Part shown: piece after piece, positions 1 through 64,000 of the stretch
How the letters are laid out: each line of letters opens with the position of its first letter
Position numbering within the stretch: position 1 is the stretch's first letter
Source of the DNA: Rugalucina vietnamica
Lineage: Eukaryota > Mollusca > Bivalvia > Lucinida > Lucinidae
Assembly: GCA_964017185.1 (NCBI GenBank)
Contig: OZ024874.1
Coordinates: 18,409,957 to 18,473,956, forward strand
Direction of reading: 5' to 3'
DNA length: 64,000 nt
The notes under the pieces: generated by a model
Told to the model about the DNA's origin: nothing
Seen by the model: the letters and a program-made list of their open reading frames with translations, nothing else
Databases searched by the model: none
Program-made: the position numbers and the translations under genes

Positions 1-296
1 TACTGCGCTATATACTCAACACTTACTCGATTCACAAAGTTTCGAGTTTGAAATTTGCATATTACTACCCGCTAATATGCCGCTAATACGTTGCACCAAC
101 GTATTCTACAGGGAGACTATCCCGTTACAATAGGAATATGACATTTTTGTTACAGAAACAATGGATGATTTCTCTGTTGAGGAAAACGTTCAATGTACAG
201 ATCAGTCAAATAGGGGACTTTGGCCGTTATGTGCAATACTTTTTAACGGCGGAAAGAAGTTTTCTTTAGGTCTAGAATACATCAGGAAAACATGTC
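1..296. other. Non-coding flank, no gene seen
   Basis: AT-rich sequence without a convincing exon. An open frame begins at 161, but it runs straight into the hairpin repeat that follows and its C-terminal half is translated palindrome, so I do not treat it as a gene. Confidence 0.5.
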
Positions 297-477
297 CGTG
301 CAATGAATACCCCTTTAAACCCCACTTTTATATAGCAAAACTTGGGTATGAAGGGGTATACTTATTTTTCCTATTTTTGCTCCAAAACATAGATTGTGGG
401 TACTCGTTAGAACCGCCTCAGCGAGGCGGTTCTAACGTGTACCCACAATCTATCTTTTGAGCAAAAATAAGAAAAAT
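297..477 (+). repeat. Foldback repeat family B, copy 1 (double hairpin)
   Basis: Two adjacent imperfect palindromes. The first (about 305-358) pairs a CCCC-rich arm with a GGGG-rich arm around a TATATA centre. The second (about 383-458) is a near-perfect ~75-bp palindrome whose centre is GCCTCAGCGAGGC and whose arms read GATTGTGGGTAC / GTACCCACAATC. Further copies lie at 12,045, 16,250, 30,925, 34,015, 48,240 and 54,825, in both orientations. The shared sequence may extend to about 590, because a motif around GCATGGGCAAG recurs inverted near 54,790. Likely a non-autonomous MITE/foldback family; no coding capacity. Confidence 0.75.
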
Positions 478-2065
478 GTCAACTTTTTTTCAGCCGAAAA
501 TTTTCAATTTTTAAAGCTCAAAAAATCTCTGTATATTGCATGGGCAAGTTTTCGTAATGAAAGTCAAGATTTGATCACATTCAATTATTTGAGGATTACA
601 ATGGCATTAAACTGTTGATTGAACCCAAGTTAACATTGCCTAAGCAGGTCTGAGCTTGCAGTGATGTTGCAGCATCAATTTACGTGCTGAGCATGCGCTG
701 TAAGAGGCACAACAGGTAAACCATACACATGGTTGCTGTTTAAAACAAATCTCCTTGATAACCGTCTCTTATACTCAATAACATTTTATTTTGATTACAA
801 CAATGGGTACAGCGGAAAGTGTACACCATTACTGCGATTTATTCTTCAGCTTGAATGATTGAACACTGGATTAATTTGGGATTTAATGAACCTCAAATTG
901 TTGATTGAAATAACAGTAGCTGAATCCTGCAATGCGTGAAAATCGAGTTTCCACAATATCTGAGAACCATTCCATTTCGAAGAGAAATTATTCCCCTAAT
1001 TGGTTCATTCTGGTTGGGAAAACTGTCATCATGTTGGTTTGCCTTTCGGTGACATTTTCGAAATTGTAAAATACAAATTATCTTGCTGCGGGTAAAGAAC
1101 TAATACAATGGTAAGGTTCAGTGTACGTTTGGAAAATGTAATAATAGATAATTTAAAAAATATGTGTATTACTGAATCGGATAACAATTAAATAATTAGT
1201 CAAATTATCAAATTTGTGACCAAATTGTATTTTGCCTTATTAATTTCTGTAATATCCCAGTTAGTTTGCTCAGAAATGCTTATCAAAACTGAAAATGTAA
1301 CATAATATAAAATTTGCCAAGACATTTTTGTAAGAAAGAATGCATTTGCTAAATCAGTCGAATAGATTAATATTTACTTGCAAAATTTCTGCACCACTAG
1401 CGACGGACTGCCAACTATAATAATTATATCAACTGTGCTTCATGAATTTTCAAATAATAATGCAGCGAAAGTTGTAATTTTGTGTGCCATTTATCTCAAT
1501 ACACTCTCGAATATTTTGGATCCGAGATACATCGAAAATATTTGCATTTCAATTTACATTATATACACTATACAGCAATTGTGATTACACGTATATAGCA
1601 GCCTAGTATTAACTTGAACGTTATTTATAGCAACAGAGGCGCCATTTTAACATTATTGCTCCCACAGCATTGCGTGTTGATTGCTTTGGAATCTCTGCGA
1701 CTAATTGTGTAATCAGCATGGTTGTTATTTGCTTTGAGAGCATCATTTGTCAACATGAAATATTTAAAGCCATCATTACAGCTTCCTACGACATTGCCCT
1801 CCAGGCAAAGCAATGAATGTTGAGGCGATAAACGTCAATCAAACGACACTTTTTCAACGCTCGACGCCTGAATTGAGCCCTTGGCAAGGTCTAATAATTA
1901 TGGGTTTATATAGGCTATGCATTACCGACCGTTGGTGGGTATGTGAATCAAAGACTTGGAGCGAATCAGAGAGAATATTGAAACTTATGTTTAGTGTGGT
2001 CATAGATTGTTTATTGGTGTCTGGCTCATTAGAGACTATGATTGCTTTTTTGCCACTTGTTGTAA
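478..2065. other. Intergenic stretch, nothing recognised
   Basis: About 1.6 kb of AT-rich sequence. Short open frames at 1378-1584, 1625-1813 and 1813-2187 lack recognisable domains, and the last two overlap on opposite strands. I see no RNA gene or obvious splice-flanked exon. Confidence 0.4.
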
Positions 2066-2137
2066 TTATTTCACTCCAGTTTCCAGCAGGATTTTGTTGC
2101 TTTGACAACAATGGTGGTCTTGTAGTTCAGAAGTTTA
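2066..2137 (+). repeat. 72-bp direct repeat, left copy
   Basis: This sequence recurs at 2346-2417 with about two mismatches, and the two copies bracket hairpin repeat C at 2140-2340. It is far too long for a transposon target-site duplication, so it probably reflects a local duplication or a repair event. Confidence 0.8.
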
Positions 2138-2139
2138 AC

Positions 2140-2340
2140 TCATTTAAGCCTGGCGTCCCTTTTGTGGGACATAGGCAAACAGTATAGCCCCAGATGTGAC
2201 GCCGCAGAACGCTATTCTGTTTGCTTAGTGCAATTTCATCGAAAAAAGAGATAAAAATAAAAATCACTCCTAACATCCCTAAAAATGAAAGTGGACTCGC
2301 CCTTATGATAATGATGGGAAAATCCATTCGTCAAATATGG
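2140..2340 (+). repeat. Foldback repeat family C, copy 1 (degenerate hairpin)
   Basis: Begins near TTTAAGCCTGGCGTCCC and ends near CATTCGTCAAATATGGGTTAA. The same ~200-bp element occurs at 23,212-23,425 with a perfect central palindrome, and at 37,512-37,738. Here the centre has decayed and only part of the stem remains. No coding capacity. Confidence 0.7.
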
Positions 2341-2345
2341 GTTAA

Positions 2346-2417
2346 ATATTTCACTCAAGTTTCCAGCAGGATTTTGTTGCTTTGACAACAATGATGGTCT
2401 TGTAGTTCAGAAGTTTA
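2346..2417 (+). repeat. 72-bp direct repeat, right copy
   Basis: Partner of 2066-2137; see that entry. Confidence 0.8.
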
Positions 2418-3170
2418 AAGTAATTTGTTGGTATTGAGGCAACATGTGATTAAGTGCGCAATCTTGTTGGAATTATCAGTCTACTAAGCTTGCACTTTTT
2501 ATCCGGACATTTTATTAGCAGCTGGAGTATACATCTAAAAGGCCGATTAAGGTGCCGTATCTAACTATTTGCTTATACACCAACCTGTCAACATCTCTCT
2601 GAGCTCTCGCAATAGTCAATTCCGAATGCTTCAGAGAGGAACGTTACCTGTGGATTTTTTGACAGCGCTTATCAGCAGATTAAGTATTACAGGTATTCCA
2701 ATTGGCTTTACTTGGGCCAGCAGTCAAGTCACGCCCACTAAAATCTCAACAGATAATCCCAGGTAATAAAACTCTTGCTACCCGCCTGCAAAGTGTCCCT
2801 TTAATGGAGTTATTGTGCTAATCTTTTGTACCACTGCTGAATCTGGGGCTAGTTCAAGGCCCATTTTCTTTAAACCCCCGTATCTAATGAGTTAATTCTG
2901 ATTCCGTTGTGGTTAGTTTTGTCCCTTTTAAATGTCAGTTGCAGACATATTAGCATGTAGCTTTAAAAATTTATGAAATTATTTGGTTTGATTAAGGTCG
3001 TTGAGTGGCAACTCGTTGGGAAATAGCTACTTTCTCGGTTAAACAATTACTTTTTTCATCTATCTTGCTATAGATGTTGTAAACTAGTGACTTGATGTAC
3101 ACTGACATGTGCTTAATTTTGCTTGTAACAATGCCAGGTCATTGTCATACAGTTGTGTAAAATGAAATAT
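2418..3170. other. Non-coding flank of the LTR element
   Basis: A 65-codon frame at 2569-2766 has no recognisable domain. The last bases, ATAT at 3171-3174, match those after the far LTR (9660-9663) and form the probable target-site duplication of the retrotransposon. Confidence 0.4.
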
Positions 3171-3174
3171 ATAT

Positions 3175-3980
3175 TGTTACGACCTAGCGTAACTAGACAG
3201 GTACAGCGAAAAACAACCAAGTAATTTAAACTTAACAATATTTAATCAAACAAATAAATGCTGCAAATACATACAAACAAACAAACAGATAAGTAAATAA
3301 ATAAATAAATAACTTACAAAGTTAATGTCAAATAAGTCCTTGTCCCTCAAATGTAAGTCCACAATCCAGTAACCAGAATATGAGCACATGTATATTTTAA
3401 TCCACACTTTTCTTCTAATCCAAAACACTAGTGAAACAACCAAAATTATATACTTTAAATCACTTCAAATTTCTGAATACCTACGACTGAATTGGGACCT
3501 ATATTTATACATCTAAGGAAATTCTCCAGGTTTCTACAGAATGATATAATAAACTTTTCTCTAGAAAAGAAACGAACTAAACGAAAGTTCTTTTAAATTC
3601 TCCAAAGAGAATTTAGAATTCTCCAGAGAGAATTCAAGGCCGCAACGACCATCAAGACTAAACGAGAGTCCACTAGACCCTTCGAGATCCCAGTATACAT
3701 AGTCCAAATATATTTTTAACTTATGGTAAAAAAAAACACTAACTCCATTTTCATCTGGAATTATCCACAAAGTGCTCATAGAATTTTCTATACTTCTAAA
3801 TTATATAACAGTGATAAAAATAATCAATGACATTCTTCTACAAAGTTCTAGATAATAAATTGTAGAAACATAAAAAGAAATATATATTAATTAATTGGGT
3901 TACTCCCCTTTGATTATATATATATATAAATTATAAGTAATAGCTTTTAAAATAATCAATTGAATCAATTATATATAACA
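3175..3980 (-). repeat. Long terminal repeat, 3' LTR of the minus-strand element
   Basis: 806 bp, ending in CA on the plus strand at 3980 and starting with TG at 3175. It matches 8854-9659 except for about two substitutions. It contains a short (AAAT)n tract and an (AT)n tract. The small open frames inside it (65 and 72 codons) occur identically in both LTRs and are not genes. Confidence 0.95.
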
Positions 3981-3992
3981 CTTCCCCTCTTC
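3981..3992 (-). promoter_or_regulatory. Polypurine tract
   Basis: On the minus strand the bases GAAGAGGGGAAG directly precede the 3' LTR, the expected place and composition for the plus-strand primer of reverse transcription. Confidence 0.8.
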
Positions 3993-4064
3993 AACGAAAA
4001 GAAAGTTTTGTGAAATAAAACTTTCTTTTGCAATACTCATATGCAAACATACAAGGCAAAACTG

Positions 4065-7000
4065 TCAAGCTCTTGAAAGGGTGTCTGGAATTATATTATC
4101 TCTACATTTTATGTGTCTAATGTCAAGATTGTGCTCTTGCAACATGAGACTTATGCTCTAGCTAATACTCAGATGGAGTCTCATTTTCATTTTGTGATGA
4201 TAGTAGAACTGAAACACTTTAAGTATGGCCCAAACTGAACAAAATTTCTGACAAGCCTTATTCCAAACATACCTGACCTTCTTATCATAAAGTAAGTTTG
4301 TCAAAGGCTCAGCTTTAATTGAACAAATATTACAGAACTTTCTGTAATATCCAGCCATACCCAAAAAGCGCATCAGTTGCCGTTTTCCTGTAGGAACAGG
4401 AAAATTTGATATAGCCTCAACTTTGGCTTCTACAGGTCTGACCTGACCTTGTCCAACAATATGTCCTAGAAATGTCAAACTAGCATGGCAAAATTCACTT
4501 TTCGGTAAGTTTATTGTCAGTTTAGCATCACTGAGTCTTTTGAAGAATTCTCTGATGATCTCCAGGTGTTTTTTCCACTCTTCACTGTAGATGATGGCAT
4601 CGTCGATGTAAGCTTTACACCCATCCAGACCGAAAATCAAACTATTAACCAAGCGAACCAAGCAACATTTCAGCGCTTTCAGTTTATTTCGAAATTGTCT
4701 TTCTGTAGTAACAAATTCTAAAATCTCCTTTGGACTGTCTGTAAATGGAATCTGCCAAAACCTTTTCAAAAGATCGAATTTCGTCACATATTTGGCGTGA
4801 CCAATGTTGTCGATGCAGTCATCAATTCTTGGTATGAGAAATGTGTCAGTTTTTGTGACAGAATTTACTTTTCTATAGTCTGTGCACATTCGAAATGTCC
4901 CATCAGATTTTGGCACAAGTATACAAGGAGAACTCCATTCACTTTGACTAGGTTCTATTAAGTCATTGTCCAGCAAATACTTAACTTCTTTCCTGAGATA
5001 TTGTTGTCTTTCAGGATGAAGTCTATACGGATGTTGTTTCACCGGTTTTGCTCCTTCAATAATGTCTACATCATGGTAGATTTTATCGGTTCTGGATGGA
5101 ATGTCCGGAAATAAGTGCTCATATTCAAGAATTAATTGTTTTAGTTCATGTTTCTTGTCCGGATCTAGATGTGACAGTTTCTGATCGAGGTCATGCAGAA
5201 TGTCAGAATTCTGGAGTTTTGGGGATAATGGTTCACAGTTCACAGAGTTCATTTCTTCAAAGTCTGTCTGATTTTGTTCATGAGGGACAGAATTAACTAT
5301 TCTTACTGAGGAAATAACTGAACTATCATTATCACTATCCCTATCAATGTACTTTTTAAGCATGTTAATATGACATAATTGTTTTTGCTTGCGCCTCCCA
5401 GGAGTGTTAACAATGTAATTTACATCACTTAACTTTTTCTCAACAGTATATGGACCATAATATCTAGCTTGTAATGGCCTGCCAGGAATGGGCAAAAAAG
5501 CAATCGCCTTGTCTCCAGGGTCAAAATTTCTGTTCTGAGCATTTTCATCAAAATGTAACTTCATTTTGCTCTGAGCTGACTTAAGATTGGACCGAGCAAC
5601 TTCCCAAGCTTTTGTCAATCTAGTTTTGAAGTCAGACACATACTGAAGTAAGTTCAAAGGACTGTCATTACTTGAAAGAAACTTCTCTTTCATAAGTTTT
5701 AAAGGTCCACGAACAGTGTGTCCGAAAACAAGTTCAAACGGACTGAACCCAAAAGACTCTTGTACTGACTCTCTGACAGCAAATAATAGCAAATGTATGC
5801 CTTCATCCCAATCTTTTTCGGTGTCAAAACAGTAAGATCTGATCATGTTCTTCAAAGTTTGATGGAATCTTTCCAAAGCACCTTGACTTTCAGGATGATA
5901 AGCTGATGACTTGTATTGTTTAATGCCAAGTTCATGCATTACTTGCTGAAATGTTCCTGACATAAAATTGGAACCCTGATCTGATTGGACTGATTTTGGA
6001 AGACCTACAAGTGTGAAAAACTTTACAAGGGCCTTAACTATTGTTTTCGTCTTGATATTCCTGAGTGGAATTGCTTCAGGAAAACGTGTTGAAGCACACA
6101 TTATAGTCAAGAGATATTGGCAACCTGATTTAGTCTTGGGTAACGGACCTACACAGTCAATGATAATCCTACTAAATGGTTCATCAAATGCAGGAATAGG
6201 CTGTAAATTAGCTTTTGGAATAGTCTGATTAGGTTTTCCTACCATTTGACAAGTGTGACAGGATTTGCAATGTTGGGAAACATCAGATTTTAATCCTGGC
6301 CAGTAGAAATGCTTGAGAATTTTGTGGTAAGTCTTATTTATCCCTAAATGACCTGACATGGGAGTTTCATGGGCCAAGTTTAAGATTTCAGGACGATAAG
6401 CCTTAGGAACCACAATTTGGTGATTTATGGTCCATTCGTCTTCCGCTGAAACATCAGGAGGACGCCATTTTCTCATTAAGATGTCATTTTTGACATAAAA
6501 ACAAACAGGAACCTGAGAAATTTCATTTTCATCTAAAGCCCTTTCAAATAAAGGCGAGATTTCAGGATCACTGTGCTGTTCTTGACAAAGTTGTGACCTT
6601 GACATTTGGTCGTGACCTTGGTCAAAAATTGAAGGTGAAAGGTCATTGTCTGACCTTTGATTGTTGAAGTCAGTTTGACTTGAAGAAAGAGATTTTGAAA
6701 TCTCATCATGAAAAGACTGACCTATAAAAGTGTCAGTTAAGTCAATATCCTGTATCCCATCATTCAATTTGACTTTTTTTGCCATAGCCCTTGTAACGGC
6801 ACATGAAGGGTAAAGATCAGGAATTTCCTGCTCAATGGGATCAGGCAATTGATCCTCACAAGGTGTATTGGTCAAAAGTGGGTTTACCACAACCTTATCT
6901 CCGGCTAAGTCATTGCCTAATAGCAAGTGAACACCTTTAAAAGGTAAAGAAGGCCTAATACCTACAGCCACAGGACCAGAAACTAAGTCTGAAGACAAAT

Positions 7001-8753
7001 AAATGTTATGGAGCGGTACATTAACAAATCCACACTCTACTCCCTGAATAAGGACACTTGTCCCAGTTGAAGTCTTCTCGGAAAAAGGCAGGGTATCTGC
7101 TAAAATAAGAGACTGAGAAGCTCCGGTATCTCGTAAGATTTTCATAGGGGTAGACTGGGCAGAATCACTAGTAAGTGACACAAAACCTTCTGATAAGAAT
7201 GGTTCATAAATCTCCATAATACAATCAGTCGCAGACGTTTTGGCCAAAATAGGATTTTCATCCTGAATAATCGACTGTGGTTTTGACCTTAAAGAAGTAA
7301 GACCTGTTGGTCTAGAATTATTTTGATTTTGTCTCTCTTTTCTTCTTTTCAAAGTTTCACATTCAGAAATGACGTGACCGTCACCTTTACAATAATTGCA
7401 AAACAGCCGGGGTGAGTATGAGGATCTTTGACCTTTGTTTTCACTAGTATCTTTATTTTTAGGATTATGTGAAGGACTGGAACTATCAGCTGTTAGTCCA
7501 GCTTGTGGTTGTGGATTAGGTTGAGGAGAATTATTTCTCTGTTGAGGGTTAAATGGTTTTGACTGAGGTGTATTAGGTTTAAATTGAGGGTTAAAAGGTT
7601 TCTTGTAAGGCTTATTTACAAAAGACACCTTATGAGTCAAAGCATAATCATCAGCTAATCGTGCTGCTACATCTAAAGTTTCTACTTCCCTTTCGTCAAG
7701 AAAAGATTTGACATCAGAGTGTATGCATCGTTTGAACTCTTCAACAAGCATGAGCTGTCTTAATTTTGCATGATCAGACTTTACATCCTTTGAAGAACAC
7801 CACCTATCAAATAATTGCTCCTTAGTTCTAGCAAATTCTACATGGGTTTGATCATGTTCTTTCCTACAATTTCTGAATTTCTGCCTGTAAGCTTCAGGTA
7901 CTAATTCATAAGCCTTAAGAATCAGATTTTTGACTGTGTCATAATCTGAACTTTGATCAAGTGGAAGCTGAGTGTAAATTTCTCGAGCTTTACCAATAAC
8001 AACACTCTGTAGAAGCAAGGTCCAATGCTCTTTTGGCATTTTCAAATTTTCTGCTACCTTCTAAAAATGTAAAAAGTACTTATCTACCTCTTTTTCTTGA
8101 AATGGAGGAACGAGCCTAATATGTTTTGTAACATCAAATACTTTACTAGGATCAAAAGACACAGGAGGCATTGATTTACTGCTTAATTCAAGCTCTTTCA
8201 TTTTTATTTCATAATGCATTTTCTCTTTTTCAAGTTCTACTCTTTCTAACATTTCTCTGTGTTTTTCCTTCTCTCGATCTTCCATATCTATTTTTTCCTT
8301 TGCAAGCCTTTCTTCTAATGCTAACTTTTGTTTTTCAAGCTCTAACTTTTCTATTTGTATTCTTTCCTCCCTTTCAGCCTTATCTCTTGCAAGTTTTTCT
8401 TCCCTTTCAGCCTTATCTCTTGCAAGTTTTTCTTCCCTTTCTTCCTTATCTGCCCTTCTTTTTTCTTCAAACTCTAATCTTAATTTTTCCAGTTCAAGAT
8501 GCCTTTTTAATTCTAACTCTTTCAACTGTATGTCGGTTTTTGAGACCATAATTAGAGATGTAGCTGAGGGTTCAAAAAATTCCTCATCAACAAGAAACTG
8601 AATGATAACATTCTTAATTTCACGTTTTAACATAGATGTTTTGACATCAGGTATGCTATAATGACTAGCAATGTCTAAAAGATCACTCTTTTTGGCCAAG
8701 TTTAACAGCTCTTGAGAAGGCGCAGCAATGAAATCTTCAAGTTTGAATAACAT
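4065..8753 (-). pseudogene. Degenerate gag-pol: Gag - protease - integrase - RT - RNase H remnant
   Basis: One reading frame runs from the first ATG (8753) to 4158, interrupted by a single in-frame TAG at 8061-8063. In order it shows: a charged Glu/Lys/Arg-rich coiled coil with a repeated DKAEREEKLAR unit (about 8230-8520); a SCAN-like capsid segment (about 7640-8130); a CX2CX4HX4C zinc knuckle (about 7380); an aspartic protease DTGAS at 7117-7131; an HHCC integrase finger; an integrase core with exactly 35 residues between the Asp of SDQG and the Glu of ALERF; and a Gypsy-like RT with YIDD at 4599-4610. Damage: TAG within the capsid region where glutamate is expected; the RT block that normally reads like PFGxxNAPxxF (about 4640-4690) is scrambled; and the RNase H core is missing, with only its C-terminal tail, ending DTLSRA-stop at 4065, left in another frame. 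It therefore cannot encode a working polyprotein. The TAG sits inside Gag, not at a Gag/Pol border, so I read it as a mutation, not programmed readthrough. Confidence 0.9.
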
Positions 8754-8825
8754 GGTTGCTTTTTGCTGGTATGACAAACAATAAATATCTTTTCAAATTC
8801 AGAATAATATAGGTGCACAAAATGT

Positions 8826-8848
8826 TCAATCCCGGCTCAGAGCCCCCA
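8826..8848 (-). promoter_or_regulatory. Primer binding site
   Basis: Five bases inside the 5' LTR edge. On the plus strand this reads like a tRNA 3' end: a GTTCAATCCC T-arm, an acceptor-like segment and a terminal CCA. Its complement begins TGGGGGC, the usual start of a retrotransposon primer binding site. I cannot assign the tRNA species. Confidence 0.7.
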
Positions 8849-8853
8849 AAATC

Positions 8854-9659
8854 TGTTACGACCTAGCGTAACTAGACAGGTACAGCGAAAAACAACCAAG
8901 TAATTTAAACTTAACAATATTTAATCAAACAAATAAATGCTGCAAATACATACAAACAAACAAACAGATAAGTAAATAAATAAATAAATAACTTACAAAG
9001 TTAATGTCAAATAAGTCCTTGTCCCTCAAATGTAAGTCCACAATCCAGTAACCAGAATATGAGCACATGTATATTTTAATCCACACTTTTCTTCTAATCC
9101 AAAACACTAGTGAAACAACCAAAATTATATACTTTAAATCACTTCAAATTTCTGAATACCTACGACTGAATTGGGACCTATATTTATACATCTAAGGAAA
9201 TTCTCCAGGTTTCTAGAGAATGATATAATAAACTTTTCTCTAGAAAAGAAACGAACTAAACGAAAGTTCTTTTAAATTCTCCAAAGAGAATTTAGAATTC
9301 TCCAGAGAGAATTCAAGGCCGCAACGACCATCAAGACTAAACGAGAGTCCACTAGACCCTTCGAGATCCCAGTATACATAGTCCAAATATATTTTTAACT
9401 TATGGTAAAAAAAAACACTAACTCCATTTTCATCTGGAATTATCCACAAAGTGCTCATAGAATTTTCTATACTTCTAAATTATATAACAGTGATAAAAAT
9501 AATCAATGACATTCTTCTACAAAGTTCTAGATAATAAATTGTAGAAACATAAAAAGAAATATATATTAATTAATTGGGTTACTCCCCTTTGATTATATAT
9601 ATATATAAATTATAAGTAATAGCTTTTAAAAGAATCAATTGAATCAATTATATATAACA
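8854..9659 (-). repeat. Long terminal repeat, 5' LTR of the minus-strand element
   Basis: Partner of 3175-3980, same 806-bp length. In the element's orientation the promoter should lie here and drive minus-strand transcription towards gag at 8753. Confidence 0.95.
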
Positions 9660-10458
9660 ATATAGAATAGGGAGTGTAGCGTTGTATTTAAAAACCAGAG
9701 GACCAATGGTCCTGTAAACGCTCATCTGAGATCTGCTTCATATACCAATAAACATATTTGAATATTATGGTATTTAACCCCAGTGCAGAGGCAGATGAAG
9801 CCCTTGGACCATTTTCTTTTTTCAGAATAATCAATATTCTGTCTATTTGCCAATTTCCTGCTGATTTTCCCCTTCAAATAACATTTTAAAAGCAGATGAG
9901 CCCCTGTGGTCCTTTTTTTTTTTCAGAATCATTAAATTTCAGTCCTACTGCCCATTTCCTGCAAGACTTTCACTAAAAATGACATTTTAAAAGTTTTCCC
10001 CATTCAAATGCATTGACGACCCATGTTGACTTTGCCATAAAATTATATATACATTGTAGTACTTGAGTCATCCATACTTCATGCAAAGTTTCGTTGAAAT
10101 CGGTTCACCGGTTCTGGAAAAGATATTTTAAGGGTTTTTACTATATATGGGCATGGCGGCCATCTTGGTCATGTGACCTGGATTATTTATATACACGTTG
10201 GTGCCCACTTCCTATAGATGCTTCATATAAAATTTGGCTTTGATTGGCCAAGTGGTTTCAGAGAAAAAAATCTTTGAAAAGTGTGTATGGACTACAGACC
10301 GGCCAAGGTCAAGAGATGACCTTGACCTAAATGAATCATATACCTTCATCTAATCCATTAGTTGTTTGCATCTACCACTTTTCAGATCTCAGGCTGCAAT
10401 AGTTTTCAAAAAATAGCTAATTTCCACTTTTCCCATTATAAGTCTATGGAAACTTAAA

Positions 10459-10472
10459 GTTACCATAGCAAC
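10459..10472 (+). promoter_or_regulatory. X-box-like palindrome, R1a module 1
   Basis: GTTACCATAGCAAC matches the RFX-family X-box layout: two GTNRCC-type half sites around AT. Seen in sequence; binding is inferred. Confidence 0.45.
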
Positions 10473-10775
10473 CAGAGTTCTTATCCGACTGGAATAAAAA
10501 ACACAAATTATGTAGAGGCTACTGTCAGGAACATGTATACAAAGTACAGGATTCATTCACTTGACAGTTTCTGAGGAGAAGATTTTTGAATGTTTTTTTC
10601 AAAATTTTGCCCTTTATGGGGCCCCAGCAATCAATCAAAATAAAGGATTAGGACAAAACTCGCAAGAAACGTCAAACACTACTAAATAAACATAAACAAA
10701 TTTCAAATGTCTGCAATTTTAGCGGAAAAATAGCTGATTTCCACTTTTCCCATTATAAGTCTGTGGAAACTTTAA

Positions 10776-10789
10776 GTTGCCATAGCAAC
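10776..10789 (+). promoter_or_regulatory. X-box-like palindrome, R1a module 2
   Basis: GTTGCCATAGCAAC, a fully symmetric-looking X-box with a 2-bp spacer, at the same place in the second module. Confidence 0.5.
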
Positions 10790-11099
10790 CAGAGTTCTTA
10801 TCCGCCTGGAATAAAAAACACAAATTATGTAGAGGCTACTGTCAGGAACACGTATACAAAGTATAGGCTTCATCCCCTTGACAGATTCTGAGAAGAAGAT
10901 TTTTGAATGTTTTTCGAAATTTTGCCCTATATGGGGCCCCAGCAATCAATCAAAATGAAGGATTAGGACAAAAGTCACATGAAACGTAGAGGACTACTCA
11001 ATAAACATTCCTGCAAAAACAAAATTCAAATATCTTCAACAAGACAGCAAAAACTGGCAATTTTCACTTTTTTCCATTATAAGTCTATGGGAAGCATAA

Positions 11100-11113
11100 G
11101 TTGCCATAGCAAC
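11100..11113 (+). promoter_or_regulatory. X-box-like palindrome, R1a module 3
   Basis: GTTGCCATAGCAAC again, in the third, partial module. Confidence 0.5.
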
Positions 11114-11323
11114 CAGAGTCCTTATCCGATCAAAACAAAAAAACACAATTATTCTTTCCCCCTACCTGTAGATGGTGTATGTGTAATATGAGAACAATCG
11201 GCCCAGCGGTTTCAGAGAAGAAGATCTTTGAAATTGTGGACGACGGACGGACGGACGACGGACGGACGCCGGAGCATGGGTATACTATAAGCTCACCTAT
11301 GAGCCTTCGGCTCAGGTGAGCTA

Positions 11324-11672
11324 AAAATCAGTAAGCAATGTGGAAAATTAGAGGAGTACCGTTTTATAATACAAGAATAGGTAAAATATACATGTTAAGC
11401 TGAAAAAGTGGTACCTTTTAATTGGTAAACAATATGTTTAAGTATTCAAGACAATTAAAAATAGGCTACGCAAGTGTTTTTTAGCCCCGTTGCCTACTAC
11501 TATACTAACCTATTATTGAGATCGGTTTTGTTGCAAATTTTACACGTCCTCTAACGCCCATGTATTTACTTCTACACCCTGAAGACCAGAGTCTGATAAT
11601 GTACTCCAGGCCAAAGAACACAACCAATACTACTTCCTGGAAGTATTAAAAAGAAAAAAAAATCAATAATAA
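11324..11672. other. Intergenic, nothing recognised
   Basis: About 350 bp of AT-rich sequence between R1a and a MITE. No gene, RNA or repeat that I can name. Confidence 0.4.
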
Positions 11673-11674
11673 TA

Positions 11675-11918
11675 CTGTATTCGTTCTAATTAGCGCACAC
11701 GCTCCAATAAGCGCACACCCCGGTCGTTTTAGACACATTAAGACTTAACTTTACACGACCAAACACTACTTTGCAGCGATTGGAATAATTAAATAACATA
11801 TTCATTGGTAAGTTTGACATTTGTTTGCGTTCCTAGTCTGCGCTTATTAGAACGATATTTTTTTACGTTTACTTAAACTTGTCCTGAAGGCACTGTGCGC
11901 TAATTAGAACGAATACGG
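11675..11918 (+). mobile_element. MITE family D, copy 1 (TA target site)
   Basis: 244-bp element with ~24-bp terminal inverted repeats beginning C(T/C)GTATTCGTTCTAATTAG, flanked by TA on both sides (11,673-11,674 and 11,919-11,920). A second, longer copy lies at 17,738-18,091. TA duplication and long TIRs fit a Tc1/mariner-mobilised MITE. No coding sequence. Confidence 0.85.
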
Positions 11919-12044
11919 TAGTTTATTCTGGGTGAAAAATCTGTTAAATCCGTGCATCTTGTTAATTCATTATGAAAACTTGCCTATACAATATACAGAT
12001 TTTTTTTTTCAATTGTAAACATTGAAATTTCACTGAAAAAAAAA

Positions 12045-12222
12045 ATCGATATTTTTCTTATTTTTGCTTAAAACATAGATTGTAGGTACCCGTTAGAACA
12101 GTCTCGCCGAGGCAGTTCTCACGAGTACCCACAATCTTATGTTTTGAGCACAAATAAGAAAAATAGGTAAACCCCTCCATACCTCAGTTTTGCTATATAA
12201 AAGTGGGGTTCAAGGGGGTATA
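12045..12222 (-). repeat. Foldback repeat family B, copy 2
   Basis: Same two hairpins as 297-477 in the opposite order. The large palindrome is centred near 12,104 and the CCCC/GGGG hairpin follows at about 12,172-12,222. Confidence 0.75.
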
Positions 12223-12229
12223 CATTACA

Positions 12230-12655
12230 CTGACATATTTCCCTGATATTTAGGGATGTTTTCAAGCCTTTACTCAAACGTATAGCCAAAGCTGTAGATC
12301 ATAAATACAGTTCTATTTGGTCATTTTAGGTGAAAAATCCAGTTTCGTGTGCTTTTTCGATTTAATATCTTATTTTTAGATTTATTCTAAAATACGTTTA
12401 GGGAATCCTCCTTGGAGATAATTAGGCCACCTTTTGCAATTCATGATAACAACTGTTACTGAAATGATGATTATATTATAGGGAGGAAATCTGAAATTTC
12501 AGAAAACACCATGTGTTGCATTGTATTTTCTCCTGCATCCCTTTCAAGGTGGACAGTCTCGTGACTGAAATCAGTTATTGCGTAGAACCAGTAAGCAATC
12601 AACTACTGGTTTCTTAAATTTAAATGAAATTTCACGGGACAAAGGGCGCGAGTGT
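12230..12655. other. Intergenic, nothing recognised
   Basis: No exon or RNA seen between the foldback repeat and the minisatellite. Confidence 0.4.
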
Positions 12656-12659
12656 TTAG

Positions 12660-13490
12660 TTAGCTAATGGTAAACGGTTAAAGATTCGACCATTTCATTG
12701 CAACTAAAGGTTAATGGTCAACAGTAAACGATTCGACTAGTTTATTCCAGTTAACGGCTGATGGTTAACAGTTAATGATTCAAACTTTACTGTTTTACAA
12801 TCACAGTAAGTTCACTGCTCATTTCATTCCAATTAACGGTTAACGACTGGACTATTTTATTCCAGTGAACGATTAACGGTTAAAGATTCGACTATATTAT
12901 ACCAGTTAAAGGTTAACGGTTGCCAGTCCCTGATGCAACTTATTATTCCAGGTGAACGGTTGACGGTTAACGATTGGACTATTTAAATTCAGTTAATGGT
13001 AAGCGGTTAACGATTCGAACATTTCATTCCACTTAACGGTTAACAGTTAATGCTTCAAACTTTAATGTTCATGGTTCACTGTTCATGGTTGACAGTTCCT
13101 GATTTAACTTTTCATTCCATTTAACGTATAACGGTTAATGATTCGACTTAACGGTTAACGATTAGACCTTTTCATTCCACTTACCGTTACTGTTTACTTT
13201 TCAAACTTAATTGTCTCAAGTTTACAATCAGAGTTTGTTCACGGATCACTGCTCATGGTTGACCTTATTATTCCAGTAAACGGTAAACGACTCGACTATT
13301 TTATTCAAGTTAACGGTAAACGGTTAACAGTTAAAGATTCAACTATTTCACTCCAGTACAGTTAACGGTTAATGGTTAACGATTCAAACTTTATTGTTTT
13401 TACAATCAGCGTTTATTCAAGGATCACGGCTCAAGGTTCACAGATCCTGATTCAGTTAACGTTCAACGGTTAACGATTCGACTATTTGAT
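12660..13490. repeat. Degenerate minisatellite built on TTAACGGTTAACGATT
   Basis: About 830 bp in which variants of TTAACGGTTAACGATTCGAC recur many times, spaced by ATTCCA- or TTTACAATCA-containing segments. Units are irregular, roughly 40-60 bp, with many substitutions, so the array is old. The AACGG core resembles a Myb recognition element, but any regulatory role is speculation. It ends about 490 bp before the inferred macin transcription start. Confidence 0.8.
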
Positions 13491-13729
13491 TGACTCTGAA
13501 GAATGCGAACGCCGAAAGCGCTGAGTTTGATTCGTTCTTGCACTGTTAATGATTTAATCCCCTAGGATACTTATTTCTAATCATTTTTTAAATCGTTTCT
13601 TAGGATCCAGCGCTACCAGGAAGATTTTTGTTTGATGTTTGTCTTAACACGGCTTCTCAAGTTTCATTTTTATCAAGGTGTGCTAATGATACGACATTTT
13701 GGATAAACTTGAAAACTAATACGAAATAT

Positions 13730-13949
13730 GAGCCGTTGCAAGGGAAAACCAACAATCTACAGGCACAGATCAGCTTCGCAGTCACTGCGAAGCTGATCAG
13801 CGCCTTTGTTTTCGCTACACGGATAGTACAATTCCTCTACTTTCTTAATCCAAAATTTCCAGCCTCTAACCATCTTCTGTGACTGTACAGACCGGTTTGT
13901 GTCGGGCCTGGTCGGAACCCAAATTGTTGGTTTTCTCACGCACAGGCTC
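13730..13949 (+). mobile_element. MITE family E, copy 1, abutting the macin promoter
   Basis: 220-bp element. Its ends are inverted repeats, GAGCC...GGAAAACCAACAAT against ATTGTTGGTTTTCTC...GGCTC, flanked by ATAT on both sides. An internal hairpin (ATCAGCTTCGCAG / CTGCGAAGCTGAT) sits at about 13,769-13,803. Other copies: 17,160, 25,680, 28,527, and fragments at 31,424 and 48,683. The open frames across it on both strands are repeat translations. Its right end touches the TATATA motif proposed as the macin core promoter. Confidence 0.85.
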
Positions 13950-13950
13950 A

Positions 13951-13957
13951 TATATAG
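13951..13957 (+). promoter_or_regulatory. Candidate TATA box of the macin gene
   Basis: TATATAG lies immediately after MITE E. Transcription about 30 bp downstream would start near 13,980 and reach a consensus splice donor (AG|GTAAGT) at 14,013. Inferred from layout only. Confidence 0.35.
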
Positions 13958-13979
13958 ATGTAAAACAATACACCTGATA

Positions 13980-14013
13980 CTCAAATAACACCAAGCGAGA
14001 AGTGTCAGTTTAG
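13980..14013 (+). other. Candidate 5' untranslated exon of the macin gene
   Basis: Ends at a textbook donor, AG|GTAAGT (14,012-14,019). A polypyrimidine-rich acceptor, ACCTTTTCCAG, ends at 14,225, 39 bp before the macin ATG. Together they suggest a short non-coding first exon and a 212-bp intron. RNA evidence is needed; the gene could instead start within 14,226-14,264. Confidence 0.3.
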
Positions 14014-14264
14014 GTAAGTATTTCATATACTAGATTTGTGTGTTTCTTCATCGCTTTTGAAATGCTGTCTAGAGGGATACGACAAGCTGTTTCATTTCAG
14101 CTACAACTTTGGTTTTGTCTGCGGGTGATTATCAGCGAGACATACCTGATATACCTTAGAAATAGAAATGATAAAATTCTAACACATATCTTACATGTAA
14201 CACTGCCTACTTGTACCTTTTCCAGCCAGTGCCTATTTAAAGTTTGACAAGGCCTTAAAAGACC

Positions 14265-15843
14265 ATGGGTCAGCTGTTGAAAATCACGGTAACATTACCG
14301 TTATTGGTTATCCTATACAACGTACATACGTTACAGCAACAAGTAGATGAGCAGTGCTGGGAGAGCTGGTGGAAATGCGCGGTACGAAGTGCATATGGGA
14401 CAAACACAAGGTGGGAGGCGTGCCATTTGAGGTGAGACGCATACATTGTACGGAAATTTATCAGCGAGTTCTTGAATAATATTAGATTTGCTGTTAATGA
14501 GGACTAAAACAAAATAACATTAAAAGCTCAAATTTACCAAATATATGTTAGTAATACCACTTTTAGGCAAAGCTCAAACTTGGTGATGCTCATATACATT
14601 CAATAACGTATAGTCTGATTGCATTGTATGGTATTTGGATAGTTTTTGCTTGTACTTTTCAAATTATTTGTTGCCAAAATGTAGTTACAACTAGCGAAAA
14701 AAGTTTTTTTTTCGGCAACCAGTACAAATCAAAATTAAGCCTGGTAACTCCCACTTTTTATTTGCTCAGTGCAAACATAAATATAATTAAGTATCAAGTC
14801 GTTTCTGGATTTATGGTCAATGACAACCTGTGCAATAAAACTGCCTCCCTTTGCAATCAATATTGATTTTTCCTGTTTGGGTGTAGAGTCTTTGTCAAAG
14901 CTCCAGGTTTTTCTAGTGTCCTGACCCTTTCATCAGCTAATGCCCCTAAATAGACTGGGAAGTATGTCATTAATAAGGTTGATTCCTGTAAATGATCACT
15001 ACTTATGACATGAATTACATTACATAATTTTTGTGATAATTGATTTTTCCCTTGACGTTTTCTCTCGGTTTCTTTACTTTTTAACACAAAACTAACACGT
15101 ATGCTCGAATTCTTGTCTTCTTTAATATGTTGTAATCGTTTACGAGGCAGAAATGTAAAATTAAATCTTTTATGGGCATTCTGTTTGCATTAAATAGATT
15201 TCACCTGATAAGTTTAAAGCGCTGTGTCCGTTTGAATTGTAGTATGAATGATACTTTGGCAATGGAGAACGCCAGTCATAGCGATCCTAGAACGCTAAAA
15301 TTATTATACTGTTTACAATTTCTGGTGCGTTTCACTCCAATTTCACTCTTTCTAGTGTCTAATTTTAGTCTTTTTTACAATGGATTTTGTAAAATAAGAT
15401 AGAAATAAAGCTTTTGGACTATATTAAAACTACATTTGTACATGTTATACATGTATTCTCTATAGACGGATACACGATGACTTCGTTTCGGTGCGCCATG
15501 TGCATGCGCTTGAAGTCAAAGATGGCCATATAAAAGGAAGTACCCAGTTATAATCAAAAGTGACTACAAAATATGTATAGGACAGGTACAAGTCGAACCC
15601 AGTGCCGGCCAGTGTCATTTTTATCATGCTATGAATATTTAATGTAAGAGGATCAATGAAACTGACTTACCCGCAGCACTGACCGATTAAAATGGTTCGC
15701 GTTCTGCGATTGCAGAGTGCGTTCTGTTTTGCCGCCAATAGGGTGTGTTAACTCTCATGTTTACTTTATAATTCTAGGTTTGACGGGGTAATTTTCGAAC
15801 GGAGATGTTTCCATGATATGTAGATTTCACATTATGCACAATG

Positions 15844-15894
<51 letters not shown>

Positions 15895-16077
15895 CGTTGA
15901 CAATCCTATATATTTTCACATAGATGCCACTGTTTAGGATGGAAATCTGGCTACTGCTGGCCCTTCAACGAATGCCCACTGGAAGGAAACCATCCCTGGA
16001 AATGCAAATGTTTTGGAACAAGTGAATTCTACAATTTAACAACATGCGGCAGAAAACCTGACGCTGATTATCATTAG
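14265..16077 (+). CDS. Macin-family antimicrobial peptide precursor, two coding exons
   Basis: Coding exons 14,265-14,431 and 15,924-16,077, joined across a GT...AG intron of 1,492 bp in phase 2 (the split codon AG|A gives Arg), encode 106 residues. Residues 1 to about 24 form a hydrophobic signal peptide starting MGQLLKITVTLPLLVIL. The mature part has ten cysteines and shows the macin hallmarks: CWESWWKC at its start, a Trp before a CxxxC pair (WEACHLRC), then CxLG, a CP motif and a CKC pair. Macins (theromacin, neuromacin, hydramacin, mytimacins) are secreted Cys-stabilised antibacterial peptides of leeches, molluscs and Hydra; ten cysteines match the theromacin/mytimacin type. A role in innate immunity, secreted from epithelium or haemocytes, is inferred from the family. 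No stop, frameshift or splice defect is visible. No AATAAA is obvious close downstream. It is the only confident host gene here and has no neighbour to suggest an operon or cluster. Confidence 0.88.
14432..15923 (+). other. Macin intron
   Basis: Begins GTGAGA and ends ...CACATAG. It holds an (AAAT)n microsatellite 30 bp before the acceptor. Open frames at 14,624-14,866, 14,857-15,087 and 15,172-15,402 lie inside it and look spurious. No recognised transposon in the rest. Confidence 0.75.
15842..15893 (+). repeat. (AAAT)n microsatellite
   Basis: About 13 units of AAAT, close to the macin splice acceptor. Confidence 0.95.
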
Positions 16078-16249
16078 CATCTACCCATATGCTTCTGAAA
16101 ACATTGTGCTGAGAAATTATCTGGAATTACTACATTATAGTGTTCAAACATTGCATAGAATGAGTATACTGTAATCAACATCATTTCATCAGTATGAGAT
16201 ACCTGAAGAACCCAATTATTCGCTTAATTTCTTTTTTCATCAGGAAAAC

Positions 16250-16395
16250 ATCGCAGTGCAATATATACCTCCTTGAACCCCAGTTTTATATAGAAAAAAC
16301 TGGGGTTTGCAGGTGTATACTTATTTTTGCTCCAAAACATAAATTGTGGGTACTCGTTAGAACCGCCTCAGCGACCTGCACCCACAACATATGTT
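16250..16395 (+). repeat. Foldback repeat family B, copy 3 (truncated)
   Basis: The CCCC/GGGG-type hairpin (about 16,266-16,320) is intact. The large palindrome has lost its central loop and most of one arm, jumping from CGCCTCAGCGA straight into CACCCACAAC. Confidence 0.7.
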
Positions 16396-16399
16396 TTAA

Positions 16400-17155
16400 C
16401 CATGACGCGCATTAAACTGCATGCTGTATAACAGTTAAGAGCGTAGCATTCCGAGTTATGTGTAATTTACCCATAAAATTTCATTCATTCTAAAGAAGAC
16501 TATGGCCGAATTGCTTACTGGTTATGTCCGAATACTAGTGCTCAAAAACAATTTTTGTCATGTGATTGTCCACCTTGCATTACTTTGAAAATCAATGTAA
16601 AAGTTTATAGATATTAAATGGTTATATGACAAACACATAGTGTTATCTGATGCAGTGTATGCTATCTAGAAAAGAAATCGTCTGGGGGAGGAATTATATG
16701 ACATTATTGATGGACATTTCAATTTCAACGCGTTTGATTTGATTAAAATACAATGATTGTATATCTTTGGCATAAAAAGGTTCAAAGCCTGGCTACCGAT
16801 TTTCATAATCACACTACATGTTATTAAAGTTAAATATACAAGATCATTTTTTTTTTATTTAAAACTATCCCTATTAAAGGTATAACGATACGATTTGATG
16901 TTTTATCAATATTCAGTGAAGTTTTTCCCATAAGAATGAATATGGAAAGGCGTGAAAACAACAACAACAGCAACAACAACAAAAACAACGTTAAGAGCAG
17001 ATTGAGGAAGGTATTCTATAAATATTTTATAAAAGCCAACTTACCATCCAAAATAAAGTTTCGAAGGCGAACCCTGAGTAATCATCTATAGTTGACAGGA
17101 CACTAAATATAAGGCAAACTAGCACCATCATGAACCTGAAATATACAAATTACAA
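16400..17155. other. Intergenic, nothing recognised
   Basis: AT-rich; a short (AAC)n run lies at about 16,960-16,988. No gene or named repeat. Confidence 0.4.
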
Positions 17156-17159
17156 CAAT

Positions 17160-17330
17160 TGAGCCAGTGCGTGAGAAAACAATTTGGGCTTCCGACCAGG
17201 TCCGACACAAACCGGCCTGTACAGTCACAGAAGAAAGCTTGAAGCTTGAAACTTTGCATAAAAGCAAAAGAGGAATTGTACTTTCCATGTAGCGAAAACA
17301 AAGCCTGTCTTCTTTCCCGTTGGCAATCAC
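17160..17330 (-). mobile_element. MITE family E, copy 2 (one end degenerate)
   Basis: Inverted relative to 13,730-13,949. The GAGCC...GTGAGAAAAC end and the body with GACACAAACCGGCC are clear, but the hairpin end is eroded. Three overlapping open frames here are repeat translations. Confidence 0.75.
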
Positions 17331-17737
17331 CAAGGTCGAATTTTAAAATGTGTAACAACTTTAACCGTTACAAGAGTCTTCTCCGAGAACCAATTTGTAT
17401 CAATTCTGTTTCCATTAAAGGATTTTCATCAACTGTGGATTAGCTTTCTCTCTATTAATGCTACAAGGAAGTAACTTAATTTCAACAAGGAAAAACAGTT
17501 ATTTAAAATCCAAACTTGAAGGTTTCATTGCAATATCCTATTTGGTGCTTGGCTTCTTCCATTAGTCACTAATTTTCATTTCCGGAAATAACGTGTACTT
17601 TGTAACCATCTTCGTGAAGGGCATCTTTAAATGCTTGTACATACTGGTAATCACAGAGTTTAAATATTTTGCTGTAACCGTCGCTTGTGTGTACATCCAT
17701 TATGTATGATTAAAAAGTATTACTTAGAAAGTAAGTA

Positions 17738-18091
17738 CCGTATTCGTTCTAATTAGCGCTCGTGCTCCAATAAGCGCATACACTGGTCGATTCCGAAAAG
17801 AATTTGCATAAGCGCACACTGTTCGACTAACATATTTATATTGTATACCAATTTTACCCATAAATACCGTATTGACCACATCAAAACTTAACCTTAGACG
17901 ATCAAGCACTATTTTTCAACGATTGGAATACTTACATGATATCATCATTGGTATTTTTGACATTGTAATTTCAGCAGTTTATATACTGTTTTTGTTTCAA
18001 GTATGCGCTTATTAGAACGATATTTTGTGACCTTAATTTTAAGTTATTTTGAAAAGTTAAGCACACTGTGTGCTAATTAGAACGAGTACGG
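17738..18091 (+). mobile_element. MITE family D, copy 2
   Basis: 354 bp, with TIRs matching 11,675-11,918. Segment B has the unoccupied site near 23,770, so insertion followed the A/B duplication, or B lost it. The left flank is TA; the right flank has drifted to CA. Confidence 0.85.
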
Positions 18092-18456
18092 CATATGCCA
18101 AAACACCCCTGATATTCTATAGTTGAATGTTTGGCGGAAGGAAGTGTAACTAAAACAAGAAGAGCTGATATAAAGCCACACAATCATACATGGTTAAATC
18201 ATCTATGAAGTCTGGACTAGTCCATCATTATCACTTGAATGAGCTTACGCACATTTTAGGGACTTTTTAATGTGGTTTTCAATTTTCATCTATTTTTTCA
18301 CTAGAATGCATCTGAGCAAAACTATACTGAATAGCCCCAGACGAAATGCCCGGTTCTGCTTTTTAATATCCGGTAGTATACTTTTGCCTATGACCGTGAA
18401 AGAAGATGCCGGACTTTGGGACATTAAATGATTAGAAAATATTTTATTTTATACTT

Positions 18457-18587
18457 TACAGTGAAAACCAATGCATATCAAAACTTGGTAAAATTGATAT
18501 TTTCATTGATATGAAGTTTCACTGATATCAAATCTCACTGATATCAAAAGTCATTAGTGACTGATATCAGCCTATATCTTCACTGTA
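18457..18587 (+). mobile_element. Small MITE, TACAGTGAA ends
   Basis: 131 bp bounded by TACAGTGAA and TTCACTGTA, with repeated ACTGATATCA motifs inside. Absent from segment B. Confidence 0.6.
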
Positions 18588-18851
18588 GATTTTGGATTAC
18601 TTCTGACGTTTCCATTTACTTTACGTCATTAAATGTGTCTCACTTCAGAAATTCAAACACCTATAACTCCCGTTTATTTATGAACGAAATTATAAAGTGT
18701 GTGTAATCATTTTCTTAGTTAAAACGAAAGGAACAATGTAGTACCAAAATTATTTGTGTTTGCAAAAATTTTGGTTTTTGCATTTTCACCGCCTGCCTTG
18801 TGAATTGGAAAATGCCCGTGTATTGTATAAAATAAAAAGAATTTTTTTTTT

Positions 18852-18982
18852 GGTAAATACCACATATATTTAATCTCGTGAGTTGAAAAAAATCAAAAAA
18901 AAAAAAAAAATCACTCATGCTGCGCACTCGTGAAAATTATGATGTTTTCAACTCACTCGATGAAATATATTTGGTATTCACC
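18852..18982 (+). mobile_element. Small MITE with ~38-bp arms
   Basis: Arms GGTAAATACC...GTGAGTTGAAAA and TTTTCAACTCAC...GGTATTCACC pair over about 38 bp around a loop containing a 16-18 A run. Absent from segment B. Confidence 0.7.
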
Positions 18983-21900
18983 TCAAAAAAGCAAATATCC
19001 TCTATATATTCTACCGATAACGCTACACAATAGAATTTGTCAAAGTGTCATCACTCATTTTCTCCGAATCTTTCAAAATCTACGATAATGGTGAAAATTC
19101 AAAATTCATGAACATGGTGGCAAATTGCATAGACACACTGGCGTAAAATAAAATCTGAAATCTTGAAATCTTGTCTGCACGAAGGATTATGGACGCGTAT
19201 TTGCTATGTGGTTTTCTTATCTTGCGTGTTAATTAACTTCTGAAGTCGGAAATATGTCGTAATAGAATTCTGATGCCCAAAAGAGAAACCCTGATTTCGA
19301 GTTTTCAGATCTGACACAAACCGGTTGTGCAGCCATTTTTAAAACTGTGAAGGAGCTTAGGAAATAGATAGGAAAGAACAGATTCTGATTATTAGTGACG
19401 TTGGAATCAATCAACCCATTTTTTGCATTACATTAAACATTTTTTCATCGCGACGCTCAAATATAATCTAGCAACACATTTCGATGCATCAAAGTTTAAC
19501 TGAAATCCAGAAAATAATAAGAACATGCATTTACATGTAAATATCACGCAATGCTCCAAAAAATTAACCAAATTTTGTCTTTTCTGTACTTGATCATAAA
19601 ATACCTAGATTTAGATGAACTCTGGCGACGTTTGTAAATAACGCTTACGTACACGTATTAAGACGGTTTGTTAGATTCAAAACCGTCAGAATAATTGTTA
19701 TCATTTGATTTGGTATATTTTCATTTGGTAATCGTCCTTTAATGGTATGTTCTTGCTTCTATATTTTCTGACAACTGTTCCCTGTCGTCCGTGTCATTTC
19801 TACTAAAGTGCGTTTTATTGTAGACATTAATTTGATCATTAAAATCTCCGCCTGACACTCCAGTCATTCATTTAATCACATTTAATGGCTTAGCCAGAAG
19901 AAACCCTTGATATTCCATATTTCTTACGTTGGCAAACGGTACAGACCAAGATCAGGCCCCACAGACAGCTGCTTTCGACTGGTCAGTGTCATCACCGTTC
20001 CCTTATGTATGACACCAAGTACCAAAACCAGAGTTTCATAAACATACACAGCATAACATCCCGTCTACTCGAAATAACAATCTGGCAATAATGAGACACT
20101 TTCATACGTCAATAATCGGTAAAAGTCTTGGACCGACAATATTGGTTACGGAGACATATGTTGCAATAACACCATGCCAGTTGATATGGTGCAAATTATA
20201 TGTTTCTGACGAGAAAACGTTTGTTTGTATCAAATTTCTATATGCCAGACATGACTGCGTGTAAAATAAAAATACAACAATTGATGTAGGTGTATGGCCT
20301 CGTAACATCGGTGTGCTTGAGGATGCTTGGATATGTTTTTCAGACGGACAGATAACCATATATTTAGGCTTAACCAATGACTTAAAAGCAACGTAAGAAA
20401 AGAAAACACGCGACATGATAGATTCATGATACAATTAACTTGTAATCCCAACCTAGGCACACGACAGGAATGAAAGTACAGCACCAAACATCACAAGAAA
20501 TTCCCAGAAATGGAGCACAGATTTACCTGAATATCGAATCATTATACAGATAGGTAAAATGTTGCAAAAAAAAAACATGAACAGTAACGACAAAACACAA
20601 AACACTCTGCCTAAATGTAAACATATGCCACAAAAATGATCGTATAGCGAAATGGGTAAACATAGGTATGTTATATTTTTATAATCTCAGATTTCTTGAA
20701 TTTTAGAATATTTAATTCGCCATTCCTGCTGCTGTCACTAATGGAGTTCTGATTAAGTGCTAGTCGTCATTGTACGCGTAATGGTTATATTTATCACTTC
20801 TGCTAAAAGCGTCAGCTTCAAGTTTCAGCGACTAAAAGCAGCAATTTAGATGACAACATTTCGATGGCATCGCTGCATCTGATGAGCCGTCTCCAAAAAT
20901 ACACCTAAATAAACCGAGTTAACTTTCCTGTACCCAGTGAATGTGCCGAGATCATTTAGTTCTAAGCATATCACATGACTGGTTGTTGTATTCAGATGTC
21001 AGCGCAACCATTCGTAAAGTTTCGCACATTTCTTTTGCTTTGGCAGAAGTGGGTTTAGACTTTAAATTTTCCATAAGACAATGTGTTGAATGCTCCGTTA
21101 TTTCTATATGTAACTAATTTTGTGTAATGTACTTTAACTTTATTTCAAATAAGCCTTTCTGGGTATAGCTACAATACTTTTACACACATGAGCAATCCAT
21201 AGGAATCTGCCTCAAGTTTGAGTCGGTTCTGGTCGGAAAAATCGAAAATGGGATTTTGGAGATAGCTCGCTGGGCCGACAATTCTTTCTATTTGTATCAG
21301 TATTTTGTTTTCATTTTAGTTGTTAACCACTTCGATCTTGCATCAGGAGGGTCGTCATTTTGTTCAAACCTCACCAGTTTATTGCCATTGCTTACCTAAA
21401 ACTAACATATATTTATCACTTTCATTCCATTAGCTATTGCTGTTGATCTGATCGGGATTTGTCTAATAGAAGAGTTCCATACACAGCGTTGCCTTAATAA
21501 AGACAACCTGATGCATTTAATTTCATCTTTAGCCTATTGGGATATAAAGCCTATTTTAATTTCGTATTCTCTTCACTTAATTAGGTTAGGGATCTGAAAA
21601 TTTACAATATCAAAGTTTTACAGTACATGTAAATCTTACGGCAGGATTGCAAGTAATATGACATCGTTTTCTGGGGCACTGATTCAAGATAACAATTGAT
21701 AGTGTTAGGATAAAAGGGCATTTCTGGTTTGGTTCCAAATATACAAAGATGCTGGACAGAACCTTGAAACATTTTTAACACTGATTGGCTACCACCTGCG
21801 ACGCAAAAATCTACAAAATGGCTGCGCATTTTAAGCTCCAATGAAACATTGCTTCATTTTTCCTGGTAACACTATGTCAAGTTATATTGCAGATTTCTAT

Positions 21901-23024
21901 TTAATATTAATGATTTAGAGATTAAGCTAATTATCAATATCAACCGCCAACATCAGCTGAAAATTTTATTGTACATTGATACAATCGATGCCAGAAAATG
22001 CACTAGTGCAATGGGCAGCACTTTAAATGAATGATTTGAATATGCGCTTGGTGGTAAAAGAACAATTTTGGATTGTATCACACCCTAATGACTCTGAGTC
22101 GATAACAAATAAGAATCACAAAGAGAAATATTATTTTCTCACCTGTAGTTGCTAAAATAAAAATCAGTACATTTAATGGCCTCAGCCAGGTAGATCCTTA
22201 TGACTACATAATCACTTAGATAAGACAATTCATGGGTGTTGGGTATTGTAGTAAGACTGTTTAATGTCGGTGATCGTGCAATGCCAATACTATCATACAA
22301 TGCCTATACTGCAACTACATGTACAGCAAAATAATGTCCCTTTAACAAAAGGTAAAAGAAAGCAATAATCAGGAACTTGTGACATAAAATCCGACACACA
22401 CTAAAATCACAGGTGGGCAATAACCAAATTGACAATATGGTAATGATACAAACAGAACATAACGTAAGCTTAGTACTTCTGGTTAAAGACACATTTTGTA
22501 AGGCGCATATATTTATGATGCGACAAGTTCATCAGCAAGAATCTAGTAGTAACTGATCTGGTCAGATTGAAACCAGACGTAATCTGTCTCACAGGCGTAT
22601 TATTTTGCTATGTAATTGGCACGCCGGAAACAATTTCTTGATTTCAGCAGGACAAATTTGTAGTCTGGATATGATTCGAACGATAATATACAAAAGTTCT
22701 CAATCCGATTCAATTGTAATTAACACCGGCTGCAAGGATGCTTCAACATCAACTAAAATCACGTTATGCTGGATTTGCATATAATATTGCAAGAAAGGTT
22801 TCAGAATCATTAAAGAACGAAACGATAATATACCACATTAGAAGTCAAGCAACGCAAGCAATGGTTATGCTGGTCTGCTTCATCGTAATATGCACAAGCT
22901 ATCTTGCAGATGTTCGGCATCTTAAGTGACATACGCGTCTTTAAAACAATTTGTCCCGCTGAGATGTCGTGTTGTGTCCATGAGCTAGATACATTTACTC
23001 CATAGAATACTGGTTAACATCCGG

Positions 23025-23095
23025 GAAGCAGTGGCTCCGTCCGGACATGACTGAAACATTGTTGACTGGGACGCTAAACCTTAATACAATCAACA
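23025..23095 (+). repeat. SINE 3' fragment
   Basis: GGACATGACTGAAACATTG followed by TTGACTGGGACGCTAAAC and an A-rich end matches the 3' body of the minus-strand SINE at 60,176-60,390. Confidence 0.65.
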
Positions 23096-23211
23096 AAAAA
23101 TTCATATCGTCAAAGGCAATATGCAACTCACAGCGCACTACCTGACTATACTATGTATTGATTCGATCAATTTCGGTGTCACGGTTGAGGCTCGAGCCAG
23201 GAACACATACG

Positions 23212-23425
23212 CCATTTAAGCCTGGCGTCCCTTTTATGGACATAGGCAAACAGAATAGCCCCAGATGGGACGCCGCGTCCCATCTGGGGCTATTCTGTTT
23301 GCTTAGAGAATTTTCATCGAAAAACTGATTAGAATTTAATAATTACTCCTAACACCCCTAAAATAAAAGTGGACTCACCCTAATGATAATTATGGGAAAA
23401 TCCATTCGTCAAATATTGGTTAACC
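23212..23425 (+). repeat. Foldback repeat family C, copy 2 (perfect hairpin)
   Basis: Carries a ~70-bp near-perfect palindrome, AATAGCCCCAGATGGGACG / CGTCCCATCTGGGGCTATT, centred near 23,276. It lies exactly at the junction where segment B begins. Confidence 0.8.
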
Positions 23426-25679
23426 GTTACAAGAGCCTTCACTGAGAACGTATTTGTATCAATTCTGTTTCCATTAAAGGATTTTCATCAACTCTGGATT
23501 AGCTTTCACTCTATTAATTCCACATGGAAGTAACTTAATTTCAACAAGGAAAAACAGTAATTTAAAACCCAAACTTGAAGGTTTCATTGTAATATCCTAT
23601 TTGGTGCTTGGCTTCTTCCATTAGTCACTAATTTTCATTTCCAAGTATAACATGCACTTTGTAACCATCTTCGAGAAGTGCATCTTAAAATGCTTGTACA
23701 TATTGAAAGTCACAAAGTGTATATGTGTACACCCATTATCATTGATAAAAAAGTACTACTTAGAATGTACGTATATTCAAAAACACCCCTGTATTCTATA
23801 ATTAAATATTTGGCTGAAGGAGGTATAACTAAAACAATTAGAGCTGATACAAAATCACGCAATTACAAATGGTTATCATATCTTTGAAGACTGGACTTGT
23901 TCGTCAGTATAATTTGAGTGAGCTTACTCACATTTTAGGGACATCAGAGGTGGTTTTCAATTTCCATTTTTTTTTAATGAAATGCATCTAAGCAAAACTA
24001 TACTGAATAGCCCCAATTGCCCGGGACGTCCGGTTCTGCTTTTTTAAATATCCGGCAGTATACTTTTTGCCTATGTCATTGAAAGAAGACACCGGACTTT
24101 CGGAGATTAAATGATTAGAAATTATTAGGTTCTACTGATAACTCTACATAATAAAATCTGTCAAAATGTCATCTCTCCTTTTTTTCGAATCTTTCAAAAT
24201 CTACGATAACGGTGAAAATTTAAAAATCATGAACATGGTGGCAAATTGCAAAGACATACTGGCGTAAAATAAGATCTTAAATCTTGAAATCTTGTCTGCA
24301 CGAAGGATCATGGACGTGTATTTGTTATGTGGTTTTGTTATCTTGCGTGTTAATTAAGTTCTGAAGTCGGAAATATGTCATATTATATGAATTCTGACGC
24401 CCAAACGAGAAACGCCGATTTCGAGTTATCCTACCAGGCCTGACACAAACCAGTTATGCGGCCATTTCAGCTGTGAAGGAGCTTAGGAAATAGATAGGTT
24501 GTGATGAAATAAAAATAACAGAATCTGAATATCATTGACGTTGGTGTCAATCAACCAGTTTTTGCATTATATCAAACTTTTTTTTCATTGCGGAGCTCAA
24601 ATATAATCTAGCAACACATTTTGATGCATCAAAGTTCAACTGAAATCTAGAGAATAATAAGAACATGCATTTAAATATCACGCAATGTTCCAAAAATAGA
24701 GAAAATTAAACAAATTTTGTCTTTTCTGTACTTGATCATAAAATACCTAGATTCAGATGAACTCGTCGATGTTTTATATAACGCTTACGTTTACGTATTT
24801 AGACGGTTTATTACATTCAAAACCGTCAGAAAAATTGTTATCATTTAATTTGGTATATTTTCAATTGGTTATCGTCCTTTAATGGCATAGGCTTGATTTC
24901 ATATTGTCTGACAACTGTTCCCTGTCGTCCATGTCATTTCTACTAAAGTGCGTTTTTGTGTAGACATTAATTTGATCATTAAAATCTCCGCCTGACACTC
25001 CAGTCATTCATTTAATCACATTTAATGGCTTAGCCAGAATAAACCCTTATGGGATTGATATTCCACATTCTTACGTTAGCAAACGATACAGACCAAGATC
25101 AGGCCCCGCAGACAGCGACTTTCAACTGGTCAGTGTCATCGCCGTTCTGTTATGTATGACAACACCAAGTACCAAAGCCGGAGTTTTCATAAACACACAT
25201 AACATCCCTGCTACTGGAAATAACAATCTGACAATAATGGGACACCTCATACGCCAATAATCGGTAAAATTCTTGGACAGGCAATATTGGTCACGGAGAC
25301 ATATGTTGCATTAACACCATATCAGTTGACATGGTGCCAATTATATTTTTCTGACGAGAAAACATGTGTTTGTATCAAATTTCTATATGCCAGACATGGC
25401 TGCGTGTAAAATGAAAATATAACAATTGATGTAGGCGTAGCACTGGGGCCTCGTATAAGATCGGTGTGCCTGAGGATACGTTGATATGTTTTTCAGACGG
25501 ACAGATAGCCATATATTTAGGCTTAACTTATGACTTAAAAGCAAAGTAAGAAAAGAAAACACGCGACTTGATACAATTACTTGTAATTCCAACCCAGGCA
25601 CACGACAAGAATGAAAGTACAGCACCAAAACGCACTACATTCCCAGAAACGGATCACAGATTTACTTGGATATAGAATT

Positions 25680-25901
25680 GAGCCGCCGCATGGGAAAACC
25701 AACAATCTACATAGGCGAAAACAAAAGGCGCAGTTACTGCGAAGCTGATCAGCGCATTTGTTTTCGCTACACGGATAGTACAATTCCTCTTCTTTCTAAA
25801 TCCAAAATTTCCAGCCTCTAACCATCTTCTATGACTGTACAGGTCGGTTTGTGTCGGGCCTGTTCGGAAACCAAATTGTTGATTTTCTCACGCACAGGCT
25901 C
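25680..25901 (+). mobile_element. MITE family E, copy 3
   Basis: 222 bp with GAGCC...GGCTC ends, flanked by AATT on both sides. The empty site is in segment A near 20,533. Confidence 0.85.
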
Positions 25902-26514
25902 AATTGTTATACCGACAGGTAGAGTGTAACAAGTTGCCATAACACGTATGAAGGGCAAGGTGACTGGGTCTTTCCCAATAAGGTATACATCCGGTTAGCA
26001 TCAACCAAATACAATGGTGATAAGTACAACAAAAAGGTAGACATAATAATAATGATAATAATAAAAATAATAATAATAAAAAACATGAATAGTAATGACA
26101 CATGCGAACATATGCCTTAGAAATGATCGTATAACGAAATGGGTAAACATAGGTTTGCAATATCCTTATAGTCTAAGATTTCTTAAATTTGAGAATATTT
26201 TATTCGCCATTCCTGCTGCTATCACTAATGGAGTTCTGATTAAGTGCTAGTCGAGATTGTACTCGTAATGGTTATATTTATCACTTCTGCTAAAAGCGTG
26301 AGCTTCAAGTTTCAGCGACTAAAAGCAGCAATTTAGATGACAACATTTCGATGGCATCACTGCATCTGATGAGCTGTCTCCCAAAACAAAACACCTAAAT
26401 ACACCGAGCTTGCTTTCCTGTACCCAGTGAATGTGTCGAGATCATTTATTTCTAAGCGTATCAGGTAACAACCGATTGTTGTATTCAGCTTCCGCGCAAC
26501 CATTCGTTAAGTTT

Positions 26515-26956
26515 TTGTTTTGTTTTTTTTTTAGCTTATGAGATAAACAGCTCAGTTCTTTCTGGGGTACACATTCATTATTTGACCGTGCAATATGTAA
26601 AGGATTTGTAAAAAGGGAAAGTATGAGTTAACATATATAGGACACACATACATATACAGTAACATTAAGCGAAGTTACTTTCCATTTGTTAGTAAGGAAG
26701 ATGCATATTAGATTTCTAGCGGCGACTAATAGAGGATGATGATGACCACACAAATGAAGCCCTGTGTTAGTACATGAATAGAGAAATGAAAGCAGTATCT
26801 ATATTAAAACATTCAGGTATGTTGGTTTTCAGTTATTGAAAGGCAATGCTGTGTGATGTAGACAACCAGACATTGATACATATTACAAAAATATAATAAT
26901 AAATGAATTTAATCAGTGTTATTGATGAAAATGTCTAGTAACATATCGTAAAGTTT
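26515..26956 (-). mobile_element. Unidentified poly(A)-tailed retroposed sequence
   Basis: Present in B, absent from A (near 21,015). The left edge is a T-rich run (a poly(A) tail on the minus strand). It is flanked by about 11 bp of similar sequence (TCGTTAAGTTT / TCGTAAAGTTT), as in target-primed reverse transcription. No domain or AATAAA is recognised; it could be a SINE-like element or a retrocopied 3' UTR. Confidence 0.6.
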
Positions 26957-28526
26957 CTAATATTTATTTTGCTTTGGCAGCAGTGGGTCTACGTTCTTAA
27001 TTTTACATAAGACAATGTGTTGAATGATCCGTCATTTCTATATGTAACTAATTTTGTGTAATGTACTTTAACTTTATTTCAAATGAGCCTTTCTGGGTAT
27101 AGCTACAATACTTTTACACTCATGAGCAATTCATAGGAATCTGCCTCAAGTTTGAGTCGGTTCTGGTCAGAAATTTTGAAAATGGGATTTTGGAAATAGC
27201 TCGCTGGGCCGACAATTCTTTCTATTTGTATCAGTAATTTGTTTTCATTTAAGTTGTTAACCACTTCGATCTTGCATCACGAGAGTCATCTTTTTGTTCA
27301 AATCTCACCAGTTTATTGCCATTGCTTACCTAAAACTAACATATATTTATCACTTTTATTCCATAAGCTATTGCTGTTGATCTGATCGGGATTTGTCTAA
27401 TAGAAGAGTTCCATACACAGCGTTGCCTTGATAAAGAAAACCTGGTGCATTTAATTTCATCTTTAGCCTATTGGGATATAGAGCCTATTTTAATTTCGCA
27501 TTCTCTTCATTTAATTAGGTTAGGGATCTGAAAATTTACAATATCAAAGTTCTATATCTTACGGCAGGATTGCAAGTAATATGAAATCGTTTTCTGAGGC
27601 ACTGATTCAAGATAACAATTGAATAGCGTCAGGATAAAAGGGCATTTCTGCTTTGGTTCCAAATATACAAAGATGCTGGACAGAACCTTGAAACATTTTT
27701 GAACAGTAATTGGCTACCACCTGCGACGCAAAAATCTACAAATCGGCTGCGTATTTTAAGCTTCAATAAAACATTGCTTCATTTTTCCTGGTAACACTAT
27801 GTCAAGTTATATTGCAGATTTCTATTTAATATTAATGATTTAGAGATTAAGCTAATTATCAATATCAACCGCCAACATCAGCTGAAAATTTTATTGCAAT
27901 TTGATATAAGCAATGCCAGAAAATGCAATAATGCAATGGGTAGCAGTTAAGCTGAATGATTTGACAAAATGCGTTTGGTAGTAAAAGAACAATTTCGGAT
28001 TGCATAACACCCCTGAATGACTCTGGGTCGATAACAGATAGGAATCACAAGGGCAACTATTATTTTTTCGCATGTAAAGGCAAATAAAGGGTTATTAAAA
28101 TAAAAATCAGTACATTTAATGGCCTCATCCAGGTAGACATACTCGCTTAGATGAGACAATTCAAGGATGCTGGGTATTGTAGTTGGACTGTTTTATATCG
28201 GTAATCTTGCAATGCCAATACTGCAAATACAGCAAAATAATGTCCCTTTAACAAAAGGTAAAAGAAATCAATGGCCAGGAACTTGTGAAATTAGAACCGG
28301 CACACACTGAAATCATAGGTGGGAAGTAACCAAACTGACAATAAGGTACTGATACAAAAAGAGCATAACGTAAGCTGAGAATTCTGGTTGCAGACACATT
28401 TTGTCGCCATGAGGCGCATATACAGTATTTATGATTTAAGTTCATCATCAAGAATCTAGTCGTTACTGATCTGGTCAGATTGAAACCAGACGTCATCTGT
28501 CTCACAGACGTATTTTTTGTAAATAT

Positions 28527-28761
28527 GAGCCGCGCCATGAGAAAACCGGATTTTCGCTTATGCGAAAACAAAGGCGCAGATCAGCTTCGCAGTAACTTCG
28601 AAGCTGATCAGCGCCTTTGGTTTCGCTACTCGGATAGTACAATTTATCTTCTACTTAAATCCGAAATTCCCAGCTTCTAGCTCGCTTCTGTGACTGTACA
28701 GGTCAGTTTGTGTCAGACATGGTCGGAAATCCCGAAGACCGGTTTTCTCGCGTCGCGGCTC
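28527..28761 (+). mobile_element. MITE family E, copy 4
   Basis: Best-preserved ends of the family: GAGCCGCGCCATGAGAAAAC against GTTTTCTCGCGTCGCGGCTC. The internal hairpin is intact. The empty site is in segment A near 22,605. Confidence 0.85.
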
Positions 28762-29249
28762 TTATGTAATTGGCCAGCCGGAAACAATTTCTTGATTTCA
28801 GCAGGACCGATTTGTAGTCTGCATATGATATGAACGATTATATGCAAAAGTTCTCAATCCGATTCCATTTTAATTAACCCCGGCTGCAAAGGTGCTTTAG
28901 CATCAACTCAAATTACGTTATGCTGGATTTGCATGTAATATTGCAAGAAAAGCATCAGAATCGCGCCAAAATTGATTAAAGAATGAACCGATAATATACC
29001 ACATTAGAAGTCAATATACGTATAGCAATGCAATCAATGGTAATGCTGGTCTGCTTCATCGTAATATGCACAAGCTATCTCGCAGATGTTCGGCAGCTTA
29101 AGTGACATACGCGTCTTTGAAACATCCGGCGTCAACCTTTCACTGTTCCCAATAGCCTGGGAGGGACCGCTTGGGTGCCGAATATTTGAACGATGGCAAA
29201 TATGACGTCACGTGACGTCACATATAATTTAGGTGTTGTGCTGTTTAAA

Positions 29250-29432
29250 CTTTATGTACCTTTTCATATTTTAGTTAAGTTGTAGAGTGGTCGCTTACTG
29301 AAACATATTTACGATATATTTTCTAAGAAGTACTTCCTGATTGTCAATATACTTTTTCCCACCTCGGTGTTTGGGGTGGAAATTCCTTTCTGATTGCACC
29401 ATTTCCTGATCATTGTCTACTTTTACCTTTTT
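29250..29432 (+). repeat. Penelope-like element 3' end fragment
   Basis: Diverged copy of the 3' tail of the PLEs at 38,474 and 49,491, sense on the plus strand. It ends CTACTTTTACCTTTTT, like the TACTTGTACCTTTTT end of its relatives. Confidence 0.65.
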
Positions 29433-29479
29433 AGAACTTGATTCTAATTACTGGAAAATGTTAAAGTGTATCTTACTTT

Positions 29480-30010
29480 TCTTTACATTTGTCCTTGATG
29501 CTGTGAGTAGACATTGTATAATTAAAGGAAGGCTCCCGTAGACAAGATCTAGAGTGCATTGCGAAAACCTGGCACGCTTAATTTCAACTTGAGTCTGTTG
29601 GGATATAAAACTTAATATCGTATCAGTATTTCGCCTACGCTTCATTTAATTAGATTGTAGGCTAAATATGTCACTATATCAAAGTTCGATGTCTTAATTG
29701 CAGGCTAAATATGTCACTATATCAAAGTTCGATGTCTTACTGTAAAACTGCAAGTGATATGCTTTACTATTAATGGGGCCGTTGATGCGACAAGTTCATC
29801 TGCAGTTCGTTGGCAAGAATCTATTCGTTAACGATCTGGTCAGATTGAAACCAGACGTTATCTGTCTAACAATCGTATTATTATGTAATGTAATTGACAA
29901 GCTGGAAACAGTTTCTTGATTTCTGTCTGACACATTTGTCGCTTAGATATGATATGAACGATTATATGCACCAGTTCTAAATCCGATTTGTATTTCAATT
30001 AGCCTTAGCA
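29480..30010 (+). repeat. Diverged partial copy of segment A/B
   Basis: Matches parts of 21,480-21,640 and 22,515-22,760 (TGCGACAAGTTCATC, CTGGTCAGATTGAAACC). A 43-bp tract around 29,660-29,745 is tandemly duplicated. Non-coding. Confidence 0.65.
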
Positions 30011-30924
30011 GTAAAATTAGTTGTATTTTAAAGATAGCAAGTGATGCTTTATTCTTATCACATGAAGTGTCAATATGTGCGTTGGAATTGCGTGCAAACT
30101 GACGTAGCTAGAATAAATCATTGCCAATAAGTTGGTTTGATTATTGTTTAATGTCCAATTCAACTGTTTTTCACTTTTCAGTTTTCACGGCTTTTTGTGT
30201 GTAAACCAATATCTTTTTTTTTTTTTTTTTTTTCGAAGGGATCGGGTTGGGAATTGAAGGGCCTGCGAGTGCATGTTGTTTAATTCTGATTATATCACGT
30301 AGTTCTCGGTTATCGAGTATCGTACTTTTCTCGAATTGCCATCGTAAGAAATGAAGGAACGTGTCTAATGGAATCCTGTCAAAAGACATGCAATTATTGG
30401 TCACTGAGTTCAACACACAATCCTTGAAATCGATCAGTCAAATCACACCAGTTCATTTCATTTGTATGGTTTCGTTACTGAACTTTCGAAATAACTTTTT
30501 AAAACTATTATACCTGATATTGCAATATTTTAGGAACAATGGGGCATAAGTATGCCTTTTTACATTGTCTTTGTTGTTGGTTTTTTGCTCTTTTTCGTTC
30601 TTTTTTTTTCTCAATGTTCATGTTATGCTGCAATATGTAAAAAATGTATGACTTCTTAACTATGGATACTTATATTAACTGCGAACTATACCGGAGGCTA
30701 TGAAATTTTCTATGATAGGGAACGCACCTCGTCGCACATTTTGAGGGCTTGGACATTTTTCTCAATAAACAAAAGGTCAAGTATGGAAATATTAGAAATA
30801 ATCTTGATTATACATGTATTGCTACAAACTTTCATCAATGTATCAATTTGCCTGGAGTTGATACGAGTATAAGATTTCAATTAAAATACACCCAAACGTC
30901 TTCATCATGAAAACATACCCGTGA
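30011..30924. other. Intergenic with a short shared repeat block
   Basis: The block at about 30,365-30,530 (CCTGTCAAAAGAC... to a TGGTTTC motif) recurs at 37,340-37,500 and 40,745-40,920. Otherwise AT-rich with poly(T) runs; no gene seen. Confidence 0.5.
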
Positions 30925-31090
30925 AATGTATACCCCCGTAAACCCCACTTTTATATAGAAAAAGTGGGGTTTGCAGGGGTTTACCTAATTTTCTTAGTTT
31001 TCATTCAGAACATACAATGTGGGTTCTCGTTAGAACCGCCTCGGCGAGGCGGTTCTAACGTGTACCCACAATGTATGTTTTGAGCAAAAC
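30925..31090 (+). repeat. Foldback repeat family B, copy 4
   Basis: Both hairpins intact. The palindrome centre GCCTCGGCGAGGC lies near 31,047. Confidence 0.8.
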
Positions 31091-31423
31091 TGGTACGAGT
31101 AGGTGCAATCTCGTAAACAAGGATTTTTACACGCTGAGTTGAGCATAATAGAAATTCATGTAAATTCATTCCTTTTCATGTACTTTTATTCTACAAAGAC
31201 TCCTAAAATTCCAGACAAAATGCCTCTCTTTATGGATTCGCCAGTTGCAACCGCCTATATTATAGAATCTGTCGGTCTAAAATCTTTACGAAATAAAATT
31301 TATATTCAAATATGCGAAAATAATGGAGGAGGACCATATCATTTATAAACATTCTTGACCTTGCGTAAATTTTACAAATATAAAAGTTTAATTGTAAAGT
31401 TTTGTTTGAAGGTGCCACCATTT

Positions 31424-31500
31424 GCGAAAACAAAGGCGCATATCAGCTTTGCCGCTGAAAGCTGATCAGCGGCTTTGTTTTCGCTACACGGATATTATAT
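31424..31500 (+). repeat. MITE family E, hairpin core only
   Basis: The GCGAAAACAAAGGCGCA / GCGGCTTTGTTTTCGCTAC hairpin without the terminal repeats. Confidence 0.65.
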
Positions 31501-32078
31501 ATACTATAATTACTGTAGTTCACCTACTTTCAAAATCCTTTGCAGCTGCGCTTTACAGCTCGGATAAGACAAACGAAACGCGTACGAACCTTGCTATATC
31601 AATTATTATAAATAATTTTTGAACAAGTCGAATTGATATAAACGTTTTAACATAATTCTGTCTAAAATCTCCGTGTTATAATCAATCAAACGAAATGACG
31701 AATCAGCATTTTTAGTCCAACTTTATCGCCATTTATCACAAGTTTTGTCGCGACGAGGCTCAAGTTGAAATCATCAAAGTGAAAAACGATAGCTTATTCC
31801 GTCGTGTATTCATGTTGTGCTTAATTCTAGTGCAAAATCCTTTTGATCACACTTATGCCTGTAATCGAAAGTAATCTTACCAGTCTATTTCTAGACATAA
31901 TGCTAACGAGTACAAGAAACACGGGAAACGATAACCGAACCCTTATAAAGTCTGTTTTGCATTTAAAAAGATCAAACAAAAGTCAATAATGAGGTTGTTG
32001 AAGCTATTATTATTATTATTACTGTTGCTTCTTTAGCAGATGTACATATAACTACCGCTGCTGCGAATGATAACAATG

Positions 32079-32358
32079 AAAAGGTACAAGTAGGCAAAGA
32101 TCAGGAAAAGGCGCAATCAGAAAGAGAGTCCCACTCCAAAAAACCGAAGTGGGAAAAAACTAAATTAACAATCAGGTACTTATACCATGAAAACATATCG
32201 TAAGCCGAATGAGCAGCTATTTTCCCAATAGGTGGCCACTCAGTTACCTAAACTTAACTAAAAATATGAAAACACACATAAGGCGCCAACAGCACAAAAT
32301 TTTAAACACCAAGACATAAAAAACACCACAGAAGTATCGCTTTGGAACGATCAGTAAA
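32079..32358 (-). repeat. Penelope-like element 3' end fragment
   Basis: About 280 bp matching 38,476-38,760, 3' end at left (AAGGTACAAGTAGGC). 5'-truncated as usual for the family. Confidence 0.8.
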
Positions 32359-32540
32359 ACGATGTCGTTTTACGTCACGTTGTATTTATTCTCTATATCA
32401 AATCGCAGCGGTCCTCTTTGTGATCCATTAAGATTGCAGAAAATGCTCCAATAGCTTGTTTCCTGTATTATGTGTCCCATCTACAGTCTGTCGCAGAATT
32501 AAGGATGTGGTATAGACAAGTTAAAGCCGATCATCAAAGG

Positions 32541-33170
32541 AATTGTCACGTTAATGCAATTAACGTAAACCCCCATGCAAGCAATAATGCAATATTATAT
32601 TACGTTGCATCGTTATAAGCGTCTGCATCTCTTTGAACTACCGTAAGTACATATGATAGTTTGATTAGTGCAATACTGTAAAAGTTGTAAATGCAGCCAC
32701 CGGCAAGTCTTATCCTTACATGTAAGAATAAAATATAAGTTTTGATCCTTTGGAAGCAGTGAAAACGTTCAGAATTTAGTATGGGTCATATTGCGCAACT
32801 TCGGGTACTGAAGACAATATGGACACTCTTATTCCTACACTTTGCGGTCATTAAGGGTTACTTAAACATAATGAAGAGCAGAAAAACAAAACGCACAAAA
32901 TAAATCCTTTTGACACTACCTAACCGTGCCCGTCACATGTTATACTACTAGCTAATCCAAAATATTAACAACAAAGCGATGATCTGCCCACATTGATGCT
33001 CTCGCTGATCAGCGCCTTTATGTTGCAAATAGAATGAGAAAGATTCCCTTACGGCATGGGACATTTTGTTTCTCCAAACAATTTGAAAAGTTAATTCCTT
33101 AAAGATTCGTTACCAGATAGCCCCCCCCCCCAACACATATTGCATTATATATTCATAAAAAGGTTCTACT
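32541..33170. other. Intergenic, nothing recognised
   Basis: AT-rich; a C11 run lies at about 33,121-33,131. No gene or named repeat apart from a scrap of MITE E near 33,005. Confidence 0.4.
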
Positions 33171-33176
33171 ATTTAA

Positions 33177-33266
33177 GGCACCCGGGTAGCTAAGTCGGTA
33201 GCGCGTTTGGCTTCTGACTAGCTATGTACCTCTGCCGTGCAGTTTCGAATCCCACTGGAGATGCCA
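33177..33266 (+). repeat. tRNA-like sequence (tRNA pseudogene or SINE head)
   Basis: A-box TAGCTAAGTCGG (33,187-33,198) and B-box GTTTCGAATCC (33,242-33,252), with partly pairing acceptor ends GGCA...TGCC. The anticodon stem does not fold well and the acceptor has mismatches, so I do not call a functional tRNA. Confidence 0.55.
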
Positions 33267-33834
33267 GTAAAATATCGATTATTGAAAATACTATCAACTT
33301 TTTCTTGCATCATTATGTTAAGATATTATGTAATGCATTTGGCTCGCATTTATATCATATGGCATGCAAATCAAGTGTTACTCCATTCTTAATAAGTTGA
33401 TATAGAAATCTGGAAATACATGTAATAACAGCAAAATCCCTCCTCTTTACCAAACATTCGTTAAAATCATGTGCATACACGTCAAAGCAGTGATCGTGTG
33501 ATCGTGTTATGCAGTGAAGGTATAAGTAGGCAATGATCAGCCTCCGTTTAAGCATGTTTCTTTGATTTAGACTTGCGCAATATAGTCCACACTATCTCCC
33601 TTTGAATGTTTTTATTGCTTCCAAAGGATCAAACCTTTATACAGTATTTCTCTTGTGTAAATTTTTGATATTGCAGTAGATTAATCTGGCTGTCGTGGTC
33701 GGTTTGTATAGGGTTTGGATGAGGGTTCAGTACCCGAAATTGCGCAACATTGCCTATACTATATCTCTTTTAACATTTTCTCTGCTTCCAAATGATCTTA
33801 CATTTATATTTTATTTTTAAAACATGACCTGTAA

Positions 33835-35270
33835 TTTTCTTCGATCTCAGATTTCTTTATTTGAGAATATTGCATTTGGCATTCCCGCTGCTTTCAGTAA
33901 TGGGGTTCTGATTAAGTGCAAGTCGGAATCGTATGCGTTAATGTAGGAACTAAAAACAGTGATTTCGATGATATCACTTCAATGACCACATTACGAAAAC
34001 GTTCCTCAAGAAATATATTTTTCTCATTTTTGCTCAAAACATAAATTGTGGATACACGTTAAAACCGCCTCGCCGAGGCGGTTCTAACGAGAACCCACAA
34101 TTTATGTTTTGGAGAAAAAAATAATAAAAAAGATATACCCCTGCATACCCCAGTATAAAATTGGGGTTTAAAAGGGGTATTCATTACACTGGACATGTTT
34201 TGCTGATGTTGCATTTTCTTTTCATTAAACACTGCTGTTGATCTGACCGGGCTTTGTCTAATCGAGGTGTCCCATAGACAGCGTTGCCTTGCACTTAATT
34301 TCATATTGAGCTTGGTGTGATATAAAGCTTGTTTTTATTATAATTTCCTCTATGCGTGTTTTAACAAGGTTATGAAACTACATAAGTCACAATATCAAAG
34401 TTACAAAATAACATTAATTCGTTTGGGCTTCATGTTGCCAAATTTTTAGGGTCACTAGCCGAAACCGCGGTATGGCCCAGCACCTTTCTCATCAGTATTT
34501 TCACTACTCTGAAATAATTTCAGTTTTATTTTTATTCGATGTCTTACGATAAGACTGCAAGAAAAATGCTATATGATTCCGAGAAGCTAGTTCGAGATAA
34601 CTGTTAAATTTTAGTCCATAGCACAAGGAGAAAAGTGTATAATTTGGATTCCAAACATACACAGATGTTGGACTGAAAAGCTACCACCGCGGTGCTTAAG
34701 CAAATTATCTAATTCGCTGCAACAGTACAATTTCAATGTTTAGTGCAGATTTCTATTCAATATCAATATTTATCAATATTCAAGACAATATTTCTAGATG
34801 AAATCAACTGTCATTACATGTATAAGCTGGATATCTTATTGCAATTTGATGTTAACGATTTGGTGAAATTAACTCATATTTCAAAGAGAATTTCAAGATG
34901 CTTAAAAATAAATGATTTGGTAAAACGCAACCAAACTTCCAATGATGGTTAAAATCCTTTGCAGACATATTTTGTCACCAGTACAGACAAACTTTGTCGC
35001 AAAGACTTTATATAGTTTTGATGCGACAAGTGCATCTGCATTTTGTTGGCAAATAAAAGTAAGAATTTATTTTTATAAAGAATTTATTCGTTAATGATCT
35101 GGTAAGACTTGAAACAATACTTTATCTGTCTCACAATCGTATCATTTTGTAATGCATTTTACAAGCTGGAAACAGTTTCTTCATTTCAGTCGGATTAATC
35201 TGTCGTCTAGATACGATGCAACAGTTCTCAATCCGATTCTGTTTTAATTATCACTCAAAACAGATGGTTC
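33835..35270 (+). repeat. Third, diverged copy of part of segment A/B
   Basis: Collinear with 20,685-22,760 and 26,165-28,890: TCAGATTTCTT start, GGTTCTGATTAAGTGC, TGTTGATCTGACCGGG, GACAGCGTTGCCTTG, AGCTACCACC, CTGGAAACAGTTTCTT. Older than the A/B pair. Includes a foldback B copy. Confidence 0.75.
34015..34185 (-). repeat. Foldback repeat family B, copy 5
   Basis: Large palindrome centred near 34,073 (GCCTCGCCGAGGC), then the CCCC/GGGG hairpin. The 81-codon minus frame here is translated palindrome. Confidence 0.8.
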
Positions 35271-35559
35271 CATGACTTTTACTGCAAAATCTGACAAGAA
35301 CGCTTTTGATCTCAAAAGCGGCAACACATCACACAGCAGTTTAAAACTGATGTACATTTGTTCAGTCGGCAGGGGCCCATGACATTATAATTAAGAATCA
35401 GAGTCAGACAAAATGACACTTTGATAGTACTATGATTGTTTTTGAAATAATAATCATATCTTTGTGATTTTAATTATTGACCCGTTTGTTTTCGAGCAAA
35501 GGAGTTTTATTGTTATCCCACCTATTACAAATTATGTTGGGCGTAAGGACCTACATTTC

Positions 35560-35800
35560 CCTTTTTGTGAATTAAAAATAAAACTGAGATCCTTTAAAAG
35601 CAGTGAGCATATTAATGAGAAAAGAGATGGGCCATACCGCGATTTCTGCTACTCAAGCCTCTTCAGTCACCCCTTAAAGAGAAATACTGTAATTTTGCAA
35701 CTTTCAACAGGAAAGTCGATCAAAAGACTACTATTATCCAAACGGAGCCAAATATATAAAATTTGGTTAGAAAATGAATATAACCGACATTAAATTTCTG
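35560..35800 (+). repeat. Repeat block G, copy 1
   Basis: ACTGAGATCCTTTAAAAGC ... GGGCCATACCGCG ... TTTTGCAACTTTCAACAGG recurs at 36,345-36,560 and 51,530-51,800. The 109-codon open frame that spans it (35,464-35,793) is not conserved in the other two copies. Confidence 0.7.
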
Positions 35801-36344
35801 ATTTCTCAGAATACCCTCGCTGATCTCAAAGACCAAAAGGAAAATATAATCTGCACTTTGGATGATGTACTGATAGACTTTTAGGGCCGCCACACGGCAC
35901 AACACCAGCTGCAGTAATAGGTTATTGCATACAGAACTTCTTTAAAGTTTGCCTCTTTGGTATCGCGATCACAGAAGCCCGTCAAAAGAAAGTGTAATCA
36001 TCAGTCATTTATTGTGAGACGACACAGTACTCGAAAGCGGTCAAACAGATTGAACAATGCAATTTCACTTTTAAGGTTTTGCGAGTGAACCTAATAACTA
36101 ACCAGGCTTTACTGTCCTTAATATCGCGATAATTTAGAAGAAAATGCTCTGCACCGTAATCAATTTCCCTGGCCATTTTCCTTGTAGTCTTACCCTTCAT
36201 TTTTTCTATTTCCATGTGATGTTTAAATGTGCTACCTATAATGTACCTAGTATACAATGCCAGAACAATAATGTTTAAGATAATTGCAAAGTGTACCTTC
36301 GGAATATATCGGAGCTGAAAATGCTCATGATGGTGATGAATAAA

Positions 36345-36560
36345 ATTATTATAACTGAGATCCTTTAAGAGCAGTGAACATATTAATGAGAAAGGGGATG
36401 GGCCATACCGCGGTTTCGACTATTAAAGTCTCGTCAGTGACCCTTTAGATCTGGCAACATGGAGCCAAAGAGAATAACTGAAATTTTGCAACTTTCAACA
36501 GGGTAGTCGATACAAAGACCAGAATTATCTAAATGAGACCAAATATATTAAAAATACTGG
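36345..36560 (+). repeat. Repeat block G, copy 2
   Basis: See 35,560-35,800. This copy adds TCAGTGACCCTTTAGATCTG, shared with the 51,530 copy. Confidence 0.7.
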
Positions 36561-36589
36561 CAGACCTAGTTTGTCACCACGAGGCTCAT

Positions 36590-36830
36590 ACTACAATTCT
36601 GGTGCGACAAGTTCATCTGCAGTTCGTTGGCAATGTTTGTTAATGATTTGGTCAGATTGAAACGAGACATTATCTGTCCCACAACCGTATTATTATGTAA
36701 TGTAATTGACAAGCTGGAAACAGTTACTCGATTACAGTCGGATTTTGTCGTCTGGATATGATATGAACGGTTACATGCAAAAGTTCTCAATCCAATTCTT
36801 TTTCAATTACATAAGCAACAAAATTATTTC
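36590..36830 (+). repeat. Fragment related to the end of segment A/B
   Basis: TGCGACAAGTTCATCTGCAG to AGTTCTCAATCC, as at 22,520, 28,435, 29,785 and 35,028. Confidence 0.65.
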
Positions 36831-37111
36831 TGTATCATTTGAAAGCTCATGATACTTGATTCATATCGCACATAATATGACCAATAGCACCAAGAACGAA
36901 GCTTTAATGCAACACTTCAGTATTTCTTATCCTTTCTTATGGCGTTTAATATTTGAGTGTCGGTTTTGCATTAGGCTATTTATCTATATTTTGTAGTTTT
37001 GTTTGAACAAACTACCTACTGGCAATATGTTGTCAAAGACATGCTGTCTATGAAATATTAACATCATATTTGAAGTATAATCAATACCTTTATGAGGGAG
37101 CAAGGTTATTA

Positions 37112-37205
37112 ACCACCAGAGTTTTAGTCAATACAAAAGGAGCGGTGGCTCCACCCCAACATGACTGAAAAATTGTTGAATGCGACGCTAAACTTCTAAG
37201 TAAAA
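37112..37205 (+). repeat. SINE 3' fragment
   Basis: AGCGGTGGCTCCACCCCAAC followed by ATGACTGAAAAATTGTTG and an A-rich end, like 60,176-60,390 read on its own strand. Confidence 0.6.
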
Positions 37206-37511
37206 AAATAAAAAAATTCTTTGTGGTTTCAACCATTGCCCCGACAATTGTTTGACTTTTATACTGCCATCAAGTTCATGGTTATTCAGTACAGTATCCT
37301 ATTTGAAATTCCCATCCTAAGAAATGAACTGTTTTGGCTATCGGAAGCCTGTCAAAAGTCATGCAATCGTTGGTCACTTAGTTCAACACCACACAATCCT
37401 TGAAAGCGATCAGTCAAATCACACCATTCCATTTCACTTCTATGGTTTCTTAGTTGAACTCTTAACGACAACTAGACCGCAATTCCTGTTATTGTGACAT
37501 TTAACTCATAT

Positions 37512-37738
37512 AAGCCTGACTGGCGCCCTTTTTGTGAGGCATAGGTAATCAGTATAGCCCTAGATGGGACGCCGCACAACGCGGCTTCCCACCATCTGGG
37601 TCTATTCTGTTTGCTTTGAGAAGTTACAACAAAAAATGGTATAAAAATCTAAATCACTCCTGGTGCCCCTAATAATAACAATGGACTCACCCAAATGATA
37701 ACAATGGGAAAGTCCATTCGTCGTATATGGGTTAAGGA
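37512..37738 (+). repeat. Foldback repeat family C, copy 3
   Basis: Same ends as the copies at 2140 and 23,212. The central palindrome is imperfect (GATGGGACGCCGC...GCGGCTTCCCACCATC). Confidence 0.75.
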
Positions 37739-38121
37739 AGGGCAGCGTTTATGTGACATTTTACATTGTCTTTTTTCAAATTCATGTTAGTTTTCTTCGC
37801 AGAATTTTGAATTCAGACAAACGTTCTAGCTAATTTCCAATATCCACTGCCATTTATATCGGTCGGATTTTTATATTTGATATAAAAGATGCCAAAAATA
37901 ATAGGAAATCACTCATGATTCAAAATGAATCTCAAGAACCTGCTACTTGAATATGATGGAGTAAACAAAATAAAATAAAGTAAACGTAAGCAATGATTAG
38001 ATGAGAAAGGACCAAAATGACATGAAGGTACTGACACAAAGGGTACACACGGTCAGCTGCTGTTTCCCTAAATGAGGTAATTCAGTTACATGAGCATAAC
38101 AAAATATGCGAAAACATTGAT

Positions 38122-38367
38122 TGGCGGCCTCCGTGGCCAAGCGGTTAAGAAAGCTGTTTCTTAATCACTTGATCATCTCACCGGTGTGTCTGGTGTAGGT
38201 TCGAGCCCCGCACTGGTGACAAGCCAAGTTCTCCTTGCAGGTGTGTCAGGTGATTTTTCTTGGGGTTCTCCCGTTTTCGCCCCACCTACTGATTGGCCCG
38301 TCTCATATGAGCTGAAATAATCTTAATAGTGACGTAAAACTGAATCTAAAAAAAAATAAAATAAATA

Positions 38368-38400
<33 letters not shown>
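38122..38400 (+). mobile_element. tRNA-derived SINE, full length with target-site duplication
   Basis: The head resembles a tRNA-Leu: A-box TGGCCAAGCGG (38,134-38,144), long variable region, B-box GGTTCGAGCCC (38,198-38,208). The body contains TTCTCCCGTTTTCGCCCC and GTGACGTAAAACTGAATCT, then an (AAAT)n tail to 38,400. Flanked by 11-bp duplications AAAACATTGAT / AAAACTTTGAT (38,111-38,121 and 38,401-38,411) with one mismatch. Pol III transcribed and mobilised in trans by a LINE, by analogy with other SINEs. Confidence 0.88.
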
Positions 38401-38402
<2 letters not shown>

Positions 38403-38473
38403 AACTTTGATAAAAGCAGTGATAGCAAAACAACCGATAACACTGAAACATGAAATAAATGGAACCACACCTG

Positions 38474-40690
38474 AAAAAGGTACAAGTAGGCAAAGATCAG
38501 GAAAAGACGCAATCAGAAAAAGATTCCCACTCCAAAAACCGAGGTGGGAAAAAAACCAAACTAACAATCAGGAACTTATACCATGAAACATATCGTAAGC
38601 CGAATGAGCAGCTATTTTCCCAATAGGTGGCCACTCAGTTACCTTAACTTAACTAAAAATATGAAAACATACATAAGGCGCCAACAGCACAAAAACTTTT
38701 TATACACCAAGACATAAAACAAAAAGAACCACCACAGAAGTATCGACTTGGAACGATCAGTAACACAAAGTTACTGGCGGGCTTAAACCGGTTTTACATG
38801 GCCATAACCTCACCCTCAGCTTCCGCAGTGGTTCATAACATTTAGTTAGTTATTCGGCCGTCGTGGTGAATCTCTAACTAGTCAATGAATCATCAAGAAC
38901 AAACAAATAAATCATGATAAACATCCTGATGAATCAAAAACCAGGACTCACAGACTTAGTAAGCTGCCCGACGATGGAGATCCCTGGGCGCCGAATAACC
39001 TACTAACTCCGGAGCAAAAGAAAAACACTAGTTGGACCCCGGTGGGCCAAGCAACAGACAAGAAGCTCCGGCCCCAACCGACTAAAATGAATAGCTTTAT
39101 GTCGGGGCCATCATAGAGTCTGACGCCCGACCCACCGGCGTGCAATTAAAGAAGGCAGCATAGTTATCAACCATGATTGGGTTAAAAACTAAGCATGCAG
39201 ACTGTCGCATAACATTCAAGTTATAACCTATACGTCTGTAACGTGTTATGATTTTTCTGAACTGAAAAGAAAAATCATTAATTCCTTTAAGTTTCTTAAA
39301 TTTGTAAACCAAGTCACCATAAAATTCAGGTTCCGAAAGGCCCTCACTTAAAAGCGTCTTTAACCCAACATTATATTTGGAAATCAATTCATAGTGTCTA
39401 CGATAAAATTTAGAAAATGTTTTTCGAAGTTTATGATACCGATAGCCCTGTTGGAGAAGTTTTGCCGTTAAACATTTATTTCGAGCGTTGAAGTCTGTAA
39501 CATGATTGCAGACTCTAGCAAACCTAATAAGTTGCGAAATGTATACACCATAAGAAGCACGACGAGGAACGTCACCATCCAAAAAAGGAAAATTTACTAT
39601 ATCAAAATCAAAGTCATCGCGCTTATCATAAATTTTAGAAGAAACAAATCCATTTGCAACAGAAAGATGTAGATCTAAAAAGGGGGCCTTCAGTATCTGA
39701 GATATTGGCTTTGTTCAACTGAAGTTCAGGTGGATAAATTTGATTGACCATACCATCAAAATAAGGGTTGTCAATGTTCAAAAGGTCATCGAGGTACCTA
39801 GATGTGGAATTAAAAGCCTCGATAACATCAGCTTGATTATCATGGTTAAGAGAATCCATGAAATCTCTTTCGTAGCAGTATAAAAATAAATCAGCTACTA
39901 GAGGTGCGCAATTTGTACCCATCGGAATTCCAACAATTTGTCTGTATAACTTGGTCCCAAATCTAATATTAATATTATCAAGGAGATAGGATAAGGCGTC
40001 GCATACATTCTGGCATGACCAAAGTGTATACCGACTTTGGTCAGAGGAAGTGAAAAAAGCCTTTCTGTCATTACATGCCAAATAAAGTGAACCATAGTTT
40101 TTTAATGCCCTTTTGAAGGTCCACTCAATCAAATCCAGAAGTTTTTCTTTTATTAGATTATGTGGTAATGTTGTATACAGAGTAGAAAAATCATATGTGG
40201 ACAAGCTTGTCGCACGGAACCCTCTACACTTCAATTTACTGAGCACCTCATCAGAATTTTTAATTGACCAAAACCAATTTTTATTTGAAGTTTCATACAC
40301 TGTCTCACAGTATCTTATAACATGAGATTTGATAGCAGTAAGACAGGAAGTTAATAATTTAGAAAGTTCAGTGGTAGTACAAGAGCTAGAATTTGCAATA
40401 AATCTAGCTTTGTATGGTCTTTTGTGAAGCTTAGGTAACCAATACATCGTAGGAAGTTTGTCTTGGCCTTCATTGACACAAACAGAAAACTTAACAGGTA
40501 AATCGTTTAAGTGGGCATTAACTACAGACACCTCATCAGTATCTGTCTCCAGATAAGCCCTGGTACCATCAAGCTCCTGTTTTAAGGTGTTAACGTAGTG
40601 AAGCCTACAAACGACAACAACATTGTTTGCGGCTTTATCTGCCGGAACCAAGACATACTTTCTATGAAATTCTTGTATTTGAACTTTCAG
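38474..40690 (-). mobile_element. Penelope-like retroelement, copy 1 (5'-truncated)
   Basis: RT-coding region plus a ~620-bp 3' UTR whose end (AAAAAGGTACAAGTAGGC at the left edge on the plus strand) is shared by seven copies in this window. The 5' boundary lies between 40,680 and 40,714, where a host repeat block also seen at 30,345 and 37,310 resumes. No terminal repeats. No GIY-YIG endonuclease is visible after the RT; if this lineage carries one it must be N-terminal and lost by truncation. Confidence 0.85.
39097..40680 (-). pseudogene. Penelope-like reverse transcriptase, frameshifted and 5'-truncated
   Basis: Opens with VLVPADKAANNVVVVC near 40,640, then a PKLHK motif, the palm YDFSTLYTTLPHNLI (about 40,150-40,190), IPMGTNCAP (about 39,905-39,930) and the catalytic YLDD (about 39,782-39,795). 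An extra C near 39,687, compared with the second copy, shifts the frame and splits the protein into 338- and 161-codon frames. After the RT core comes a ~150-residue basic thumb-like tail ending in RASDSMMAPT. The motifs fit Penelope-like RTs; the KLHK and STLYTTLP blocks are typical of that group in aquatic animals. Confidence 0.85.
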
Positions 40691-40714
40691 AAATGATCGA
40701 GGTTAGTTACGAAT

Positions 40715-41205
40715 TGCCAGCTTAAGAAATAAAGTAACTTATCTAACGAAGCCTGTCAAAAGACAAACAATCATCAGTCATTGAGTTGAACACCTCACTA
40801 TTCTCGAAATGGATCGGTCAAATGTTACCAGATTATTTCCTTTTTATGGTTTCATGATTTAAGTTTCGAAATACATTTGTGTAACTAGACTACTTTTCCT
40901 GATATTGTGATACTTTAAAGACAGGGCTGGGGTATAAAAGGCCTCACAGGTATACCTGTGTCATTCTTTCTCTGACTGTTGAAGGGTTAACATCCATTCT
41001 GTGATTCTGATTGGTTTTCAGTAGAGGGCTACTGTGACATCACAAAATGATTGACAGGTCTTACCTGTCTGCAACTAGCCTTATTATCTCTTATTATGTA
41101 ACAGGAGGTACACTTCATAATTGGTTATAACAGACAGTCAAAACTGTTTTGTCATGAAGAATTAATTTCTTGGTTTTCTTCAAATAATTACTAATATTGT
41201 TTCAA

Positions 41206-41252
<47 letters not shown>

Positions 41253-42470
41253 AAATAAATAAAGAATTTGATTTCTGTCTGTCAGACATTAAAACTAAAG
41301 TGGAAACATGAACTTATATTCTTGAAAGGGAAGGATATTAAAATGATCATAATTAAACAATTTAATGATAATTAAATAAATAAATACAAATGGTGATTCT
41401 GTTTACCATGTACAAAACTAGATTTTACTACAGTAGTATATAAAGGTTATGAGAAGCAAAACAGAAAAAAATATAGGAACTTGTATTCTTGAAATGCATA
41501 GGCATTGAAAATCATCATAATTTAACGTTTTAATGATAAATAATGAAAAAAGTGAATCAAAAATGTTTTGGATTATTATTGTTTCCTATTCCTGTCTTAT
41601 GCAGCTATATTGATAAATGAATTGTGGCTGTTTATTACAGTCAATTATGACTTGTGATCCTTATCAGTTTTATGACCCCTATAGGTAGCCAGATTACCTG
41701 GAGTAAGCCACGCCCACTGCTACTGTCTGGCTACCTGTTCTCTTTGATGCTGGGAACCAGACCCCCCGGCATAAAAACCCTGTCTTTAAAGAAAAATAGG
41801 GAATTAGGAGGCAGTTTAAATTGTCTTTATTGTTATTCTTCTTCTTTTTCTTTCTTCATTTTCTTTTGTATTTTTGCTTGTTATGATGCTATGTGTGAAC
41901 CAGTGGACGAAGACGTCCGAACTATAAATGGGTTTGTTAACGATAATTTTACCGGATAAAAAAATGAAAGGGAATGTAAAGCTTCAGATTAAGGGCTAGA
42001 ACATTATCTCATCACAAAATGGTCAAATTTTCAGGAGGGAAGCGTTTAACCGTAGTATTGACCTCTCCATATGTTTTCAGTATTCTGTCAATCATTTGAC
42101 GTAATAAGGCTCCATATGGGTTTATGAATGTGCATTTTCATTACTTTTTCAATATACGATATTGAATTCCCTTTCTTGGGCCTCATGTACTGAGGCTAGA
42201 CTATATGTAGGCTAGAGTTTGCTTTGTCGGCCATTTTTGTCACTTTCACTTCGATAAATAAATCTATTTTCTGAACGCTAACGAGATCAGTAAATACGAA
42301 GCTTATGATAAAATTAAACTGGAGATGTATTTTTTAATGATATGAAGTAGTGTTGCATAGAATGATAAAATTTGGACGAATTCTCTCGTTGACCTATTTA
42401 TCGGTTTTTATCAGAAAACGATCCATGTGAAATTATGTTGTTTCTAATACAGTGTTTTCATTCACGTCCG
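40715..42470. other. Intergenic with a shared repeat block and microsatellite
   Basis: 40,715-40,920 matches 30,345-30,540 and 37,310-37,500. A (AAAT)n array sits at 41,206-41,262. The 101-codon frame at 41,654-41,959 has a low-complexity Ser/Phe stretch and no recognised domain, so I leave it uncalled. Confidence 0.45.
41206..41262 (+). repeat. (AAAT)n microsatellite
   Basis: About 14 units, slightly interrupted near the end. Confidence 0.95.
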
Positions 42471-42479
42471 CTGTCATAG

Positions 42480-42782
42480 ATGATTGACATTCGGTATAAC
42501 GGTTTACCGGATTGGACCGAAACTGTCCGAAACGAACCGATATTGTCCGCAACGGACAAAGATTATGATACTATCAAAGCTTTAAAGTATTCAAAGCTAA
42601 TAATGGGTCACCACATAGTAGCATGTGAAGACTTTTATGTGCACAACAATGTTGTGATTTACTTAGAACGCAGGAAAATCGTACCCGAAGAGTTATTGCA
42701 CCATGCATACATGTATCCGTCCTTCAACCAGATTTCTTATAGTACGGATTTAATCTACATCACACGACGTCAAGTTATTTAA
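42480..42782 (+). CDS. Hypothetical 100-residue open frame, not recognised
   Basis: Starts MIDIRYNGLPDWTETV, with balanced, high-complexity composition and a tyrosine-rich C-terminal half. It lies outside every repeat family I could trace, unlike most frames here. The upstream TTTCTAATACAG (ends 42,453) could be a splice acceptor. No signal peptide, membrane segment or known domain. It may be a lone exon, a retrogene remnant or chance. Confidence 0.22.
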   Translation: MIDIRYNGLPDWTETVRNEPILSATDKDYDTIKALKYSKLIMGHHIVACEDFYVHNNVVIYLERRKIVPEELLHHAYMYPSFNQISYSTDLIYITRRQVI

Positions 42783-43466
42783 AGTTCAAGTCAACAAATT
42801 TTCAGACGTGGTTATGAAACCATTCACGGTTTAACACAGTATTTGATTTATTTAGTATCAAAATGCACTATAAGTTACTAAAGGAATCATTCTTCTTGTC
42901 GGTGTAGACTTCTATCACAATCTCATATTATTTTAAACTTCCAAATTTCTATGAACCCCTCCGTATAGCATGTTACTAAGAAGATGCTATAATTTTCTTG
43001 TTTAATATTAGAATTAAACTGAAGTGAAAAAGGGCTACACACCTTCAACTAATCTGACACTGACACAAGTATCAAACTTAAATTTAAATACACCCGGATG
43101 CCTTGACCTATTTCCACATGAACTAAACCATTTAACTTTGAACGAGTAAGCGCAATCTCGTAAAAAGGAAATTGTGCATGCTAAGTTAGCATAAGCTTGG
43201 AATTCATGCAAATTTATTCCTCTTCATATAGTTTTATTCTACAAGGACTACTAAAATCCCAGACAAATTGCCTCTTTAGGGCTTCACCGATAGCAACCGC
43301 CTATATAATAGAATTTATAGGTCCAAAATCTTTACCAAATACAATTAACATTCAAATATGCAAAATTATTGGAAAAGGGCCACACCATTATAAACAATCC
43401 TGAAGTGCTTGAATTTGGTCAGACAATGATTATAGGCATCACTATTTTTTAATTTACAAATGAAGT

Positions 43467-43580
43467 TTACGATATGTTTTCATGGTATTGTTAGTTTGTT
43501 TTTTTCCCACCTCGGTTTTTGGTGTGGGAATCTTTTTCTGATTGCGCCTTTTCCTGATCTTTGCCTACTTGTACCTTTTT
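43467..43580 (+). repeat. Penelope-like element 3' end fragment
   Basis: Only the last ~115 bp, sense on plus: TTTACGATATGTTTTCATGG to TGCCTACTTGTACCTTTTT. Confidence 0.75.
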
Positions 43581-43979
43581 AATATAAATTTTTCGTTTGA
43601 AGATTACACAAAATATTTATTGAACATCATCGAACATAGATGAAAAATTTACAGTCGAAACTCATCGCTGTCACTGTGTGTATGTCAAATTTTGTCGCGA
43701 CGAGGCTCAAGTTGATATCATCAAAGTGAAAAACGGCAGCTAAATCTGCCGTGTATTATTGATGTTGTGCTTAATTGAAGTGCAAAATCTCTTTGATTAC
43801 ACAGTAGCCAAAGAAACAAAGTTTCTCTACCCCAATGACAAGAAGAATGTTAACGATTATACAATACATACATGTAAAAGGCATCGCTGCTAACATAATC
43901 AAAACCTCTTCCATACCAGAGAGTTTAAAGTCGATATAAAGTTTTATACATTGCTGTTATTGCTACTGTTACTTCTACA

Positions 43980-44036
43980 TAACTACTACTACTACTACTA
44001 TTACTACTGCTACTACTACTACTACTACTACTACTG
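43980..44036 (+). repeat. (ACT)n microsatellite
   Basis: About 19 slightly imperfect ACT units. Confidence 0.9.
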
Positions 44037-44808
44037 GTTGATGATGAAATGCTTTTGCAAGCGATTGGTATAACTAAATAAAATAGAAAATAGTTTAACT
44101 ATAATTTTGCTTACGGTACAGAATAGAAATTCGTACACGTGCCGCATTATTTACGTCACGTCGGATTTGTTGTCTCTTTCAAAACGCGACAGTGTTTCCG
44201 CTCTCTGTATAATACATTAAGATCGTGGAAAACACCCCAATGGCTTGTTTCCTGTATGCTGTGTCCCATCTACAGTCTGTCTCAGTGTGAATAATGTAAT
44301 ATTGATCAGTAAAAGCCGATTACAGGACTCGTCACTTCAAAGCGATTCTAGATCTTACAGATTTGATCAGTACTGTATTTAATATTGTCATAATATTGAC
44401 AGTGGCGTCTGAATCTCTTTGAACTTATATAACAGGATAGAAAAAGTAAATCATGTGTTAATGGCTGCTATATGAAAATTGTTTGCTATCAAATTCATTT
44501 TGCAATGCCTACTTTAAATCAGAACAGCATTTAATGCGGCATTAATTAGGTAGATTGTGTTTATCTTCACCAAAGCACATCTAATCTCAGACCTTATGCG
44601 GAGACCAAGAAAACAAAATATATCATGTTAAGCTTTGGAAATCTATACCGATTTTTTAAGTTGCCATTCTTATCGGTTGATTAGGAAAGAAATTATTTCC
44701 AAAAAGTTGAGTTGGATTCGAGTTTTTGCATTTGGAAACATTAAGTCGCTGGCTACTTTTACTGTTACTGACCGGATGATAATATTTTTGTTTTCGGCTT
44801 CACACATC

Positions 44809-45095
44809 CATACGTATAAGCCTTTTGTGGCTTAGTTGGATGGCTATATTTTCAAACACTTGTTGGATGTCGTGACATCCTAATTTTGGATAAAAACCCA
44901 TAATGGAGGCAACGTCCCGACATGACTTTAGCTGACTGGGACGTACAGAATCAATTCAAACAAACAAACAAACAAACAAACAAACAAACAAACAAAGAGT
45001 AAAAGCTGTGAAATTAGGATGTCACCACGTCCAACATGTGCTTGAAATAAAGCCATCCAACTAAGCCACTAAAGGCTTATACGTATGGATACTTT
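44809..45095 (+). repeat. Inverted-repeat element enclosing a SINE tail
   Basis: Arms of about 80 bp (44,809-44,886 and 45,010-45,095) pair: ATACGTATAAGCC...GCTTAGTTGGATGG against CCATCCAACTAAGC...GGCTTATACGTAT. The loop holds a SINE 3' fragment with a (CAAA)n tail (about 44,910-44,995). In C3 the loop is in the opposite orientation (59,460-59,610). Confidence 0.75.
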
Positions 45096-46090
45096 GACGT
45101 GAACCAAGTTTCCTGGACAGGCTTAGACCAGAGTGGTTCACCAATAATCAGGTCAGTCAGTAGTGTATAAGCTATGCCTGGAGGCACAATCAGCCCATCT
45201 ATTTCTTTAGGCCCCAATGGGCGGGGGCTTTTCATCCAATGGAAACAGCAGGCACCAACCCTCTTTCATGACTGTCAGTTACCTGGTTTGTTTTGGACCT
45301 GGCCTCAAGGTTATAAAACTTTTTTCAAGCTCAGCCCAGCTTGTAAATTCAGGTTCAGTACTCAACAACTAGTGATGTAGCCTGCTCATAAATGTTAAAA
45401 TGCAAACAATTATTGGCATTTTAACATTTATGAGCAGGATAGCAGGATAAATTTTTATCGCAGCTGAGCTGAGTATGAAAAAAGTTTTATACACTCGGAA
45501 CCAGGTCGAAATCCTAGTAGACAGGTTTTCTAGAACCTTTCCTTCCCATAAACGGTCCAATTCATTACTTCCTGTCTGTGTTATCCCATTTATTTGTGAC
45601 GACGTTTGCAATCAGATGGTGTATGATCGATTGTTGAGGTCGTCACATAATATATAAATGACTTCTTTGAACGTTTCTTTCGGTATTTAGATGAAAATTC
45701 GCTTAGACAAAAACAAACTTATCAATGAAGGGGGTCTGGAAAAATCCTGACAAAAAGCCATCAAAAACATAAAGGTGATCAACAATGTCCCGAAAGATAG
45801 CCACCAAGCTTACTTGCGCTAGACTAGATTTAAATTTTACATACTTTTTAAAATAATATTGAAATTAATATTATAATGAGGGATATACCACAACTCAGCA
45901 TAACTACCACTTTAGAACTGCGAGTAAGAATGTTTGGAATGCTTTATCTGGACCCTCTGTGTTTTGATGTGCGTGTATTTCTCTGCATATAACGATACAG
46001 AATCCAACAGATACTTAAATCTGAAGGTTATTGCCTTTTGCCCTCTGTTCTCGACAAAGAAGGCCGAAACCTGGCTTTTCACAAGAATCA

Positions 46091-46298
46091 AAAGGTACAA
46101 GTAGGCAAAGATCAGGAAAAGGCGCAATCAGAAAAAGATTCCCACTCCAAAAACCGAGGTGGGAAAAAACCAAACCAACAATCAGGTACTTATACCATGA
46201 AACACATCGCAAGCCGAATGAGCAGCTATTTTCCCAATAGGTGGCCACTCAGTTACCTTAACTTAACCAAAAATATGAAAACATACATAAGGCGCCAT
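46091..46298 (-). repeat. Penelope-like element 3' end fragment with known empty site
   Basis: About 205 bp of PLE tail inserted in GAATCAA|AGCGATTT. C3 has the uninterrupted site at 60,620-60,635. At most 2-3 bp are duplicated. Short open frames here on both strands are PLE tail translations. Confidence 0.88.
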
Positions 46299-48239
46299 AA
46301 AGCGATTTCAAGTGTTAGGAACTGGTCTATGTTTTTTTTTATTTTCTCTGACGTCTAGTCAACAGTCCTGGAATGTCTCTTGTGGAAGCTTTTTATTGCA
46401 AATACAGAACATTAACGTGTAATCCACAATTAATCAAACTGACCCATGAAATCAATTGATACTCTCAAAAAGATGAGACAGTCGAACTTGGAGCCTTGGT
46501 ATATATATTAAGATCAACATGAAATTTCGCGAACTTAGATCAGTATTGTCACTATGGTCACCCCGTGGGGGAAGTTGAAGACATAAACAGCTGATAAATT
46601 TGAAAGTGCACGAAAATGTCGACTGTCAAAGACACTCTGAGTGTTTGCACCGATATACATGATAGTTGATATGTCACACCACGGCTAATGCTAAAATGGG
46701 CTGTTTCATGTCTGTTTTATCCTGGTTAATCACAATTGTCATAGATTGATTGGAACACAACTGATCTGTTTAATCGGCCCATAAATGTTGATTACTGCAA
46801 CTTCCATCTAAAAGTGGAAAATTCTAATCTGATCAACAAGCTAGTATAATGTTTTATGTCTAATAGCCTTGAGTTCAGTGTTCGCTTTGATCAGGTATCG
46901 ATAGGCGCCAATGTCAAGCGACAGTTCGTGCACGTGAATAGACCTGGCGATTTCATATCAACATGATATTAAAGCGTCTTACTGATTTAGGACTTTGATG
47001 TGAAAGACCAAAATGGTGAACATTTAAATTCATATTTTAGTGTCGGTTTTTAGAATCTTAATACGTACTGGTAAATTTAGATAAGTGTTTTGACGTGACG
47101 CATTGTCAGGCATTCTGTCACGGTAAAAGTGGATACATAGGTCACGTGATCACAAATAGTCAACACAAAATAAAACATTGGACCACAAGGGCAACAACCT
47201 ACATCCTTACTTTGGGGGAATTCCGAGGCGTTTGTTTGGTTTTCTCACTTCGGCAGGTACACTATGACAATTGTATTTATCAAGTACTTGCATTGAACCT
47301 CAGACTTCTAAACTAGCAAATTACGCATCAGAAACGTAAGCATACTCGTCATACTTTGACATACAATTAAGCATGTTACACATATGACCACATGTTTCTT
47401 TTGCCGCATTAGTTCGACCAAATTGGTAATTAGGTGATTATAAGAATGACCCATTTGTGTTGGTAGAGGTTACAGAATTATGTCTGTATACTGATATTTG
47501 TTTATTTGGACATTTAGAAGTCAAACATAATGTCAACTTTGATGCAATAGCTAGATTTCTAATACTGAGGGAAACTGTACCTACCGATATTGGAATGACC
47601 AAACCTAGTCCGGGAAACCCCATCATATGTCAAATGGTCGTGACGTACAGGGAACGAAACAGGTTTCTGCGTTACTGTTATATAAAAGAAAATGTAGCCT
47701 TCATAGCATCATATATAAGTACGTGTTCGTATTCCGTATAAATCATAAATTGGAGGCCTGACATTTTGGTATAAATCGGATCAACAATACGTACAGTAGA
47801 TCGTTTAGTATAAAGAGCTACTCCAGATCTTGTAAGCGTCATAAATCTTGACATTTTGGTGTGGACATGGCATCTAGGACTTTCCTTTAAGCTGATCTAA
47901 AAGCACTTAATTGCCAAGAAATAATGCTTCTTGGCATCGTTCCCATTCGTATTAATTCATTTGCCTTCATAAAAGGTTAACAGCTACTATCACTGCTGGC
48001 CACATAAAGATACTTAAGAATTTGTCTATCAATTTATAGTCTTAAATTGACGCATAAGCAAAGCAAAGTTGCCGGTTTGCCTGGACTCCGAACATTCTGT
48101 TTGACCAGCCCCTTTATTGTTCGATACGTAAATCATAAGACACATTTTTGCATGTGAAATTCTATAAATGAATGCCCATAGCGATGTCTGTCGTGAAGCC
48201 CATCATTAAGAAATCATAAATGTTTTATATCTTTAACAT

Positions 48240-48385
48240 TTTAGCTCGAAACACATAGACTTTTGGTACACACCAAGGCGGTTCTATTGAGTACCCACAA
48301 TGAACGAAAAGTGAAAAAAGTTCACTCCTGTAGACCCTATTTTCATTTTATAAAAGTGGGGTTTACTTTAAGGGGTATTCATTGC
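48240..48385 (-). repeat. Foldback repeat family B, copy 6 (degenerate)
   Basis: Retains CCAAGGCGGTTCT...GTACCCACAATG and the GTGGGGTTTAC-type hairpin arm; the first arm is eroded. Confidence 0.6.
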
Positions 48386-48682
48386 ATGTAGATGCTTATA
48401 TTATGTGAACCGTTTTGTTTAGCCGATATACCAGGACACAGAAAAAATTGTACAACTTCATTAGTTTTCGATCATTCGGGAATACTAGAAATCATATACA
48501 TTTACTTTACAATGATTCTGTGTGTGACAACTTTCGTGGATAATGAAATAAGTCAACGACACAAAATACCCATTTTATGTTACGGTTCTCATGATCTATC
48601 GAAATCAGATTATGCGATCTTATCACGCTATAGGATGAAATATCCAATCATGAATTGCGTGTATTTCCAAAATTTCAAGCCT

Positions 48683-48757
48683 TTAGTTGTACAGGACAGT
48701 TTGTGTCCTGTCAGGTTGGAAACCCAGACTGCTGGTTTTCTCACGCACAGGCTCATA
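48683..48757 (+). repeat. MITE family E, right-end fragment
   Basis: From TTGTACAGGACAGTTTGTG to TTTTCTCACGCACAGGCTC; only the last third of the element. Confidence 0.7.
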
Positions 48758-49490
48758 TGAAATTACATGTAACACAAGTTTTCAACTTTGCCTTAGAAAC
48801 GCTCAATGAAATTTCATTCAAATACTCACACACTAAAACCGAAGGGATCACACAGATGACTGAAGGAAGCAGGACCAAAACATGAATGGCGATATATTTT
48901 AAATATTCAAACATTTGCAAAAGTTAAATGTACCGTTATTGGTTGTTTGTTCTGTTTTCTAACCGAAATAAATGATTTACAAAAGTTTTGGTATACATGC
49001 TAAGATATAAGACGTGACAGTGTTGGTATAAACCAGATAAAAAATATGTAGATCATGTGATATACTGAACTAAGCCGGATCTTGTCAGCATTATAAATCT
49101 TGACATTTGTTACTTTCATTTAAGCTGATTTACAAGCTCAAGATAGCAAGAAACACAGTGTCGTGGCATCACATGGTAGCATGTTTCTCACATCTCGTTC
49201 AAAGTTTCTTTCATATAAAGATTAAGAAAACGTTTTAGTCTGAGCAAAATGAAAACAAAATCTGTACAGCCCCGAGCCCAACCCCTATTTTTCGGATGTT
49301 TTACCGCTGCAAAGGGTTCTACCTTTATATTTTGCATTGTTAAAAGCTCAAATCATGGTCGTGCCTTACAGGTATATTTCACTCGCGAAATGTTGACTGT
49401 GTGTTTGGTTTAGCCAGTACTTAAGCTGAATTGCTTGTCATGGACTTTTAACATTTTACAGGCATACCCGAACTTGACAAAAATGTGGTG

Positions 49491-51207
49491 AAAAAAAGGT
49501 ACAAGTAGGCAAAGATCAGGAAAAGGCGCAATCAGAGAAAGATTCCCACTCCAAAAACCGAGGTTGGAAAAAACCAAAGTAACAATCAGGTACTTATACC
49601 ATAAAAACATTTCCTAAGCCGAATGAGCAGCTATTTTCCCAATAAGTGGCCACTCAGTTACCTTAACTTAACTAAAAATATGAAAACATACATAAGGCGC
49701 CAACAGCACAAAATAATTTAAACACCAAGACATGAAACAAAAAGAACCACCACAGAAGTATCGACTTAGAACGATCAGTAACACAAAGTTACTGGCGGCT
49801 TTAAATCGATTTTACATGACCATAACCTCACCCTCAACTGTTGCAGTGGTTCATAACATTTAGTTAGTTCTTCGGTCCTCGTGGTGAATCACTAACTAGT
49901 CAATGAATCATCAAGAACAAACAAATAAATCATGATAAACATCCTGATGAATCAAATACCAGGACTCACAGATTCAGTAAGCTGCCCGACGATGGAGATC
50001 CCTGGGCGCCGAATAACTTACTAACTCCAGAGCAAAAGAAAAACATCAGTTGGACCCCGGTGGGCCAAGCAACAGACAAGAAGCTCCGGCCCCAACCAAC
50101 TAAAATGAATAGCTTTAAGTCGGGGCCATCAGAGAGTCTGACGCCCGACCCACCGGCGTGCAATTAAAGAAGGCAGCATAGTTATCAACCGTGATTGGGT
50201 TAAAAACTAAGCATGCAGACTGTCGCATAACATTCAAGTTATAACCTATACGTCTGTAACGTGTTATGATTTTTCTAAACTGAAAAGAAAAATCATTACT
50301 TTCTATAAGTTTCTTAAATTTGTAAACCAAGCCACCATAAAATTCTGGTTCCGAAAGGCCCTCACTTAAAAGCGTCTTTAACCCAACATTATATTTGGAA
50401 ATCAATTCATAGTGTCTACGATAAAATTTAGAAAATGTTTTTCGAAGTTTATGATACAGATAGCCCTGTTGGAGAAGTTTGGCCGTTAAACATTTATTTC
50501 GAGCGTTGAAGTCTGTAACATGATTGCAGACTCTAACAAACCTAATAAGTTGCGAAATGTATACACCATAAGAAGCACGACGAGGAACGTCACCATCCAA
50601 AAAAGGAAAATTTACTATATCAAAATCAAAGTCATCGCGCTTATCATAAATTTTAGAAGAAACAAATCCATTTGCAACAGAAAGATGTAGATCTAAAAAG
50701 GGGGCTTCAGTATCCGAGATATTGGCTTTGTTCAACTGTAGTTCAGATGGATAAATTTGATTGACCATACCTTCAAAATAAGGGTTGTCAATGTTCAAAA
50801 GGTCATCGAGGTACCTAGAAGTGGAATTAAAAGCCTCGATAACATCAGCTTGATTATCATGGTTAAGAGAATCCATGAAATCTCTTTTGTAGCAGTATAA
50901 AAATAAATCAGCAAAGAGAGGTGCGCAATTTGTACCCATCGGAATTCCAACAATTTGTCTGTATAACTTGGTCCCAAATCTAATATAAATATTATCCAGG
51001 AGATAGGATAAGGCATCGCACACATTCTGACATGACCAAAGTGAATATCGACCTTGGTCAGAGGAAGTGAAAAAAGCCTTTCTGTCATTACATGACAAAT
51101 ATAGTGAACCATAGTTTTTTAATGCCCTTTTGAAGGTCCACTCTATCAAATCTATGTGTTTTGATTTAATTAGATTATGTGGTAAAGTTGTATATAGAGT
51201 AGAATGA
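49491..51207 (-). mobile_element. Penelope-like retroelement, copy 2 (5'-truncated)
   Basis: 1.7 kb: 3' UTR plus the C-terminal two thirds of the RT. The inverted-repeat right arm shows the unoccupied site near 55,710-55,730, so both edges are exact. There is no obvious target duplication. The left edge carries the same AAAGGTACAAGTAGGC end as copy 1. Confidence 0.9.
50115..51207 (-). pseudogene. Penelope-like RT, 5'-truncated, otherwise open
   Basis: Begins inside the palm motif (STLYTTLPHNLI) at the truncation point. The 30 residues before it in the open frame (51,208-51,293) are host sequence and not part of the protein. It keeps IPMGTNCAP, YLDD and the segment EAPFLDLHLSV that is frameshifted in copy 1, and ends in RASDSLMAPT. 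The remaining frame is uninterrupted, so this copy is young or was selected until recently, but it lacks the N-terminal RT blocks. Confidence 0.88.
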
Positions 51208-51529
51208 TGCATTACTAAGAGATATAGTGTAACTCGGCTTAAGAAAACTAAATAAAATTGTCTTGTCTTTATGGTGACAAGTTTGAAATGCAAACCAACC
51301 GAGGAGCTGTTGGCATTTCAGTTCAGACAAATAAATCGTTGTAGCCGGTCAATTCGAATCCAATTTGTAGAAGGCGAGTACACATGACTTAGCAATATTA
51401 CACTTTATTTAAGCGCGACAACATTAAGTGCAAAAGCAATTCTATGACATTCATTCTATTTACATAGTTATTGTTATTTACAATCTCGACTGTATTTTCG
51501 TCCTGAAAGAGTCCGTGTTACACTCGTAA

Positions 51530-51800
51530 AACTGAGAGCCTTTAAGAGCAGTGAACGCATTAATGAGAAAGAGGAGGGGCCATACCGCGGTTTCGACTAT
51601 TTAAGTCTCGTCAGTGACCCTTTAGATTTGGCAACATGGGGCCAAAATGAAATACTGAAATTTTGCAACTTTCAACAGGGTAGACGATACAAAGACTAGT
51701 GTTATCTAAATGGGACCAAATATATTAAACATTGGTAAGAAAATGAATCTTAACCGATAATAAATTTCTGATTTCTCAGAATATCCTCGCTGATCAGAAT
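51530..51800 (+). repeat. Repeat block G, copy 3
   Basis: Third copy of the block at 35,560 and 36,345. It bridges the inverted-repeat arm and segment C2. Confidence 0.7.
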
Positions 51801-52545
51801 ATCAGAGGGTTTTATTTTGAATTCAATAGCCAAGTAATCGAATGGATTATTTGGGTTTCTAATAAGTTATTAAAATGATTCCAGGTGTTAGCGAATGTTG
51901 GTGAATATTTAGATCAACATGAAATTTCGCGAACTTAGATCAGTATTGTCACTATGGTCACCACGCGGTGGAAGTTAAGGACATAAACAGCTGATAAACT
52001 TTATGAGTGCACAATAATGTCGGCTGGCAAGCACACTCTTTGTCTTTGCACTCATATGCCTAATAGTTGATATGTCACAACACGGCTAATGTTAAAATGA
52101 GTTGTTTCCTGATTGTTTAATCCTGGTTAATCACAGTTGCCATAGATTGATTGGAACACCACTGATCCGTTTAATCGGCCCATAAATGTTGATTACTGCA
52201 ATTGTCACCTAAAAGTGGAAAATTCTAATCTGATCAACAAGCTAGTATAATACTTCATGTCTAATGGCCTTGAGTTCAGTGTTCGCTTTGATCAGGTATT
52301 TATAGATGCAAATGACAACCGACAGTTCTTGTACATGAATAGACATGGTGATTTCAGAAACAACATTGTACCATATCAGCATGTACCGATTTAGAACTTT
52401 GATGTGAAAGAGCAAAATGATAAACATTTAAATTGATATTTTAGTGTCGGTTTTTAGAAATTTAATGTGTTCTGGTAAATTTAAATAAGTGTTATGACTT
52501 GAAACATTGTACGGCACTCAGTCACGATAAAAGTGGTTATACGTA

Positions 52546-53463
52546 GGCTGAGCAAAAAGTTCATGGACTTTGTCAATAAAATATCAAAAGTACTGATGCG
52601 ATTTCTCTAGAATGACTGCATGTTTGCAGTCAATTTAATATGAACAAATGGAGAAAGTTTCAGACAAATCACTTGATAAACGTCGTTGCTATGACAATTT
52701 GTTCGATGGGTGTTAGCGCCAAATTTTCATATCTTTATTCCCCATCCGTGAAATCTTTATTCCCCATCCGTGAAGGATTACAGTCGAAAGTTGAAGGCAA
52801 ATTGATAGAAATTTTTAGTTTTTATAACAATTTCTGCCACAGACGTTAGGATTATCCGGGGCATGCCATGTAGATGTTGTTTGACGTAGATTTTATTTTT
52901 TTTTTTTTTTGCTTACTTGTTGTTTTTAACAGATATTTCTTTGTGACTAATACTTTGCACATCATTGAACACTGTTGAATGTTTAAGTTCTGATGTGTCT
53001 CTAGCTGTTTGTAACAAATTAAATGTTTCTGTAGATTTTATTCGGAAGTCTCGCACAAATTTTATTGAAGTTTCCGCCATTTATCAGTAATGTCATTTTT
53101 ACTGAATTTTTGCTTAGACTTGTCTTCCAAAAAGTGTCACTGTAGCGTTGTCTTTTGAATGCGAGGATTGAAATTTCACATTTCAAGCCGAATGATATCA
53201 TTATCAATATTTCCATAATTTGAGGAGATTTGGATAGGTTATTTTTAAAATATTTTATATTCATAAACATGTAAACAGATTTTACTGCGTGCTCCGGGGT
53301 AGCCAACCCCACGTGTTTGTCGATGTAATTTAAGATTCAATAAATAACATTTTACATGAATATTGACAATAGACCATCATTTCACCTGTGAAAATACAAA
53401 AACAATCGGACGGCAATTATAAAAGTTATTAAGAAAGTCCTCATACATTTTGCTCGCCCCTCG
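52546..53463 (+). mobile_element. Decayed mariner-like element
   Basis: 918 bp inserted at a TA: TA at 52,544-52,545 and 53,464-53,465, empty sites in C1 (about 47,138) and C3 (about 61,460). Ends are imperfect inverted repeats, GAGCAAAAAGTTCATGGACTTT (two blocks: GAGCAAAA and GGACTTT) against their equivalents at the right end; 17 of 22 aligned positions match. No transposase motif survives; the 97-codon minus frame at 53,019-53,312 shows no DDD catalytic signature. Shorter than an autonomous mariner (about 1.3 kb). Confidence 0.7.
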
Positions 53464-54007
53464 TAGGTCATGTGATCACAAATAGTCAACACAAAATAAC
53501 CACAAGGGCAACAACCTTCGTCATTATTGTGGGGGAAATCCAAGGCGTATGTTTGGTTTTCTCACTTCGGCAGGTACACTTTTATTTGTCAATTGTATTT
53601 ACCAAATACTTGCATTGGACCTCAGACTTCGAAACTAGCTAATTATGCATCGGAAATGTAGGCATACACGTCTTACTTTGACATACAATTACGAATGTTA
53701 CACATATTTCTTATGGCGCAGCATTTCGAACAACTTGCTAATAAAGTGATTAGAAGGAAGAACCATTTGCGTTGGTTACAGAATTATGTTTGTATACTGA
53801 TATACGTTTTATATGAACATTTAGAAGTCATATATTATGTCAACTTTGATGCAATAGCTAGATTTCTGATACTCAGGGAAATTGTACCTACCGGTGAATA
53901 TTATCCAGTCCTGAAACTCCCATCAAATGTCACGAGGTCGTGACGTAGGTTGTAAGGGAACGAAACAGGTTTCTGCTTCACTGGTATATAAAAGAAAATG
54001 TAGTCTT

Positions 54008-54294
54008 AAGCCCGCCAGTAACTTTGTGTTACTGATCGTTCCAAGGCGATACTTCTGTGGTGGTTCGTTTTGTTTTATGTCTTGGTGTTTAAAAATTGTG
54101 TGTGTTTTCATAGTTTTAGTTAAGTTAAGGTAACTGAGTGGCCATCTTTTGGGAAAATAGCTGCTCATTCGGTTTACGATATGTTTCATGGTATTAGTAC
54201 CTGATTGTTAGTTTAGTTTTTTCCCACCACGGTTTTTGGAGTGGGAATCTTTCTCTGATTGCGCCTTTTCCTGATCTTTGCCTACTTGTACATT
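54008..54294 (+). repeat. Penelope-like element 3' end fragment with known empty site
   Basis: About 287 bp, sense on plus. Starts AAGCCCGCCAGTAACTTTG and ends TGCCTACTTGTACATTT. C1 (about 47,700) and C3 (about 62,010) show the uninterrupted sequence GTAG(T/C)CTTCAT. Confidence 0.88.
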
Positions 54295-54824
54295 TTCATG
54301 ACATCTGACTTTTTGTACGTATGCTGTATAAATCCTTAAATGGAGACATGACATTTTGGTATTAACAGGATCAACAATACGCAGATCGATAGTATAGTAT
54401 AGAGAGGTACTCCGGATCTTGACATTTTGATTTGGACATGACGTCTGGTACTTTCCTTTAAGCTGTTTTTAAAGCTCTAAAATGCCAAGAAACACTGCCT
54501 GTTGGCATCGTAGGCATTCGTATTAATCCATTCGCCCTTCATAAAAGGCTCACAGCTTCTATTACTGTTGGATCAGTCTTAAGCCTTAAACTTACATATA
54601 AGCAAAGCAAAGATGCTTGTTTGCCTGGACTCTGAACAGTCTGTCTGACCAGCCTCTTTATTGTTCGATACGTAAATCATAAGACACATTTCCATATGAA
54701 ATTCTATTAATGAATGTCCGTGGGGTTGTACGTCGTGAGCCTTTGTCGTGGGGTTGTACGTCGTGAACCGTTGGCCTTCATTACGAAATGTTGCCCATGC
54801 GATAAATAGAGATTTTTGGCTGAT

Positions 54825-54965
54825 TATTTTGCTGTAAAAACTGGCGGTTCTGACGCGTACCAACAATATATGTTATGGATGAAAAAAAACAATAGTTTAC
54901 TCCTGTAAACGCCATTTTCATTTCATGAAAGTGGGGTTTGATTTAAAGGGTATTCATTGCATGCG
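54825..54965 (-). repeat. Foldback repeat family B, copy 7 (degenerate)
   Basis: CTGGCGGTTCTGACGCGTACC and GAAAGTGGGGTTTGATTTAA remain; one arm of the main palindrome is gone. Same place in the unit as copy 6 in C1, so it predates the C1/C2 split. Confidence 0.6.
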
Positions 54966-55389
54966 CATGCTTGCATTATGTGAACCGTTTTGTTTAGAAA
55001 TGGCATGCATCCGATATGCCAGGACACAGAAACATTTGTGCAACTTCATTAGTTTTCGATCAGGCGGGAATAATAGAAATAATATACAGTGTATATATAC
55101 TTTACAATGATTCTTTGTGTGTGCTTTCAATCTTTAACAGATAATGAAATAAGTCAACGACACAAAATTCCCATTTTCATGTTACGGTTCTCATGATCTA
55201 TTGAAATCAGATTATGTGCTCTTATCAAGTTATATGAAATAGGAGGAACTATCCAATTACGTGTGAACTCTAAGTACAGCACCATGAAACGGCAGTCCTT
55301 TCGTTCAAGCGAGGAGTTTTGAAGATCAGATATTCTTTATTAAAATATATATAAGAAAAAAAATGTATTTCTTTTGCTGAGATTCGAGT

Positions 55390-56310
55390 AAAACGGACTG
55401 TTTCAGGACGAAAATACAATCGAGATTGTAAATAACAAATGACTATGTAAATAGAATGGAAGTCTTAGAATTGCTTGTGCACTCAATATTGTCGCCATTA
55501 AATAAAGTGTCATATTGCTAGTCATGTTTCCCTATTACTACTCGCCGTCTACAAATTGGATTCAAATTGATCTGCTACAACGATTTATTTGTCTGAACTG
55601 AATGCCAACAGCTCCTCGGTGGGTTTGCATTTCGAAATTGTCACCATAAAGACAAGACAATTGTAGTTAGTTCTCTAAAGCCGAAATTACACTATTTTTC
55701 TTAGTAATGCAGCATTTACCAACCATTTGTCAATTTCGGGTATGCCTGTAAAATGTTAAAAATCCATGACAAGCAATTCAGTTTAAGTAGTGGCTAAACC
55801 AGAAACACACAGTCAACATTTCGCGAGTGAAACATACCGATTATGTAGGGTACGACCATGATTTGAGCTTTTAACAATGGAATATATAAAGGTAGAACCC
55901 TGAGCTTTTAACAATGGAATATATAAAGGTAGAACCCTTTGCAGCAGTAAAACATTCGAAAGATAGGGCTCGGGGCTGTACAGATTTTTCTTTTATTTTC
56001 ATTTGGCTCGGAGTAAAGGTAAAAACAGGCAAGGATGGGGGGGGGGCTCAATGGTCAGGAAACGTTTTCTTAATCTTTATATGAAGGACACTTTAAACGA
56101 GATGTGAGAATCATTCTTTCCTCTGATGCCACGGGACTGTGTCTCTACAATTTAGAGCTTTTAAACCAGCTTTCAGGAAAGTAACAGATGTTCTGTTCGC
56201 ATCAAAATGTCAAGATTCATAATGCTGACAAGATCCGGCCTAGTTCAATATACCACATGATCTACGTATTTTTGATCTGGTTTATACAAACACTGTCACG
56301 TTTCCCTTAC
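55390..56310 (-). repeat. Right arm of the large inverted repeat (uninterrupted)
   Basis: Pairs with 48,950-51,520 minus the PLE. Contains a 37-bp tandem duplication at 55,865-55,938 that the left arm lacks. Confidence 0.85.
55865..55938 (+). repeat. 37-bp tandem duplication
   Basis: GAGCTTTTAACAATGG...GGTAGAACCCT occurs twice in a row. Confidence 0.9.
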
Positions 56311-56839
56311 AGGATACGCATGGAATTCAGCTTCATTTAAGGTACAGAGATAAGAACATATAAATGACACAAAAACATGCGATTTATTTAATTCTTGATT
56401 TGTTGACAATCCAGAGGGTTTTATTTTGAATTCAATAGCCAAGTTATTGAAGTTCTAATCAGTCATTAACATGACTATTACTGCTGAGAATAATGCATAA
56501 TTTGAGAAGAATGCAACAGAACATGTACACATTTACCTCTTATTATTAAAGCAACTGTGAGGATAGGCGGTGGAACAGCTTATCCCTCAGTTTGTCACAT
56601 ATTTCTTTTTATCATTCCTGTTCGCCTTTTTACTTTTAGTTTCGAGGGGGTATGCAGGTACGTCCCGTGTGAGTTTTGTTTAGCCACATTCATACCCACC
56701 TTTAATACACAGGTGGCAAAACATAACTTAATTGATAATCGGGAAATGTTTTTCTGTATCAGTTATGTTCTTGCACGGTTTACGGTGTAGACATAATGTT
56801 GTCTTGAAAATTCCACATGTTATTATCCATCAAACATGA
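56311..56839. other. Junction between the inverted-repeat arm and C3
   Basis: 56,413-56,480 (AGAGGGTTTTATTTTGAATT) repeats 51,805-51,890 directly. The 77-codon frame at 56,557-56,790 has a hydrophobic stretch and four cysteines but no family resemblance that I can defend. Confidence 0.4.
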
Positions 56840-57446
56840 CATATCAGCATTTTTCAGTCGAAACACATCGCCGTTATATAACGTCGAGGCTCTGTTTGAT
56901 ATCATCAAAGTGAAAAACGACAACAATGGCTGCTTAATCTGCCGTGTATTATTCATTCTGTGCTTAAGTGAAGTGCAAAATCTCTGATCACACATGAGCC
57001 GATATCGAAAGAAAAGGTACTTGCAATTGTTTCTTACAATTGTATTTCTAGACATAATGGTAAGGAGAACAAGAATGACAGGAAACGATTACTGAGTCTG
57101 ATATGCATAAAAGATTAAAAAACATATGAAAGTTGGCGTAGTTGTTATTGTTGTTGCTGCTGATCATCATAATAACGTGTGTCTGTAACCATTGTAACGT
57201 AAATAGTTTTAAAACTTTACTCTTATTAGCTCACCTGAGCCGAAGGCTCATAGGTGAGCTTATAGTATACCCATGCTCCGGCGTCCGTCCGTCGTCCGTC
57301 GTCCGTCCGTCCGTCGTCCACAATTTCAAAGATCTTCTTCTCTGAAACCGCTGAGCCAATTGTTCTCATATTACACATACACCATCTACAGGTAGGGGGA
57401 AAGAATAATTGTGTTTTTTGTTTTTTTTTATCGGATAAGGACTCTG

Positions 57447-57460
57447 GTTGCTATGGCAAC
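57447..57460 (+). promoter_or_regulatory. X-box-like palindrome, R1b module 3
   Basis: GTTGCTATGGCAAC, the inverse of the R1a sites; both half sites intact. Confidence 0.5.
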
Positions 57461-57770
57461 TTATGCTTCCCATAGACTTATAATGGAAAAAAGTGAAAAT
57501 TGCCAGTTTTTGCTGTCTTGTTTGAGATATTTGAATTTTGTTTTTGCAGAAATGTTTATTGAGTAGTCCTCTATGTTTCATGTGACTTTTGTCCTAATCC
57601 TTCATTTTGATTGGTTGCAGGGGCTCCATATAGGGCAAAATTTTGAAAAACATTCAAAATCTTCTTCTCAGAAACTGTCAAGGGGATGAAGCCTATACTT
57701 TGTATACATGTTCCTGACAGTGGCCTCTACATAATTTGTGTTTTTTTATTCCAGACGGATAAGAACTCTG

Positions 57771-57784
57771 GTTGCTATGGCAAT
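57771..57784 (+). promoter_or_regulatory. X-box-like palindrome, R1b module 2 (one base off)
   Basis: GTTGCTATGGCAAT; the last base breaks the palindrome. Confidence 0.4.
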
Positions 57785-58097
57785 TTAAAGTTTCCATAGA
57801 CTTATAATGGGAAAAGTGGAAATCGACTATTTTTCCGCTAAAATTGCAGACATTTGAATTTTGTTTTTGCAGAAATGTTTATTGAGTAGTGTTTGACGTT
57901 TCTAGCGAGTTTTGTCCTAATCCTTTATTTTGATTGGTTGCTGGGGCCCCATAAAGGGCAAAATTTTGAAAAAAAAACATTCAAAAATCTTCTCCTCAGA
58001 AATTGTCAAGTGGATGAATCCTGTACTTTGTATACATGTTCCTGACAGTAGCCTCTATATAATTTGTGTTTTTTATTCCAGTCGGATAAGAACTCTG

Positions 58098-58111
58098 GTT
58101 GCTATGGTAAC
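58098..58111 (+). promoter_or_regulatory. X-box-like palindrome, R1b module 1
   Basis: GTTGCTATGGTAAC, matching the variant in R1a module 1 (GTTACCATAGCAAC inverted). Confidence 0.45.
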
Positions 58112-59489
58112 TTTAAGTTTTCATAGACTTATAATGGGATTAGTGAAAATTAGCTATTTTTTGAAAACTAATGCAGCCTGGGATCTGAAAAGTGGTAGAT
58201 GCAAACAACTAATGGATTAGATGAAGGTATATGATTAATTTAGGTCAAGGTCATCTCTTGACCTTGGCCGGTCTGTCGTCCATACACACTTTTCGAAGAT
58301 TTTTTTCTCTGAAACCACTTGGCCAATCAAAGCCAAATTTTATATGAAGCATCTGTAGGAAGTGGGAGCCAATGTGTATATAAGTAATCCAGGTCACATG
58401 ACCAAGATGGCCGCCATGCCCATATATGGTAAAAACCCTTAAAATATCTTTTTCTCCAGAACCGGTGAACCGATTTCAACGAAACTTTGCATGAAGTATG
58501 GATGACTCAAGTACTACAATGTATATATAAATCATGACCGTGTGGTGACCTTGACATATTTTATGGCAAGGTCAACATTGGTCGTCAATGCATTTGAATG
58601 GGGAAAACTTTTAAAGTGTCATTTTAAGTGAAAGTCTTGCAGGAAATGGGCAGTAGGACTGAATTTTAATAATTTTTTTAAAAAAATGGACCCCAGGGGC
58701 TCATCTGATTTTAAAATGTTATTTGAAGGGGAAAATCAGCAGGAAATTGGCAAATGGACAGAATATTGATTATTCTGAAAAAAGAAAATGGCCCAAGGGC
58801 TTCATCTGCCCCTGCACTGGTGTTAAATACCATAATATTCAGATATGTTCATTCGTATATGAAGCAGATCTCAGGTGAGCGTTTACAGGACCATTGGTCC
58901 TCTGGTTTTTATTTGTGACACCACCAACTAGCGCATTCCCTGAAGAATCTTTTTTCAAATCGTGACACATACTGCTTTATTAACGTCACATTGCATTTGA
59001 TAAACATTGATTTCAAAACGCGTCGGTATTTCCACTCTCTTTATGGTAATTCAGATCTTTGAAAATGCTCCCAAAGCCCGTTTCCCGTATGCTGTGTCCC
59101 ATCTACAGTCTGTCTCAGTGTGAATGATGTAATATCGATCAATAAAAGCCGATTACAGGAATTGTCGCTTCAAAGCGAATCTAGATCTTACAGATTTGAT
59201 CAGTAATGCATTTAATATTGTCATAATATTGACAGTGGCGTCGGAATCTCTTTGAACTTATGTAAAACATGTAGGATAGAAAAGTATATTTTGTGTGAAT
59301 GGCTGTTAAAGGCAAAATGCTTGAAATCAAATTCATTATACAATGCTTACTTGAAATCAGAAAAGAGTTTGATTCGAAATTTCGCATTTGGAAAAATAAA
59401 GTCGCTGGCTTTTTTCACTGTTACAGAGCGGTTGATAATAATTTTGTTTTGGCTTCAGAGATCACACAGTTTTTACTCTTAATTTGTTT

Positions 59490-59565
59490 GTTTGTTTGAA
59501 TTATCGATGTTTTAGTCCCAGTCAACAGCTAAGGTCATGTCGGGACGTTGCCTCCATTTTATGGG
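59490..59565 (-). repeat. SINE 3' fragment
   Basis: Same fragment as 44,910-44,995 in C1 but in the opposite orientation: GTTTGTTTGTTTG then TAGTCCCAGTCAAC and CATGTCGGGACG. Confidence 0.7.
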
Positions 59566-60175
59566 ACTTTTACCCCAAATGAGGATGTCACGACATCCAA
59601 CAAGTGATCAAATAAGCCACAAGAAGGCTTATACGTATGGATGGTTTGAATTGAACCACGTTTTCTGGACAGGCTCAGACCAGATCGGTTAACAGTAATC
59701 AGATCACTTAGCAGTGTATAAGCATTGCCAGGAGACACAAGCAGCCCATCTATTTATTTAGGTCCCAATGGGCAAGGACCCACCGACCCTCTTTCATGAC
59801 TGTCAGTTACCTGGTTTGTTTTGGTCGGAACCCTAGTAAACAGGTCTTCTAGAACCTTTGCTTCCCATGAACGGTCCCATTTACTACTTCATGTCTGCGT
59901 TATCCCATTATTGCAATCGGGTGATATATGACCGATTGTTGAGGTCGTCAATGACTTCTTTGAACACTTCTTTCCGTATTTAGATGAAAATTCGCTTATA
60001 CAAAAACAAACTTATAAGTGAAGAGGGTCTGGAAAAATCCAGACAAAAAGCCATCAAAAACATAAAGGTGATCAACAATGTCCCGAAAGATAGCCATCAA
60101 GCTTACTTGCGCTAGGCTAAATTTAAATCTTTCATACATTTTAAATCAATATTGAAATTGATATTAAAACGAGGG

Positions 60176-60390
60176 GTATTTTGTTTGTTTGTTTGTGTTG
60201 AGGATTAATGTCCCAGTCAACAATTTTTCAGTCATGTCGGGACGGAGCAAGCGCTTCCTCGGTTTAACCAGTACTGTAGGGAGTTAATGTGTCTTGCTCA
60301 AGGACACAAAACGGTGACGCCTGTGGGGATCGAACCCAGGACCTCTCGATTCGGGGTCCGACGCTCTACCACTACGCCACCGCGCTCCCT
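60176..60390 (-). mobile_element. tRNA-derived SINE with (CAAA)n tail, minus strand
   Basis: On the minus strand: head GGGAGCGCGGTGGCG, A-box TGGCGTAGTGG (60,369-60,379), B-box GGTTCGATCCC (60,326-60,336), body with CATGACTGAAAAATTGTTG, tail (CAAA)n. Flanked by ~14-bp duplications beginning TAAAACGAGGG (60,165 and 60,390). C1 has the empty site at about 45,870. A 79-codon plus-strand frame here is SINE translation. Confidence 0.88.
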
Positions 60391-62381
60391 AAAACGAGGG
60401 ATATAGCAAAGCTCAGCATAACTACCACATTAGAACTGCGAGTAAGAATGTTTGGAATGTTTTGTCCAGTTTTAATCACCAAACTGCACCCTCTGTGTTT
60501 TGCTGTGTGTGTATTTCTCTGCATATGACGATACAAAATCCATCACTACTTAAATTTGAAGATTATTGTCTTTTGCCCTCTGTTCTCGACAAAGAAGACC
60601 AAAACCTGGCTTTTCACACGAATCAAAGCGATTTCATATGTTAGGAACTGCTCTATGTTTTTACATTATTATTATTATTGCCTCTGACGTTTAGTCAACA
60701 CTCCTGGAATGTCTCTTGTGAAAGCTTTTCATTGCAAATACAGAACATAAACGTGCAATTCACAATTTATCAAACTGGGCCATGTAATCAATCGGTAATC
60801 TAAATAAGACGAGACAGTCGGACTTCAAGCCATGGTGTATATTTAGATCAACATGGAATTTCGCGCAAAGACCAGTACCGTCACCACATGGGGAAAGCGA
60901 ACAAAGATAATGACGATAATGTCAGCTGCCAAGGACATTCCGAGTCTTTATACCCATAGCCCTAATAGCTGAATATATCGCCGACGGCTAATGCTAAAAT
61001 GGGTTGCTTCCTTTCTGTTTTATCCTGGTTAATCAAAGTTGTCATAGATTGATTGGAACACCACTGATCTGTTTAATCGGCCCATATATGTTGATTACTG
61101 TAACTGTTTCTAAAAGTGGAAAATTCTAATCTGATCAACAAACTAGTATAATATTTCAAGTCTAATAGCCTCGAGTTCAGTGTTCGCTTTAATCAAATAT
61201 TTATAGACGCCAATGTCAACGGTTACGGACAGTTCTTGCACGTGAATAGACATAGTGATTTGAGACACAACATTGTTCCATATAAACATGATATTAAAGT
61301 GTCTTACTGATTTAGGACTGGGATGTGAAAGACCAAAATGGTGATAATTTAAATTGATATTTTAGTGTCGGTTTTTAGAATCTTAATGCGTATGGTAAAT
61401 GTAGATAATTGTTTTGACATGAAACATTGTCAGGTATTTAGTCACGGTAAAAGAGGATATAGGTCACGTGATCACAAATAGTCAACACAAAATAAAGCAT
61501 TGAACCACAATGACAATAACATACGACATTACTTTGGGGGAATTGGCGTTTGTTTGATTTTCTCCCTTCGGCAGATACTTAATGTCAGTTTTATTTATCA
61601 AATACCTGCATTGGACCTCAGACTTCTAAACTAGCTAATTATGCATCAGAAACTTGAGCATACTCGTCACATTGTGACTTAAAATTAAGCATGTAACACG
61701 TATGACGACATATTTCTTATGCCGCATTATTACAAGAAAGAACCATTTGTGTTGGTAGAGGTTACAGAATTATGTTTGTACACTGTATACTGATATACGT
61801 TTTATATGGGCATTAAGAAGTCATAGATTGTGTCAAGTTTGATGCAATAGCTAGATGTCTGATACTGAGGGGAAACCGTACCTACCAGTGAATATTGGAA
61901 TGACAAATCTAGTCCGAGAAACCCCATCATATGTCACGAGGACGCGACGTAAGTTGTAAGGGAACGAAAGACGTTCTACTTTACTATTATATAAAAGAAT
62001 CTGAGTGTAGTCTTCATGGCATCATATATAAGTACATGACTTTTTTTGTACGTATGCCGTATAAATCCTAAAATGGAGACGTGACATTTTAGTATAAACC
62101 GGATCAACAATACGTAGATCGTGTAGTATAGAGAGCTACTCCGGATCTTGTAAGCCTCATAAATCTTGACATTTTGATTTAGACATGACATCTGGTACTT
62201 TCCTTTAAGCTGATTTATATAAAAGCTCCAACTTGCCAAGAAACACTACCTCTTGGCACCGTAGGCATTCGTATTTATCCATTCGTTGTTCATAACTGGT
62301 TTACAGCTACTATTCCTGGCGGCAGGATATAGATAGTTTATTAGTTTGTAGCCTTAAACCGACACATAAGCGAAGCAAATC

Positions 62382-63238
62382 CTAGCTAACAAGAAACGTT
62401 TATGGAACGTTCACCTTTGGTTGTATGAAGGTTTGGGTGAACTTAACGTTCTTAGAATGTTATACCAACGTTCAACTTTGGTTATATGAACGTTTGGCTG
62501 AGCCTAACGTTTGAAGGACGTTTTACAAATATACATGCCGAAATCTGAAAATCAAATAGAGTTACTAAATGGGTTACTAAGGTAAAGATACAAGACCGCG
62601 ACATAACGACATGCGCAAATTTCATTTTTTGTATGATTTTCAATTGGTTCCATTACAACGTTAAAAAACGTTTTCGAAACGTTCGAAGCACATGGCGTGC
62701 CACGTGGAGGAAGCTTCTGGTATTTTCAAAACGCGAGAACAAAGGAAACTGCGATAAGGTAAATACAATTTTTTATTCAATGTTGCTCCGAACTAATGTG
62801 GGTTTAAGCTTTTTGTTTGCCATTTATGTTGTATCTAAATTACCTAGATGTAAAGGAAAATAAATCAACAGAATGAAACTTTGGCTGTAGTGATATTTTT
62901 GAAACGTCATGTGTTTTCGCAGCTATCAATATTTTGTGCTTTATGAGGCGGGTATTAGCCATAAAAAGCCATCGCCTGGTCGATCCAGAAAATATTATAC
63001 TAATCTCTATATAGTGTATAATTAAGGCATTGCAATTTTCATTAACATTAAGCGCCTCGAAGAGTTTCGAATTCATTTGTACAAGATACGTTATTGAAAT
63101 GTTTTAGAAACGTTCTGAAATAACGTTTCTCAAATTATATGTTTCAGGATCCCTACAGGTGTGATAGAAAAAGGTTATGAGCAGAAACTACGACACAAGG
63201 CTCTAGAGAATACCATTTGGTCATTTGGACCCTAAATG

Positions 63239-63270
<32 letters not shown>

Positions 63271-63721
63271 TATAAACATACAAAGTGTCCTTGTTTGTAT
63301 TGTTAAATGATGTTTTGGTATTACGTTTAACCTTCAAACAGGTTAAATCGTTAACGATAGAGATGCACAGCTCTCTTTGCAATATAAAATTTGTATTGTA
63401 GCCGGATAGAACAGTTTTGGATTTCCGATCCTCATGCAGCTCAGTTTGGGAGAGGTGGTGTTTTCCCTAGAATTAGGGGGACCAATCCTCATGACGAACT
63501 AGAGTTGAAGGGGTGGCGCAGAGGTTCAAAAACTATTCAACCGGCTACTATACGTTACCTTTAGGTCGTGGGAAAGTTTACAAAAAACGTTTTACCAAAA
63601 CGTTTAGAAATACTTTTTGGAAATTCCACAAAATCCCTAAAAAAACCCAAACTACCAAACGTTTTCAAAACCAAACTAAAACGTTCCAGCAACGTTTTAG
63701 AAACGTTTGTTTGTTAGCTGG
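62382..63721 (+). mobile_element. TIR element rich in AACGTT palindromes
   Basis: 1,340 bp present only in C3 (empty sites in C1 about 48,065 and C2 about 54,610). Ends CTAGCTAACAAGAAACGTT and, inverted, CCAGCTAACAAACAAACGTT. Subterminal regions are packed with AACGTT/AAACGTTT motifs at both ends (62,394-62,520 and 63,580-63,710). The 97-codon frame at 63,513-63,806, full of KRF repeats, is just translated AAACGTTTT. Non-autonomous DNA transposon of unassigned superfamily; the centre is unlike anything else here and includes an (AAT)n run. Confidence 0.8.
63237..63271 (+). repeat. (AAT)n microsatellite
   Basis: About 12 AAT/ATA units inside the TIR element. Confidence 0.95.
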
Positions 63722-64000
63722 ATTATTGCTGATTTACCTGGACTCAGAGCAGCCTGACCAAGCTCTTGTCCGCAACGTAAATCATAAAACACATTTTGTC
63801 GTTTAAAATGTTATTATTTTATGTCCGTGTCGTTGTATGTCGTGAGTTTTCATAAACCAGTGTCAACTGAACCGTATTATCTAACACTCGTAAACTGACA
63901 TGCGTCCGATATGTCAAGATACCAAAAAGTATGTACAGTTTAATTTGTTTTCGATGCATGAATCATAAAAATTATACACTTTAGCATGATTATGTATGTT

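Follow-up and report, generated by a model that had tools for sequence, protein, structure and literature searches.

An intact two-exon gene predicted to encode a secreted macin, and its duplicated relatives, in a lucinid bivalve genome

Two short exons in a 64-kb stretch of Rugalucina vietnamica DNA (hereafter the window), located on the 72-Mb contig C6, were read in an initial annotation as an intact, secreted macin divided by a single intron. Do these exons form a real gene, and is the product a macin? The question was addressed by examination of the locus, by homology searches and by a survey of the source genome (1.09 Gb, 47 contigs). With a probability of about 0.9, we consider the locus to be an intact host gene for a predicted secreted, disulphide-rich antibacterial macin, which would be one of a duplicated family.

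Gene structure

Coding exon 1 (14265-14431, forward strand) begins with an ATG, encodes a hydrophobic leader and Cys1-Cys3 of the macin domain, and ends in phase 2 at AG/GTGAGA. An in-frame TAA is present at 14256, nine bases 5' of this ATG. The following intron (14432-15923, forward strand, 1492 bases) runs from GTGAGA to TTCACATAG, is in phase 2 and lies directly before Cys4. Coding exon 2 (15924-16077 including the TAG stop, forward strand) encodes Cys4-Cys10 and then a C-terminal tail, GRKPDADYH. When the two exons are joined in phase 2, they yield 106 residues with ten cysteines, and the coordinates and GT-AG join of the initial annotation are exact in the sequence. The macin signatures that it had listed, namely CWESWWKC, LG after CHC (CHCLG), CP and CKC, were each found in the joined peptide.

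Similarity to known protein families

A phmmer search of the window peptide against 177,635 distinct PDB sequences returned hydramacin-1 (E 3.9e-7), theromacin (0.26) and one unrelated chain (0.44), with no others listed. Because the HMMER composition correction for the hydramacin-1 match was 13.4 bits, a control was run in which the cysteines were kept in place and the remaining residues of the window peptide were shuffled (n = 5000). Against hydramacin-1 the shuffles averaged 37.1 (s.d. 8.7) and peaked at 91, and none attained the observed alignment score of 125; two attained the theromacin score of 82. A profile built from five macin models of this genome gave a similar picture against PDB, with hydramacin-1 at E 3.8e-8; the remaining 18 chains listed, headed by theromacin at 0.083, all had E values of at least 0.083 and included several defensins and some unrelated chains. 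Theromacin alone was thus not a significant match either to the window peptide in phmmer or to the five-model profile against PDB. With an 11-model profile, hydramacin-1 scored 41.5 bits, compared with at most 21.0 for its 2000 cysteine-fixed shuffles, and theromacin scored 15.8 bits, a value equalled by one of its 2000 shuffles. These scores indicate that the window peptide is homologous to a solved macin, hydramacin-1, beyond the matching of cysteines.

A profile search had also been proposed as a check on family membership, and its outcome was divided. Macin (PF14865) was the sole Pfam family matched by the window peptide, and the match was nearly end to end (profile positions 2-59 of 60), but the score of 9.7 bits did not attain the curated cut-off of 27. 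The PF14865 model itself leans to the theromacin type, since the theromacin fragment scores 94.4 bits with it and the hydramacin-1 fragment 33.6. In our view the shortfall reflects a limitation of the model, the cut-off being a filing rule and not a biological feature. Among seven macin models of this genome scanned against Pfam, two matched Macin (best E 0.098) and one matched Gamma-thionin (E 0.015); two models scanned later had no Pfam match. NCBIfam, a library that covers prokaryotes, also gave no match. A whole-genome Pfam family search found none either, but 14 control genomes were likewise silent, and this result is uninformative.

Macin genes elsewhere in the genome

Searching all six frames of the genome with the window peptide gave 22 matches from 24 candidates. 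Fourteen of the 22, two of them the window's own exons, fall in ten of the 11 complete two-exon models that were built; the eleventh (C3d) came from reading a fetched region (L033) and not from the 22 matches. Including the window gene, the models are distributed over contigs C6 (one), C13 (three), C1 (two), C3 (four) and C8 (one), and the start codon of one of them, C3b, is uncertain. Three loci were excluded from the 11, namely C5:9.34 Mb and C15:15.89 Mb, which yielded exon 2 and exon 1 alone, respectively, and C15:34.50 Mb. Weak matches on C9, C2 and C10 and at C13:43.08 Mb also stand outside this set, and the family size is a lower bound. At C15:34.50 Mb (L030:4733-5005), a macin-like gene reads through the usual intron place with no intron, and pattern scans did not find its 3' part. 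One further match in the genome search (L010) appeared thrombospondin-like by eye.

The best support for the splice join comes from these models, because each of the 11 has a phase-2 intron with GT-AG ends (318-1631 bases) directly before Cys4 and ten cysteines counted from Cys1, and ten of the 11 have the 6-14-3 spacing. The first of these spacings, six residues between Cys1 and Cys2, is constant in all 11; the second loop of the C3c model is 16 residues long, and the C8 model departs in its later spacings. Two unrelated short reading frames spliced by chance would fit the shortness of both exons and the Pfam Macin score below cut-off, but ten other complete models contain both exon types, paired and ordered, around an intron of identical phase and position, and the hydramacin-1 alignment crosses the exon junction, so that the probability of a chance join is negligible. 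Taken together, the hydramacin-1 homology, the 6-14-3 spacing and the genomic family of the same structure leave the intact, secreted two-exon macin of the initial annotation as the best reading, and on this sequence evidence we regard the locus as a real, intact gene and an ordinary addition to the macin family.

A tree of the 11 models had one well-supported inner branch out of eight, together with long branches, and was set aside. The 11 complete models nevertheless provide a ready set for the study of macin diversification. Moreover, the locus illustrates how a short, intron-split defence gene that falls under both ORF scanning and the Pfam cut-off may be recovered by exon pairing with confirmation within the genome.

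A duplicated copy on contig C13

The closest relative of the window gene lies on another chromosome-sized contig (C13:15524042-15525292, reverse strand; L024). It is intact, encodes 106 residues and is 75% identical to the window peptide, from which it differs at 26 of 106 residues. The two genes share the intron place and phase, all ten cysteines, a double Trp (CWENWWKC in the copy) and a nearly identical tail (GEKPDADYD). The copy differs in having a 936-base intron, against 1492 bases in the window, and in lacking an inverted-repeat element found at the window promoter.

These shared features bear on two details that had been described as distinctive. The tail GRKPDADYH does not merit that description, given GEKPDADYD in the C13 copy and 4-23 residues after the last cysteine in all 11 models. 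The double Trp is not unique to the window gene either, but it is absent from the other nine models. C-terminal amidation was also considered, as GRK after Cys10 resembled an amidation and cleavage site; it was dropped because the corresponding residues of the C13 copy are GEK.

The similarity extends well beyond the coding sequence. A blastn comparison of window positions 9000-22000 with the C13 region identified a 5' stretch common to both copies (13651-14450, forward strand), broken by the inserted element, and a 3' stretch (15876-16105, forward strand) with 84% identity over 231 columns. We infer that the two genes stem from the duplication of one DNA segment, with upstream sequence, the intron and the 3' flank all included. 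A retroposed copy was ruled out, since the genes have in common the DNA on either side as well as the intron place. Mytimacins are among the six mussel peptide families mentioned in a passage of PMC7653742, a study of gene presence-absence variation, and on that account a dispersed extra macin copy would not be unexpected.

Exon 1 is 77% identical between the copies, with the same donor, and exon 2 is 76% identical. The coding alignment spans 321 bases with no indel, and 49 of 318 sense bases differ (17, 12 and 20 at the first, second and third codon positions). In a simulation in which 49 substitutions were placed at random (20000 runs), 32.8 +/- 2.8 amino-acid changes were expected, compared with the 26 observed, and 267 runs were as low. 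Only 698 of the 20000 runs were free of a stop and 323 kept all ten cysteines; both genes have retained an open, cysteine-complete coding sequence since the duplication. NG86 gave dN 0.125 and dS 0.417, and YN00 gave dN 0.151 and dS 0.238, the latter ratio, near 0.63, signifying weak constraint only. These estimates indicate a moderate constraint between the two copies, as would fit a defence peptide that is diversifying.

Putative promoter region and an inserted element

Upstream of the coding sequence, a TATA-like box (TATATAG, 13951-13957, forward strand) is suggested by its motif and by the alignment of the copies, the aligned place on C13 reading TATAAAT. Beyond it lies a putative 5' non-coding exon (13980-14013, forward strand) that ends TTTAG/GTAAGT and whose start was guessed at about 25-30 bases 3' of the TATA-like box. 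Such an exon is suggested because the two copies agree exactly over the donor block TTTAG/GTAAGTATTT (donor at 14014), which is followed by a candidate acceptor after 14100 or 14225. The first of these (TTTCATTTCAG) is kept in the C13 copy and the second (TTTTCCAG) is not. The stretch 13953-14214 as a whole is 71% identical between the copies. In a motif scan of 700 bases upstream of five other paralogues, a TATA motif with such a donor was found only in C13a. A 5' non-coding exon, absent from the earlier description, is proposed as a probable further part of the window gene.

Directly 5' of the TATA-like box lies a MITE-like terminal-inverted-repeat element, TGAGCC...GGCTCA, of about 222 bases (approximately 13729-13950, with boundaries accurate to within a few bases). 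At the homologous place the C13 sequence is continuous and the element is absent. The element has matches at five more positions in the window (17160-17303, 25679-25902, 28572-28728, 31434-31497 and 48688-48758); the copy at 25679-25902, nearly full length and 89% identical, was used to compare the ends.

An element in this position, missing from the C13 copy, could have cut the gene off from upstream control sequences, leaving a silenced duplicate whose coding sequence is intact but unexpressed. The only moderate constraint between the pair is in line with that history; against it, no stop, frameshift or cysteine loss has arisen since the duplication (dS 0.24 to 0.42), the splice sites are intact and the TATA-like motif remains. 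We judge silencing improbable. A further proposal, speculative and in our view doubtful, is that the element gave the C6 copy a new core-promoter setting, so that it is now expressed at a different time or place from its C13 twin, and that the single phase-2 intron within the alpha-beta motif, which sets the 11 complete models apart from the one-exon leech genes, may mark a mollusc macin line. Because only the C6 member of the C6/C13 pair carries the promoter insertion, the pair offers a natural test of the effect of a small transposon on immune-gene expression.

Predicted peptide and proposed action

The macin family is a member of the cysteine-stabilised alpha-beta superfamily. In the window peptide the cysteines are spaced 6-14-3-1-7-5-9-1-11, and the eight core cysteines are present, with the CxxxC and CxC of the alpha-beta motif. 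Judged by order, each of the 11 models also has Cys5 and Cys10, the extra pair of ten-cysteine macins. The N-terminal hydrophobic stretch reaches a best 12-residue hydropathy of 2.36, hydropathy being the sole criterion for the leader. The peptide carries a charge of +2 (K+R minus D+E) and, counted from Cys1, seven Trp.

A leader of about 22 residues would be removed on secretion, and the mature part would begin near Cys1 (residue 31). Judging by their positions, Cys3-x3-Cys4 and Cys8-x-Cys9 would form the alpha-beta motif. Cys1 and Cys7 are both present and may form the macin-specific fourth bond; Cys5 and Cys10 could likewise form the fifth bond of ten-cysteine macins. According to part of PMC5116183, an additional bond between Cys1 and Cys7 may be a mark of macins, and the fifth bond of ten-cysteine members joins Cys5 to Cys10. 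In a passage of PMC6780910, the fifth bond of theromacin is given as C31:C73, and residue 31 of theromacin, judged by spacing, is its fifth cysteine. The same source, in the part available, describes two hydrophobic hemispheres and a positive belt, bacteria that are clumped and then permeabilised, and an activity that drops in salt. By analogy with these family members, the folded window peptide would carry two hydrophobic faces and a positive belt, and would clump bacteria and then permeabilise their membranes. Its seven Trp and small positive charge are in keeping with this mode of action. Such a mechanism, as in other macins, is the most likely one, with the bonds, fold, secretion and activity all predicted.

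The charge of +2 is low for a membrane-active peptide and was counted against the antibacterial macin explanation. Additionally, net charge including tails is negative in four of the ten other models (C13a, C13c, C1a and C1b). These charges would suit a secreted cysteine-rich peptide of macin descent whose main job is not antibacterial but, for example, tissue repair or signalling, and leech macins are described in a passage of PMC6780910 as also promoting nerve repair. However, family members tested elsewhere were antibacterial, according to passages of PMC5116183 and PMC11767717, and we consider a mainly non-antibacterial role quite unlikely. An antibacterial macin thus remains the preferred reading.

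Other features of the window

The macin had been called the only confident host gene in the 64 kb. When 19 of the 24 stop-to-stop ORFs of at least 100 residues were run against Pfam, none reached its cut-off. This negative is weak, because Pfam also missed frames that were reverse-transcriptase-like by eye, and it tests the statement only in part. The best of the 19 was a frame at 134-460 (forward strand) with a weak match to the gamma-butyrobetaine hydroxylase N-terminal domain (16.4 bits, cut-off 22.8). This frame had no PDB match, and it is perhaps a host-gene exon at the window edge.

Rfam identified a SECIS_1 selenocysteine-insertion-like element at 39055-39122 (reverse strand; 37.6 bits, above the 35-bit cut-off) and a second SECIS_1-like element at 50073-50140 (reverse strand; 30.4 bits, below it). 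Each overlaps the 3' end of one of two copies of a single reverse-transcriptase-like element, which looks Penelope-like from its motifs. Selenocysteine has been reported in Penelope-like elements; no such paper was found in our literature search. In addition, a Ty3-type retroelement was recognised by eye at 3592-9313 (reverse strand), and a 21-base tandem repeat lies close to each of its ends (3592-3634 and 9271-9313), probably within the two terminal repeats. At 57432-58161 a unit of 323 bases is repeated in tandem (2.2 copies).

Comparison with known macins

Within molluscs, passages of PMC5116183 and PMC11767717 mention macins of Mytilus, Hyriopsis, Haliotis and the Manila clam, and mytimacin-AF of Achatina has ten cysteines according to part of PMC5116183. 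Mytimacins and other mollusc macins, likened here by description only, are expected to be the nearest group to the window macin. A literature search at passage level found no published intron structure of mollusc macins.

Among the solved structures, hydramacin-1 of Hydra (PDB 2k35) shares with the window peptide the 6-14-3 spacing, the CWE start and a CxC near the end, with residues 30-86 aligned. It differs in having eight cysteines, without Cys5 and Cys10, and its 60-residue chain stops soon after the CxC. Theromacin of Hirudo (PDB 2ln8) shares the 6-14-3 spacing, the CxC, the additional Cys5 and the loop of seven residues that follows, but its sequence match is weak (E 0.26) and its Cys4-Cys5 spacing is 2, compared with 1 in the window peptide. 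In gene structure, the leech macin genes surveyed in the available part of PMC12109416 have one exon, whereas all 11 models described here have two coding exons.
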